Below, piece after piece: positions 1 through 41,231 of a stretch of DNA of 41,231 nucleotides; the stretch's first letter is position 1; the number at the start of each line of letters is the position of its first letter. The notes under the pieces are model-generated. The model was not told where the DNA came from. It ran no database searches and saw nothing but the letters and a program-made list of their open reading frames with translations. The translations under genes and the position numbers were made by a program. The stretch comes from a virus. The stretch covers positions 1-41,231 of the IMG/VR virus record IMGVR_UViG_3300021963_004898, one strand, 5' to 3'.

Positions 1-1428
1 ATCTTCAATATCCTCTTCAGATTGCTTGAGAATGTGTCTTTTCACATACTCTATACTATAATATGTGCCAATATATGGCTGCATCATGTTTAGTACGTTG
101 ATCCTATTAGTAATGATCTCTGAATCTTTTAACTCTGCGAAGTGGTTATCTTCTTGGAAGTCAAATCGTATATCATGAGAGATTTGATCCCACTCGTCAG
201 GTCTAATGATCTGTTTAGCAACTAGTTGTACTCTTAATGCTTCTGCAAATAATGTAGAGAACTTACGTCTAATACGTTCAATGAACTTATTGAACTTAAC
301 TTCGTCTCTTGTTATCTCGTTTGATCTGCCAAGACTAAACCCTTGATCTGGCTTCATCCTTGATACAGGTACATTCAAGCATTGGTACAACTTGTTTTGG
401 AAATATTGTATGTCTTCGATTTGACCGAGGTTTTGACCGCCGTTCAAGGTAGTGATTTCAGTACCTTTTCCACCTTCTCGTCGAGGCATCCAAAAGTCTT
501 CCATCATAGAGAGGTGTTTACGGTCGTCTCTAATCTCGCCAGTGGCTGCATCGTAGACAACTTTATTTCTATACTTATTCATTATATCATTAACGTATTG
601 CTCAGCTTTAAGCTTAGGCAAGTTACCTACGTCAATGTAGAATATTCTTCTTTCAGGTGCTCGCGATACACGATAGATTACCAATGCATCTTCGATCATC
701 TTCAATTGGTTTACAGGTTTGATCGCTTTATGTAGATACCCTAACATAGTGTTAGAGTTCTGATCGATCAATCCTGAAGGTGCGTAGATTACCGAATCAA
801 TCGATAACTTAACGCCCTGACTTGTATTCTCGTTGATACCCTTATCGTTGTAGATATAGAACTCTTCTATACCAATAACAACGTCAATACCTTTATCGTT
901 CTTACCTTTTTTGATATTCTTGATACGACGAATCTTACGTGGATCGATGTATCTTAATTCTTGAATACCATTCTTAATGTTCTCGTTGTCAATAAGGATG
1001 TGATAGTATAGTCTACCATCTACATACCATGACCTAAATATGTCATGACCTCTGCTGCCAAACTTATAGAGTTTAAGTATCTCACTAAACTCGTCTTGGA
1101 TCATCTTCTTAACTGAAGCAGACAACTTAACGTCGTCTAATACTACTTCAACTACTTGTTCGTTGTTATTAGCAACGATCGCTTCATTAACGATGTCCTC
1201 TACAGCGTTGTCACAATCACCGTACTGAGATATCTCTCTGTATCGGCGGATTAAATCATTCTCATTCTTGATAACACCTTCAAGGTCTACAGTCATGCCA
1301 TAGTAGGCAGCCGCAGCTCCAAGTGTAGATATTACCGTCGAGCCGTCATCCGGCGCAGGGGTTACAACTTCTGTTCCCTGCGCGCGTCTGGCTTTTTTCT
1401 TTGCTATCTCGAATCCAAAGATTTCCAT
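1..1428 (-). CDS. 20: Portal vertex protein (T4 gp20-like), 3' end cut by window edge
   Basis: Portal protein of a T4-type phage: the dodecameric ring at the head vertex through which DNA is packaged and to which the neck attaches. Translating the minus strand from the ATG at 1426-1428 gives an open frame of 476 codons running off the left edge. It begins MEIFGFEIAKKKARR and contains stretches typical of gp20, such as YIDPRKIRRI, VIYAPSGL, YRVSRAPERRIFYIDVGNLP and MEDFWMPRREGGKGTEI. T4 gp20 is 524 residues, so only the C-terminal tail should be missing. An AAGG lies about seven bases before the ATG. It follows gp19, as in T4. Identity is strong; the C-terminus is not visible. Confidence 0.93.
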   Translation of the reverse strand, partial: MEIFGFEIAKKKARRAQGTEVVTPAPDDGSTVISTLGAAAAYYGMTVDLEGVIKNENDLIRRYREISQYGDCDNAVEDIVNEAIVANNNEQVVEVVLDDVKLSASVKKMIQDEFSEILKLYKFGSRGHDIFRSWYVDGRLYYHILIDNENIKNGIQELRYIDPRKIRRIKNIKKGKNDKGIDVVIGIEEFYIYNDKGINENTSQGVKLSIDSVIYAPSGLIDQNSNTMLGYLHKAIKPVNQLKMIEDALVIYRVSRAPERRIFYIDVGNLPKLKAEQYVNDIMNKYRNKVVYDAATGEIRDDRKHLSMMEDFWMPRREGGKGTEITTLNGGQNLGQIEDIQYFQNKLYQCLNVPVSRMKPDQGFSLGRSNEITRDEVKFNKFIERIRRKFSTLFAEALRVQLVAKQIIRPDEWDQISHDIRFDFQEDNHFAELKDSEIITNRINVLNMMQPYIGTYYSIEYVKRHILKQSEEDIED

Positions 1429-1458
1429 AATATACCTTACTTAATTATAAAATACCAA

Positions 1459-2055
1459 CTAAATGTTGATAGGGAACGTGCCAATTGGTGTATTAACAGC
1501 AACATTAACACCAAAGTTCGAACCGGCTGTACTTGTATCAGATGTCCAATAGTTGTAAGTGAATTCAACATCAAATATTTCCATTTGATTAACTGTATCA
1601 TAGTCAACCGCTATCGCACCGATAGTTGTTGGATACGCATCATGGAACTTATAGCTCTTAACGATAGCGCCATTACGATCTAACTGATGAACTCTTAAGT
1701 CCACTTGATAGTCTCTTGGGTTTGTTCTACCATTTGTTTGGCTATGGTTTTGTACACCATCTGACCATTTTTCCATCGCATTACGGATGTTAAATGTTGT
1801 GTCATTATAGATGGCTACACTCCATGGTTGGAATACTCTTTCACCAGCAAAGTTAACGGCACGACCGCGATATTGAATCGGCATATTCTCTACGTTTGAA
1901 GCTGGCAATTGAGCAGCTTTACATAAGAACTGTGATTGCAAACCAACAGCAGGACCACCAACAACATATGCAGGGAATGTTAACTCGACACTAAACTGAT
2001 TGGGACGGGCTCCGCCACCGATCAGTTGGGCTTTAAAATCGCTAATATTTGCCAT
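1459..2055 (-). CDS. 19: Tail tube protein (T4 gp19-like)
   Basis: Major tail tube subunit, which stacks in hexameric rings inside the contractile sheath. The 198-residue protein begins MANISDFKAQLIGGGARPNQ and has the gp19-like middle section LPASNVENMPIQYRGRAVNF followed by FQPWSVAIYNDTTFNIRNAM, where tube proteins have a conserved W-x-V/I-x-I-x-N-D segment. T4 gp19 is 163 residues, so this one is somewhat longer, with a Thr/Ser/Asn-rich C-terminal end (residues about 168-198). The ATG has an AAAGGAT about six bases upstream, and a TATAAATA late promoter lies about 26 bases before the start, in the gp18-gp19 gap. The flanking sheath and portal genes support the call. Confidence 0.93.
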   Translation of the reverse strand: MANISDFKAQLIGGGARPNQFSVELTFPAYVVGGPAVGLQSQFLCKAAQLPASNVENMPIQYRGRAVNFAGERVFQPWSVAIYNDTTFNIRNAMEKWSDGVQNHSQTNGRTNPRDYQVDLRVHQLDRNGAIVKSYKFHDAYPTTIGAIAVDYDTVNQMEIFDVEFTYNYWTSDTSTAGSNFGVNVAVNTPIGTFPINI

Positions 2056-2080
2056 AGTTTATCCTTTATTTTCTCTTTAT

Positions 2081-2088
2081 TATTTATA
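2081..2088 (-). promoter_or_regulatory. T4-type late promoter for gp19
   Basis: The minus strand reads TATAAATA, the T4 late-promoter octamer recognised by gp55-programmed RNA polymerase. It ends about 26 bases before the gp19 ATG, leaving room for a short leader containing AAAGGAT. Its place between two highly expressed virion genes supports function. Confidence 0.75.
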
Positions 2089-2090
2089 TG

Positions 2091-3827
2091 CTATGCACCG
2101 ATTTCAGTGAAAGAAACTGAAGATCTTGCTGCAATGAAGTTGAGTGTAATGAAGTTGATCGAACGGTTAGGTTTGATAAAGATGTCAGCAACGAATTCAT
2201 TGCGGTCAATAACTTCTCCTGTATTATTTGTATCATCACATTTAACGCGGAAGTCAGTAACACCTCTACGACCTTGAACATCTCTTAAGAATGGCTCAAC
2301 GAGGTTCTTAAATTGTGCTCTTGTGAAGCTGTCATTGAATTCAAATAATTGATACTTAGCAGCTGTTGCAATTGCTTTTTCAAGTACGATGAATAAACGA
2401 CGTACGTTGATACGATCAAATGCACTTGGTCTAGACTGAAGAGTCTTGTCACCAAATAGTACTGTACCTTGACCAGGGAAATTAACAACTGGATTAACAC
2501 CATTTGAATAAAGGTTGTCACGTTCTGTTTTACCTGGATTAACTGCAAGTCTAACAACGTTCTTAACTTGACCACGATTTAAACCGCCTGGTGACCACCA
2601 TGGATCATTTGTGTAGTCTGTGCGTGCACATAGACCAGCAACGTCACCATTTAATGGAACGAATCTATATTTGTCATTATAACGGTCATATTGATATTTA
2701 GAACCAGAATCTAATACAGCGTATGATGAGCTTGGTAATTCATTTCTATATTCATTCAATGCATCAACCATATCACTGATTGTACCACCTTGAATAACAT
2801 CACCATCAGTACCGCCTGATGCATTACCAACGATGTATTGTGGAGAAATAAATGCTACACAATCTAAACGTACTTCTGCGACATTATTAATTACATATTC
2901 TGCAACAGTTTCTGAAACCTTACCAACTGGGATTAATGAGATGTCATATTGTTCTGCGTTAGCAAATATGGCAAATCCAGCTTGTAATTCACCATCTGTA
3001 GCTGATAGATCATCTACTCCGCCAGCTAATGATTTAGTTACAGCACCAGTAAGATCTTTAAATCCGTTATTTAATGCGTCTAATCCCCATGCAACACCTG
3101 AAGTTCCTGCACCAGCAACTGTTGTTGTAACAGCTGATGTATGATCCATCCACCAAATGTATTTAGATTGACTATTAATTACGTTTTTATAGTAGTTATT
3201 TGTGCCATCTGATTTTACAGCATTAGAAGCTTTAGAAACATAAGAGAATTTTTCTAAAATAGCACCTTGTGTGCCTGTCCATAGACCATCTTCGTCGATA
3301 ACGATAACATGTATCTCATCGTTTGTGCTGCCTACTGATGCGGCAAATGTTGAAGTACTAGGAGCAGAATCAAACTCTGCTTCATATGTCCAACCAGTAA
3401 ATGTTTGTGAGTCAGCCATAGAAACTTTAAGTGAGTTACCTAAAGCGCCTGGGTATTTAGCAGCCCATTCACCTACAGTGCCTTGTCCACCGGAATAATT
3501 AATTGAATAATCGTCAAAGTTTTTGATCTTAACAGCAGTACCTGTTGACACTGCGTTTCTTTGATTAGATGTATCAACGCGAACTACTAATAAATTGTTT
3601 GTATATGCTAGGAAATTTGCTGCTGTAAAGAAAGAGTCAAAGTTAGAATCTGTTGGTTTACCAAATCTTTGAACTAAAACGTTTTCAGATGTAATTGTTA
3701 CAGGATCAAGAACTGGACCCCATGCAAATACACCAGCAAAAGCGCCAGCAGAAGTAGATACTGCGGGAACGATTGCAGAAAAGTCTTTCTCGACTACCGC
3801 AACTCCTGGAGATAATTGAAACGGCAT
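2091..3827 (-). CDS. 18: Tail sheath protein (T4 gp18-like)
   Basis: Contractile tail sheath monomer. The 578-residue protein begins MPFQLSPGVAVVEKDFSAIV and continues into the GAFAGVFAWGPVLDPVTIT segment common to T4-type sheath N-termini. Its C-terminal part (about residues 440-575) has the conserved sheath core, including NPVVNFPGQGTVLFGDKTL, INVRRLFIVLEKAI and FKNLVEPFLRDVQGRRGVTD. T4 gp18 is 659 residues, so the variable middle domains are shorter here. The ATG is preceded by AAGGAGAAAC. A late promoter and a short 5' hairpin lie in the 72-base gap after gp17. Confidence 0.95.
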   Translation of the reverse strand: MPFQLSPGVAVVEKDFSAIVPAVSTSAGAFAGVFAWGPVLDPVTITSENVLVQRFGKPTDSNFDSFFTAANFLAYTNNLLVVRVDTSNQRNAVSTGTAVKIKNFDDYSINYSGGQGTVGEWAAKYPGALGNSLKVSMADSQTFTGWTYEAEFDSAPSTSTFAASVGSTNDEIHVIVIDEDGLWTGTQGAILEKFSYVSKASNAVKSDGTNNYYKNVINSQSKYIWWMDHTSAVTTTVAGAGTSGVAWGLDALNNGFKDLTGAVTKSLAGGVDDLSATDGELQAGFAIFANAEQYDISLIPVGKVSETVAEYVINNVAEVRLDCVAFISPQYIVGNASGGTDGDVIQGGTISDMVDALNEYRNELPSSSYAVLDSGSKYQYDRYNDKYRFVPLNGDVAGLCARTDYTNDPWWSPGGLNRGQVKNVVRLAVNPGKTERDNLYSNGVNPVVNFPGQGTVLFGDKTLQSRPSAFDRINVRRLFIVLEKAIATAAKYQLFEFNDSFTRAQFKNLVEPFLRDVQGRRGVTDFRVKCDDTNNTGEVIDRNEFVADIFIKPNRSINFITLNFIAARSSVSFTEIGA

Positions 3828-3867
3828 TTTTTGTTTCTCCTTAAATTAGGTTTTTTATGATATAAGC

Positions 3868-3881
3868 TAGAGTCACCTCTA
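3868..3881 (-). promoter_or_regulatory. Stem-loop at the predicted 5' end of the sheath mRNA
   Basis: On the minus strand TAGAG-GTGA-CTCTA forms a perfect five-pair stem closed by a GTGA loop, which fits the GNRA tetraloop class. It begins about six to seven bases downstream of the TATAAATA octamer, where late transcription should start, so it would form the extreme 5' end of the gp18 transcript. A role in mRNA stability is inferred. No T-run follows, so it is not a standard terminator for gp17. Confidence 0.5.
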
Positions 3882-3887
3882 TACATA

Positions 3888-3895
3888 TATTTATA
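3888..3895 (-). promoter_or_regulatory. T4-type late promoter for gp18
   Basis: Exact TATAAATA on the minus strand, in the 72-base gap between the gp17 stop and the gp18 ATG, about 60 bases before the start codon. The rest of the gap contains a small hairpin and an AAGGAG ribosome binding site. Confidence 0.78.
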
Positions 3896-3899
3896 ACTA

Positions 3900-5489
3900 T
3901 TAAAAATTCAATAGGACCTGTTCGTCCTGGCTGCCCCTGCCATCATCCATGAATCCGAATGGAGTTAGCTCATCCTCTATTTGCTTGATACGGTTTTCAT
4001 ACATTATCTGCCTAATGTTTACGTTGTTTAGGTCTTTAAAGTATGGATTTGTGGTCAACCACCCAAATAATACTAATGTCATAACTAAGTCATCATGATA
4101 TCCTTCATCTGCCTCGTAAGAGCCTTTATTGTTCTCGATGAAGGTTGATATCTCTTGTATAGTATCAATGTCTTGAACTAAGAGTCTATTCTCTTCGACC
4201 AAGGCCTTGAAGTTCATACAACCGATTCGTTTTACTTTCTTATCAGTATTGACTCCTAGCTGCGCTTTACCACCACCAAAGCCTCCTGATACTACTTGTC
4301 CGTCTGTATTTCTATTCACAAATAGGATATTTTCATATTCCATCTCAGAGTATAGGATAGATCCTACTTGTTCAGAAGAGTTAACTTCTAATAGTACGTA
4401 TGCCTGATTGTATTCTGTCGCTACTTTATATATCACTGATGGGAATAGCATAGGACTAATATTGTTGTCTCTATACTTTGCCACTTGTTTATATGGTGAC
4501 TCTGTGATATCTATGATAGAGAACGTTGAGTAATCTCCACCAACTCCCTTAGCGGTATCAGCTACTAAACAATAGCTATGATCCTTGACAGGTTTATCGT
4601 ATACATCTAATCCATCCTTACTATATATGATCCTGCCTGGAGATAGTCTCCCGATCACATCTGAGCGCACCAGAGTGAGCGCAGAACCTAAGAAGGTACA
4701 TAATACTTCTTGGTTATATTTCAGTTCACCGAGCTGTCTCCTTTGTGCTTCTGCCCATTTTTCATCTCTACCTGGGATCTTTGTATACGGTATGAATAAA
4801 GGTACGAAGTCGTTTCTTCCGTTCTCAGCATCATTCCAAAATTTCCAGAAGTGATTATAACCTAGTGGAGTTGAACTTAATAAGATCTTTGTCGTTTCAC
4901 CTGCAGATATCGTAGGATATACAGAAGTGAAGAAGTCGTCAGCTACGTTATTAGGGATGATCGCAGCTTCGTCGACGTATAGCATGTTGACAGACTTACC
5001 GCGGATACCAGAAGATGTCGTTGCTGCAGTGAACACCTTTGAATTGTTCTCAAGTTCTATATCTCCCTTATTCCATGTAGTAACACCCTGTTGTAACCAC
5101 ATAGGAAGGTTCTCATACATCAACTGATACCTGTATAAGACCTCACGGGCGGCGGTGGCTTTGTTTGCCATGATCGCGACTTGTTTCGATTCTTGAAATA
5201 GGGTATACCATAAAATATATGCTGCACTAGTAGTCGTCTTACCTTGTTGACGACCTTCCATAAGGATAACTTTTCTATTCTCATGTATAACCTTCACCTT
5301 TTCCTTTTGGCAATCATATAGTTTAAAATCAATAAGACCATGATCAAGCGATATGATCTTGCAGTATGTTTCAATAAAGTAGATAGGGTCAGCAGCACAC
5401 TTCATGTACTCTCTGACTTGATCTTCAGTAAACGGTACAACTACACCAGCCGCTTTTAACTGACTATTGGCATTATAATTCTTTGACAT
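3900..5489 (-). CDS. 17: Terminase large subunit (T4 gp17-like)
   Basis: ATP-driven DNA packaging motor and headful nuclease. In the 529-residue protein the ATPase domain shows a Walker A motif GRQQGKTT (residues 79-86), a Walker B segment MLYVDEAA (169-176) with the catalytic Glu, and a coupling motif SSTPLG (205-210). The RNase H-like nuclease domain shows acidic residues at VADTAKG (D311), LLEVN (E368) and YHDDLVMT (D466/D467). T4 gp17 is 610 residues, so this is slightly shorter. Its ATG overlaps the gp15 stop by one base (TAATG), implying translational coupling. The usual neighbour gp16 (small terminase) is not present between gp15 and gp17. Confidence 0.96.
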   Translation of the reverse strand: MSKNYNANSQLKAAGVVVPFTEDQVREYMKCAADPIYFIETYCKIISLDHGLIDFKLYDCQKEKVKVIHENRKVILMEGRQQGKTTTSAAYILWYTLFQESKQVAIMANKATAAREVLYRYQLMYENLPMWLQQGVTTWNKGDIELENNSKVFTAATTSSGIRGKSVNMLYVDEAAIIPNNVADDFFTSVYPTISAGETTKILLSSTPLGYNHFWKFWNDAENGRNDFVPLFIPYTKIPGRDEKWAEAQRRQLGELKYNQEVLCTFLGSALTLVRSDVIGRLSPGRIIYSKDGLDVYDKPVKDHSYCLVADTAKGVGGDYSTFSIIDITESPYKQVAKYRDNNISPMLFPSVIYKVATEYNQAYVLLEVNSSEQVGSILYSEMEYENILFVNRNTDGQVVSGGFGGGKAQLGVNTDKKVKRIGCMNFKALVEENRLLVQDIDTIQEISTFIENNKGSYEADEGYHDDLVMTLVLFGWLTTNPYFKDLNNVNIRQIMYENRIKQIEDELTPFGFMDDGRGSQDEQVLLNF

Positions 5490-6217
5490 TAAAACTGTGC
5501 TTCCCAGTTTTCCGTAACAGTACCATCCACTGAAGGAGCAACAGCGGTATATTTTCTACCTGGCTGTGATAGGTTTGCTGTAGTAGTAAGTATCACACCA
5601 TTATCAGTGACTGGACCGTAGATGTTTGTTTTAATAGTAAATGACAATGTATGTGTAACGAATCGCCTTTCTTGGAAAGAGCCATCATAATTATCTTCTG
5701 CTGCGATACTATTTAATATTACAGGTACGTCTTGAACTATTTCCAAAGCAGGTAATGCATTGATTGATAATGTATATTCTGGATTGAATATAGGTAAGAT
5801 CTGTTCAAGGATCTGCATAGAATCTTCTTGAGTCTTAGTTAAGACATATAAGTTGATATCAATATTATATGGCGCTGGAGAGAATACTGTCTTAGCTGTT
5901 GGATTTGCACTAGTTGTATTATCTCTACATACGATCTTATTCATCTTATTAGTTTTACGCGATGCATCATAGTGATACCCAGTAATCTCGAAAGATAACC
6001 TTGGCAATGAAGCATATGCATGATTCGTAAGGTTTGGATCTGAATCAATACGAACTAACCATTTCTCTTTAGGTGCATAAGCAAGAGGGACTTGAATTGT
6101 TTGAGCTACTGCTCCATCATTTCCTTGTCTTGCGATCTTGATGTCAGAGAATAGACGACCAAATGCTACGATCGTCTTTCTAATTGCGCCATGATAATAG
6201 GTTTGCCCGTTTAACAT
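5489..6217 (-). CDS. 15: Tail sheath terminator / completion protein (T4 gp15-like)
   Basis: Caps the finished tail and joins it to the neck. The 242-residue product begins [20 protein letters not shown], as gp15 homologues do, and has RLSFEITGYHYDASRKTNKM (about 83-102), FSPAPYNIDINLYVLTKTQE (about 123-142) and ILPIFNPEYTLSIN (about 151-164), typical of this family. T4 gp15 is 272 residues. It starts at an ATG that overlaps the stop of the collagen-like gene upstream (TAATG) and ends by overlapping the gp17 ATG in the same way, so the three are probably translated in series. Confidence 0.88.
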   Translation of the reverse strand: MLNGQTYYHGAIRKTIVAFGRLFSDIKIARQGNDGAVAQTIQVPLAYAPKEKWLVRIDSDPNLTNHAYASLPRLSFEITGYHYDASRKTNKMNKIVCRDNTTSANPTAKTVFSPAPYNIDINLYVLTKTQEDSMQILEQILPIFNPEYTLSINALPALEIVQDVPVILNSIAAEDNYDGSFQERRFVTHTLSFTIKTNIYGPVTDNGVILTTTANLSQPGRKYTAVAPSVDGTVTENWEAQF

Positions 6218-8088
6218 TATAGAAGAGCTACTCTAGTTTGGAAGTCTGCAAAGCTAGTTGAATCTGCAACGGTTGATTTAAATGTTGCAAGACTTAGTTC
6301 AGCCGCAGGTCCAGTTGCACCAATTCCGGAAGCACCTGTTAATCCTGTTGCACCATCAATACCGGCAACACCTGTAGCACCACTAGCACCTTGGAAACCA
6401 GAAGCACCATCTATACCTGTAGCACCAGTTAAACCGGTGGAACCTGTGGCTCCATCAATACCAGTAGCACCTTGTACACCAGTAGCTCCAGTTAAACCAG
6501 TGGAACCTGTGGCTCCATCAATACCAGTAGCACCAGTTAAACCTGCACCAGTAGCACCACCAACACCACTTGCACCTTGTACACCAGTAGCTCCAATTAA
6601 ACCAATATCACCTTTGTCACCAGTACGTTGGAATGTAAGGATAACGTTATCACCAGTAGTAGTGACATTACCTGATAGATAACTTACTGGAATTTTATAA
6701 TAACTTCCTGATTTAGTATGAGTCCCAGTGATTGCAAATATTGAATAAACTAGTGGGGAGGTCTTTTCAGCTATTGAAAAATGGCCTTTAACACTAGATG
6801 TTGAATCATCGATTGTTTCTAAAAAATTTGTTGCAATTAAACCATTAAAATCTGTCTCATTGATATACATAAATGTCGCGGTATAAAACGAAAGCACATT
6901 GAATTTAACATTACCTGCGCCCGGATCTGAGTCAGCAGTAGAAATTATATATTCATATTCTAACGCTGCAACACCAAAGTTACCTTGTTCACCTTGAATA
7001 CCAGTTGCACCTGCAACCGTTGAGTCTGCACCAGATGCACCAGCAACTCCAGTTGCACCAGTTAATCCTGTTGCACCACTTGCACCATCAATACCAGTGG
7101 CACCAGTTGCACCTTGTACACCAGTTGCACCACTTGCACCACTTGCACCACTTGCACCACTTGCACCAGCGATACCAGTTGCACCAACACCCGTAGCACC
7201 AGTTAATCCTGTGGAACCTGAAGCACCTTGAATACCTTGAGAACCTGTAGCACCAATACCGGTAGCACCAATACCAGAAGCTCCTCGAATACCAGTAGCT
7301 CCTGTTGCACCGAATGCACCATCATTACCTGGTATTCCGCTAGCACCGCGAATACCAGTGGCACCACTTGCACCAGCTATACCTGTAGCACCGGCGATTC
7401 CACTATTTCCTGTTTCACCTTGTATACCAGAAGCCCCGCGTATACCAGTTGCACCCGTAGCACCAACACCAGTTGCACCATTAATTCCAGTAGCACCCGT
7501 TAATCCTATTGCACCTGATGCACCTTGAATTCCTGTGGCACCAGCGATACCAGTTGCACCAACACCAGAAGCACCATTAACTCCAGTAGCACCACTTAAT
7601 CCTGTTGAACCTGAAGCACCAGTTATTCCTGTTGCACCAACACCGGTAGCACCAGTTAATCCTGTGGAACCTGAAGCACCTTGAACTCCGGAAGCTCCGC
7701 GTATGCCTGAAGCACCCGCCGTACCTGTAGCACCTGTGGCTCCAGCATATCCGTTAGTTCCTGCTGCTCCGGTTGCACCGACTTCTCCTTGAATACCTGT
7801 AGCACCACGAGTACTAGTACCGGTAGCTCCCGGTAATCCAGTAGAACCTGACGCTCCGCGAACACCTTGTGCTCCGCTAGCTCCAGTTAATCCAGTAGAA
7901 CCACTTGCACCTTGTGCACCAGTTGATCCACTTCCTGGTCCAGATGCTCCAACAGGACCAGTCGCTCCACTTGCAGAGGATGTATAGAGTTCTGTAAAGT
8001 TTTCGTTTACTTTAGTAAAAGCAACTCTTATAGCGTCACCTGTACGGTCGTTGCCTGTTGCCCCTACATTAATTGTTTGTTTTGCCAT
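6217..8088 (-). CDS. Collagen-like fibre protein inserted among the neck genes
   Basis: A 623-residue virion-type protein with long runs of Gly-X-Y triplets (mostly [12 protein letters not shown]) at about residues 39-365 and 490-590, flanking a non-collagen domain at about 366-490. The N-terminal 35 residues ([20 protein letters not shown] and onward to FTELY) match a head segment common in phage fibre proteins. The central domain, with [19 protein letters not shown] and [13 protein letters not shown], resembles a beta domain often found in phage collagen-like proteins. The C-terminus (about 591-623) is non-repetitive. It lies between gp14 and gp15, where T4 has no fibre gene, so a neck whisker or head-tail decoration is a reasonable guess. 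No cysteines are apparent. Confidence 0.82.
6300..7960 (-). repeat. Collagen-coding low-complexity DNA
   Basis: Degenerate nine-base periodicity (plus strand roughly ccagttgca / cctgtagca) encodes the Gly-X-Y triplets of the neck-region fibre gene, interrupted between about 6620 and 6990 by non-repetitive DNA for its globular domain. Near-identical units favour slippage and recombination. Confidence 0.8.
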
Positions 8089-8089
8089 T

Positions 8090-9226
8090 TTAAATTTCGT
8101 CCGATGTTATTATTGTTGAGTCTGCTGTCGCTGTAGTTGAATCTGCATATACGCCTAGTGTTGGCGCTACATAATATGTTGATAGTTCTCCGAATGGGTT
8201 ATTCTCATTAAAGACAATACCTTGTGCTTCTTCTTTAAATTTATTATTATCACCATATGAATCTTGTTTATCAAGGTTGCCGATAATAGCTGTAGCTGCG
8301 GCTAAAGCTCCACCTCCACCACTTAAGTATACTACAGGTGCTGAAGTATATCCTGAACCTGCATCAGTTACTAATATCTTCACTACTTCACTTGCGGTCA
8401 ATCCATTTCCAAGATATGCAGTAGCTGTAGCTCTGTAACCGAAGAATGCTAACCGTGCAGTACCGTTATCTATCTCACCTGATATATGTGTAGGACCATT
8501 AGCATCTGTTGTGCCAGCAATAGTGCAAATATATCTTCTACCAGCAAAGCATACTTGATCTCCAACTGCTATAGCTGTTGTCGCTACCCAATCTTCACCT
8601 AACTTAACTGTAGGAGCTGTAGTATAACCAACACCTTTATTAGTGATCTTGATCTCTGTTAAAGTACCGTTTGGAACTTTAGTATCATCAAAAGATTTAA
8701 GTGTCTCAAATACATCTATAGAAGAAGTGCCAGTAGTGATATGTTCTGATGAGTATTGGAATAACTCAACTTGTAATTTATAAACGTATAGTTTACCAGC
8801 TTGATAGAACGGATCTTGATGAGTAACAAACTTTATCTCAAACAAACCACCAGTTAGAGGGAAGAATAATAAGTCGCCCTCAGCTGGACGATTAGGTAAG
8901 ATAGATCTACCATGTTGTCCTACAAGTTGTTCCCATTTTCTTCGTGCTACTGTTAGCGTAGCGCTTTGTTCCATCATCAAACCAAACTTCTGAATGAATG
9001 CGCCTTGGCCTTCAAAGCCGTTCACCGTCTCAAGATACATCTCGATGCCATAAGCATGTTTAAATTGTGATAGACGATCTTCACCAAGGATCTCGTCTTT
9101 ACCAACTAAAGTGCGTGGTATATAATAGAAGTCTTGACCATAGATCGAGATAGATTCTACTATGATGTCTTCATATAATAACTGTTCTGAACGAACTCCG
9201 TTAGAGAAGTATACTGATCTAGCCAA
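8090..9226 (-). CDS. 14: Neck protein (T4 gp14-like) with beta-repeat insertion
   Basis: Head completion/neck protein. The core N-terminal 180 residues ([60 protein letters not shown]) and the C-terminal piece around [20 protein letters not shown] (326-345) resemble gp14. Between them (about residues 185-318) is an inserted segment with two copies of a motif, [15 protein letters not shown] (196-209) and [15 protein letters not shown] (287-301), as seen in phage structural beta domains. At 378 residues it is well above T4 gp14 (256). The start is TTG, with GGAG about eight bases upstream, overlapping the gp13 stop by eight bases. No ATG gives a plausible alternative, since conserved residues begin at once. 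Confidence 0.88.
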
Positions 9227-10232
9227 GGAAGAACTCCAATGGTGCAGACTTATTAAGCATCTCGTCTTCTAACTCTTTGATCTCTGTTATAGCTTCAGCA
9301 TATAACTTATCACCATCGATTGTTACACCACCTGGTAGTTGGATGCCTTGGAATTTCTTAATGTTAGTTGCCCATTGACGTTTAAACAGTGCTGTTACAT
9401 AGCGTCTAAACCATGGCTCGTTCCATACTTTACTAAATACTGTTGGATCCAGTGCTCTATAACATTCTACAAGGATGAAATCGCCCATAGCTAACGCTGC
9501 ATCCAAATTAACATCTAATGATAGTCTACCCATCATACGGTTAAATCTATATAACGGATAACCATTTAACTCTAGGTTAAGTAATGAGATGTGTGACATA
9601 ACTGTCTTATAGTAGATCAATGACGTTGAAGTCAAGTCGTATAAGTCGTTAAGTCTTAATTGATATTGTAAGTCGAATAAGTTCTTTGAGCTTGATGCTG
9701 CACTAAACGGCATGACTCGAGTGATACCATAGATGTAGTCAGGAATAGGGAAGTACTTAAGATCATATGTACCTAAAGTAGCTCTGTCTGCATGCACTAC
9801 TGCAGTAGCTCCATTGCTACCAGTAATAGTCTCGCCAGCAATAAATGCACCCGTCGTAGTAGCATTAAAGACATGATGCTGCTTTGTCTCTTCTGCTGCT
9901 ATAGTAACGTTCTTGCATATGATGATATTATTTGCAGCAGTCCTACCGTACTCTGTACATACTGAAGCCGTAGCGCCTGAGGTTGCACCAGTTATAGTAG
10001 TCCCTACTGGGAATGCATCTGAGTTTGTTCCAACGATCCTGATGGTTGAAGCTGTGATCTTTTGTTTGAGGTACATACGTTCTGCACCATCAAAGTGGTA
10101 TTGGTTCCAGTAATCAAGAGCCTCGTCGATACGTTCCTCTAATTGAGAGTCATCAACGTTGATCTCTACTACTGGTTCACCAAGGGCTCTTAAAGCGTAT
10201 TCTGTTAGGGTTGCTCTGCTTGTAACGGCCAT
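9219..10232 (-). CDS. 13: Neck protein (T4 gp13-like) with beta-repeat insertion
   Basis: Head completion protein that works with gp14 at the neck. The N-terminus MAVTSRATLTEYALRALGEP, then DDSQLEERIDEALDYWNQYH, and the core from KYFPIPDYIYGITRVMPF (about 159-176) to ALDPTVFSKVWNEPWFRRYV are typical gp13 sequence. Residues about 62-153 form an inserted Thr/Gly/Ala-rich stretch with two similar units, FPVGTTITGATSGATA (74-89) and FIAGETITGSNGATAVV (130-146). T4 gp13 is 309 residues and this is 337. A TATAAATA lies about 26 bases before the ATG, so gp13 starts a late transcript running through gp14, the collagen-like gene, gp15 and gp17. Confidence 0.9.
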   Translation of the reverse strand: MAVTSRATLTEYALRALGEPVVEINVDDSQLEERIDEALDYWNQYHFDGAERMYLKQKITASTIRIVGTNSDAFPVGTTITGATSGATASVCTEYGRTAANNIIICKNVTIAAEETKQHHVFNATTTGAFIAGETITGSNGATAVVHADRATLGTYDLKYFPIPDYIYGITRVMPFSAASSSKNLFDLQYQLRLNDLYDLTSTSLIYYKTVMSHISLLNLELNGYPLYRFNRMMGRLSLDVNLDAALAMGDFILVECYRALDPTVFSKVWNEPWFRRYVTALFKRQWATNIKKFQGIQLPGGVTIDGDKLYAEAITEIKELEDEMLNKSAPLEFFLG

Positions 10233-10257
10233 GACGATTTCCTAGTGTTTATTCTAT

Positions 10258-10265
10258 TATTTATA
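10258..10265 (-). promoter_or_regulatory. T4-type late promoter for gp13 and the neck/terminase genes
   Basis: Exact TATAAATA on the minus strand in the 51-base gap between the glycosyltransferase-methyltransferase gene and gp13, about 26 bases before the gp13 ATG. No terminator-like hairpin is visible in the gap. Confidence 0.78.
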
Positions 10266-10283
10266 TAAAATAAACGTCTATGA

Positions 10284-11963
10284 CTATGTCTTCTTAAACA
10301 CCATCACGTTATTAACGAACCAACCCATATGGATACCTTTTCTCTCAAAGTTAATCAAGTCTTCTGTCAATCCAGGGTGATAGATTAGACCTTTTGCTAC
10401 AAACTTCTTGAGCCAATAATCTCTCTTACGGCAGTTGATATGACCTACTCCACCTTGACCAGGTTGAGCAGCTGTAAATATCATTGTACCACCAGGTTCG
10501 ATCGCGTCATATAAAGCATCTACTTCTTGGTCTGCATATGCAGGGTCGATGTGTTCTAATACTTCATAGCATGTTACTACTTCTGCAGTCCTCTTATTAT
10601 CAAAGATACTTTCCTTTGCAAGGTAGTCTTTACCTTCTACTCGGTCATCGATGTCGATACCAAATGCTGGTACTCCAGCTTTGATTAGTTCATCTACATA
10701 CATACCTGGACCACAACCAACGTCAAGCAATGATTTAGGGTCTATATTTTTCTTGATCCATTCTGCAATACGTGCTGCAGCAGGTCTCTCTTCGTCTTCG
10801 ATATAGTTATAATCGATTGGGTCTGCACGACCAGGATAATGTTTGACCGCATAATCCATATTAGAACGACCCGGATTCTCTTGATACCAACCGTTACCAG
10901 TATGGATATTAAGTACAGCTTGGAAGTATTCTTCATACATACCAGCTACTTTTTCAAGTGCAAAGTTTCTTAATGCCCAATCACGGCAGTCTTGTGGGTT
11001 GATACGATCGATGTTCTTAAGTGCCCATACAAACTCTTCCATAGTACGACAACGATAGCCTGTAATACCATGGATATTGTTTTCTGTGAATGAACCCCAA
11101 TCAGTGGTGATAGTAGGTGTACCAGAGAATAAGTTCTCAATCTGCACTCCGCCAAATGGTTCAACATACATAGAAGCGACCATAGAGACTTTAGCTTTAG
11201 ACATCAATTCTCTACGTTTCTCTACGTCAGCATAGCCGATGAATTCAACGTGTTTAGGAGTCTCTTTATATCCGCATGCTTCAAGACTGTTTTGGCCAGC
11301 GACTTTAAGTTTCATGCCTGCACGTTCAGTAGCTTGGATAGCAACGTGGATACCTTTACCTTCATAGACACGGCCTAAGAATAAGCAGTAGTCTTCTTTG
11401 GTTTCAGGAGCAAACGTGAAATCATCTGGATCAAAGTAATTAGGGATGACTACATCATAGAAGTTATTCTTACACATACCGACAGCTTCAAGACCATAGT
11501 ATGCATGCATGATAGCATATGATTCAAAGATCTTGTATTTTGCCCAATGACCACCAGCATAACCAATACCTGGTTCAACTACGATTAAGTCTGGATGTGC
11601 ATCACATACTGGACGAGTACCTGATCCCCAGAATGGAAGGATGAAGTCATTCTTTTGTTTACGTTTACCTACTTCTATGATAGCGTTCTTATAGAATGTT
11701 TGGTATGCATGATCACCTGTATCAAACTTAAAGAAGTTCTTACGCCAATCGTATGTACCATAAGCTATCTCGAGGTCTTTATTTGTAGTCACTGATACAT
11801 GTTCTGTACATTGTAGGTCAGAGTCTTCATGACCATAATGGATGACTGTATGACCTCGATCAGTCATCATCTTTGCAAACTTAACTACTTTTTGAGTGTA
11901 AGCACAAGCAACATATTCTTTACTTGATACTGTATGTGGTAACCCTAGGATATGAAATCTCAA
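10284..11963 (-). CDS. Fused GT-B glycosyltransferase and SAM methyltransferase
   Basis: A two-domain sugar-modifying enzyme of 559 residues. The N-terminal half looks like a GT4-type (GT-B) glycosyltransferase, with [16 protein letters not shown] (196-211) and the acid motif EPFGGVQIE (E268 and E276, the E-x7-E nucleotide-sugar motif), then [12 protein letters not shown]. The C-terminal part (about 395-559) is a class I methyltransferase with motif I LDVGCGPG (413-420), an acidic GIDIDD strand end (435-440) and [10 protein letters not shown] further on. The start is TTG with AAGGTG about nine bases upstream; the conserved strand [10 protein letters not shown] follows at once. It is the last gene of the sugar cassette. 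Acceptor and sugar are unknown. Confidence 0.85.
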
Positions 11964-11981
11964 TTTAATTCACCTTTCAAT

Positions 11982-12623
11982 TTATAATTTTTTAATTAAT
12001 GCTTTATATGCTAAAGTACCATGCATACCTTTTAACGCGACTACTTTTTCAGGCTTGTCCATAAAAAATTCTGTTGCAGCCTTTTCTACTCCCGTCCAAT
12101 ATTTATCATGACCATAATCGTCAATCAAAACAATGGCACCTGGAACTAATCTATCATATATTAATTTTAATGCATCTAGCGTGCTATCGTAAAGATCACC
12201 GTCTAAATGTGCAAATGATATCTTTTCTGGAAGATGTTCTGGAGTTAAGTCTCTGAACCACCCTTGTCGAATGTATGGCATCCTTATGCCAGACTTAGTA
12301 AAATTTTCTGAGAATTCGTGGATAGGCATCTTCATTTCACCGGGTACATTTTCTACAGATTGTGGTAAGCCATCAAAGCTATCAAAGACGTACAGAGTCT
12401 TATGAGATAAGAACGACATCAACTTAGCAGTATCACCTTTATAGCATCCAAACTCTACCATATCTCCAGGTAAATCTTGGGTCTCTAACACATAATGACA
12501 TACATGGATTACTCTTGAAAAGTCTTGCATACCGATGGCATTTTGTAATAGCTCGACTGCAAAGACGGAACTATTTAATTTATCTAGGTGAGCTTGCTGA
12601 TCATACTCAACGTCTCTCATCAT
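11982..12623 (-). CDS. TylF/MycF-type O-methyltransferase
   Basis: Probable metal-dependent sugar O-methyltransferase using SAM. The 213-residue protein has the family hallmarks: motif I DMVEFGCYKGDTA (54-66), the signature YVFDSFDGLP (78-87), and metal/catalytic acids at AHLDGDLYDSTLDAL (D141, D143) and IDDYGHD (D168, D169). TylF and MycF methylate deoxysugar hydroxyls in macrolide pathways, and relatives occur in surface-polysaccharide clusters. Its ATG overlaps the TGA of the upstream gene (ATGA at 12620-12623), so the two are translationally coupled. A second Met follows at once. In this cassette it probably methylates a sugar added by a neighbouring glycosyltransferase. Confidence 0.85.
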   Translation of the reverse strand: MMRDVEYDQQAHLDKLNSSVFAVELLQNAIGMQDFSRVIHVCHYVLETQDLPGDMVEFGCYKGDTAKLMSFLSHKTLYVFDSFDGLPQSVENVPGEMKMPIHEFSENFTKSGIRMPYIRQGWFRDLTPEHLPEKISFAHLDGDLYDSTLDALKLIYDRLVPGAIVLIDDYGHDKYWTGVEKAATEFFMDKPEKVVALKGMHGTLAYKALIKKL

Positions 12624-14221
12624 CTATTCCTTATAGTATTAAGGTAGTTCTTGATATCACCATTTGGCATCTCATAACGATTTACTAAATCTGGATTCAT
12701 CATCTCTACCATTGTAAATATTGCTTCTTCTGTACCGATAGTTCCTTTGTCTAGACATTGGTTAATCAGATTAAAGTATTTATCATTAAATTCAAAGATC
12801 TGGTCCAGCGATCCGCCAAATAGCGTCGCGCGACAAACGTATTCTGGTTTAGCTCCTACTATTTCTGTCATGACATCGATGTTACATCCATGGATCTCTG
12901 AGTTGGTTTGATATGGGTATGAAGATAAGAAGAACTTATCTTTAGGTAAGAATAAGAAGTTCCAAGTCTTGATAGGTTCTGTTACGCCAAAACTATTTGA
13001 CATGCCTGAATCTATCCAATAGAATCGTTTAGATCCCATAGGATTTGAGTTAGCAACTTGTGCAAGCAATGAGTTCTTGATTAATGTGAGAGGTATATAG
13101 TATGGGTTAGTTAACGCAGATCCTCTGATCCAACGAGACTGATCGATCCATCTATCACTTGATATAACTTCTTGGATCTTCTCAAATGGGGTCCTCGCTT
13201 GTAAGTCTTCAAGAGTTAATCCTCTTAATTCAATCCTGTTATTAGATGTAGCGACGCTTAGTTCTTTACGTCTTTGTCTGATATAGTCGTGATACTTAGG
13301 ATCAGCATAGACAACTAATGGGTTGCGAACTTCTAATAGGTAATCTAAGCCTTTGATGTAGTGCTCTTCGAAAGAACGATCTCCTCTACTGATATCAACA
13401 GCCATGGTAACGAGTGTTACGTCTGCTGGATATTCATAGATCCAATCCATCTCTCTGTAGTTGATGTAAGGTGCACGGCGATTTGCTAAAATTTCTTTTG
13501 GATAGAAATCATATGGAATCTTAGAATCGTCAGGACGTTTACCTTCCATCTTAGAACATTTATCTCCAAGGTGTCTTGAATATTCTCCGTTTAGGTATAC
13601 CCCTTTGAATCCTAGTGCTGTAAACTTACGATCGATGTTCCATTCATTATGCCACTTCTCTACACGACCTAACATAATTAAGTCATCTCTGCGTCGTAAG
13701 TTAGGAGAACCTACCCAGCAATGCCAAGCAACATGGCCGTCAGTTATCTTCCATGGTCTTTTCCAATAGAACATATCATCAACGAGACCTTTATGATATG
13801 AGTCAATTCCTTGGAACTCGAAAGTACGCCATGATGTATCGACTACGCCGACTTCTCTGTATTTTTGTAGGATTGCTTTTGATTGGTTGAGATAACCAGG
13901 TCTTGTGAATTCCCAGTCGTCTTCTAGGTAGAATATGTATTCGGTATCGCAGTAGGATACCATGAAGTCCATGGCCCACCATTGTGAACGATTTCTTGGG
14001 AAACAGATGACATCGGCGATATGACCGTATTCTTCGACTAGAGTTTCAAAAACTCCAGGTTCTGCAGAGTCATCCACGATCACCATCTTGGTAACGTAGT
14101 CTTGTGTATCAAAGAATGATTGGAGTGTCTTGGCTAAGACGTCAAGTCTATTGCAAGATAGGACGAACGTGGTTGTATCTGAATCTGGTTGATCAACAGT
14201 GTGAAACTTCACTTGTGACAT
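12620..14221 (-). CDS. GT2-type glycosyltransferase fused to HtrL/YibB-like domain
   Basis: A 533-residue protein with two parts. Residues about 15-250 resemble a GT-A/family 2 glycosyltransferase: TTFVLSCNRLDVLAKTLQSF, the strand VIVDDS (48-52) and the metal-binding acid cluster YLEDDWEF (E100-D102). Residues about 265-533 resemble the HtrL/YibB/WlaTC family found in LPS and capsule loci: VTLVTMAVDISRGDR, FYWIDSGMSNSFG, ATLFGGSLDQIFEFNDKY and KGTIGTEEAIFTMV. The ATG is downstream of a TATAAATA (55 bases away), so it starts a late transcript with the TylF-like gene and probably the GT-MT fusion. The sugar it transfers is unknown. Confidence 0.83.
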   Translation of the reverse strand: MSQVKFHTVDQPDSDTTTFVLSCNRLDVLAKTLQSFFDTQDYVTKMVIVDDSAEPGVFETLVEEYGHIADVICFPRNRSQWWAMDFMVSYCDTEYIFYLEDDWEFTRPGYLNQSKAILQKYREVGVVDTSWRTFEFQGIDSYHKGLVDDMFYWKRPWKITDGHVAWHCWVGSPNLRRRDDLIMLGRVEKWHNEWNIDRKFTALGFKGVYLNGEYSRHLGDKCSKMEGKRPDDSKIPYDFYPKEILANRRAPYINYREMDWIYEYPADVTLVTMAVDISRGDRSFEEHYIKGLDYLLEVRNPLVVYADPKYHDYIRQRRKELSVATSNNRIELRGLTLEDLQARTPFEKIQEVISSDRWIDQSRWIRGSALTNPYYIPLTLIKNSLLAQVANSNPMGSKRFYWIDSGMSNSFGVTEPIKTWNFLFLPKDKFFLSSYPYQTNSEIHGCNIDVMTEIVGAKPEYVCRATLFGGSLDQIFEFNDKYFNLINQCLDKGTIGTEEAIFTMVEMMNPDLVNRYEMPNGDIKNYLNTIRNR

Positions 14222-14275
14222 AGTTATTCCTCAATTATTATATAATTATAACACAATTTATAATTAATGTTTAAT

Positions 14276-14283
14276 TATTTATA
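14276..14283 (-). promoter_or_regulatory. T4-type late promoter for the downstream sugar genes
   Basis: Exact TATAAATA on the minus strand, abutting the stop codon of the upstream glycosyltransferase (14284) and about 55 bases before the ATG at 14221. The leader between is almost pure A and T. Confidence 0.68.
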
Positions 14284-15099
14284 TTAATCAATAATTGCAT
14301 AATCTTCCCACCATTTTTGCCAATCAATGTAAGGGTCTTTTTGTGGTTCAAATTGCATATGTAACGCGAGACTTGGAATAGGACTAAATCTCATCGCGCC
14401 TCTTTCTATCCATATTTTAGCTATTGTAGATGCTTCATCAACATTTTCTTGACCAGCGGAATAATCAGGATTATACTTAGTAGCTAAGATTTCAAATAAA
14501 TTCCAATTATTTTTGACAATATGCGGACTTAAAAATAAAGTATTTGTAGTCAATAATCCAGTTTTCCAATGTCTATTAGATCCATGAGCTATTATGCTAG
14601 TCCGTGGAGGTCTATAATCATCTGGAATATCATAAGGATATAATATAATATCCCGCCCAGATAATTTAGTAAATAGATCCCATGTATCAATCATCTCTTG
14701 TAAACAAGATTGATCATGTAAAAAATCGTCTTCGACAGAATATACTAAATCAGCTTTCGAGTCTCTACATGCTTCAAATTGTTTAAGAGCCGAATAATTA
14801 AAACTATATCTTAGATTATGATCATCTCCTAAATGAACAATTTGATATGGCCATTTAGATTTATTAAATATTTTTTTTAGCTCAACTATAAATTCATCAG
14901 TAGAATGATCATCTAATATTTTAAAATTAATATCATGATTAATAACAGCATTTGCTGAATTGATAAGTGATGTCACACATCCAAGAGCAAGAGTTCTTTT
15001 ATCTTTATGGCAATATCTAGGCTCAATTTCCATATCTGTCCTACTAGTGTTATGGATATTTGTTTTGTCATGAGTCCTTAATATTATCTCTATCTTCAT
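14284..15099 (-). CDS. GT-A type glycosyltransferase
   Basis: A 271-residue single-domain enzyme. MKIEIILRTHDKTN starts the first strand; KILDDHSTDEF (about 60-70) and VYSVEDDFLHD (about 120-130) look like the nucleotide-binding and metal-binding acid sites of GT-A folds. Its C-terminal block PSLALHMQFEPQKDPYIDWQ plus KWWEDY closely parallels the end of the glycosyltransferase half of the next gene (PSLAIHFQTEHEKDPYIQWE plus DWWGKH). The two are therefore tandem paralogues, and only the neighbour carries an added methyltransferase domain. The ATG overlaps the neighbour's TGA (ATGA, 15096-15099). DNA here is noticeably more AT-rich than in the genes to the left. Confidence 0.75.
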   Translation of the reverse strand: MKIEIILRTHDKTNIHNTSRTDMEIEPRYCHKDKRTLALGCVTSLINSANAVINHDINFKILDDHSTDEFIVELKKIFNKSKWPYQIVHLGDDHNLRYSFNYSALKQFEACRDSKADLVYSVEDDFLHDQSCLQEMIDTWDLFTKLSGRDIILYPYDIPDDYRPPRTSIIAHGSNRHWKTGLLTTNTLFLSPHIVKNNWNLFEILATKYNPDYSAGQENVDEASTIAKIWIERGAMRFSPIPSLALHMQFEPQKDPYIDWQKWWEDYAIID

Positions 15100-16517
15100 G
15101 CTATAATTAATTCTTGGTCAGAAAGAACATCTGATGGGGATTCACCTTTAAAAATGATGGCAACAACTTCACCATTATTTGAACGAACGTATGATTTAAT
15201 ATTAAAATGGTTAAGTAATTGAATCATAGATTTTTGCGTGAATCCAGTTTTGTGACACATACCCTCACCCCATGATTCCACAAATCCTCTATGACCATAA
15301 ATCATATCAATTACTGATACAGGACCAGCTGAAGATTCATAAACTGTATCTAATAAACCATCTTCAATGAGATTCGCAATAGAACCTAAATCTGGAACCC
15401 GAATAATTCCGTATCCATCAGGTTTTAATACTCGCAATATATTATTAAATACCTTGGGTAAATCATGCCAATAATTATGTTCAACTACATGAGAGGCCCA
15501 AACGGCATCAACTGATTGGTTAGGTACTTTATTTAAATCAACTATAGATGTAATTAAATCGGCTGTATCATTTTCATGAGCATCAATCCGAATTTCTGTC
15601 CAGCCAACAAAATGTTTAGACTGTGATTCAAGTTTAGTTTTACCACATCCGATATTCAAGACAATCTTTTTATCTGTTTCAAATAGGTTTTGATTGTCTT
15701 TTCTTGAAAAACTGGTAACATCATCGCCGTGTTTTCCCCACCAATCTTCCCACTGAATATATGGATCTTTTTCATGCTCTGTTTGAAAATGAATAGCTAG
15801 AGATGGTAATGGTGACATTACCACATACTCTCTTTCTTGCCATAATCTATTAATCGATTCATCTTCCAGTTTTGGATTGTGTGCATGGTCACTACAAATC
15901 TTGTCAAACAGGTCCCATTCGTTCACCAAGATACTATGGTGTGTCATAAAGGTACAAGGTACTTGATATGTTTGTCTCCAGTGGCGATCTGGCCCTTGAA
16001 CAATCCGAACAGGTATAATATTTTTATCCCAATACCGATATGGATCATTATATGGTAATAAAGAAAGGGGTTTTTCAAATTTAGGCTGAAATTTTTCCCA
16101 TTGCCGAATCAATTGATAAAAACATTCTTCATTAAAAAGGTAGTCATCTTGCGCTTGAAAAACTAAATCTTTGCCTTCATCTCGCAGGTTTTCATAACAT
16201 TCTCTTAATGAAGCCATCAAGCCACAACCTTCAATATGTTTAAGACTTGTTGAAAAATTAGTTAAAGAAAGGTTATCTTTTAATATTTGTATACCTTCTT
16301 CGCTCGAATGATCATCAAATACGTTTAATTTAAACTTCCAAGCAGGTAACTTTTCTTGAGCATAATTGATAGATTTAATTAAAGAACGAGTACAACGTTT
16401 TAATACTTCTGTTTTATCGTCGCATCCATATCGTTTGAATTTAAATCCGTCATAAGGCTTATAAGTATCTTGTGAATTAGATTTATTATGTGTTTGTAAA
16501 GCAATCAAAAATTCCAT
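15096..16517 (-). CDS. Fused GT-A glycosyltransferase and SAM methyltransferase
   Basis: A 473-residue fusion. Residues 1-270 are a GT-A-like domain paralogous to the next gene downstream, with LNVFDDHSSEEG and LVFQAQDDYLFNEE as the likely acid motifs. Residues about 285-450 are a class I methyltransferase: motif I KIVLNIGCGKTKL (286-298), IRIDAHEN and the VDAVWASHVVEH segment typical of Methyltransf_11-like enzymes, followed by LRVLKPDGYGIIRVPD. It starts at ATG 16517 after a 45-base gap from the FkbM gene. Such fusions suggest that adding a sugar and methylating it are coupled. Sugar and acceptor are unknown. Confidence 0.8.
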   Translation of the reverse strand: MEFLIALQTHNKSNSQDTYKPYDGFKFKRYGCDDKTEVLKRCTRSLIKSINYAQEKLPAWKFKLNVFDDHSSEEGIQILKDNLSLTNFSTSLKHIEGCGLMASLRECYENLRDEGKDLVFQAQDDYLFNEECFYQLIRQWEKFQPKFEKPLSLLPYNDPYRYWDKNIIPVRIVQGPDRHWRQTYQVPCTFMTHHSILVNEWDLFDKICSDHAHNPKLEDESINRLWQEREYVVMSPLPSLAIHFQTEHEKDPYIQWEDWWGKHGDDVTSFSRKDNQNLFETDKKIVLNIGCGKTKLESQSKHFVGWTEIRIDAHENDTADLITSIVDLNKVPNQSVDAVWASHVVEHNYWHDLPKVFNNILRVLKPDGYGIIRVPDLGSIANLIEDGLLDTVYESSAGPVSVIDMIYGHRGFVESWGEGMCHKTGFTQKSMIQLLNHFNIKSYVRSNNGEVVAIIFKGESPSDVLSDQELIIA

Positions 16518-16562
16518 ATTTTATTCAAATTTAGTTAGTGCTAAATTATCCTTTATTTAAAA

Positions 16563-17297
16563 TTAAACCGTGCATAATAAATTATTTTCAACTATTTCAT
16601 ACTTATAATTAAAATTATTTAAATAAGATTTTATTTCGCCAATAATTGTTTTTTTACTATTATGGTGCTCAATAAAAATTATTGGTTTATATTTTTGAAT
16701 TGTATTCTTAGCTCCAATTAAAACATCCATATCCATACCTTCGACATCGATTTTTATTAAATCTATTTTTTCTATTTCATAATATTCTATAAACCAATCT
16801 AAAGTATTTATTTGAACAATAATTTCATTTTTATTTTTTTCTTTAATTGCATCATCGATTAAACTAAAAGTGCCAAAATCATTTTTTATGAAATAATTTG
16901 GTTCATGAAATTTAATTTTGGTGTTGTCTTTACCTATTGCTAAATTATATGTGTAAACATTATATAAATTATTAATTGCTATATTACCACAAAGTATTTG
17001 AAAAACTGATCTTTGTGGTTCAAAGCAATAAATTTTTCCATTAGGAAAAGCTTTTGATAACCACGTTGTAAACGTTCCTATATTAGATCCTATATCAAAA
17101 ATTATAGGATTTTCAATATGACAAATTTTTTCATAACATTTTGAAGCTTCAATGGTACTTGTATTACCATGGTCTAATAAAAATTGTCCGTGACCCACTT
17201 GTTCATGATTACAATCAAAACGATTTATAATCATCAATCCGTGGTCACAACTTATTAATACATTTTGATAAACTTTGTCATTTACATTAAATACCAT
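16563..17297 (-). CDS. FkbM-family methyltransferase
   Basis: SAM-dependent O-methyltransferase of the FkbM type, 244 residues. Motif I is IIFDIGSNIGTFTTW (65-79); KIYCFEPQRSVFQIL follows (88-102); and the FkbM signature IDLIKIDVEGMDMDVLIGAK lies at about 178-197. FkbM relatives methylate sugars or polyketides and are common in phage and bacterial surface-glycan loci. The gene is strikingly AT-rich with long A and T runs, and the protein is rich in Ile, Asn and Lys, which suggests a different source from the left part of the cassette. It starts one base after the stop of the upstream methyltransferase. Confidence 0.87.
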   Translation of the reverse strand: MVFNVNDKVYQNVLISCDHGLMIINRFDCNHEQVGHGQFLLDHGNTSTIEASKCYEKICHIENPIIFDIGSNIGTFTTWLSKAFPNGKIYCFEPQRSVFQILCGNIAINNLYNVYTYNLAIGKDNTKIKFHEPNYFIKNDFGTFSLIDDAIKEKNKNEIIVQINTLDWFIEYYEIEKIDLIKIDVEGMDMDVLIGAKNTIQKYKPIIFIEHHNSKKTIIGEIKSYLNNFNYKYEIVENNLLCTV

Positions 17298-17298
17298 T

Positions 17299-17901
17299 TT
17301 AGTCTTTCAATTTAACAAATGCGGTCTGAAAAGAATCTGGTAAAGGTACTAATTCTATTTTGTGCCAATGCGACTGTATAAACATTTCAATGCCCATTCT
17401 CGGTGAAAGTTGTACAGGAGCGCTTCCATGTTCATCAATAAGTTTCCATCCTATAGAATCATCACACAACATTACACCACCTACTGGTAATAATCTCCAA
17501 GATAATATCATATCTTCAAGCACTGCAGCAGATGAGTGGTCACCATCAACAAAAATAAATTCAGCTTTTTCTTTTTGTTGAATTAACTCAACTAAACCTT
17601 CATAACTATATTTGTTGATGTAAGATACATTCCCAACACACTTGCTCAAATTATATTCAAATGTCCTTTTAATTGTTTTAAAATCAAAATTTGGATTATC
17701 ATTTAGTGTTGTGTGTGGATCAATGGCATATATTTTAAATTTATCATTGTGAATTCTTGCAAACTCCGAAACCCAAAATGTGGTTGTTCCTTCAAAACAA
17801 CCAATTTCTATCATCGTATTTGGAACACCATATTTTTTGAATATAAATTCAATATTAGTTCTTGTTCTTTTTTCACCCATATCAACTGTGGAAATATACA
17901 T
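17299..17901 (-). CDS. Class I methyltransferase (Methyltransf_24/CmcI-like)
   Basis: A 200-residue SAM-dependent methyltransferase when started at the ATG at 17901. A longer frame to 17982 exists, but it overlaps the upstream methyltransferase by 80 bases and adds nothing family-like; the 17901 ATG sits just after that gene's stop at 17903. Motif I is TMIEIGCFEGTTTFW (about 28-42), followed by IYAIDPHT, the acid-rich EFIFVDGDHSSAAVLEDM and VGGVMLCDDS, characteristic of the Methyltransf_24/cephalosporin-hydroxylase-like group. The His/Asp in VDGDH may bind metal. Its substrate is unknown; the context suggests a sugar. Confidence 0.82.
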   Translation of the reverse strand: MYISTVDMGEKRTRTNIEFIFKKYGVPNTMIEIGCFEGTTTFWVSEFARIHNDKFKIYAIDPHTTLNDNPNFDFKTIKRTFEYNLSKCVGNVSYINKYSYEGLVELIQQKEKAEFIFVDGDHSSAAVLEDMILSWRLLPVGGVMLCDDSIGWKLIDEHGSAPVQLSPRMGIEMFIQSHWHKIELVPLPDSFQTAFVKLKD

Positions 17902-17902
17902 A

Positions 17903-18511
17903 TCAATTATTCTTTTTATACCAATCTGAAAATCTTCCTGGTTTATGCACTCTAATGAAAATATTAACACTCCGACACACATTCGACATAGTATTTAAAT
18001 TAATATCAAGTTGTTGATGCCCTAATAATCCTTCTTTTTGTTGGTTTATCCAATATTCAAGTACATCATATGTTGTGTCATAAATTTCCAAATCCACATC
18101 ATGATATAAACCAAAAGTACTATCACTTATTTTTTTTGCAATAGATTCAAAATTTACTTTTTGATCAAACATTTTAAAAGTTTTGGCAGTCAACGTTCTA
18201 ACATGAGTGTAATCGTCCCAAAACAAATCGCATCGATGATGCGGAACATTTATAAACCATTCAGCTTGATCAGAGCTTACTCGATACATCTCTTTAATAA
18301 TATTAGTAAATACTTTTGGATCTTGTCCTAAATGTTCTAGGATATTGTTGGCAGTAATTTTTTCGAAGAAATTATCTTCGTATGGCCAAGGAGTTTTTTC
18401 AAAATCTAATACTTGATCAGGATTACATTTGGATTCTACATCTACATTCCAATGATCATTTAATTTATTAAATCCACATCCCATGTTTAATTTTTTATTT
18501 TCTGGTATCAT
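17903..18511 (-). CDS. Class I SAM methyltransferase
   Basis: A 202-residue methyltransferase. I place the start at the ATG at 18511 (MIPENKKLNMGCGFNK), which has a strong AAAGGGGA site about seven bases upstream; the longer frame to 18547 would overlap the sulfotransferase gene. Motif I is KLNMGCGFNKL, then WNVDVES and an ITANNILEHLGQDPKVF segment in the position of the Methyltransf_11 'xxVLEHL' motif. A late part, AEWFINVPHHRCDLF, matches the 'fxVPHxxs' strand common to phage and bacterial methyltransferases of this type. The target is unknown. Confidence 0.8.
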   Translation of the reverse strand: MIPENKKLNMGCGFNKLNDHWNVDVESKCNPDQVLDFEKTPWPYEDNFFEKITANNILEHLGQDPKVFTNIIKEMYRVSSDQAEWFINVPHHRCDLFWDDYTHVRTLTAKTFKMFDQKVNFESIAKKISDSTFGLYHDVDLEIYDTTYDVLEYWINQQKEGLLGHQQLDINLNTMSNVCRSVNIFIRVHKPGRFSDWYKKNN

Positions 18512-18528
18512 AATATATCCCCTTTTTA

Positions 18529-19284
18529 TTAAATCCAAGCGTCCCAAAATATTTCACGATTATATTGATCATACAAATCAAGACCAAGATATTCGACACA
18601 ATTAACGGTGTCTTTTTTTAATTCATTTCTTGTGCCCATATTAGGTCCAGTAATATTTTTAAAATCATGTTCATAAGATGGCAACTCAAAAAAGTCATAG
18701 ATACGCTTTGTTTGACTTTTTGGATTACCACAAAATCTACTATAATCAACAAATAAACATCTATCCAAAAAACCCATTGTAATACTATCTAAAAGATTTC
18801 TATGTGAAGTTCCTAAAATGCCATCTGGCCCTGCATAATAATAAGCTCGAGCCGCAATTGAATTTGTATCTCTTAGATTTTGATCAGCGTTCGATAGACT
18901 AAGAGGGTTTTCTCTCCTACTTTTTTCAAACGAAGTCAGAATTTCTGCTGGATTTCTAACACAAACCAATACTTTAATTTGTTTTTGTAGAACAGATTCT
19001 AAAGCTCCAAAAGATGGAGTCCAATTAATATTACGATCAAAAATAATTGGGCGATCATTATTAGCATAGAAACCATCAACAATACCGCTTAAAACGTTTT
19101 TCTTAATTTCAATATCTGAATCGTTACTTAAATTTTTCCATCCAAGATGCACAGCATTAAATACGGATTCTAATGATCCATTAACCTCACCACGTATTTT
19201 TGGATTTTGATTCAGTATATTTGTTATAACTGAAGAGCCTGAACGGGGTAGTCCAGTAATAAAATAAATGTTATCATGTTTCAT
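18529..19284 (-). CDS. Sulfotransferase
   Basis: Probable PAPS-dependent sulfotransferase of 251 residues. The 5'-phosphosulfate loop is FITGLPRSGSSVI (8-20), with the P-loop-like G-x-P-R-S-G-S-S. The 3'-phosphate site is VLVCVRNPAEILTSFEKSRR (105-124), with R110 and S118 in the expected places. This fits Sulfotransfer-type enzymes that sulfate sugars or proteins in bacteria. A TATAAATA lies about 22 bases before the ATG, so the gene heads a late transcript leading into the methyltransferases. Sulfation of fibre glycans or tyrosines is possible but unproven. Sulfotransferases are unusual in phage late regions. Confidence 0.85.
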   Translation of the reverse strand: MKHDNIYFITGLPRSGSSVITNILNQNPKIRGEVNGSLESVFNAVHLGWKNLSNDSDIEIKKNVLSGIVDGFYANNDRPIIFDRNINWTPSFGALESVLQKQIKVLVCVRNPAEILTSFEKSRRENPLSLSNADQNLRDTNSIAARAYYYAGPDGILGTSHRNLLDSITMGFLDRCLFVDYSRFCGNPKSQTKRIYDFFELPSYEHDFKNITGPNMGTRNELKKDTVNCVEYLGLDLYDQYNREIFWDAWI

Positions 19285-19305
19285 TCAAATCACCTTTTAA
19301 AATTT

Positions 19306-19313
19306 TATTTATA
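19306..19313 (-). promoter_or_regulatory. T4-type late promoter for the sulfotransferase
   Basis: Exact TATAAATA on the minus strand in the 49-base gap between the TPR-glycosyltransferase stop and the sulfotransferase ATG, about 22 bases before the start, with an AAGGTGA site between. Confidence 0.75.
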
Positions 19314-19333
19314 TTATAAATTAATATTAAAAA

Positions 19334-20383
19334 TCAAGCCTGTTTGAGAACTTGTTTTGGAAATAATGCCATTAAATCTTTTTTGATGGCATCAAATGGT
19401 TCGTTCCACCGACCAAATGTTTTTTGACGATAGATTGTTGTGGTATCTTGGTACCAAGGACTATGTTTATCACCACATGCCCATACATGATAAGGTAAAA
19501 GTGGTACAACTACCCATGTTGGTTTACCCATAGCGGAAGCAATGTGTGCTATGCTGGTACAAGATGTAATAACCAAATCTAAGTTTTCAATACAAGCCAC
19601 TGTATCTTCCCAAGAAATGATTAAATTTTTTAAATCTGTAATTTCTTCCGATAATTCTCTAGTATCATTATCTCTTTGTAAACTGTAAAATTGTATATGA
19701 TCAAAATCTTTATGTAAATCAATTAAATTTTCTGGTGGAAAAAGACGGAACTGCTGGTGCTCAAACTTAGGATTTCCACTCCAACGTATACCAATTTTTG
19801 GTTTATCTCCAGCATCTTGCAATATATTTTTCCAAACTTCAACACTTTCATTTAAAGCTGAAATATACGGTTTATTTGGAAGGTCGTCAAAAGAATGTCC
19901 AAAAAGCCAGCTACAACTAAATCCTGGTATCCAAAAATCATGATATGTACTTGATACTTCATTTAGAGTAATACACCTTTCAACGCCAACAATTCTAGAA
20001 AATAATGAGTGTAATGTACGATCACAACATAAAATACATTTGCCACCTCTTTTCCAAACTTCTGTTGCAAATCTAACAGAAATAATGTTATCACCATATC
20101 CAGCTTCAAGATTAATAATTACAGTTTTTCCTTTTAAATCGCTTTGGTCCCAAATTGGTTTTGTTGTATTGATTTTAGGAGATCCATAAACATTAAGTGC
20201 TCGACCATATTCAAGGCATTGAAATCCTTCTTGTAATTTTTTTTGATTGATGAGAAACCATCCACGATTAAATTTACTTCGTGGATCTTTAGGATCTAAA
20301 ACTTCTAATTGTTCTGCTATTTTCCAAGCTTCTTCAAATCTACCGCGAATCATTAAGTTTAGTTGTTGATCAATTAAATGCAT
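19334..20383 (-). CDS. TPR-containing GT-B glycosyltransferase (GT9/GT41-like)
   Basis: A 349-residue protein. The first 65 residues look like one or two TPR helices (GRFEEAWKIAEQLEVLDPKD, then FNRGWFLINQKKLQEGFQCL). The rest resembles the glycosyltransferase part of TPR-O-GlcNAc-transferase-like and GT9 proteins: VIINLEAGYGDNIISVRF (88-105), KIGIRWSGNPKFEHQQFRLF (about 196-215) and LVITSCTSIAHIASAMGKPT (about 275-294), where the Ser/Thr/His contact the nucleotide sugar. Members of this type can glycosylate proteins on Ser/Thr, which fits the many Thr/Ser-rich collagen-like fibres nearby. It has its own late promoter about 26 bases before the ATG. Confidence 0.8.
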   Translation of the reverse strand: MHLIDQQLNLMIRGRFEEAWKIAEQLEVLDPKDPRSKFNRGWFLINQKKLQEGFQCLEYGRALNVYGSPKINTTKPIWDQSDLKGKTVIINLEAGYGDNIISVRFATEVWKRGGKCILCCDRTLHSLFSRIVGVERCITLNEVSSTYHDFWIPGFSCSWLFGHSFDDLPNKPYISALNESVEVWKNILQDAGDKPKIGIRWSGNPKFEHQQFRLFPPENLIDLHKDFDHIQFYSLQRDNDTRELSEEITDLKNLIISWEDTVACIENLDLVITSCTSIAHIASAMGKPTWVVVPLLPYHVWACGDKHSPWYQDTTTIYRQKTFGRWNEPFDAIKKDLMALFPKQVLKQA

Positions 20384-20408
20384 TTTATATTTATCAAAGT
20401 AATAAAGT

Positions 20409-20416
20409 TATTTATA
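20409..20416 (-). promoter_or_regulatory. T4-type late promoter for the TPR-glycosyltransferase
   Basis: Exact TATAAATA on the minus strand in the 70-base gap before the TPR-glycosyltransferase, about 26 bases before its ATG, the same spacing as for gp13 and gp19. Confidence 0.77.
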
Positions 20417-20453
20417 TGTTAAATTTAAAGCCTATAATTTGAAATTTTTGACA

Positions 20454-21410
20454 TTAAAACGTAATAGCTACACCATGAACACCACCAACTGCTACAGCAG
20501 TCCATGAACTAGTTCCTATTTGTACTGGTGAAGATTTACTAACGTTAGTACCATCACCTAGTTGGCCTGTATTATTATTCCCCCATGCAAATAAAGCACC
20601 ATCGGATCGAATAGCATACACTTGGTTAAACCCACTACTCACAGAAGTCCATGAGCTGGTTCCTACTTGCACAGGTGAAGATTTACTAACGTTAGTACCA
20701 TCACCTAAAGGATTTCCGCCACCATTGAAGGTTATATTTTGACCCCATGCAAATAGAGCACCACCAGATCGAATAGCGTGACTCCAATTACCAGTGCTGG
20801 AGCCAGAAACTCGAGCTAACGTCCATGAACTAGTTCCTACTTGTACTGGTGAAGATTTATCAATGGTAGTACCGTCACCTAGTTGGCCACTATTGTTGCG
20901 ACCCCATGAAAATAGAGCTCCACCGGATCGAATGGCAAGAGTATGACCCGCTCCACTAGTACTCACAGAAGTCCATGAGCTGGTTCCTACTTGTACTGGT
21001 GAAGATTTACTAATGGTAGTACCATCACCTAGTTGACCAAGAGTATTACTATTACCCCATGAAAATAGAGCTCCATCTGATCGAATGGCCATCCAGTGGT
21101 TTCCTGTTCCAGTATAAAGTGGCTTCGTACTGATCGCAGTCCATGAGCTGGTTCCTACTTGTACTGGTGAGGCTGAAGTAGCTGGAAGTCCAGCGCCTGT
21201 AAGACCTGTATTTCCCCATACAAACATGGCTCCATCTGATCGAATGGCCATAGCGTTCGACCAGCCAATTTGTATTGCAGTCCAACTTTTTATTTCAGTA
21301 TTACCAAGAGATGTTCCTAGTTGGCCAAAGGAATTAGCTCCCCATGTATATAAAAATTTCTTACTTGTGGGAGCTGCAGCTTTTGAAAAAAATTGTTCTA
21401 TGAATAACAT
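20454..21410 (-). CDS. RCC1-repeat beta-propeller protein, putative adhesin
   Basis: A 318-residue protein made almost wholly of RCC1-like repeats. About six units carry the pattern WGxNxxGQLGDGTxxxKSSPVQ-VGTSSW-T-x-AIRSDGALF. The first (WGANSFGQLGTSLGN) begins at about residue 23 after the short N-terminal segment MLFIEQFFSKAAAPTSKKF, and the last ends at the C-terminus (VAVGGVHGVAITF). RCC1 repeats fold into a beta-propeller, usually seven blades, so the propeller here may be closed with a partial blade or by oligomerisation. Several repeats are nearly identical in DNA, implying recent duplication. Its place beside fibre genes suggests a binding head at a fibre tip, but no enzyme motif is visible. 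Confidence 0.85.
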   Translation of the reverse strand: MLFIEQFFSKAAAPTSKKFLYTWGANSFGQLGTSLGNTEIKSWTAIQIGWSNAMAIRSDGAMFVWGNTGLTGAGLPATSASPVQVGTSSWTAISTKPLYTGTGNHWMAIRSDGALFSWGNSNTLGQLGDGTTISKSSPVQVGTSSWTSVSTSGAGHTLAIRSGGALFSWGRNNSGQLGDGTTIDKSSPVQVGTSSWTLARVSGSSTGNWSHAIRSGGALFAWGQNITFNGGGNPLGDGTNVSKSSPVQVGTSSWTSVSSGFNQVYAIRSDGALFAWGNNNTGQLGDGTNVSKSSPVQIGTSSWTAVAVGGVHGVAITF

Positions 21411-21418
21411 AATTTAAA

Positions 21419-21913
21419 CTATACTGGTTCCAATAATGGCCATCTAACTTGATTTATATCAGTGATATCATTATTAAAATATACTTCTGTAATATCTCTA
21501 AGAGCTTGACGATAAACTATCCATTTGTTTTTTGTTTCTTCATCGAATGAGTTTTGGACATCATCCAGTTGTGTCCAATCAGAATCAATTAATTTTTTAT
21601 TTCTTTCATTCCTTAGCGTTTCCATAAATTGTTGTTTTTGTAAAACAGCATCTACAACTACTATTTCTTTTGCAGTCAAAATAGGAATTTCTAAAACTTG
21701 ATCATTTTCAAATTTATATTCATTATCATTTATAAAATAGTTTACATCATCATATGAAATTTCTTGTTTTGTTACAGGATACCATCCTAAACTCTTTAAA
21801 AATGGTAGATCATTTGCAGATAAATCTAATCCGCTAATGTTTCTCCAATTTCTAGGCAACACATCATAACGACCTGTAACCTCATTGTTTTCCACGGTAG
21901 CCCAATTTGCCAT
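21419..21913 (-). CDS. Tail fibre assembly/chaperone-like protein
   Basis: A 164-residue protein, probably related to phage tail-assembly chaperone proteins (the Phage_tail_APC type). The N-terminus MANWATVENNEVTGRYDVLP with PFLKSLGWYPV resembles the opening 'xWAxVxNGxVxxxxxxLPxxW' of those proteins. The C-terminal half (ETLRNERNKKLIDSDWTQLD, KWIVYRQALRDI, WPLLEP) matches the 'lRxxRnxLLxxsDWTqlpDsp...WxxYRQaLRDi...VxWPxxP' layout of the family. The ATG has AGGAG about seven bases upstream. It sits between the RCC1 protein and a small fibre protein, where a dedicated chaperone makes sense. The function is inferred from similarity of pattern. Confidence 0.75.
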   Translation of the reverse strand: MANWATVENNEVTGRYDVLPRNWRNISGLDLSANDLPFLKSLGWYPVTKQEISYDDVNYFINDNEYKFENDQVLEIPILTAKEIVVVDAVLQKQQFMETLRNERNKKLIDSDWTQLDDVQNSFDEETKNKWIVYRQALRDITEVYFNNDITDINQVRWPLLEPV

Positions 21914-21925
21914 TTTTTTCTCCTA

Positions 21926-22303
21926 TTATTTACTATCAAGCATAGTAACAACACCACGCCATGTTGTTCCACTATCATCTGTAACAAATGTTAAAATATC
22001 AACTCCAGAAGTTGTTAAGGTTGGAGCTGTTCCACCTGGCCACTTAACGCTTGGCCAATTTTGTGTTGCTGACCCACCGTTAGTTAATTCCAAAACAAAC
22101 CCCGTAGCCGCCGTACTTGCTGAGATTGGATTTGAAAAAGTCCAAGTTGTAGTGCCAGTTGTAGTGGCTGATACAAAATTACCTAAAGAAATATCAATTG
22201 TTCTAGAACCACTACCTGATCCCAATATATTATGTGTTGTTGCATATCGGGTAATTGTTCTATCATCATTTATATATGCTGAACCAGCTAAATTATATGG
22301 CAT
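21926..22303 (-). CDS. Small fibre-tip-like structural protein
   Basis: A 125-residue Thr/Ser/Gly-rich protein. Its second half (FVLELTNGGSATQNWPSVKW and onward through TSGVDILTFVTDDSGTTWRG) matches a beta domain often found as the C-terminal part of larger phage fibre proteins; here it stands alone. The ATG at 22303 lies inside the 3' end of the collagen-like S74 gene (11-base overlap), suggesting translational coupling. It may be a separate tip or a piece split off a longer fibre. No transmembrane segment, signal or enzyme motif is visible. Confidence 0.72.
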   Translation of the reverse strand: MPYNLAGSAYINDDRTITRYATTHNILGSGSGSRTIDISLGNFVSATTTGTTTWTFSNPISASTAATGFVLELTNGGSATQNWPSVKWPGGTAPTLTTSGVDILTFVTDDSGTTWRGVVTMLDSK

Positions 22304-23624
22304 GATTACCGGATTCTCCTATTTTAAGTTTTGCATTTAATTCATTGATCTGGATTTGTTGCTCTTTTATAGCTTCAACTAATACACCAATGATACCATT
22401 ATAGTTTAGACTTATCGACGTGGTTTCGCCAATGTTATATTCAATCAACTCTGGTAAAAATTGTTCTACTTCTTGAGCTATCAAACCAGCAGATTTTTTA
22501 CCATTATCTTTCCATGTGAACTGTACACCATTGAGACCATTCACGATATCTAATGAATTTTCAATTTTATTTATATTCTCTTTAAAGTTTTTATCAGAAA
22601 GAGAGTTGAATACAGTTGCATTCAATGTACCAGTTGATGGGTTAAAGTATAGCTTAGTGGATGATACCTTTGCTGCAGTATATGTTCCAGTCGTTGTTGT
22701 CGACAACGTTGGGTAATATGATGCATTAGTTGTTGTATCATCAGTAACCGTAGCTCCACCGCCTGATGCACTTAATGCAACACCACCAAGATAGATACTA
22801 TTAAAGTACCCAGTTGGCGCAGTTATAGTACCAGTAGCTCCAGTAAACCCTGTAGCTCCAGTAGTTCCTGCTGAAACATATACACTAGCATTAATAGTTC
22901 CAGTAGCACCCCATGCTACACCAGTCGCACCTTGAGGACCAACAAATAATGCACCACCAAACCAACCGGCGCCAGTTGGACCAGTTGCTCCTTGTCCGCC
23001 TGTAGCACCAACCAGTAAGAATGCCGACATATTTGATACGCCACCTGAAGGACCTGTTGCACCACTAACTCCATTACTACCAGCTGGACCTGTTGCACCA
23101 TCAACTCCATTACTACCAGCTGGACCTGTTGCACCATTTGAACCAGCAACACCTGATGCTCCTTGAACACCTGAAGCACCTTGTGCACCTACAGCTCCAT
23201 CGAGGTTGACTGTCCAGCTAGCATAAGTACCACCACCTTGAAAGTCATACTTATCAAATGTTAAAGATCCTGTACCAGAGTTATATGATGTGACACGTCC
23301 ATGTTGGTGATTAGAAGCATCATATGTGAGTATGATAGTTTGATTAGCTGAATAAGCTAGACCTGTACCGACAGTAACAGTTTGACTTCCAGTATCAGCT
23401 ATAGTAAATGATGTAGTAGATGTTGTAAGATATCTATCACCGGATGTGCCTGTTGCTCCTGCAGGGCCGGTAGCACCATTAGTTCCAGCTACACCTGTAG
23501 CACCCGATAATGTACCTGTGGCTCCTATCCATTCACCTGAAGTATTGATTACATCGATTGCTCCGGTAGATCCGGCAACGGCTAAGCCGTTCTTTACTAA
23601 GAACTTACTATTTGTTGTAGCCAA
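22293..23624 (-). CDS. Collagen-like tail fibre with S74 intramolecular chaperone
   Basis: A 443-residue fibre protein. The N-terminal block (MATTNSKFLVKNGLAV..., about 1-36) is shared with the next two collagen-like fibres and is probably the attachment piece. A globular module at about 62-146 (GDRYLTTSTTSFTI to NLDGAVG) recurs in the other fibres. Gly-X-Y triplets fill about 147-190, with more around 205-260. The last about 105 residues (SDKNFKENINKIENSLDIVN, KKSAGLIAQEVEQFLPELIE) form a Peptidase_S74/chaperone-of-endosialidase domain, which drives trimerisation and often cleaves itself at the N-terminal Ser of this domain. The start is TTG, chosen because the paralogues (GTG) align there and the codons following match. 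No in-frame ATG precedes it. Confidence 0.87.
   Translation of the reverse strand: MATTNSKFLVKNGLAVAGSTGAIDVINTSGEWIGATGTLSGATGVAGTNGATGPAGATGTSGDRYLTTSTTSFTIADTGSQTVTVGTGLAYSANQTIILTYDASNHQHGRVTSYNSGTGSLTFDKYDFQGGGTYASWTVNLDGAVGAQGASGVQGASGVAGSNGATGPAGSNGVDGATGPAGSNGVSGATGPSGGVSNMSAFLLVGATGGQGATGPTGAGWFGGALFVGPQGATGVAWGATGTINASVYVSAGTTGATGFTGATGTITAPTGYFNSIYLGGVALSASGGGATVTDDTTTNASYYPTLSTTTTGTYTAAKVSSTKLYFNPSTGTLNATVFNSLSDKNFKENINKIENSLDIVNGLNGVQFTWKDNGKKSAGLIAQEVEQFLPELIEYNIGETTSISLNYNGIIGVLVEAIKEQQIQINELNAKLKIGESGNHAI
23067..23137 (-). repeat. Direct repeat in the S74 fibre gene
   Basis: Two copies of a 35-base stretch, offset by 36 bases (23067-23101 and 23103-23137), encode repeated Gly-X-Y triplets of the collagen stretch. 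No mismatch is visible across the 35 bases. Confidence 0.85.
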
Positions 23625-23660
23625 GGTTCATTTTCCCCTTAGATCATTTTGATCAATTAA

Positions 23661-23990
23661 TTAATATGCGTATGTGATTTTACCAAAGTCTGTTCGTGAC
23701 TTAAAATCCCCGTTTAATATAGCAACTATTAAAGTCGCTCCATCCCAGCTTTCTATTACACCATAAGCTGGTTTTTGTATATCTATGCCTGCGGTGTCAA
23801 ACATCATCGATCTACCAATATAATCTTCAAATGGGATTTGATTATACCACCATGAAGTTGGATAAACGAATGCTTTACCTGCAGGTATGGTGGTATTATC
23901 CAAATGAGTAAATGATGATATAGGATTTAACCTATTATCATCATCTACAGTTATTCCACCTATTTGACCGATCCCACCTCTAATGCTCAT
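23661..23990 (-). CDS. Small fibre-associated protein of unknown function
   Basis: A 109-residue protein I do not recognise. It begins MSIRGGIGQIGGITVDDDNR and has aromatic-rich SFTHL..PTSWWYNQIPFEDY and a hydrophobic stretch ATLIVAILNGDF. It has no cysteines and no clear enzyme motif. It sits between two collagen-like fibre genes with gaps of 7 and 36 bases, so a structural role in the fibre block is likely. It lacks a strong ribosome binding site and may be translated by re-initiation from the upstream fibre gene. Confidence 0.7.
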   Translation of the reverse strand: MSIRGGIGQIGGITVDDDNRLNPISSFTHLDNTTIPAGKAFVYPTSWWYNQIPFEDYIGRSMMFDTAGIDIQKPAYGVIESWDGATLIVAILNGDFKSRTDFGKITYAY

Positions 23991-23997
23991 GATCTAT

Positions 23998-26334
23998 TTA
24001 TGCGTCTACATCTAATCTAAGGAATTTAATTGCTGGGATTCCTGACGTTGCTAATGCTTCTAATTGAACAGTACTTCCATTTGTAGAAGCTGACACATCA
24101 AATAGTTTACCATTTGTATTAACAGAAGCGTATTCTGTTATGTAAACATTAGAAGATGTATGAGTTAATATAACTTGAGTAGCTTGAACACCTGATGCAC
24201 CTGGTAACTTACCTTGTAATAGATATTTTGTAGTGCCAACGACGTTAGCAGCAAATGAATCTATAACGCCTGTAGAACCAGAAACAGCTGAAGTCGCTCC
24301 AGTTACAGTACTATAACCTGTCGCACCATTAGTACCTGAAGCACCTAATATACCTGAAGCACCGCTAGCACCAGCAGCACCACTTGCACCAGTTGGACCA
24401 GAAGCACCAGCTGTACCTGCTGTACCTGCTGTACCTGCTGCACCTTGAGTTCCTTGAGCACCAACAACACCTTGAGTTCCAGTAGTACCAAATGCTCCTG
24501 TAGCACCTGAGGCACCTTGATCTCCGCTTGAACCTTTTGCTCCTGTAGAACCTGTAGCACCTTGGCCACCTAAGACACCACTTGCACCCATAGCACCTAC
24601 AGCGCCATCAAGGTTAACTTTGAATGTCCAAGGGCTCACTGGATTAACAAATGGTAGACTACCTACGAATCCTGTCCTATTATATGCTAATACTCCAGTT
24701 GAATTATTATATGATGTAACCTCAGCTTCTTGATAATTGTTTTCATCGTAAGCTAAGATGATACCTTGACCTGATGAGAAATTAAATCCATAATCTCCAG
24801 CCTCAGGATCTGCATTTAATTGAATGCCTGTTGCACCTGTTGAACCAAATGTGTGCATGGAAGTAGCATTAGCAGTGGTATTATATCTTTCACCATGACT
24901 ACCAGTAGCACCATGAGTTCCTGTTGCACCAGTAATACCTTGAGAACCTGTAGCTCCGTTAGTACCTTGTGAACCGCTTGCACCTTGGATACCAGTTGCA
25001 CCAGTTGGACCAGTTGTACCTGCAACACCACTAGCACCAGTCGCACCAGCAGAACCAACTAAACCTTGAGAACCAATAGTACCAGTCGCACCGCTTGCGC
25101 CTTGTGTACCTGTGATACCTTGAGAACCAATAGTACCAGTAGCACCTAAAGCGCCTGTAGCACCTGAAGCACCTTGGTTACCTTGTGGACCTTGACTACC
25201 TGTAGCACCTTGTGGGCCACTAGCGCCAGTCGCACCTTGCACACCAGCTACACCTACAGTGCCTACACTACCAACCGCACCTTGAAGGCCACTAGCTCCT
25301 TGAGTACCTTGTGGTCCTTGAGAACCTTGTGAACCTGTTGCACCCTGAGAACCACTTGCACCTTGAGTACCTTGTGGTCCTTGAGAACCTGAAGCACCTT
25401 GAACACCTGATGCACCTGTTGCACCTTGAGAACCTACTGTACCTAATACACCTTGTGCACCTTGAGTTCCTAATGTTCCTGTAGCACCTGTTGCACCTGC
25501 TGGTCCTTGACTACCTGTTGCTCCTGTTGCACCAGTAGAACCTGCAAGACCTGTTGCACCTGTCGCACCAGCTGGACCAATCGATCCGCTTAAGTTAACT
25601 TCCCATGATGAATACATGCCTGAACCGGCAGCTTCATCTTTTGAAAATACTAATAAACCTGTACCATCATCATAACTAATAACAGTACCATGTTGATGAT
25701 TATCAATATCATACGCTAAAATAATTGTTTGGCCTACTGAGTATTCCATTGATTTGTTTATCAATGTCACTGAACCAGTAGCTCCATCTGCACTTATTGT
25801 AAATGGTGTTGTAGAAGAAGAATGATAGTTATCACCATGAAGACCGGTTGCACCTAATATACCAGTTGCACCTTGATTTCCTTGTGTACCTTGACTACCT
25901 ACGGCACCTTGAAAGCCTGAAGCTCCTTGTACTCCTGAAGCACCTTGGTTACCTTGAGGTCCTTGAGAACCTTGTGCACCTGAAGCACCTTGAGTTCCTT
26001 GAGCACCAACAACACCTTGAGATCCTGTAGCACCTAATGCACCAGTAGAACCTTGTGCACCTGTAGCTCCTTGACCGCCTTGTGTACCAACCGAACCGAT
26101 GTTACCAGTAGCACCTGTAGAACCAACATTTCCGGTTGTACCAGTCGCTCCACTAACACCTGTTGCTCCAGTAAAACCTACTGAACCGGTAGCACCATAT
26201 GGACTCTCTCCAGCTCCTGAAGCTCCTATCCAATTACCATTTGCATCAATAACACCATAAGAACCTGAAGCACCACTAGCGCCGCCAACGGCTACGCCAT
26301 TTTTTATTCTAAACTTTACGTTATTTGTTGCCAC
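23998..26334 (-). CDS. Large modular collagen-like tail fibre
   Basis: A 778-residue fibre. After the shared N-terminal block ([18 protein letters not shown], about 1-40) come Gly-X-Y runs rich in GAT, GAS, GTQ and GPQ, broken by two copies of the globular module: residues 167-253 ([14 protein letters not shown] to NLSGSIG) and about 480-580 ([13 protein letters not shown] to NLDGAVG). The C-terminal about 90 residues ([20 protein letters not shown] to [10 protein letters not shown]) match the end of the next fibre and are probably the trimerising tip. It begins with GTG after AGGAGATAAGC. No cysteine is evident. Confidence 0.87.
24300..26200 (-). repeat. Collagen-coding low-complexity DNA in the 778-residue fibre
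   Basis: Nine-base periodicity encoding Gly-X-Y triplets, interrupted by non-repetitive DNA for the two globular modules (about 24594-24894 and 25576-25836). Many units differ from each other at only one or two bases. Confidence 0.8.
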
Positions 26335-26360
26335 GCTTATCTCCTAGATCGTGTGTGTTA

Positions 26361-28676
26361 TTAAGCAATGACGCTTTCTCTTAAGAATTTAATAGTAGTA
26401 TTCGAGTTGGTTGGAGTAACTTTAACCACAAGATCACTACCACTAACTTCAGCAGTTACAGTAATTAAACTTGATCCAGAATACATCGTTGCATATTCTG
26501 TAACAACAGCATCCGTACCATTATGAGTGACTATAACTTCTGTCGAATGGACATCTGTAGAGGTCTTAGCTTGAACGATATATTTAGCTGTTCTGTATGT
26601 AGATAAAGCAAATGTGTCTATCGTTTGGTTTGGTGTAGTTGTCGTTAATGATGCACTACCTTCTGTTAACCCAACACCTGTGGCACCAATTGCACCGGTT
26701 GAACCTGAAGCACCTTGTACGCCGCTGGCACCTTGTACACCTGAAGCACCTGTGATACCTGTAGCACCTGAAGCACCTTGAGCACCCGTTGCACCTGAAG
26801 CACCTTGAGCACCCGTTGCACCTGAAGCACCTTGAGCACCCGTTGCACCTGAAGCACCTTGTGTACCTGAGGCACCTGAAAAACCTTGATCTCCATTGTT
26901 ACCTGTTACACCTGAAGCACCTTGTGGGCCACTAGCACCGCTAGCACCTTGTGTACCTTGAGAACCAGTTAAGTTAACTGCCCATGTTCCACCAGTTGCA
27001 CCTGAAGCACCATTGAATGAATCTTTTCTAAATGTAAGAATACCAGTTGCACCAATTGCACCTGTGGCACCATTAAAGCTGATAACAGTACCGCGTTGTA
27101 ATAATGAAGGTGATAAAGCAATAGTAATACTTTGACCAACAGAATAGTCGAAGTAATCATTAGATAGAGTAATAACACCAGTTGCACCATTGTTTTCTAA
27201 TGTTAATCCACCAGTGTATGTTGTGTTGTATGTATCACCAGCTGCACCTGCAGTACCTGTAGCTCCGTTAGTACCTGAAGCACCTTGGATACCTGTAGCA
27301 CCATTTACACCTGATGCTCCGCTTGCACCTTGAATACCTTGAGAACCAGTTGCACCAAATGCACCAGTTGCACCAGCAACTCCATTTGCACCAGTTGCGC
27401 CACTAGCACCTTGGATACCAGAAGCACCTGTGATACCTGACGCACCTGTTACACCAGAAGCACCAGTAATACCTGAAGCACCCTCAGTACCAGAAGCACC
27501 TTGTGTACCTTGAGCACCTGTTACACCTGAAGCACCTTGGATACCTGAAGCACCAGTTGCACCGAATGCACCAGTTGAACCTGTTACACCAGTCGCACCG
27601 CTTGCACCAGTTGCACCACTAGCACCTTGAACACCTGAAGCTCCTTGTACACCAGAAGCACCAATTATACCTGTGGCACCTGAAGCACCTTGTAAACCTG
27701 TTGCACCAACATTACCTGTAGCACCGAATGCACCTGTTGCACCAACTAAACCCGTCGCACCTGTTACACCAGAAGCGCCAGTTGCACCGCTAGCACCTTG
27801 AACTCCAGAAGCACCTGAGGCACCAGTTACACCTTGAGAACCTGTAGCACCAAATGGTCCAGTTGCACCTGCAGTACCTTGTGAGCCTGTAGCACCTCTC
27901 GCACCTGAAGCACCTTGTACACCAACTGCACCGTCTAAGTTAATAGACCAATTAGAACCAGTGGCACCCGTTGCACCTTGGAATGAATCTTTTCTAAATG
28001 TGATAACACCTGTAGCACCGCCAGTACCAGTGTAACTAATAACTGTACCATGTTGATGTGTATTAACATCTAATGCTAAAATAATTGTTTGACCGATTGA
28101 ATAGTCAAGATCAGAGTCTGCAGTATAAACTACACCTGTAGCACCATCAGCTGATAGCTGGAATGTAGTTGTAGATGTTGTATTATATTGGTCACCTGCA
28201 AGACCTGCAGCACCTGTAGAACCTCCAACACCTGTAGCACCAACATTACCTGTTGCACCACTTGCACCTTGAACACCTGAAGCACCTGTTACACCAGAAG
28301 CACCAGTAACACCAGAAGCACCTACTATACCTGTGGCACCTGATGCACCTTGCGCACCTGTAGAACCACTTGCACCTTGAACACCTGTAGCACCATTTGT
28401 ACCCGCTGGACCTGTAGCACCTGAAGCACCTGTTATACCTGAAGCACCCGTTGCTCCTGAAGCACCTTGAACACCTTGAGAACCTGTGGCTCCTGAAATA
28501 CCGGTTGCACCATTAACGCCTGCTGCACCTGTGGCACCGCTAGCACCAGTCGCTCCACCTGAAGCTCCTGTTCCTAACCATACGCCGGTTGACGAAATGA
28601 CATCTATTGGCCCGGTGGCTCCACTGCCTACCGCTATACCATTCTTTGCTACGAATTTTGAATTATTTGTTGCCAC
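26361..28676 (-). CDS. Large modular collagen-like tail fibre
   Basis: A 771-residue paralogue of the preceding fibre. The shared N-terminal block is [20 protein letters not shown] (1-20) with VWLGTGASG to about 40. Gly-X-Y runs (mainly GAT/GAS with GVQ, GIT, GVT) are interrupted by the globular module at 161-252 ([14 protein letters not shown] to NLDGAVG) and again at about 480-572 ([14 protein letters not shown] to AVNLTG). The tip (about 680-771) runs from [20 protein letters not shown] to [10 protein letters not shown], matching the 778-residue fibre's tip. The start is GTG with AAGGAG about nine bases upstream. A late promoter lies 44 bases before it. Confidence 0.87.
26764..26860 (-). 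repeat. 27-base tandem repeat in the collagen stretch
   Basis: Three perfect copies of a 27-base unit (26764-26790, 26791-26817, 26818-26844) followed by a 16-base partial copy. On the minus strand it encodes the nine-residue cycle GASGATGAQ, so length changes keep both reading frame and Gly-X-Y phase. Confidence 0.9.
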
Positions 28677-28719
28677 GGGAAATCTCCTTAAATTTGGTGT
28701 TAGTGCTGGTGCTTATACT

Positions 28720-28727
28720 TATTTATA
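28720..28727 (-). promoter_or_regulatory. T4-type late promoter for the collagen-like fibres
   Basis: Exact TATAAATA on the minus strand in the 68-base gap before the 771-residue fibre gene, 44 bases before its GTG start. Confidence 0.75.
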
Positions 28728-28744
28728 ATAGTTATACTTCATAA

Positions 28745-30766
28745 TTATACTTCAATCATGACTTTTTTGTACTTTAATATGGTTATAGAATTAACAGGTG
28801 TAAACCTTAATTCTATATTACCAGAACCTGTCCACGATATATTTGTTACTAACGTGTTAGGTGAATTACTTGTAGTAGTCGTTGCTGTATACACTCCAGC
28901 ATTTACTTCAGTGAACGCTGATGCAAGTGTAGCACTTAATGCTCCAGAATTTAAACTAATTACTGTAGATACAGGAGCAGAAAGTAATGCTTCTATTACA
29001 TTTGCATTAGATGTGTAGATCGTTAAATCTGTATTATTCCAAAATGATAGTCCGCCATTATTAATATCTGGTGAACTATAGTTATTAGACAGAGGTGAAT
29101 AAAATGATGCAAAACTTCCTAAAGGACTACCTAATCCAGCATACTCTGTTAAGAATACATTTGGAGTATCGATCAATAATCTTAATTCGCTTACAGCGTA
29201 ATCTGATCCTGAAGTTACTTGCATCTCATATTTAACACTTCTGTATATCGATGCATTTATAGTTTCAACAACAACTTCAGCAGTTGATGATGTAGTAAAT
29301 GTTATTGTTTCAGGACCAGCACCAGTAGCACCAGTTAAACCTGTAGCACCTTCTGCTCCAGTAGCACCATCTAATCCTGCAACACCTGATGCTCCTTGTA
29401 AACCTGATGCACCATCTACGCCAGTTGCACCATCTACGCCAGCTGGACCTGTTGCACCATCAACACCAGTTGCACCATCAACACCTGATGCACCATCAAC
29501 ACCTGATGCACCATCTACGCCAGTTGCACCATCTACGCCAGCTGGACCTGTTGCACCATCTGTACCAGTTGCACCATCAACACCTGATGCACCAGTTAAA
29601 CCTGTTGAACCTTGTATACCTACAGCTCCATCGAGGTTGACTTCCCATGATGAATATGTGCCTGTACCAACAGCTCTAACTTTATCGAATGTGAGAGCAT
29701 TAGTACCTGAATCAAACGCTGTTACATTACCATATTGTCTATGAGATCCATCATAAGCTACTACAACGTCTTGACCAATAGAATAATCTAAGTTTGAATC
29801 AACTAAAGTGATAGTTTGTGAACCACTATCTCCTAATGTAAATGTAGTTGTAGATGTTGTGTGGTATCTATCTCCATCTAATCCTGCAACTCCTGATGCG
29901 CCATCTACGCCTGATGCTCCTTGAATTCCAGAAGCTCCTTGGTGACCAGATGCACCATGAACTCCTTGAGAACCTGTAGCCCCTGATGCACCAATAACTC
30001 CACTTGCACCTTGAATACCTGTTGCTCCATCAATGCCTGAGGCTCCTTGTTCACCTTGAGAACCTGTAGCTCCAGCAACACCACTCGCTCCAGTTATACC
30101 ACTAGCACCATCGACACCTGATGCACCTTGAATACCTTGAGAACCAGTGACACCTGATGCACCTTGAGCACCAGCAACACCGCTAGCACCAGTTATACCT
30201 ACTGCACCGTCTAGATTAATTTGCCATGAACTATATGTACCGCCTCCTGAAGCATCAGTCTTTGTAAAGACTAATTCTCCGGTTGCTTGATTATATGAGA
30301 CTACTCGACCATGTTGATGATTAGAACCATCATACGCTAAAATAATTGTTTGTGCTGTTGAATAGTCTAGGTTTAAATCGACAGTGGTTACAGTAACATT
30401 TCCAGACCCACCAATTGTGAATGTGGATGTTGACGTCGTATGATACTTATCACCAGCAGCACCACTTGCACCAGTTACGCCTGATGCTCCATCAGCTCCA
30501 TTAGTACCAGTTGCACCATCTAATCCTGCTGAACCTGATGCACCTTGTACACCGCTTGCACCTTGAGATCCATTTGCACCTGATGCTCCGGTTGCTCCTG
30601 ATAATCCTGCGGAACCTGAGGCTCCTTGAGCACCTGTTGCTCCACTTACACCTGATGCACCAGCAGGACCGGTTGATCCAGTAGCTCCATCATATCCTGT
30701 ACCAGAACCAGTACCTGATAAACCTTGTATCCCGACCGCGGTGACTTCTGCGTAAATATCTGCCAC
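28745..30766 (-). CDS. Large modular collagen-like tail fibre with distinct ends
   Basis: A 673-residue fibre. The N-terminal about 22 residues (MADIYAEVTAVGIQGLSGTG) differ from the other three, so it may attach elsewhere. Gly-X-Y runs with unusually many GVD and GLD triplets surround two globular modules at 105-190 (AGDKYHTTSTSTFT to NLDGAVG) and 298-383 (GDRYHTTSTTTFTL to NLDGAVG). The C-terminal about 190 residues (ETITFTTSSTAEVVVETINA to ILKYKKVMIEV) share the opening and end of the other tips but carry a long insertion in the middle. The start is GTG with AGGAATAAGAA upstream. The preceding stop is 16 bases away. Confidence 0.87.
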   Translation of the reverse strand: MADIYAEVTAVGIQGLSGTGSGTGYDGATGSTGPAGASGVSGATGAQGASGSAGLSGATGASGANGSQGASGVQGASGSAGLDGATGTNGADGASGVTGASGAAGDKYHTTSTSTFTIGGSGNVTVTTVDLNLDYSTAQTIILAYDGSNHQHGRVVSYNQATGELVFTKTDASGGGTYSSWQINLDGAVGITGASGVAGAQGASGVTGSQGIQGASGVDGASGITGASGVAGATGSQGEQGASGIDGATGIQGASGVIGASGATGSQGVHGASGHQGASGIQGASGVDGASGVAGLDGDRYHTTSTTTFTLGDSGSQTITLVDSNLDYSIGQDVVVAYDGSHRQYGNVTAFDSGTNALTFDKVRAVGTGTYSSWEVNLDGAVGIQGSTGLTGASGVDGATGTDGATGPAGVDGATGVDGASGVDGASGVDGATGVDGATGPAGVDGATGVDGASGLQGASGVAGLDGATGAEGATGLTGATGAGPETITFTTSSTAEVVVETINASIYRSVKYEMQVTSGSDYAVSELRLLIDTPNVFLTEYAGLGSPLGSFASFYSPLSNNYSSPDINNGGLSFWNNTDLTIYTSNANVIEALLSAPVSTVISLNSGALSATLASAFTEVNAGVYTATTTTSNSPNTLVTNISWTGSGNIELRFTPVNSITILKYKKVMIEV

Positions 30767-30782
30767 TTCTTATTCCTTTTCC

Positions 30783-31127
30783 TTATGCCGGATCCGGCTT
30801 TGTTATTTGTGGTGTAAAGATGATGGTGCCTTCTGATACCCTTAATCTTTCACCTGTTGGTGATTCTATCTCTATGTCATACATATATCGACCAGGTTTA
30901 ATACTATTTGTTTGTTCATCTGTTAATGATACGCGGACTTGACCACCAGATACTGAATAGATAGTAGCATTAAAGTCTATGTGAGTCCTTGATGCATATG
31001 ATTTTCTAATGTATGAAGTGACTGAGAACCCAGTCAGGTTTAATGGTAATCCATCAGATCCTTTGACTGTGATAACTGCTCCAAACGTGGATCCAGTGTC
31101 GATATAGAAATTTGTTATAGCTGCCAT
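30783..31127 (-). CDS. Small beta-rich structural protein
   Basis: A 114-residue protein likely to be a beta-sandwich: NFYIDTGSTFGAVITVKGSD, LNLTGFSVTSYIRKSY and GQVRVSLTDEQTNSIKPGRY with YDIEIES read as alternating strands. The pattern resembles N-terminal domains of phage baseplate-upper/receptor-binding proteins (BppU-like), where a short domain hangs a fibre on the tail; that is a weak guess. It directly precedes the 673-residue fibre gene, which has a different attachment end, so it could be its adaptor. A TATAAATA lies only six bases before the ATG and there is no ribosome binding site. Confidence 0.72.
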   Translation of the reverse strand: MAAITNFYIDTGSTFGAVITVKGSDGLPLNLTGFSVTSYIRKSYASRTHIDFNATIYSVSGGQVRVSLTDEQTNSIKPGRYMYDIEIESPTGERLRVSEGTIIFTPQITKPDPA

Positions 31128-31133
31128 ATCTAT

Positions 31134-31141
31134 TATTTATA
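31134..31141 (-). promoter_or_regulatory. TATAAATA octamer six bases before a start codon
   Basis: Exact T4 late-promoter octamer on the minus strand ending six bases before the ATG at 31127. If it is a real promoter, transcription would start at or next to the ATG, giving an essentially leaderless message; no Shine-Dalgarno sequence is visible in between. It could also be a chance match in AT-rich DNA. Confidence 0.5.
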
Positions 31142-31162
31142 ATAAGATTAAGTTAGGTTCTA

Positions 31163-31187
31163 TAGACCAGTGTATAAAAAAGGTCTA
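31163..31187. other. Short inverted repeat in the 75-base gap
   Basis: TAGACC at 31163-31168 and GGTCTA at 31182-31187 are perfect inverted arms separated by 13 bases. The A/T-run lies in the loop rather than after the stem, so it is not a standard intrinsic terminator; it may be a weak hairpin after the enzyme operon. Confidence 0.35.
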
Positions 31188-31202
31188 CTGGGACAACAAG
31201 TC

Positions 31203-31607
31203 TTAAACATCTATCATAAACTCCTTTATAAAATACTTCTTGACATCAGGAACCATTCCTTTAGTTTGATCAAACTTCCATCCGCCTATATAACTTAATA
31301 TTTGATTATATGTGATAATGTCTTCATCATGTGTTACGAAATATGGGTCATTGCCAAATAGTAAATCTATATCATTTAAGTAGTCTACAGGATTTCCTCC
31401 AAACTCTTCAGAAAGCCATCTAGCATAACATATAGCAACCATATAACTTTTAGATGGATAGATCCAACCAATGTCTTTTTCGGTAAAATACCGAACAGCA
31501 TCTGTCACTACATTATCAGTGATCTCTATATTCTTATCATTTAAGTCATCATCATGGACAATGTTTAGTCTATGATAGAGCTCTTGTCTTATCTTCCAAT
31601 CTTCCAT
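31203..31607 (-). CDS. Unknown protein at the end of the radical-SAM operon
   Basis: A 134-residue protein if begun at the ATG at 31607 (MEDWKIRQELYHRLN); a TTG at 31622 with AAAGGA just upstream is an alternative that adds five residues. It is acidic (NIVHDDDLNDKNIEITDN), has a hydrophobic/aromatic segment SYMVAICYARWLSEEFGG, and ends VPDVKKYFIKEFMIDV. No catalytic motif or cysteine pair is visible. Its 5' end overlaps the 3' end of the radical-SAM gene upstream, so the two are probably made together; a small partner or substrate-presenting protein is one possibility, but I do not recognise the family. Confidence 0.72.
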   Translation of the reverse strand: MEDWKIRQELYHRLNIVHDDDLNDKNIEITDNVVTDAVRYFTEKDIGWIYPSKSYMVAICYARWLSEEFGGNPVDYLNDIDLLFGNDPYFVTHDEDIITYNQILSYIGGWKFDQTKGMVPDVKKYFIKEFMIDV

Positions 31608-32508
31608 GTTTGTACCAATCAATTAGTCCTTTATACCCATTACATCCATTATCCAAATCTTTAACATATCGATAATGTTCTGTTAAACACGTGCCATAAT
31701 AATCACATGACTTACATACATTACTTACGTTCTTGTTAGGTTCATTTAATGCCCATTCTTTATACTCTTGTATTGAGTCTAAAGACTTAAAATATTCTTT
31801 ATCATTTAGGTCAAACTCAAGGACTGCAAATTGTCCAGTTGGAGTAATATATACATGATCATTACTAAATGCATTACGAGACCCATCTAGAGTAGCTTGG
31901 ATGTTCTTTTCATTGACAAACTCAAACCTGATTTGTATGTCACTATCAATCCATTTTTGCACAAACAATTCAAAGTCTTTATGACTGACCGAGTCACAGT
32001 TTGCTTGGTTTATGCTGTATGGTTTTATCTCTACAGAACTTAAATTGCTTAATAAGTTTAATTGAGATATCATCTCTCTTATATCTTTATTTATTAACTT
32101 TTTACTAGCTAATATTAATATAGAGAATGGTTTATTGAGCGCAAACATATTATCCCATACACGATCATGCTGTTCTCTACAATCAAAGTCATAGCTAACA
32201 GATACGTATAAATCTGGGTTGGTTATAACTGTATTGACCATACTTAGATTAGTGATTATGTTTATGTCATCAATGCCTCGCGACTTAACTATGTCGCATA
32301 ACTCTTCTACATAATCTTCAGGTAGTAATCCTATCTCACCACCATATAAGTCAATACCATGGATCTCATCGACAGATAACACTTCATCAAGTCTATTAGC
32401 CAATACATTTAAGTCTAATAGTGTTTTATCATTTAGTTGTTCTTTTGTTAAGTAACAGAAGTCACATCTAAAGTTACAATAATACCACGGATTAATTGAT
32501 ATAATCAT
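31570..32508 (-). CDS. Radical-SAM protein with short auxiliary Cys cluster (C)
   Basis: A 312-residue radical-SAM enzyme. The 4Fe-4S motif CNFRCDFC is at C11, C15 and C18, directly after a MIISINPWYY strand; DLYGGEIGLLP (about 54-64) supplies the GGE motif that contacts SAM. The C-terminal VCKSCDYYGTCLTEHYRYVK with a later DNGC looks like a reduced SPASM/twitch segment that could hold one auxiliary cluster. Such enzymes often modify peptides or small proteins. The ATG has a GAGAGAA just upstream and lies within the end of the previous radical-SAM gene (17-base overlap). Confidence 0.87.
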   Translation of the reverse strand: MIISINPWYYCNFRCDFCYLTKEQLNDKTLLDLNVLANRLDEVLSVDEIHGIDLYGGEIGLLPEDYVEELCDIVKSRGIDDINIITNLSMVNTVITNPDLYVSVSYDFDCREQHDRVWDNMFALNKPFSILILASKKLINKDIREMISQLNLLSNLSSVEIKPYSINQANCDSVSHKDFELFVQKWIDSDIQIRFEFVNEKNIQATLDGSRNAFSNDHVYITPTGQFAVLEFDLNDKEYFKSLDSIQEYKEWALNEPNKNVSNVCKSCDYYGTCLTEHYRYVKDLDNGCNGYKGLIDWYKHGRLEDKTRALS

Positions 32509-33565
32509 ATTCTCTCTGATATGGAGTAGATTCTAACTCTAATCCATTAGCTTTGATTATATCAGGAGCAAGTTGCTTCATCTTATAGCAATGCTCTTCA
32601 ACTAAGTTATGATTCTTAAGGTCTGCGATAGTCTTCTTACACCCATTACATATATCAAACATAGGACAAATATAACATGATTGTTTTAAACTTTGCAGTT
32701 CATGTTGAAACTTAATAGGATGTATCTTTTCACCAGTCATTTCTTTATTAAAGTCTATTGGATATTGTCTATCATCTCCAAATGCACCACAAGAGTAGTA
32801 GTCTCCAGATGGTTGCAAAGTCCTAATATTACTATCACAGTCTCTATTCTGAGGGCATGTAGTACCTTCACCACGAAGGCGTTTAACCATCTGTTTAGTA
32901 TTATATTCCCATTCTGTTAAGCCTCTTTTCCATATCTCAACATATATCTCATACATATCTGCTAATAAGTATGGCTTACCTTCCTGACCCATGATTATGT
33001 TCTTGAACTTGACCGGCGGGCCTGATGAAAATGCATAGTTAAGTTTACACTCCACACCCATCTTCTTAGCTAACTCGACGTTTTTTATAGCATCGTGTTC
33101 ATTTTCTTCAGTGATGACTGAAATAAAATCTGGTCGATATCCACAATATTCAAGCATTGAGTTTGAAACGTTCCAAAAGTCTTCTTCACTAAATTCAGAT
33201 AAATCTCCTTTGAGTCTTCCACCACCATATTGAAATGATGTGGTTACTCCAACTCTAGGATGATTGAATAGTTTTTTCCATCTGTCAGGATTTTTGTAGA
33301 ATGGCCAAAGATTTGTTGTCAATGATATAGTTGCTTGAGAATGAATTTCGTTAAGGTGATTAATTATTTTCCAATAATAATCAGGATCCATCATTAGCGG
33401 ATCTCCACCATTAACTATAATAGTATTTGTTTCTGGAAATCTTTTTAGAAAGTCAAAGATGTATTGATGATCAAGCTCAGCAGTTTTGTCTTCAGTAATA
33501 TGTGTACTTGAACAAAACGTACACTTGAAATTACATTTTTCAGTTGGTTTAATTATTAATTCCAT
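32492..33565 (-). CDS. Radical-SAM/SPASM protein (B)
   Basis: A 357-residue radical-SAM enzyme with CNFKCTFC at C11, C15 and C18, then IIVNGGDPLMMDPDYYW (the GGD/GGE SAM-contact motif). The C-terminal third carries a SPASM-like set of cysteines: GTTCPQNRDCDSN, DYYSCGAFG, then CYICPMFDICNGCKKT and a last EEHCYKMK. This is the arrangement expected for two auxiliary 4Fe-4S clusters in peptide-modifying enzymes such as anaerobic sulfatase-maturating enzymes and sactipeptide synthases. It starts at ATG 33565, overlapping the upstream radical-SAM gene by ten bases. The substrate is not known. Confidence 0.9.
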   Translation of the reverse strand: MELIIKPTEKCNFKCTFCSSTHITEDKTAELDHQYIFDFLKRFPETNTIIVNGGDPLMMDPDYYWKIINHLNEIHSQATISLTTNLWPFYKNPDRWKKLFNHPRVGVTTSFQYGGGRLKGDLSEFSEEDFWNVSNSMLEYCGYRPDFISVITEENEHDAIKNVELAKKMGVECKLNYAFSSGPPVKFKNIIMGQEGKPYLLADMYEIYVEIWKRGLTEWEYNTKQMVKRLRGEGTTCPQNRDCDSNIRTLQPSGDYYSCGAFGDDRQYPIDFNKEMTGEKIHPIKFQHELQSLKQSCYICPMFDICNGCKKTIADLKNHNLVEEHCYKMKQLAPDIIKANGLELESTPYQREYDYIN

Positions 33566-34557
33566 TTATTATCCACATAATCATATACCTGTTTTAACCA
33601 ACACTCATCTTGTGTTCTAGCGTCTTTAATGTGATTGCTTAAAAAACATCCTAATGAACATCGATTAAAGTGTTCACACTCTAAACATTTATAATCGTCA
33701 AACCATTGTTGTTCTAAAGTTTTCTTAGAAGGTATAAGTTTAATTGGTATAACGTCTTTTAGTAGTATATCGCATCTACCAAAATCTGAATTAGGCATGA
33801 TTGTATATGTATCCATGCATGACATGCTTCTTTTGATGGTCGATTCTAAATCTTTAAATGGATTACAATTAGGCCTATTGTTATACATATGAATCATAAA
33901 GTCTCTAAGCTCAACGTCTTTAGGTATCAATATATCCATATGTTTTTCTGGAGTATAGTAGTCAAAATATATACTGAAATTGTCGTATAGATAATCAAAG
34001 AATGGAACGTTATCATCAATAAATCTAGTTATATTCTGCTTTGTCATAATAACATTTACAGATTTGATATATCGCCTAAATGTTTTCACGTTTCTTTTAA
34101 ACACTTCAAAAGTGTCAACGTTAAATCTTCCAGACGGGTCATAACTTGTGTACAAACTTGTCTTTGATTTTGCTAAGAATTTCTTAACTCTATCAACTTT
34201 TGTAAATATGAAATTTGTTGTGAACTGAACACTCACTTCAATATTATTATCTGAGCAATATTCTCTAATAGAATTTACTAGTATTAAATAGTCATCATAT
34301 ACTGAGTCTGGCAATTTATCAGAAAATACTTCCCCACCCATTATATTGATAGTGAATGTAGTTTTACCTCTGGTTTGTAATTCAGCAATTGCTAGTTTGA
34401 TAGGTTCAAGTTTTTCTTTGATTGTGTCCACACCTACCATACTTGTGTGGTCTTGATTACAGAATAAACAAGATATATCACAAAACTCAAATAAAGTTAC
34501 AATGATTTCACCAGTTTCGGTCCGTTTTATATTACTAATTACTTTTTCAGCAATCAT
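33556..34557 (-). CDS. Radical-SAM/SPASM protein (A)
   Basis: A 333-residue radical-SAM enzyme. The start is taken as the ATG at 34557, whose ATGA overlaps the TGA of the oxygenase gene upstream; a TTG 12 bases earlier is less likely. The cluster motif CDISCLFC lies at C26, C30 and C33 and is followed by NIMGGEVFSD (the GGE motif). The C-terminal part holds CLECEHFNRCSLGCFLSNHI and a final DECW, plus earlier SCMDTYTIMPNSDFGRCD, giving a SPASM-like set. It is one of three consecutive radical-SAM genes differing greatly in sequence, so they probably act on different sites or substrates rather than being simple duplicates. Confidence 0.88.
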   Translation of the reverse strand: MIAEKVISNIKRTETGEIIVTLFEFCDISCLFCNQDHTSMVGVDTIKEKLEPIKLAIAELQTRGKTTFTINIMGGEVFSDKLPDSVYDDYLILVNSIREYCSDNNIEVSVQFTTNFIFTKVDRVKKFLAKSKTSLYTSYDPSGRFNVDTFEVFKRNVKTFRRYIKSVNVIMTKQNITRFIDDNVPFFDYLYDNFSIYFDYYTPEKHMDILIPKDVELRDFMIHMYNNRPNCNPFKDLESTIKRSMSCMDTYTIMPNSDFGRCDILLKDVIPIKLIPSKKTLEQQWFDDYKCLECEHFNRCSLGCFLSNHIKDARTQDECWLKQVYDYVDNKWN

Positions 34558-35189
34558 TTTATTTTCCAATTATAAGAGAAAGCAAACGTATATCTATTTT
34601 TCTCTTTCTTCATTCCTTCAACTTTATGCATGAATAAAGGATTATCATTATTAATAATTATCATTGTTGCTGTATTCGGAAGTACTTTAGTTGTATATAC
34701 GTCTTTGTCAAATAGTTTTTTTGTTACAGTTAAACTACCTCCCCATTCTTCTTTCCATTCTTCGTCTGCAAGATAGCATAACACAAGAGTATTTGTTCCA
34801 TCTATGACATCTTGATGAAAATCATCATCTTCAGCACCATTCCATAAATTTATTGCTGAAATTTCATGTATAGGCCTGTTTATACGTAGAAAATCAAAAA
34901 TAGATGAGCATATTAAATCATTTGCCAGGACTCTTAATGAGTATGGACTATTTTGTAAGTTTAATTTATTGGCTTGATATTCGTATTCTTGATGAGCATC
35001 ATGACCTTGAATATCCACTGGTTGTCCCTCTATGTACCAATCAGGAACAGTTTGAAATACAGATTTGCTCTTAATCCAATTTGTAGTATATATTTCAGCC
35101 CAAAAGAAAAGAAGTAAATCTTCTGGTATTTTTGTAATTATAAAACCTTTTTCATAATAATCAAATCCAAGATTTGCTGATTTCATCAT
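34554..35189 (-). CDS. 2OG/Fe(II) oxygenase, prolyl-hydroxylase type (2)
   Basis: Probable 2-oxoglutarate- and iron-dependent hydroxylase. Numbering from the ATG at 35189 (211 residues; a second ATG follows at 35186, and an in-frame TTG at 35201 is less likely), the iron ligands appear as DDFHQDV (H125, D127) and FMHKVEG (H188), with R199 in KNRYTFAFSYNW as the 2OG carboxylate anchor. The strands between (NTLVLCYLADEEW, WGGSLTV, TATMIIINNDNPL) follow the jelly-roll of the P4H-like family. These enzymes hydroxylate Pro, Lys, Asn, Asp or His in proteins. The gene overlaps the paralogous oxygenase upstream and couples to a radical-SAM gene downstream. Confidence 0.83.
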   Translation of the reverse strand: MMKSANLGFDYYEKGFIITKIPEDLLLFFWAEIYTTNWIKSKSVFQTVPDWYIEGQPVDIQGHDAHQEYEYQANKLNLQNSPYSLRVLANDLICSSIFDFLRINRPIHEISAINLWNGAEDDDFHQDVIDGTNTLVLCYLADEEWKEEWGGSLTVTKKLFDKDVYTTKVLPNTATMIIINNDNPLFMHKVEGMKKEKNRYTFAFSYNWKIK

Positions 35190-35679
35190 GATTCCAATCA
35201 ACTAAAAAATCAAAACATGCCACAATTCGTCGATGTTCCGTGTGTTCGACTTTGTGTAAAATATTTGGATTATCATTCAATAGTGCAACCAATTCTCCAT
35301 ATCTAGGATAAATTACATTATCTTGAATATGAAGTCCACCTTCTTTAATTAAACTCATGTCATTAAAATATAATAGAAAGAATACATTTGATGGTTCATC
35401 AGAATCTGAATGGAATTGGCAAAACTTAGAATCTTTAGGTAAGTTTCCTTTTATGTCAGACTCTAATAATTTATATGAGTGCGCGTATGGCTCAACATAA
35501 GTTAAAGCTATTTGATTATGAATAGCATTTAATAATATCTTAACATACTCTTGATTATTAGTAGGCAATCTACTAATATGTGATGTTTTTGGGTCAAACT
35601 CTAAATCATCAGTCTGTAGTTGGTCTGCTAAATCTGTTGCTAACCAATTGCAGTATCCATTTTTAAACAGACTATACAT
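35161..35679 (-). CDS. 2OG/Fe(II) oxygenase, prolyl-hydroxylase type (1)
   Basis: A 172-residue protein with the complete ligand set of a 2OG/Fe(II) oxygenase: CQFHSDSD (H90, D92), then NILHKVEH (H142) and HRRIVACFDFLVD (R150 or R151 as the 2OG anchor). Strands NVFFLLYFNDM, EGGLHIQ and GELVALLNDNPN sit between in the usual order, including the EGG turn typical of prolyl-4-hydroxylase-like proteins. It starts at ATG 35679, immediately after the stop of the unknown gene upstream with no spare base. Its similarity to the next gene is clear in the DNPxxxHKVE segment, so the pair probably arose by duplication and diverged. Confidence 0.85.
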   Translation of the reverse strand: MYSLFKNGYCNWLATDLADQLQTDDLEFDPKTSHISRLPTNNQEYVKILLNAIHNQIALTYVEPYAHSYKLLESDIKGNLPKDSKFCQFHSDSDEPSNVFFLLYFNDMSLIKEGGLHIQDNVIYPRYGELVALLNDNPNILHKVEHTEHRRIVACFDFLVDWNHDEISKSWI

Positions 35680-36762
35680 TTATCTAATTAAATATGCTTT
35701 CAAGTTGTCTGGCGTTTTTAAGTTTTGTAATACAAAGTCAATGAAGTATATATTAATATTTTCCAAATCTATTGTTGAGCAGAAAGGTTCATCAGCATCA
35801 CTCTCGTTTAGAATGAACGTATCTAAGTCAGAATCGGACATCTCGTCTTTGCGTACATATTTAACATAAGATTGGAAATAGTTTTTATATTCCAATTCTG
35901 GATAGACTTTGTTGATAAATAAATCCAGTTCATCCAAATCGGAATCTGTGATAGATTTCAAATCAATATTAGATGATTTACCAAACCTAGGGGTTCCAAT
36001 TTGTTTTAGGAAGCTAGAATCATTGACAATCTTAAGTGCTGGGTCAACACTGTATGCGTCGATATTATCAAAAGTATTTAATTTTAATCCAAGTTTAGTA
36101 GCAAAACCTTTACGTAAAAGCTTTCTATAAGTTGTATATTTCGCTTCAATAATAGTTTGTTCGATTTGGCGTTTAACTAATTTTTGAATAGCAGTTTTTA
36201 ATTTTTCTTTTTGAGTCTTATTATTTACATATGATGATAATAAGAACTCAATGCTTAGATTGTAATCAACTTCAGTTAAAATGCTTTTTGCTTGACTTTC
36301 GGCAACTGTAGTTTTACTAAACACAGATTCCCATTCTTGTAATGACGGTTCAAAAGTATCGAAAGCATCAAAGTCTTTTGTTTCCAAACTACCTACAAGT
36401 TTTTCTCTATCAAAATGTGCTTTGATAATTTTATAAGATGATACTGTATTGATATTTGCAAAAATAGCTTTAAACCAAGCACATACAATAGTCAAAAATG
36501 CTTGTTTATCAACATATATTACGAAAGGTTTATCGTTGGTTGTATTTTTTTGTGAGATGACTTTCAATAAAGAAAAGATATTTTCATACTCTTTACCTTT
36601 ACCAACAATCTTAGTAATATCATCTACATGATGAAGAACATCACCAATAGATACTTTACTGCCATCTGGCATACCAACATCTTTTGAAATAACTAATCTG
36701 TCATTTTTGACATCAATCAATGAGTCTATTTGAATATATGTTTTTTTAAACAGGTGTAACAT
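35680..36762 (-). CDS. Unknown 360-residue protein of the enzyme operon
   Basis: I do not recognise this family. The protein begins MLHLFKKTYIQIDSLIDVKN, has hydrophobic segments FVIYVDKQAFLTIVCAWFKA and LSIEFLLSSYV, a basic helical region KLKTAIQKLVKRQIEQTIIE and a strongly acidic C-terminal part (SDLDELDLFINKVYPELE, then DEMSDSDLDTFILNESDADE). No nuclease, kinase or transferase motif is visible. The ATG has AAGGAG about seven bases upstream and overlaps the end of the previous gene by 17 bases. Placement between the (CHxx)3 protein and the oxygenases suggests a role in presenting or assembling that protein, or simply a tail component. Confidence 0.75.
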   Translation of the reverse strand: MLHLFKKTYIQIDSLIDVKNDRLVISKDVGMPDGSKVSIGDVLHHVDDITKIVGKGKEYENIFSLLKVISQKNTTNDKPFVIYVDKQAFLTIVCAWFKAIFANINTVSSYKIIKAHFDREKLVGSLETKDFDAFDTFEPSLQEWESVFSKTTVAESQAKSILTEVDYNLSIEFLLSSYVNNKTQKEKLKTAIQKLVKRQIEQTIIEAKYTTYRKLLRKGFATKLGLKLNTFDNIDAYSVDPALKIVNDSSFLKQIGTPRFGKSSNIDLKSITDSDLDELDLFINKVYPELEYKNYFQSYVKYVRKDEMSDSDLDTFILNESDADEPFCSTIDLENINIYFIDFVLQNLKTPDNLKAYLIR

Positions 36763-37474
36763 TAGCTAACTCCTTTAATTCTTTAATGGAATTTTGTTTT
36801 GCTTGAGTGTATTCTTCGTTTTTAAATAATTGCTCTGCTATGCCAACAGTCAATAGATACATGGGATTATTATTATTAGCCCAATAAGAATAAAGATTTT
36901 TACCTTTAAACATATATTCACTAAAATATTTAGAATAATATTTCAGATTCGTTTGGTCAATAGCCCCATATAATGTGTAAAAGAACTCGTGTTTTAATAA
37001 GCTCACAAAATTAACTCCTTCGGTGCTGTCCGTACTATTTTCAGGAAATTGCTTAACAAAATCTTTTATTTCAGGAACATCAATAATAAACATATTATAT
37101 AAAGTTAAACTATCAAGTTTTGAAACCCAACTTTCAATTAATTCTTTATTATCAATAATGAATTTCTGATATGTGATAGCATCAGTCATATGCTTATATT
37201 CAAGCAACAATTTGATAGTTTCAAATTCTAAAGATTTGATATTCACTAAACTAGGACTAATTAAATAGTCTCTTAATAGTTCCAATTTTAATTTTTCATC
37301 AACATTAGATAAATCTATATCTGCTGGAATATCTAAATTACTTAGATAAGTTAATAATTTTGTACCAGTAAGTGTGCTGTTTACATAATCAATTTCATAT
37401 GTAACTGATTTATCTGTAAAATATTGCTTAAGATTGTCAATTGATATAGGTGCAGTTGTTCTCACTAAACTCAT
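36746..37474 (-). CDS. Unknown 242-residue protein next to the (CHxx)3 protein
   Basis: Not recognised. It begins MSLVRTTAPISIDNLKQYFT and appears largely helical, with many Leu/Ile-spaced stretches (DEKLKLELLRDYLISPSLVN, FETIKLLLEYKHMTDAITYQ) and an aromatic section FFYTLYGAIDQTNLKYYSKY. It has no cysteines. The ATG lies six bases after the stop of the (CHxx)3 gene, so the two should be co-translated. It could be a chaperone, a leader-binding partner or a structural protein; the sequence does not decide. Confidence 0.75.
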   Translation of the reverse strand: MSLVRTTAPISIDNLKQYFTDKSVTYEIDYVNSTLTGTKLLTYLSNLDIPADIDLSNVDEKLKLELLRDYLISPSLVNIKSLEFETIKLLLEYKHMTDAITYQKFIIDNKELIESWVSKLDSLTLYNMFIIDVPEIKDFVKQFPENSTDSTEGVNFVSLLKHEFFYTLYGAIDQTNLKYYSKYFSEYMFKGKNLYSYWANNNNPMYLLTVGIAEQLFKNEEYTQAKQNSIKELKELANVTPV

Positions 37475-37480
37475 AATAAA

Positions 37481-38053
37481 TTATCTTCTTCCTCTGGATC
37501 CATGACAGTTGCTATGGCACGAAGCATGACATACATTCACTTGTAGAGTTACTGTATTATCTCTAGCTGAATTATATGATGTTCTTAAATTATTAAAAAA
37601 GGTTTCTAATCCCGCACCGGTAGCAACACTTCCTGATACGACATCTGACGCGCCAGCGCCTATAGATTGGCGATATGCTGTCGTAAAATGTGCTTTTGCT
37701 GTTGTATCAAATACTATGCCGGCAGTGGGTCTTGTCCCAGTATTACCACCGCCCCCATCTACAAATAATATGGCTCTCAAATTTCTAATATTAGTATAAG
37801 TAGCTGTCTCGGTCAATAATGTATTATAGATGTTAGCTGCATTAATAACGTTACCTATAGCGTCTATATTGCCGCCAGATATTCCAATAGATTTCCCAGC
37901 AGTAGTATCACCAAACTCTGCACCATATATCCATTCTGCAAATGGATATGCATCAGTACCCCATGCAATACTAGCATTTGCTGTAGCTACCACATAGTCT
38001 GCAAACCTATCGACTATGTTTTGCGGATTAATTGGATTATTTAAAGTTGCCAT
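37481..38053 (-). CDS. Tail-type protein with C-terminal (CHxx)3-RGRR motif
   Basis: A 190-residue protein I cannot name. The body (MATLNNPINPQNIVDRFADY, GKSIGISGGNIDAIGNVINA, TATYTNIRNLRAILFVDGGG) is Ala/Thr/Gly/Asn-rich like phage structural proteins. The last 16 residues (175-190) are CHASCHSNCHGSRGRR: three CHxx units in register, then a basic end. These hold all three cysteines of the protein and three of its four histidines (the other is H122 or nearby). The ATG has AAAGGAAT about six bases upstream, and a TATAAATA lies 17 bases before it. A radical-SAM/SPASM gene ends just upstream, and three more radical-SAM and two oxygenase genes follow in the same operon, so the tail may be a modified peptide or a metal site. 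Confidence 0.83.
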   Translation of the reverse strand: MATLNNPINPQNIVDRFADYVVATANASIAWGTDAYPFAEWIYGAEFGDTTAGKSIGISGGNIDAIGNVINAANIYNTLLTETATYTNIRNLRAILFVDGGGGNTGTRPTAGIVFDTTAKAHFTTAYRQSIGAGASDVVSGSVATGAGLETFFNNLRTSYNSARDNTVTLQVNVCHASCHSNCHGSRGRR

Positions 38054-38069
38054 TGTTATTCCTTTATAT

Positions 38070-38077
38070 TATTTATA
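38070..38077 (-). promoter_or_regulatory. T4-type late promoter for the (CHxx)3 operon
   Basis: Exact TATAAATA on the minus strand, overlapping the stop codon of the upstream radical-SAM gene and ending 16 bases before the ATG at 38053, with AAAGGAAT between. It makes the (CHxx)3 protein the first gene of a late transcript. Confidence 0.75.
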
Positions 38078-39116
38078 CTTGCATAATAGAGAATACTTTT
38101 CTCTGAGTCTTTGCAAGTTCTCTCATTAAACTTTTTGGCGCGCCACATATATCACCTTCCCAGGCTAATTGATGGCAGTCTCCACCACAATATTGAAATA
38201 CATCACATGAATAACATATATCATTTCGTGAAGCTTCACATGCCATGTTTTCTAATCTTATTGGGCTATTTATAAGATCTTTTATGGTGTCTTCTATGTG
38301 TCCAAACTGGAACTCTGGAGCAGAATTTGGGCATCCAGATATGGTTCCATCAGCATTTAGTGTGAATATCTTCTCTTCACAGTCTCTACAGAAAGTGCCG
38401 CCTTTATTGAATCCAGTCTCAAATTTAGAATATACTACTTCTAAGAAGTCATTATCAAACCAATTTCTTGTTCCATATTGTACCGACTGTTCGTGCATCT
38501 TAAGGAACCATGCATCTTGTTCGATGTTAGATGGAAATATCTCAGGAAACTTCTTAGCGCTCCCATTATTAGTCAGTCTCTCAAATGATACTTCTTGAAC
38601 TCCTAACATTCTTATCCATCTCAGCAATACTATTGGATCTATAGCTATAGTATCTTTTGTGACACTTATAAACAACCTAATTGTTATGCCTTCATCTAAT
38701 AGTATCTTTACATTATTGCGCCAAAGATTTACTTGTTTCTTATTATCAAATCTTATCTTTGGATCCCATGAAGTCCCAATGCGTCCTTCAAATGGTCCTT
38801 TAATTAAATCTATATGTTCTTGGTATAACTTAAATACTAAATTAGTGGTTGCTCCCCATGTCATGTTAGTAAACGAAGTCTTACACTTATCCCATACCTC
38901 ATACATCTGGGATGCTGGCACTAAGAATGGTTCACCACCATGAAACTCACAATGAGCTGTATCAGTATTTGTTGCTTGTTCTGAGAACCTATGCAACCAA
39001 TCTATGACTTTATTATGATCCCAATATACCTTTGCCCCATTTATACCATTAGTAAAACAATGGCGACAGTTTAAGTTACATGTCTCAGTCGTCTTTAGGT
39101 AAAACATCCAATTCAT
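38073..39116 (-). CDS. Radical-SAM/SPASM protein (D), upstream of the (CHxx)3 gene
   Basis: The most canonical of the four radical-SAM proteins, 347 residues. The cluster motif CNLNCRHC is at C13, C17 and C20; CEFHGGEPFLVP gives GGEP; and IGTSWDPKIRFDNKK is the strand seen in peptide-modifying members. The SPASM domain is complete: GTFCRDCEEKIFTLNADGTI, then SGCPNSAPEFQFGHIED, and finally ICYSCDVFQYCGGDCHQLAW with GDICGAPK, enough for two auxiliary clusters. Enzymes of this layout include anSME, sactionine synthases and PqqE. The ATG at 39116 overlaps the cupin-type gene by 32 bases (a second ATG is at 39107). It ends 20 bases before the (CHxx)3 gene. Confidence 0.93.
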   Translation of the reverse strand: MNWMFYLKTTETCNLNCRHCFTNGINGAKVYWDHNKVIDWLHRFSEQATNTDTAHCEFHGGEPFLVPASQMYEVWDKCKTSFTNMTWGATTNLVFKLYQEHIDLIKGPFEGRIGTSWDPKIRFDNKKQVNLWRNNVKILLDEGITIRLFISVTKDTIAIDPIVLLRWIRMLGVQEVSFERLTNNGSAKKFPEIFPSNIEQDAWFLKMHEQSVQYGTRNWFDNDFLEVVYSKFETGFNKGGTFCRDCEEKIFTLNADGTISGCPNSAPEFQFGHIEDTIKDLINSPIRLENMACEASRNDICYSCDVFQYCGGDCHQLAWEGDICGAPKSLMRELAKTQRKVFSIMQV

Positions 39117-39600
39117 TACAAGATTTATCCTTCAAATAGTTTTCTAAACCAAAGCTTAACGTTAATGCTGCGCATTCATTTAATGCTTGATGTGGAGTAT
39201 TAGCTGGGATGTGAACACGTTCTCCAGCTTCTAATACTATATATGTGCCATCCACCATCATGGTTTTCTTGCCTTCACAGCAAACTATGATTACGTCATC
39301 TGGATCGGTATGCGTATCAAATGATGGGGAGTTTTCTTGAGCAATGAATGCATGACATGTCACAGGGCCATGATGATCATATTCATCAGCCAATTCACTA
39401 CACTTATCCCAAATTTCTTTAGAATATCGCTCCATCCCTTCGACCTTAATAGTCTTAGGCTCATCATCATATAGTTCACTAGAATGATTAAGGGGGATTT
39501 GCATCCCCCTGTCATTTATTATTGAAACTAAATTTTGCTTGTATGACAAAGGGTTGTGAATGAATTCAACAACTTCATTAAGTGTTATAATATAAAGCAC
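39085..39600 (-). CDS. JmjC/cupin-type 2OG/Fe(II) oxygenase-like protein
   Basis: A 171-residue cupin-fold protein. The likely iron ligands are FDTHTDPDD (H97, D99) and IPANTPHQAL (H137), spaced as in cupin_4/JmjC hydroxylases; DVIIVCCEGKKTMMVDGT and YIVLEAGERVHIPA are the strands in between. Some members of this superfamily hydroxylate His, Asn or Arg in proteins; other cupins do not use 2OG at all, so the chemistry is uncertain. The start is probably GTG at 39600, overlapping the tail-fibre gene upstream by 16 bases; the ribosome binding site is weak, so coupling is likely. It overlaps the radical-SAM gene downstream. Confidence 0.75.
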   Translation of the reverse strand: MLYIITLNEVVEFIHNPLSYKQNLVSIINDRGMQIPLNHSSELYDDEPKTIKVEGMERYSKEIWDKCSELADEYDHHGPVTCHAFIAQENSPSFDTHTDPDDVIIVCCEGKKTMMVDGTYIVLEAGERVHIPANTPHQALNECAALTLSFGLENYLKDKSCNELDVLPKDD

Positions 39601-40685
39601 TCCACTAATTTTTCTTCATGTGTTAAATCTGTCTTTAATGCAATCGCAATCGCATTAACTTGACCTAATATAGCTTGACCATTTGTGGCTGCACAAACAG
39701 ATTCTCCCTTTCTAATAGGACCGACTACTCGAACAGGCACTCTTCCTTTGATAGCAACTGCTTGACCTGATGATTCTGAATTCATTAAGAATGCTGGATT
39801 CTCTGATATAACTCCTATAGCATGTTGTCCTATATAATCTGATGCTGCGCATTCAGAATCTTCACTCTGTGAAACTACCATAATTGTTCCTACCGGATAT
39901 AGTTTATCAGTAGTATATTTTTCTGCTAAGTCTGCATATCTTGCAGATGTTGCTGTGCCCTTAAATACATTTGTTGTTAAGTCTCCAAAAGCATCACGAA
40001 CCGCTACAGTATTTTCTGTAGCGCTCATTGATGATGTGTATCCGTCTAATAAGTCTGCATCTAATCCAGATCCGGATCCATCATTACCGGAATGCCATGG
40101 AATATAACCTAAAGCATTAGTAACATCTGTGCCGCTTAATGATGTACCAACAGTAGCTCTACCTTTAGCATCGACAGTAATCTTAGTATAAGTTCCAGCT
40201 GCTACACCAGTGTTAGCTAATGTAAAAGCTCCAGTCACGTTTGCTGATCCATTAAATGACGTAGTCCATGAACCATCACCAGTAATAGTAAACGTTCTAA
40301 TATTAGCAAGAGTTCCAGCTGAACCGCTAGTATTACCTGTTACATTTCCAGTTAAGTTTCCCGTTACGTTGCCAGTTAAGTTACCTGTTACATTGCCGAT
40401 TAATGTTGCAGTAATAGTACCTGCAGCAAAGTTACCTGAAGAATTCCTAGATACTAAACTATTACCAACATTTGTTGTAGCTGGACTTAAACCGTCAACT
40501 AAGTCAGCATCTAAACCAGAGCTTGCACCATCAACAGTTAATAGTTTTGAAAGTACATCTGCTGCGGTATATGATGTAGTAGGTACTTTTTCTCCAAGTT
40601 CAGTATTTAATGCAGTAAAATTTGCATCTACCTCGGTTAGTGTTAGAGGAGATCCCTTAATGCTTCGTAGTGTTATGCTTGCCAT
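39585..40685 (-). CDS. Tail fibre protein with GNVTGNLTGN repeats
   Basis: A 366-residue fibre protein. The N-terminal part starts MASITLRSIKGSPLTLTEVD and continues ANFTALNTELGEK, a head often seen in phage fibres. Two SGLDADLxDG motifs (about 57-66 and 206-215) are also typical, as is the Asn/Thr/Gly repeat GNVTGNLTGNVTGN (about 98-120). The C-terminal domain from ARYADLAEKYTTDKLYPVGT to AIKGRVPVRVVGPIRKGE matches a widespread phage fibre end related to autoproteolytic Peptidase_G2-type chaperone domains. The ATG at 40685 has AAGGATAT just upstream. Two other tail genes flank it on the right. Confidence 0.86.
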   Translation of the reverse strand: MASITLRSIKGSPLTLTEVDANFTALNTELGEKVPTTSYTAADVLSKLLTVDGASSGLDADLVDGLSPATTNVGNSLVSRNSSGNFAAGTITATLIGNVTGNLTGNVTGNLTGNVTGNTSGSAGTLANIRTFTITGDGSWTTSFNGSANVTGAFTLANTGVAAGTYTKITVDAKGRATVGTSLSGTDVTNALGYIPWHSGNDGSGSGLDADLLDGYTSSMSATENTVAVRDAFGDLTTNVFKGTATSARYADLAEKYTTDKLYPVGTIMVVSQSEDSECAASDYIGQHAIGVISENPAFLMNSESSGQAVAIKGRVPVRVVGPIRKGESVCAATNGQAILGQVNAIAIALKTDLTHEEKLVECFIL

Positions 40686-40694
40686 TTAATATCC

Positions 40695-41231
40695 TTATCC
40701 AAATATCACAATATTTACACGCGAAAAGTCTGCTTCAGCGTTACTAGAATCTACACAATTTAATGTTAATGTAGTTGTTGTATAATTATCAGTAGTTACT
40801 ATAGCAGCATTACCAGAGCTTAAGAACCCAGTTGCTATAGCTGCATAATTTGCATTAGGTAGAGCAGTTCTAAATGTTATAGTATAGTTACCAATAGAAT
40901 TTCTTAATATAGATGTAACATTTCCACTAGCTTTAATTAATCTATTTGTATTTGATGTTGATGTAGTATTTGTAGTATCTTTAGTTCCGTCAAAATGAGC
41001 CCAGGCTCGAGCGGCAAATATAGGTGCTGCCCCTGTTTGTGCATCCTGAGGAAATGCTCCTGTAGGATCTCCTTCTAATTCTTCAACACTAATCACGGCT
41101 GGTAAACTATCCCATGATGTACCGTTGGAAATTAAAAAATTACCAGAAGTTCCTGGTGAAGCTAAACCTGTACCGCCACGTCCAGGTGGTAGTGTGTCTG
41201 TAACCTGTGTCAATAAACTAACTGATACTGT
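40695..41231 (-). CDS. Tail fibre protein, 5' end outside the window
   Basis: C-terminal part of a fibre protein, open to the right edge. The apparent first codon at 41213 is TTG, but the frame stays open upstream (TVSVSLLTQV), and TLPPGRGGTGLASPGTSGNF matches the inner 'GGTG..SPGTSGNxL' linker found in the middle of phage fibres, so the true start lies beyond 41231. The end from AARAWAHFDGTKDTTNTT to FSRVNIVIFG, including NVTSILRNSIGNYTITFRTA, resembles a beta domain common at phage fibre C-termini. It is followed nine bases later by the next fibre gene. Confidence 0.85.
   Translation of the reverse strand, partial: TVSVSLLTQVTDTLPPGRGGTGLASPGTSGNFLISNGTSWDSLPAVISVEELEGDPTGAFPQDAQTGAAPIFAARAWAHFDGTKDTTNTTSTSNTNRLIKASGNVTSILRNSIGNYTITFRTALPNANYAAIATGFLSSGNAAIVTTDNYTTTTLTLNCVDSSNAEADFSRVNIVIFG

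Follow-up and report, generated by a model that had tools for sequence, protein, structure and literature searches.

Genes linked to an RCC1-repeat tail protein gene in a freshwater T4-like phage suggest an adhesin-decoration module

A set of glycosyltransferase, methyltransferase and sulfotransferase genes in a freshwater T4-like phage travels with the neighbouring gene of an RCC1-repeat tail protein. We propose, with a probability of roughly 0.6, that this set (genes D to J) is a module for decorating the adhesin encoded just before it, to which a sugar would be attached, methylated and sulfated. The window analysed here is the whole stretch of 41,231 nucleotides of IMG/VR record IMGVR_UViG_3300021963_004898. 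According to its ORF list, positions 10284–20383 are filled by ten adjacent ORFs (A to J), all open and all on the minus strand, and this cassette lies between the tail-fibre genes and the neck genes. Its downstream border is the neck protein (head-tail adaptor Ad2) gp13 (9219–10232, minus strand; phrog_211, E 1.5e-37). The RCC1-repeat gene (20454–21410, minus strand; PF00415, 133 bits in 4 stretches) neighbours J, whose substrate it is proposed to encode, and adjoins the gene of a tail fibre assembly (Tfa-like) protein (21419–21913, minus strand; phrog_4912, E 1e-11). The PHROGs category for RCC1 is DNA metabolism, not tail. Megablast of positions 1–24000 of the window against phage records gave nothing beyond 81 bp in S-SM1. 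A sequence-only reading had described the span as a single 10-kb cassette. The gene cluster is real, with ten co-directional genes carrying glycosyltransferase, methyltransferase and sulfotransferase domains together with late boxes, but it consists of two modules, of which A and C have other partners; moreover, the RCC1 gene, which explains half of the cassette, lies just outside the span.

J (19334–20383, minus strand) models as a TPR domain followed by a GT9-like GT-B glycosyltransferase, and is the proposed adhesin glycosyltransferase. At E ≤ 0.01, Pfam gave only a weak TPR match and no glycosyltransferase profile, including GT9. Because a phmmer search of J against PDB sequences (E ≤ 1) also gave no glycosyltransferase, fold comparison was used. 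The AlphaFold model (pLDDT 92.3), in which residues 3–62 are helical, aligned with 1psw (VIA Z 17.7, rmsd 3.2, 243 aligned) and with TibC (4rap_D; VIA Z 15.9, rmsd 2.9, 243 aligned; 12% identity in the structural alignment). Residues E93, G95, G97, D98, R213, T261, T276, H280 and W301 are invariant in 40 of 40 alignment rows; D98 is a candidate counterpart of D110, the catalytic Asp of TibC.

Domain assignment of D, the N-terminal half of E, H and J needed evidence beyond above-cut-off Pfam matches. D (14284–15099, minus strand) is a GT-A-type glycosyltransferase with an EDD motif and a PF00535 match below the cut-off (18.0 versus 23.3 bits); it shares 31% sequence identity with E. E (15096–16517, minus strand) combines a glycosyltransferase part (residues 1–262) with a Methyltransf_11 domain (PF08241, above cut-off). 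Its model (mb214d83f5039) is confident in the N-terminal half and not in the methyltransferase half; the former models as a GT-A fold (1foa; VIA Z 16.1, rmsd 3.0, 192 aligned). F (16563–17297, minus strand) is an FkbM-family methyltransferase (PF05050, E 8e-25) and G (17299–17982, minus strand) is a Methyltransf_24 methyltransferase (PF13578, E 3e-16). H (17903–18547, minus strand) had no Pfam match at E ≤ 0.01 and a Methyltransf_11 match below the cut-off. It is assigned as a SAM methyltransferase from its LNMGCG motif and from fusion homologues of 38–45% identity, and the homologue fused to J in locus L007 exceeds the Methyltransf_11 (PF08241) cut-off. I (18529–19284, minus strand) is a PAPS-type sulfotransferase above the cut-off in both PF13469 (48.4 bits, cut-off 27) and PF00685 (47.0 bits, cut-off 22), with the motifs FITGLPRSGSS at 8 and RNPAEILTS at 110, which we take to be the 5'-PSB and 3'-PB of PAPS sulfotransferases.

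At the neck-gene end, A (10284–11963, minus strand; 559 aa) is a fusion of GT4 and methyltransferase domains (PF00534 and PF13489, both above cut-off) with EX7E at 268–276 and LDVGCG, which we presume to carry their usual meanings. B (11982–12623, minus strand) is a TylF-type O-methyltransferase (PF05711, E 4e-26). C (12620–14221, minus strand) is a GT2–HtrL_YibB fusion (PF00535 and PF09612 above cut-off, EDD motif) that pairs with A; Pfam labels HtrL_YibB as being of unknown function, and we assume that it could be a glycosyltransferase. The earlier counts of six methyltransferase domains (from Pfam, with H added through its J-fused homologue) and one sulfotransferase were right, while the six glycosyltransferase domains are five or six, the higher number holding only if the HtrL_YibB part of C is one. 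No membrane-spanning stretch was found in A to J, where the maximum 19-residue hydropathy was 1.36. No sugar-nucleotide synthesis genes were identified among the window ORFs scanned.

A and C form a module separate from D to J. In many relatives they adjoin the neck gene: of 51 dereplicated loci, 20 have A next to gp13 and 19 have A next to C. The N-terminal half of A is 72–75% identical to a glycosyltransferase of S-CAM7 and ACG-2014f, whose neighbours are a 2OG-Fe(II) oxygenase and tail genes, one of them annotated as a collagen triple helix repeat protein. Together with B, A and C would represent a second, independently exchanged module, the target of which is probably also tail-associated.

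The D–J module, in turn, follows the RCC1 gene, and J, I, H, F and G, half of the cassette, track it. Among neck-gene loci with at least 8 kb upstream (25 of 80), RCC1 and J were both present in 7 and both missing in 18, and neither occurred alone (0 and 0). The dereplicated counts, which leave out near-identical J, RCC1 or gp13, were 4/0/0/14 for both, RCC1 only, J only and neither (p 3e-4). RCC1 lies within 700 nt upstream of J, mostly at 17–124 nt, in 36 of 44 dereplicated cases. Starting from RCC1, 24 of 28 informative dereplicated loci contain J; the remaining 9 of 37 loci, which end less than 3 kb from RCC1, were left out of this count. The four loci without J are L314, L347, L348 and L350, of which L314 was counted as J-less though its RCC1 sizes and spacing match those of L316, whose J sits further upstream. 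Conversely, no RCC1 gene adjoins J in L111 or L222, and the two genes are 1170 nt apart in L221. Dereplicated J loci also contain I (34/37), H (32/37) and F (22/37). In bacterial assemblies, RCC1 is directly upstream of J in 8 of the 14 closest relatives and in 0 of 65 more distant loci; in the phage records, J occurs in 4 distinct phages, 3 of which are among the few phages with RCC1. A serine preceding the tryptophan of the RCC1 repeat (5/5 in the window) follows the clade of close J homologues. It is not claimed as the acceptor because it is broken in the J-bearing L306 and L308 and kept in the J-less L348.

Gene fusions and exchange between phages point in the same direction. J is fused to a sulfotransferase in 17 of the 24 dereplicated RCC1 loci with J, a fusion also present in bacterial assemblies, and to H in L007, L009 and the cultured phage BUCT-ZZ01 (45% identity). 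In BUCT-ZZ01, whose recorded host is Synechococcus elongatus PCC 7942, the order is tail fibre, small ORF, RCC1 and J–H fusion, and no sugar gene beyond this fusion is annotated near RCC1; the BNR/RCC1 protein of this phage is UTS52180.1. Beside RCC1 in L082, the homologues of J, I, H, G and F are 71, 59, 81, 86 and 69% identical to those of the window, with TerL at 45%. L007 shares 97% identity in TerL and 94% in gp13, yet only 49, 38, 45 and 31% in J, H, G and F. The block therefore moves between phage backbones. Some relatives carry candidate donor-supply genes: an APS kinase (PF01583) is above the cut-off, and ORFs resembling it recur in 56 of 221 loci, while an HldE scores 182.1 bits for rfaE_dom_II (cut-off 181.5), domain II being present in 3 of 8 records searched. 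Relatives also have epimerases with HldD-like as the best match, which score below the curated cut-off. The window ORFs scanned yielded neither HldE/HldD nor APS kinase, and many relatives lack them too.

The T4-type late box TATAAATA occurs 11 times in the window, all on the coding strand (6.0 expected on both strands), and 8 of the 11 are intergenic, where intergenic sequence is 1.8% of the window (binomial p 1.6e-12). Three boxes lie inside the cassette, so that the earlier claim of at least three late promoters holds for this window: at 14276–14283, 54 nt before C; at 19306–19313, 21 nt before the start codon of I; and at 20409–20416, 25 nt before that of J (all minus strand). The spacing at J and I resembles that of the tail tube gene and of gp13 (25 nt each; gp13 box at 10258–10265, minus strand, outside the cassette). 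The boxes are not conserved in relatives, being found before J in 5 of 53 and before I in 6 of 39.

What is observed is the order of the genes, their domains and fold, the late boxes, the co-occurrence and the fusions; from these we infer the following route. Late in infection, J would recognise the RCC1 protein, probably via its TPR domain, and transfer a sugar, most likely heptose from an ADP-activated donor, onto hydroxyl groups of the repeats. O-methylation of the product would fall to H, joined in this phage by F, G and the methyltransferase domain of E, and I would sulfate the product using PAPS; D and E may extend the glycan. The decoration may serve to alter adsorption, to shield the tail tip or to affect its stability.

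In mycobacteriophages and chloroviruses, virus-encoded glycosyltransferases and methyltransferases act on virion proteins; the present system would differ in sulfation and in a dedicated pair of TPR-glycosyltransferase and adhesin. Serotype conversion of the Gtr type uses a membrane flippase and a membrane glycosyltransferase; by hydropathy, A to J have no membrane-spanning stretch. The heptosyltransferases TibC and AAH (BAHT family; adhesins TibA and AIDA-I) resemble J in their GT9-like GT-B fold and, by adjacency only, in a gene beside that of a repeat-rich adhesin, and HldE/HldD-like genes in relatives make an ADP-heptose donor plausible for J. However, the N-terminus of J is a helical TPR and that of BAHT a beta-barrel, the partner of J is a phage tail protein, and a sulfotransferase and methyltransferases are added. 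According to the excerpt of PMC4358343, the sequence homology of BAHT members to TibC/AAH generally exceeds 50%, and the 12% identity of J to TibC is below this family level. FlmG, the Caulobacter flagellin O-glycosyltransferase, is alike in architecture: as presented in partial sources, it has a TPR N-domain and a GT-B C-domain, has no membrane segment and is dedicated to one assembled protein. In those sources it acts on flagellin with pseudaminic acid, whereas J would act on RCC1 with a presumed heptose, and no sulfotransferase partner of FlmG is seen in them. The LPS or capsule clusters of the cyanophages P-SSM2 and S-SSM7 likewise combine several glycosyltransferases with sugar-nucleotide genes in T4-like phages. 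They are situated near hli03/phoH and tRNAs in the available part of PMC3037559, whereas the present cassette lies between tail fibre and neck genes, after RCC1, and a search of the phage collection found J in just 4 distinct phages. In the open-access literature searched, titles and abstract openings named no phage pair of RCC1 tail protein and glycosyltransferase, and nothing appeared on phage-encoded tail-fibre glycosylation, on ADP-heptose in it, or on a cyanophage LPS glycosyltransferase with a sulfotransferase. In the accessible part of PMC12906663, RCC1 refers to strain names unrelated to RCC1 repeats.

The sequence-only reading had left open whether the glycan is built on the virion or alters the host surface. 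The enzymes could act late on host surface polysaccharide, for superinfection exclusion or progeny release, with the RCC1 link reflecting a specificity pair of adhesin and receptor modification, and an adhesin could indeed be co-inherited with enzymes altering the matching receptor. LPS-core heptosyltransferases are among the GT9-fold enzymes, and the available part of PMC7824862 reads jumbo-cyanophage clusters (glycosyltransferases, PfkB kinases, nucleotidyltransferases, cupins and epimerases) as host-surface remodelling; the same kinds of sugar genes occur in relatives of this phage. We nevertheless judge this unlikely: the enzymes follow RCC1 instead of the phage backbone, BUCT-ZZ01 retains just the J–H fusion beside RCC1, A to J include no predicted membrane-spanning protein, and the boxes in this window indicate late timing. 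The evidence thus favours the virion, with the RCC1-repeat tail protein as the likely target.

That the main target on the virion is a structural protein other than RCC1, for instance the collagen-like tail fibres (21.9–30.8 kb) with A and C as their enzymes, appears quite improbable. Collagen repeats in these fibres, a 2OG-Fe(II) oxygenase encoded in the window and the position of the cyanophage homologue of A between such an oxygenase and tail genes would fit it, but J and I track RCC1, and the commonest neighbours of A in relatives are gp13 and C, no fibre. Still harder to credit is a cassette of decayed or stuffer DNA, or of small-molecule synthesis, with no effect on virion or surface. 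Its content is very different among relatives with near-identical neck genes, and the available part of PMC3037559 raises stuffer DNA for cyanophage LPS genes; against this, all ORFs are open, the J motif residues are invariant, fusions recur and the RCC1–J order is stable.

Glycosyltransferase clusters of aquatic T4-like phages have so far been read, in the parts of these sources available, as host-surface remodelling (PMC7824862) or stuffer DNA (PMC3037559), without a defined target. Tying a glycosyltransferase to one named tail gene, as in the adhesin-decoration reading, makes the target directly testable in the cultured phage BUCT-ZZ01. More tentatively, RCC1 adhesin, TPR-heptosyltransferase, sulfotransferase and methyltransferases might form a transferable and widespread phage kit, in some cases with its own PAPS and ADP-heptose supply. 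Such a kit could equip tail tips with heptose glycans bearing sulfate and methyl groups and so tune adsorption by chemical means, and part of the "LPS genes" of aquatic T4-like phages could be virion decoration. If the adhesin-decoration reading is true, sulfation would be a new entry in the chemistry known from phage virions, and enzyme swaps, as well as sequence changes, could alter how an adhesin behaves.

The window (41,231 bases) is DNA of a T4-like phage: the portal, tail tube, sheath, TerL, sheath stabiliser and neck genes are all encoded on its minus strand, and TerL is 50.8% identical to that of Methylophilales phage Melnitz and 49.7% to that of Synechococcus phage S-H9-1. Ten genes (A–J, 10284–20383) lie between the tail-fibre genes and the neck gene; in Melnitz, the annotated tail-fibre genes directly adjoin the neck genes, without a cassette of this type. 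A collagen-like tail-fibre gene (6217–8088, minus strand) is located between the sheath stabiliser and neck genes of the window, and its position varies in relatives. The sequence-only reading had treated A–J as a single 10-kb surface-glycan cassette. The span is instead two modules, as indicated by GC content (0.37–0.40 in A–C, similar to the neck genes, and 0.23–0.34 in D–J) and by different neighbours in relatives. Of 51 dereplicated loci with A, 20 have the neck gene gp13 nearby and 19 have C, and the gene for an RCC1-repeat tail protein (RCC1; 20454–21410, minus strand, beside J in the window) is often missing. The RCC1-J-I-H-(G)-F block was found again in phages with TerL only 45–52% identical, its enzymes being 49–86% identical (L082: J 71, I 59, H 81, G 86 and F 69%; TerL 45%). 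In L007, where TerL is 97% and gp13 94% identical, this position is occupied by another block (J 49, H 38, G 45 and F 31%). Loci with gp13 at ≥90% identity carry at least three contents there (C and A; sulfotransferase and APS kinase; RCC1-J-F-G), and the site is thus a swap point.

Six methyltransferase domains (A, B, E, F, G and H) and one sulfotransferase (I), as originally counted, were confirmed by Pfam and structure. Five of the six proposed glycosyltransferase (GT) domains were likewise well supported (A, the N-terminal half of C, D, the N-terminal half of E, and J); the sixth, the HtrL_YibB domain of C, is a putative GT. The modelled N-terminal half of E matches the structures of GT-A enzymes (1foa: Z 16.1, rmsd 3.0, 192 aligned), and the methyltransferase half is poorly modelled (pLDDT mostly <50). 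J (19334–20383) had the least clear assignment from sequence. Its AlphaFold model from 40 sequences (pLDDT 92.3) consists of TPR-like N-terminal helices followed by a GT-B domain, and the nearest solved folds in structure comparison are GT9 heptosyltransferases, with matches to WaaF (1psw; Z 17.7, rmsd 3.2, 243 aligned), 3tov (Z 17.5, rmsd 3.1, 248 aligned), WaaC (2h1f; Z 16.2, rmsd 3.2, 231 aligned) and TibC (4rap_D; Z 15.9, rmsd 2.9, 243 aligned).

Four samplings agree on the link between J and RCC1. Among 25 loci chosen by the neck gene and having ≥8 kb upstream, both genes were present in 7, neither in 18 and only one in 0; after dereplication at 97% of gp13, the counts were 4/18 and 14/18 for both and neither (p = 3e-4). 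Relaxing the limit to 4 kb added one J-only locus, L008, which begins within J. For 44 dereplicated J genes, drawn from loci retrieved by several queries including J and the sulfotransferase, RCC1 was ≤700 nt upstream in 36; the other eight are five second copies in a cluster, L221 (RCC1 at 1170 nt), L111 (RCC1 far downstream) and L222 (no RCC1). In 50 loci chosen by RCC1, J was present in 36, missing in 4 and not judgeable in 10 (24, 4 and 9 of 37 after dereplication). Of 79 loci in bacterial assemblies, the 14 closest include 8 with RCC1 immediately upstream of J and 3 with RCC1 at another place in the locus; the other 65 include none. The phage collection has J in five records (four distinct phages) and RCC1 in seven, with both in BUCT-ZZ01, S-SRM01 and AG-345-E08. 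The contigs L223 and L224 are listed under Bacteroidetes and Nomurabacteria MAGs; as their RCC1-J modules are accompanied by neck or tail-fibre genes of phage type, misbinning of phage DNA is probable. Three RCC1 loci with >6 kb downstream (L347, L348 and L350) are without J; their adhesins are possibly unmodified or differently modified and may serve as useful natural controls. The PHROGs of RCC1-repeat phage proteins (phrog_4219, phrog_7220 and phrog_16766) are classed under "DNA, RNA and nucleotide metabolism"; here such genes are found among tail-fibre genes.

Fusions of J with a sulfotransferase occur in both domain orders and were counted at 17 of the 24 dereplicated RCC1 loci that have J; fusions of J with H occur in BUCT-ZZ01, L007 and L009 (H part 38–45% identical). 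In BUCT-ZZ01, a cultured phage with Synechococcus elongatus PCC 7942 as its recorded host, the locus comprises a tail fibre, a small ORF of the Tfa cluster, a BNR/RCC1 protein and the J-H fusion, and no further sugar genes are annotated within the 21 kb examined. Such a lone GT-methyltransferase gene fits poorly with a pathway for polysaccharide synthesis and fits well with a role in modifying the product of the adjacent gene. Most likely, J is tethered to RCC1 via its TPR and adds heptose, or a sugar like it, to this protein; H, G, F and E would methylate, and I would sulfate, the added sugar. Precedents are FlmG for TPR-guided cytoplasmic glycosylation (PMC7591256) and TibC, which heptosylates a repeat adhesin whose gene adjoins its own (PMC4358343). 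J lacks two defining features of a BAHT (TibC), having no beta-barrel and low identity to TibC, and may at most work like TibC and FlmG, the latter compared in domain architecture.

Sugar and sulfate donors were considered in relatives. The 221 loci scanned include ORFs similar to APS kinase in 56 (those of L031 and L127 pass the PF01583 cut-off), HldE-like in 22 (domain II of L149 scores 182.1 bits, with the cut-off at 181.5) and epimerases in 20, whose best match, HldD (TIGR02197), scores below its cut-off. No APS-kinase, HldE or epimerase genes were seen among the scanned window ORFs and HldE domain II occurs in only 3/8 larger records, so we infer the donor in the window phage. In L127:11848-12723, L083:12777-13634 and L087:12163-13011, an APS-kinase-like domain precedes an unassigned C-terminal region. 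This region has a GRWQPWHxGH motif, may be a nucleotidyltransferase and could provide a second step of sulfate activation.

The initial proposal had allowed either a virion glycan or an altered host surface. That A–J-type enzymes remodel the host surface rather than the virion (ALTERNATIVES) is possible since co-inheritance can also link an adhesin to an enzyme that modifies the receptor. Jumbo-cyanophage clusters with PfkB kinases, nucleotidyltransferases, cupins and epimerases are interpreted as host-surface remodelling in PMC7824862. The gene content, the prediction of no membrane-spanning proteins and the minimal case of BUCT-ZZ01 favour the virion.

The motif TATAAATA, the T4 late box, occurs 11 times in the window, always on the coding strand (6.0 expected on both strands), and 8 copies fall in the 1.8% of the window that is intergenic (p = 1.6e-12). 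At least three late promoters had been proposed for the cassette; boxes do precede J and I, with spacings of 25 and 21 nt, like those of tail tube and gp13 (both 25 nt), but in relatives they precede J in only 5/53 and I in 6/39 ORFs; for RCC1 and gp13 the counts are 0/47 and 18/27 ORFs. Separate J and I promoters are therefore not a conserved feature.

Other modifying enzymes are also encoded on the minus strand. A second such cluster between tail-fibre blocks (31570–35679) has Pfam radical SAM proteins at 31570 and 32492, weak radical SAM matches at 33556 and a 2OG-Fe(II) oxygenase at 34554. A SPASM radical SAM gene (38073–39116) is followed downstream by a gene (37481–38053) whose product has a near-invariant C-terminal CH-repeat tail, the extreme C-terminus being CHASCHSNCHGSRGRR. 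A CHxSCHxxCHxxRxRR-type tail downstream of the enzyme is kept in 76/80 loci, and the same order occurs in 4/4 cultured jumbo-phage records checked (SURPRISE13, Atu_ph07, pPa_SNUABM_DT01 and Phosso). The pair (37481–39116) resembles a system for peptide modification whose target is a late protein of the phage, and it merits separate study.

Follow-up and report, generated by a model that had tools for sequence, protein, structure and literature searches.

A cassette of four radical SAM enzymes and putative hydroxylases in phages and Bdellovibrionota accompanies a protein whose Cys/His tail is a candidate substrate

HxsA of the His-Xaa-Ser system is laid out in His-x-Ser units, and enzymes of the JmjC_2/ribosomal oxygenase type (PF08007) hydroxylate His or Arg. 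The His-Xaa-Ser motif and its radical SAM (rSAM) partners were described by Haft and Basu (cited in PMC9062424). Pelagimyophages have been noted to carry radical SAM gene cassettes in their host recognition cluster (PMC7029224), a marine T4-like genome contains 12 rSAM genes (PMC5332604), and mosaic adhesive trimer (MAT) fibres of the S74 subfamily have been described in Bdellovibrio (PMC10769870). No description of virion-protein maturation by rSAM enzymes together with hydroxylases was found in the literature searched, which did not extend to most subscription papers or to preprints outside PMC.

Here, we analysed a stretch of viral DNA (the window; IMGVR_UViG_3300021963_004898, positions 1 to 41,231) that carries a block of redox genes at 31203-39600 on the minus strand. 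A previous sequence-only reading had listed seven redox ORFs (31570, 32492, 33556, 34554, 35161, 38073 and 39085), all of which lie at these coordinates on the minus strand. The fibre genes that it had placed on both flanks are likewise present, with a tail fibre at 39585, a fibre-assembly-like gene at 30783 and collagen-like fibres at 23998-30766. The cassette runs in the order fibre, JmjC/cupin, rSAM-A, P, U1, U2, 2OG oxygenases, rSAM-B, rSAM-C, rSAM-D and V, and comprises the following features:

39585..40685, minus strand: tail-fibre gene upstream of the cassette (phrog_7389/phrog_19602 tail fibre), with an IMC/Peptidase_G2-like C-terminus
39085..39600, minus strand: cup, a cupin/JmjC_2-type putative Fe(II)/2OG hydroxylase of 171 aa (PF08007)
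38073..39116, minus strand: rSAM-A, a radical SAM/SPASM protein (phrog_1802, E 9e-68; SPASM TIGR04085), in its own clade
37481..38053, minus strand: P, the proposed substrate, with a folded body (1-174) and a C-terminal tail
37484..37531, minus strand: tail of P, residues 175-190, CHASCHSNCHGSRGRR, with a proposed core of three CHxS-type units and an SRxRR end
36746..37474, minus strand: U1, the partner protein adjoining P (phrog_20767)
35680..36762, minus strand: U2, present in 48/51 full loci
35161..35679, minus strand: 2OG-type oxygenase a, with HxD...H...R conservation
34554..35201, minus strand: 2OG-Fe(II) oxygenase b (PF13661/PF13640 above cut-off)
33556..34569, minus strand: rSAM-B (phrog_1802, E 5e-40), in its own part of the tree
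32492..33565, minus strand: rSAM-C (PF04055, 41.4 bits; phrog_1802, E 4e-59), in its own clade
31570..32508, minus strand: rSAM-D (PF04055, 31.8 bits; phrog_1802, E 2e-35), in its own clade
31203..31622, minus strand: V, a small protein closing the cassette (phrog_20737, E 2e-52), found in 48/51 full loci

The assignment of four genes to the radical SAM family was borne out by the CX3CX2C motif present in all of them and by phrog_1802, a broad rSAM model with matches in 14/14 control genomes, which matches all four (E 2e-35 to 9e-68). The thresholds of Pfam PF04055 and/or PF13353 were exceeded by the proteins at 31570, 32492 and 38073, and the match of 33556 was weak (E 0.01). The cluster cysteines of each enzyme are kept across 55-78 non-redundant relatives; a GGE motif, which had been thought common to the four, is replaced by GGD in the protein at 32492. 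Nor are the enzymes otherwise dissimilar, as had been claimed, since rSAM-A and rSAM-C align at 25% over 321 residues (E 2e-10) and one PHROG holds all four. The suggestion that they perform different chemistry is consistent with a phylogenetic tree in which A, B, C and D occupy separate clades across phage groups, as four old orthologous groups common to T4-like, phiKZ-like and Rak2-like phages; this rapidly built tree leaves 27 forks open and shows long branches for L156, and it is clear as to the A-D groups though not as to their inner order. Against the SPASM model TIGR04085 (cut-off 27 bits), rSAM-A scored 33.6, rSAM-C 21.2 and rSAM-B 16.4, with no listed match for rSAM-D; SPASM-like cysteines are conserved in rSAM-A, -B and -C, and four such in rSAM-D. 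These cysteines suggest that the substrates are peptides or proteins, and even in phage groups that are unrelated the four rSAM groups accompany P, U1 and cup. Both observations make it very unlikely that the enzymes are auxiliary genes serving host metabolism or DNA repair, the explanation written for Pseudomonas phage DT01 in a passage that gives no experiment (PMC8541153).

Three oxygenase-like genes had also been proposed, and two of them pass Pfam cut-offs. The cup protein (39085) reached 30.9 bits against PF08007 (JmjC_2; cut-off 22), Cupin_2 being likewise above cut-off, and its residues H97, D99 and H137 (HxD...H) are invariant among 78 relatives. Oxygenase b (34554) scored 28.2 bits against PF13661 (cut-off 27), with H129, H192 and R203 invariant in 49 sequences. 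Oxygenase a (35161) matched no oxygenase family in the Pfam scan and is recognised by its HxD...H...R pattern, in which H90, D92, H142 and R151 reach 90% conservation or more among 69 relatives. The number and position of the 2OG oxygenases vary between loci (0-3 accessory genes).

Between rSAM-A and U1 lies P, which bears the motif CHxSCHxxCHxSRxRR at its very C-terminus. Its predicted model combines a confident body with a tail of low pLDDT (disordered), and a fold search returned no trustworthy PDB match; fold matches in BFVD include the Atu_ph07 protein and three Myoviridae sp. ctijX18 proteins, known by structure match alone. The model of U1 (pLDDT 94.4) retrieved nothing from the PDB at E <= 0.001, the best hit having a Z of 4.0 and covering residues 1-79 only. 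The P body and U1 are thus each modelled with confidence while having no clear counterpart in the PDB. In V, 12 positions are fully invariant among 49 sequences.

Within the tail, C175, H176, C179, H180, C183, H184, R187, R189 and R190 are invariant in 68 sequences with a mean column identity of 33%, an invariance partly imposed by selection with the motif pattern. This pattern leaves the fourth place of each unit free, and the skew at these positions in the U1 set (S in 62/68, S/N in 67/68 and S in 62/68 distinct proteins) therefore counts for conservation of the tail. One P search used a tail-derived seed among six, and its loci are unfit for testing tail invariance; when the tail was left out of the query, 12 loci were retrieved, 11 with the tail and one a 19-residue spurious match. 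The loci fetched by U1 constitute a fair test, although they were likewise read using the motif. Additionally, a pattern scan of viral sequences gave at least 120 matches to the tail motif. The conserved tail makes P, on sequence grounds, a clear candidate substrate; the proposal of a tailored virion protein had left the substrate open, and P is now the likely one.

The linkage between P and the enzymes was assessed with U1 as the query, which had 154 confirmed relatives; 80 were kept, corresponding to 76 newly read loci and 4 already in the earlier set. In 75/76 of these viral loci, fetched by U1 alone, a motif-ending protein directly precedes U1, and in the sole exception a contig end cuts the locus. 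Co-occurrence was tracked for eleven families of the window. All 51 U1-fetched loci with enough flank contain P, the cupin and rSAM-A, -B and -C, and 50/51 also contain rSAM-D; thus the search for the block in related phages, which the sequence-only reading had called for, found four rSAM classes, cupin and P together in 50/51 full loci. Homologues of the enzymes at separate locations and in unrelated roles, which would have spoken against that reading, were looked for in the neighbour-fetched loci and not seen. In INPHARED, 6/6 distinct phages with rSAM-A hold P (7 records, Atu_ph07 appearing twice). Strong multiple phrog_1802 matches occur in 8/10 records or genomes having a tandem P or a cut locus, which supports, without proving, the presence of the cassette there. 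The grouping of the seven genes is beyond chance, because the block recurs in far-diverged phages. It is accordingly extremely improbable that unrelated genes came together by chance within a host-recognition island that varies: fibre genes do adjoin the block, this kind of region is known to vary, and oxygenase number and place differ between loci, but the core is constant in 50/51 full loci and is found in Bdellovibrionota despite a different gene order.

A fibre gene stands upstream of the cassette in most phages, the neighbour matching phrog_22593 in 37/51 and phrog_19602 in 33/51 loci; in the window, the C-terminus of the 39585 fibre scored 20.5 bits against PF11962, below the cut-off of 25. 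This adjacency, together with the fact that Cys-His pairs readily bind metals, would suit an arrangement in which the tail binds metal without being modified and the enzymes act on another product of the block (the fibre or U2, for instance). We regard this as quite unlikely, given that the upstream neighbour is variable (the 51 neighbours match 139 PHROG families) as against P in 51/51 full loci, and that U2 is missing from 3/51.

As for the virion itself, the main text on Atu_ph07 reports a cluster of virion proteins found by mass spectrometry, CDS 170-215 (PMC6102473), and comparison of the numbering identifies P as gp170, the first CDS of that cluster. The boundary of this one phage's cluster and gene position make P a putative virion protein. 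This position also bears on the idea that P is a strict RiPP precursor, whose tail would be modified, then cleaved and set free as a small molecule (an antibacterial, a signal or a metal-binder) in the course of infection or predation instead of staying on the particle. The cassette follows the logic of rSAM RiPP clusters, among NCBIfam models rSAM-A and -C come nearest to peptide maturases such as PapB and TIGR04083 (far below the cut-offs), and the tail lies at the C-terminus, with a core that differs in distant Bdellovibrionota. However, P heads the virion-protein cluster of Atu_ph07, its body is a well-folded domain of ~170 residues rather than a short leader, the phage core is near invariant and the body variable (the opposite of what RiPP families typically show), and no recurring transporter or protease family was seen in the cassettes, where eleven window families were tracked and other ORFs listed for some loci. 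Release of the tail as a small molecule is therefore unlikely.

The cassette also occurs in Bdellovibrionota chromosomes, in a gene order different from that of phages. The tail-pattern scan of genome contigs gave 88 stretches, 16 of which end in the motif (L038, L040, L048, L057, L067, L076, L078, L084, L096, L097, L101, L114, L118, L120, L124 and L125); eight of the 16 carry Bdellovibrionota names, and L120 was placed in the same phylum. The remaining 72/88 do not end in the motif and, as judged from the part inspected, resemble chance matches in biased frames. U1 is present in only 5/144 sampled Bdellovibrionota genomes. In 6/9 Bdellovibrionota genomes, each with only 1-4 S74 genes, an S74 fibre gene lies <=13 kb from U1 (rough chance 3e-9); among the other three, the S74 genes of G069 are on a contig other than that of the cassette, and in two genomes the cassette contig is short. 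The P of L040, the one scanned, has no Pfam match, the S74 domain included, and the S74 genes are neighbours. Two distant Bdellovibrionota have an altered tail core and keep R-x-R-R, which fits a tail made of a core plus a docking end. By eye, Bdellovibrionota P proteins show no obvious signal peptide at their start, which fits poorly with a surface fibre role. No PF04984 sheath was found in the 8 genomes searched, which counts against a myoviral prophage in them, in a weak test, as one of the eight (L057/L342) is phage-like by its fibre genes. A correspondence between the phage fibre C-terminus and a 200-aa Bdellovibrionota neighbour looked plausible by eye, had an hhalign probability of 31% and is not claimed.

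Taken together, cassette linkage makes multi-step tailoring of a virion protein the best-supported reading, with the modification itself as what we infer from it. It is fairly probable that the block is a dedicated radical and hydroxylase maturation cassette for the P tail, serving host or prey recognition, and its recurrence beside P with a near-invariant Cys/His tail suggests that this tail is chemically rebuilt for dealing with the target cell. In such a scheme, P would be made with a folded N-terminal body, which is not removed, followed by a flexible tail at the C-terminus whose SRxRR end is probably a docking element. U1, perhaps with U2, would present the tail to the enzymes; the four SPASM-type rSAMs, the JmjC/cupin hydroxylase and 0-3 2OG oxygenases would next introduce crosslinks and hydroxyl groups into the Cys/His core, in an order and by a chemistry that are presumptive. 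Mature P would be carried by, or join, the fibre apparatus with which the virion recognises its host, presumably at the fibres, and in Bdellovibrionota it would go with the S74-type fibre of the predator. A more specific version, which we hold to be rather doubtful, is that the matured tail forms a genetically encoded, radical-made metal-binding or polycyclic tip, in effect a protein-borne cofactor common to phages and predatory bacteria for engaging the surface of Gram-negative target cells.

If the maturation cassette proposed here is real, phages would use hydroxylases together with four radical SAM enzymes to mature a particle protein as a step of virion assembly; rSAM genes hitherto read as auxiliary metabolism or DNA repair would gain a likely substrate, and phage host recognition would be linked to Bdellovibrionota predation. 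Should the protein-borne cofactor also hold, a virion part would be built by multi-enzyme radical chemistry, which would explain the Fe-S assembly genes of some T4-like phages. A NifU_N scaffold occurs in 6/20 and an A-type carrier in 8/20 cassette records, against 18/50,697 INPHARED records matching one IscU query, a loose comparison given that record sizes and search methods differ. This suggests that the cassette may account for the Fe-S assembly proteins encoded by some large phages.

Compared with described systems, the rSAM genes of the pelagimyophages and of the marine T4-like genome are possibly the same cassette seen in passing; in the passages on these genes, neither source (PMC7029224, PMC5332604) names P, its tail or a function past Fe-S metabolism. 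Like MAT fibres, the Bdellovibrionota cassettes have S74-type fibre genes beside them; unlike in MAT fibres, several of these S74 proteins have a prepilin-like start, and the MAT fibre paper (PMC10769870) contains 0 occurrences of 'radical SAM'. The cup protein resembles JmjC_2/ribosomal oxygenases in passing the Pfam cut-off and keeping HxD...H, and differs from them in being short (171 aa). As in the HxsA/HxsB/HxsC system, the P tail has His-x-Ser units and rSAM partners, but it has a period of four with a Cys before each His, and the enzymes fall short of the corresponding models (rSAM-A 23.2 against 370 for HxsB, TIGR03978; rSAM-C 32.9 against 267.9 for HxsC, TIGR03977). Finally, the locus is like radical SAM/SPASM RiPP clusters (PapB ranthipeptide, dynobactin, darobactin) in placing SPASM-type rSAMs next to a protein whose C-terminal segment is rich in Cys. 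All four rSAMs are far below curated maturase cut-offs (rSAM-A against PapB NF047865, 44.8 bits; cut-off 340), and, unlike those clusters, the cassette combines four distinct rSAMs with JmjC/cupin and 2OG enzymes and a P protein that has a large folded body and a core near-invariant in phages.

The IMG/VR record (41,231 bases) encodes a portal, tube, sheath, terminase, sheath stabiliser, neck proteins and fibres, and these structural families mark it as a T4-like myovirus. Eleven tightly packed minus-strand genes, the cassette, lie between two flanking genes:

39585-40685, tail fibre, on one side of the cassette
30783-31127, fibre-assembly-like gene, on the other side

They are transcribed in the order cup (a putative cupin/JmjC_2-type hydroxylase), rSAM-A (radical SAM), P (the candidate substrate), U1, U2, 2OG-a, 2OG-b (2OG-type oxygenases), rSAM-B, rSAM-C, rSAM-D and V. 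The seven redox enzymes claimed by the sequence-only reading were all confirmed by family matches, cluster motifs and conserved residues; its (CHxx)3 protein corresponds to P, and its two unknown proteins to U1 and U2. Elsewhere in the window, three consecutive collagen-like fibre genes (Gly-rich triplets, 673-778 aa, GTG starts) occupy 23998-30766. Glycosyltransferase and methyltransferase genes lie between the neck and fibre genes (10284-19284), a region resembling the host recognition clusters described for pelagimyophages (PMC7029224).

Conservation of the cassette was assessed in 51 full loci fetched with U1 (at least 3 kb upstream and at least 9 kb downstream), several of which share a contig or are near-identical, so that not all are independent. 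P, cup, rSAM-A, rSAM-B and rSAM-C were present in all of them, rSAM-D in 50, and U2 and V in 48 each; the number of oxygenases varied from none (2 loci) through one (16) and two (20) to three (13). Thus, the core consists of the four radical SAM enzymes and the JmjC/cupin enzyme, with the 2OG oxygenases as accessory members. Catalytic residues are conserved across all cassette enzyme families. Among 50,697 INPHARED records, seven matched rSAM-A at E 1e-8 or better, representing six distinct phages of Pseudomonas, Burkholderia, Agrobacterium and Sinorhizobium (genomes of 225-490 kb), all of which carry P. Phage DT01 has six annotated radical SAM genes (L001, 14398-19875), although only four ORFs there are matched by the A-D models; the phage SURPRISE13 cassette includes two genes annotated as dihydrofolate reductase (L004, 16861-18038).

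P (37481-38053, minus strand) ends in CHASCHSNCHGSRGRR. Nine tail positions were invariant, against a mean column identity of 33%, among 68 P relatives that had been selected in part by a pattern containing those residues; loci fetched by U1 alone therefore provide the fair test. In 75 of 76 newly fetched U1 loci, an ORF ending in CHxxCHxxCHxx[RK]x[RK][RK] immediately precedes U1, and the exception (L296) has just 83 bases upstream. The places left free by the motif are also skewed in 68 distinct P proteins: taking the three units in order, position four holds Ser in 62, Ser or Asn in 67 and Ser in 62 of them, and the tail unit is therefore CHxS. In the predicted structure of P the body is folded, and the tail has low confidence. 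Since 172 of 183 distinct P bodies fell into one group (single linkage, E 1e-3), P is for the most part a single, rapidly diverging family whose tail is fixed. Four loci (L288, L289, L290 and L294) encode a tail-less 312-aa P-like protein followed by a 145-aa protein bearing the tail, as if P had been split. A second layout, in which two short P proteins (125-144 aa) stand in tandem, occurs in L036 (9647-10485), L078, L097, L124, L126, L149, L157 and L191; the tandem proteins precede U1 wherever the locus extends that far, and most of the records tested carry several radical SAM genes elsewhere.

The four radical SAM proteins of the window share 18-25% pairwise identity, and in a tree of 90 sequences from 23 loci each position (A-D) occupies its own part across phage groups, with 15 label changes, compared with a mean of 52.6 after shuffling; judged from these sequences, their four jobs are old and separate. 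SPASM-type radical SAM enzymes usually act on peptides or proteins, and rSAM-A scores above the SPASM cut-off. Because the tail also has Cys residues available for crosslinks, thioether or other, as well as His/Arg residues for a JmjC_2-type hydroxylase, we propose radical crosslinking and hydroxylation of a tail that would be retained on P; that the tail is modified at all is inferred. U1, which adjoins P, is the likeliest protein to present the tail to the enzymes; its predicted model is confident, and a structure search found no clear match among solved folds.

A link to fibres and virions is apparent in phages. Among 52 diverse upstream neighbours of cup, of which one very long protein was omitted from the alignment, 37 of 51 matched phrog_22593 and 33 of 51 phrog_19602 (tail fibre). 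Virion proteins of phage Atu_ph07 identified by ESI-MS/MS fall mainly into three clusters, one being CDS 170-215 (PMC6102473); P is gp170, at the boundary of this cluster, a numbering consistent with gp198 as the authors' head protein (annotated as portal in the record) and gp181 as their baseplate protein.

The cassette also occurs in Bdellovibrionota. An exact-motif scan of genome contigs gave 88 stretches, with the motif at a protein end in 16; eight of these carry Bdellovibrionota names, and a ninth belongs to the same phylum. U1 is sporadic there (5 of 144 sampled Bdellovibrionota genomes). The larger regions contain the same cassette genes in different orders, within chromosomal-looking surroundings. 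The nine genomes with U1 have only 1-4 S74 (chaperone of endosialidase) genes each, yet in six the distance from U1 to at least one of them is no more than about 13 kb (rough independence estimate, 3e-9); in two of the remaining three the cassette contigs span just 10.9 and 11.6 kb, and in the third (G069) the S74 genes lie elsewhere. Several of these S74 proteins have a prepilin-like start (PF07963) and are paired with a 200-aa protein to which no family was assigned. The MAT fibres that Bdellovibrio uses in prey recognition include a subfamily of S74-type trimeric fibres (PMC10769870). Two distant members have an altered tail core and keep the terminal R-x-R-R, as would be expected if the core were modified and the end served for docking. 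A Halobacteriovoraceae cassette includes a radical SAM protein with a B12-binding domain (L337, 16548-18311), and L340 has a similar-looking ORF (3548-5281).

Fe-S supply genes accompany some cassettes: among 20 large cassette records, eight encode an A-type carrier (PF01521) and six a NifU_N scaffold (PF01592). In a 354-kb viral record (G165, locus L358) such genes lie 0.6-2.9 kb beyond V:

G165:C1:277644-279857, three genes, two for A-type Fe-S carriers and one for a NifU_N scaffold, directly after the cassette

An IscU query matched 18 of 50,697 INPHARED records, and a marine T4-like genome is described with 12 radical SAM genes and Fe-S assembly genes in PMC5332604.

In the papers that our literature search reached, the radical SAM genes are mentioned only as annotations or in Fe-S metabolism (PMC5468394, PMC8066314, PMC8541153, PMC7029224, PMC5332604), and the term occurs once in PMC11898562. 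The window radical SAM proteins scored far below the cut-offs of the His-Xaa-Ser system and PapB models, and none of the known families tested fitted. To our knowledge, no virion part has been described as the product of such chemistry, and for this reason we count the cassette as new; on a stricter view, it could be a variant of radical SAM RiPP systems. Like those maturation systems, the cassette would work by a similar logic; unlike them, its P keeps a large body and, in phage cassettes, the core is fixed rather than the leader.

Follow-up and report, generated by a model that had tools for sequence, protein, structure and literature searches.

The analysed stretch (the window) spans the 41,231 nucleotides of one 41-kb viral record in IMG/VR, whose translations read as T4-like genes and collagen-like fibres. 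A compact cassette lies on the minus strand, in which each gene overlaps the preceding gene or starts no more than 19 nt from it. The genes and features are given below in the order of the strand that encodes them.

39585..40685, minus strand: tail-fibre-type protein upstream of the cupin gene; its C-terminal domain is present in most cassette loci
39085..39600, minus strand: cupin/JmjC_2-like predicted Fe(II)/2OG hydroxylase (PF08007), first cassette gene
38073..39116, minus strand: rSAM1, radical-SAM/SPASM enzyme encoded immediately before T (CxxxCxxC, SPASM Cys pattern, TIGR04085)
37481..38053, minus strand: T, the tail-bearing protein, 190 aa, with a predicted folded body and flexible C-terminal tail (AF2)
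37484..37531, minus strand: the 16-residue C-terminal tail CHASCHSNCHGSRGRR, residues 175-190 of T
36746..37474, minus strand: D, conserved protein (phrog_20767) that in most loci follows T directly
35680..36762, minus strand: u, conserved 360-aa protein (iterated HMM, 91 loci)
35161..35679, minus strand: OG1, predicted Fe(II)/2OG oxygenase (HxD..H motif; no Pfam match)
34554..35201, minus strand: OG2, predicted Fe(II)/2OG oxygenase (PF13661/PF13640 above cut-off)
33556..34569, minus strand: rSAM2 (phrog_1802), with a SPASM-type Cys pattern
32492..33565, minus strand: rSAM3 (phrog_1802), 56-62% identical to jumbo-phage enzymes
31570..32508, minus strand: rSAM4 (phrog_1802)
31203..31622, minus strand: S, small conserved protein of 139 aa, last cassette gene, with relatives in 71 loci that include jumbo phages and Bdellovibrionota

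An earlier note on this DNA had described the reading frame of T, and its coordinates, strand, length, tail and placement of Cys and His were confirmed. The note had also put T at the head of an operon with two hydroxylases. T proved to be the third gene, preceded by the cupin/JmjC-like gene and rSAM1, and the window encodes three predicted Fe(II)/2OG oxygenases, one of them JmjC-like, together with four radical-SAM enzymes. Elsewhere in the window, genes resembling glycosyltransferases, methyltransferases and sulfotransferases, assigned from sequence only, form a run between baseplate-type and fibre genes (10284-20383), and a WGxNxxGQLGDGT-repeat protein resembling an RCC1-type beta-propeller lies beside the collagen-like fibre genes (20454-21410).

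In the translation, every one of the three Cys of T and three of its four His are in the tail. The tail consensus was C-H-[AST]-S-C-H-x-[SN]-C-H-x-[SA]-R-G-R-R, with an H-x-S/N unit occurring three times in the standard tail. The codons for the invariant tail residues varied synonymously (TGT/TGC, CAT/CAC and AGA/CGN), and the constraint therefore acts on the protein. In alignment A4 of T relatives, 10 of the 13 invariant columns fell in the tail, and P37, R90 and T118 were the only invariant residues of the body. The tail sits exactly at the C-terminus of proteins of about 120-370 aa whose bodies belong to unrelated groups; blastp sorted 132 bodies stripped of their tails into two main clusters with 90 and 36 members, plus one pair and four singles. 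In the second body group (the cluster of 36), many of the loci encode two tail proteins in tandem. One protein (L073) has a four-unit tail. A search with T of the window (P0001), in which five of the six peptide patterns were drawn from the body and not the tail, matched 33 viral loci, and wherever the gene was present it ended in the tail. A DNA pattern scan of viral contigs, conditioned on the tail pattern itself, yielded at least 124 reading frames that stop exactly 16 residues past the first Cys of the pattern. A chance pattern was considered and rejected, the non-tail matches of the scan being mostly out-of-frame or low-complexity runs.

The AF2 model of T, built from an alignment from which the phage-collection rows had been removed, had a mean pLDDT of 85 and a pLDDT of about 51 over the last 10 residues, and this low confidence at the tail end is consistent with disorder. 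Fold matches of T were the Atu_ph07 T and a 178-aa phage protein of the same length as the pPa_SNUABM_DT01 T. Three large proteins of Myoviridae sp. ctijX18 (500-660 aa; BFVD A0A8S5USJ7, A0A8S5USJ8 and A0A8S5USV2) also have the T fold. No PDB fold match was obtained with the model of T or with that of D (pLDDT 84); Pfam, NCBIfam and PHROGs gave no function for either protein, and T itself has no S74 domain. T is far larger than classical RiPP precursors.

The tail was found on surface-type proteins of at least hundreds of bacterial viruses and some predatory bacteria, beside the same set of radical-SAM and iron-oxygenase genes. A sample of 80 loci was anchored on rSAM1 and chosen blind to the tail; in five of them the sequence stops short of a complete next gene, and the tail was encoded directly downstream in all 75 loci with enough DNA. 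The phage collection searched numbers 50,697 records and does not include Ralstonia phages RSF1 and RP31. Exactly the same seven of these records, and no others, were matched by T, by rSAM1, by rSAM3 and by D. The seven records, in which tblastn with T showed distant relatives, were pPa_SNUABM_DT01 (Pseudomonas), Atu_ph07 (Agrobacterium, two records), Burkholderia FLC6, FLC8 and SURPRISE13, and Sinorhizobium Phosso. The tail is thus tied to radical-SAM genes, as the earlier note had expected. Tails standing without such neighbours, the case it had named as contrary, were sought among 19 tail records with no rSAM gene in their first stretch; PF04055 genes were present elsewhere in the whole record in 18 of them, compared with one of 14 control contigs, and the one record without a PF04055 gene is an 18-kb fragment.

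Gene order was also kept. The order (fibre-)cupin-rSAM1-T-D-u-rSAM2/oxygenases-rSAM3-rSAM4 recurred in about 100 contigs, from marine T4-like viruses to jumbo phages, with genes taken as simple longest-ORF calls in this comparison. In the named jumbo phages, T, an rSAM gene and a cupin or small unnamed gene are adjacent. In the rSAM3 tree the bacterial rows formed one clade (99/95) and the jumbo phages sat at two separate positions within the viruses, a pattern consistent with movement of the module between phages. Two contigs binned into Euryarchaeota and Rickettsiales MAGs (L165 and L237) carry the viral cassette beside virus-type genes; they look like phage contigs, probably are, and were excluded from the cellular count.

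The radical-SAM cluster motif CxxxCxxC of rSAM1 (C13, C17 and C20) was invariant in eight diverse aligned sequences, as was the SPASM Cys pattern, scored as G-x4-C, CX2CX5CX3C and C. rSAM1 scored above the cut-off of TIGR04085 (SPASM; 33.6 bits, cut-off 27), SPASM enzymes were among its closest structures, and the SPASM Cys pattern was present in 96 of 99 rSAM2 sequences. The earlier claim of a flanking SPASM gene with three more thus holds for the four radical-SAM genes and for the pattern in rSAM1 and rSAM2, whereas the CX2CX5CX3C half had no match in rSAM3 or rSAM4. The best profile matches of the rSAM enzymes were peptide maturases, with scores far under every curated maturase cut-off; the best NCBIfam match of rSAM1 was PapB (9.3e-12; 44.8 bits against a cut-off of 340), and the SCIFF maturase model gave 19.2 bits against 425. 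Across phages and bacteria, rSAM1 was 41-66% identical, and T was 20-30% identical at a similar distance. The cupin scored above the cut-off of PF08007 (JmjC_2; 30.9 bits, cut-off 22) and its metal triad H97, D99 and H137 was invariant in 103 distinct sequences. HxD..H was kept in 117 of 117 distinct OG1 relatives, and OG2 matched the RiPP oxygenase YhhC weakly (21.6 bits, cut-off 150). Searches of Pfam and NCBIfam gave no match to an RRE/PqqD-type recognition domain for T, D or u, and Pfam, NCBIfam and PHROGs profiles recognised neither a protease nor an exporter among the genes of the window cassette.

Some cassettes contain further radical-SAM genes. The tandem-T class of viruses carries extra genes with CxxxCxGCF-type motifs, which bring the radical-SAM genes to eight or nine per locus (L296:8890-16238; L032:10458-17865; L101; L117; L138). 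A B12-binding radical-SAM gene was found by Pfam match at L294:3571-5310, with genes alike by eye at L297:9417-11252 and L165:3321-5030, and would suggest an additional methylation-type step in these cassettes.

A tail-fibre domain was encoded upstream of T in 150 loci, mostly three genes away and directly upstream in the tandem class. It was missing from 25 loci with more than 5 kb of upstream DNA, among them jumbo phage L035 and the bacterial loci. The domain was rejected as part of an obligate unit, since phages with no cassette close by also encode it, Campylobacter CP220 for example. Counting the coding sequences of Atu_ph07 puts T at CDS 170, a numbering verified against the tail sheath (132/140) and the lysin (141). 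The MS-based virion proteins of this phage cluster in CDS 31-76, 170-215 and 284-329 (PMC6102473). T lies at the edge of the second cluster, which indirectly suggests that it is a virion protein, with the reservation that each cluster is 46 CDS long and its edges may be conventional. Taken as a whole, the gene context supports T as a candidate tail-fibre-associated virion protein.

The tail and cassette were also found in contigs of Bdellovibrionota, including Bacteriovorax MedPE-SWde. Housekeeping genes surround these cassettes, which are therefore chromosomal and not phage contigs, and two of them (L293 and L295) keep the order rSAM1-T-D. Among 129 genomes of the class of G034, rSAM1 was present in 13, the GRHWV protein described below in 15 and the exact tail in five. 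The bacterial tail variants were CHGNFPPPCHGSRGRR, CHTNVPTPPPCHASRGRR, CHSNHCSHSNHGSRGRR and CHSSHSSHSSHSSRGRR, and the G145 tail has four HSS units. When twelve tails were aligned, variants included, the first Cys-His, the last His and RGRR were invariant, and the number and spacing of Cys varied. In CHGNFPPPCHGSRGRR, CHSNHCSHSNHGSRGRR and CHSSHSSHSSHSSRGRR, Cys is down to one or two, whereas the His-x-Ser/Asn units and the C-terminal RGRR persist. The emphasis that had been placed on Cys was therefore given up, and a Cys-only reading of the tail was rejected.

Near the bacterial cassettes lies a prepilin/Peptidase_S74 protein (L288:16955-18704, L293:12654-14323 and L295:4628-6528). It is paired with a conserved protein ending in GRHWVKVK, which stood beside the cassette in five genomes examined. 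The surface of Bdellovibrio carries phage-like S74 fibres that are used in prey handling (PMC10769870). In a separate arrangement, at L389:8838-19994 (G086), a GRHWV fibre-type protein adjoins a different radical-SAM-like array and a Cys-rich protein ending in CNCNAVCNCHNNCGCHY; the latter is possibly a second kind of modified substrate in Bdellovibrionota.

The best reading of this arrangement is a putative RiPP-like system in which several enzymes modify the C-terminal tail of T, a candidate virion protein from the tail-fibre locus. The conservation of the tail, its strict link with rSAM1, D and rSAM3, the gene order, the enzyme families and the natural tail variants were observed; we infer the modification, its chemistry and a surface role for the tail. 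The tail is quite likely a built-in target, both modification site and recognition sequence, of a dedicated protein-modification cassette. T would be produced from the tail-fibre gene block, and rSAM1 would bind its C-terminal tail by way of the constant RGRR end as the likely handle. Radical C-H chemistry by rSAM1 would then fall on the Cys/His/Ser units, and cross-links such as Cys thioethers would be the simplest outcome. The JmjC-like cupin and the 2OG oxygenases could then hydroxylate residues, with His or Arg as obvious candidates, rSAM2-4 could contribute further steps, and D and u might serve as carrier, chaperone or partner proteins. The JmjC family includes known His and Arg hydroxylases. 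Because the cupin beside rSAM1 is JmjC-like, His and Arg are as likely targets as Cys. The modified flexible tail, ending a folded domain, would be carried on the particle near the tail fibres and aid host contact, and predatory Bdellovibrionota may apply a related modification to a pilus or fibre. Some of the cassette enzymes may act on fibre proteins and not on T. The fuller picture, that phages and predatory bacteria share a radical-chemistry pathway building a cross-linked, hydroxylated C-terminal group on a fibre-associated protein, a virus-encoded RiPP-like system on the virion and a shared attachment device, is put forward tentatively, at somewhat below an even chance.

Four other explanations were weighed. 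The tail could be only a recognition tag, a C-terminal follower, with the enzymes modifying the body of T or a neighbouring fibre protein. RGRR, the most constant part, has no obvious rSAM chemistry, and the variation of Cys number and spacing in bacterial tails also agrees with a tag. However, bodies with almost no invariant residues, drawn from unrelated groups under one tail, offer no common target, and the Cys-His periodicity within the viral tail is itself conserved, which makes this explanation unlikely. The tail could instead be a metal site with Cys/His ligands for Zn, Fe or Cu, perhaps shared between subunits at the fibre tip, and the radical-SAM genes would have some other purpose. 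The tip of the T4 long tail fibre contains His-coordinated iron, and the tail presents six potential ligands in a regular cycle. The metal site would leave unexplained both the strict link with rSAM1, rSAM3 and D and the variant tails, in which Cys is down to one or two and the spacing is changed, and we regard it as improbable. Quite improbable as well is a true RiPP, in which T would be an oversized leader and its tail the core, set free by cleavage to act as a signal, an antibiotic or a superinfection factor. A core at the C-terminus and maturase genes nearby are what one expects of a RiPP, and no annotation speaks against it, but the window cassette has no recognised protease or exporter, the body of T is a predicted folded domain, and T lies in the fibre block, near MS-defined virion proteins. 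Finally, phage genomes are mosaic, but an ordinary redox-active or disulfide-forming Cys tail, or a chance neighbourhood, is already strongly disfavoured by co-occurrence in 75 of 75 loci and seven of seven records over marine viruses, several jumbo-phage lineages and bacterial chromosomes.

If the tail is indeed the target of the cassette, phages use radical-SAM chemistry to modify their own particles, and the four to nine radical-SAM genes of these jumbo and marine phages, hitherto listed as unexplained enzymes, would be accounted for. The Bdellovibrionota cassette beside a prepilin/S74-fibre gene would then link phage attachment and bacterial predation via protein chemistry. The constant company of tail and enzymes in bacterial viruses and predatory bacteria points to a so far unrecognised chemical modification of the structures with which they touch their prey. 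The cultured phages FLC6, S13, Atu_ph07 and pPa_SNUABM_DT01 carry the cassette, so the question is directly testable.

A literature search that included the tail string found no description of the tail or of a matching system, and publications on FLC6, S13 and RP31 list the enzymes only. The mosaic adhesive trimer (MAT) fibres of Bdellovibrio have S74 chaperone domains, like the S74/prepilin protein beside the bacterial cassettes; the available text on these fibres describes no radical-SAM modification, T protein or tail (PMC10769870). Among radical-SAM systems, QhpD makes intra-protein thioethers in the dehydrogenase subunit QhpC (PMC8172795) and is alike in that a protein subunit, not a short peptide, is cross-linked. 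The QhpC links join Cys to Asp/Glu (PMC8172795), whereas the tail described here has no conserved Asp/Glu and stands at the extreme C-terminus. The ranthipeptide system PapB/PapA (PMC9413430) supplies the best NCBIfam match of rSAM1, below cut-off, and its CX3D/E pattern is absent from the tail. TvgB is an example of repeated motifs modified by a single rSAM enzyme (PMC9062424). With the His-Xaa-Ser (Hxs) systems, the cassette has in common a His-Xaa-Ser repeat substrate and several adjacent radical-SAM genes. HxsA models matched the bacterial variant CHSSHSSHSSHSSRGRR on the repeat only (16 bits, cut-off 121.65) and left T of the window unmatched; HxsB (23.2 against 370 bits) and HxsC (32.9 against 267.9) did not reach their cut-offs, and HxsD had no match in the cassette profile search. 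In contrast to Hxs, this system has a Cys before the His in every standard unit, a constant RGRR end, Fe/2OG oxygenases, D and u, and a mainly viral occurrence. By analogy, the logic of the cassette most closely resembles that of the His-Xaa-Ser systems.
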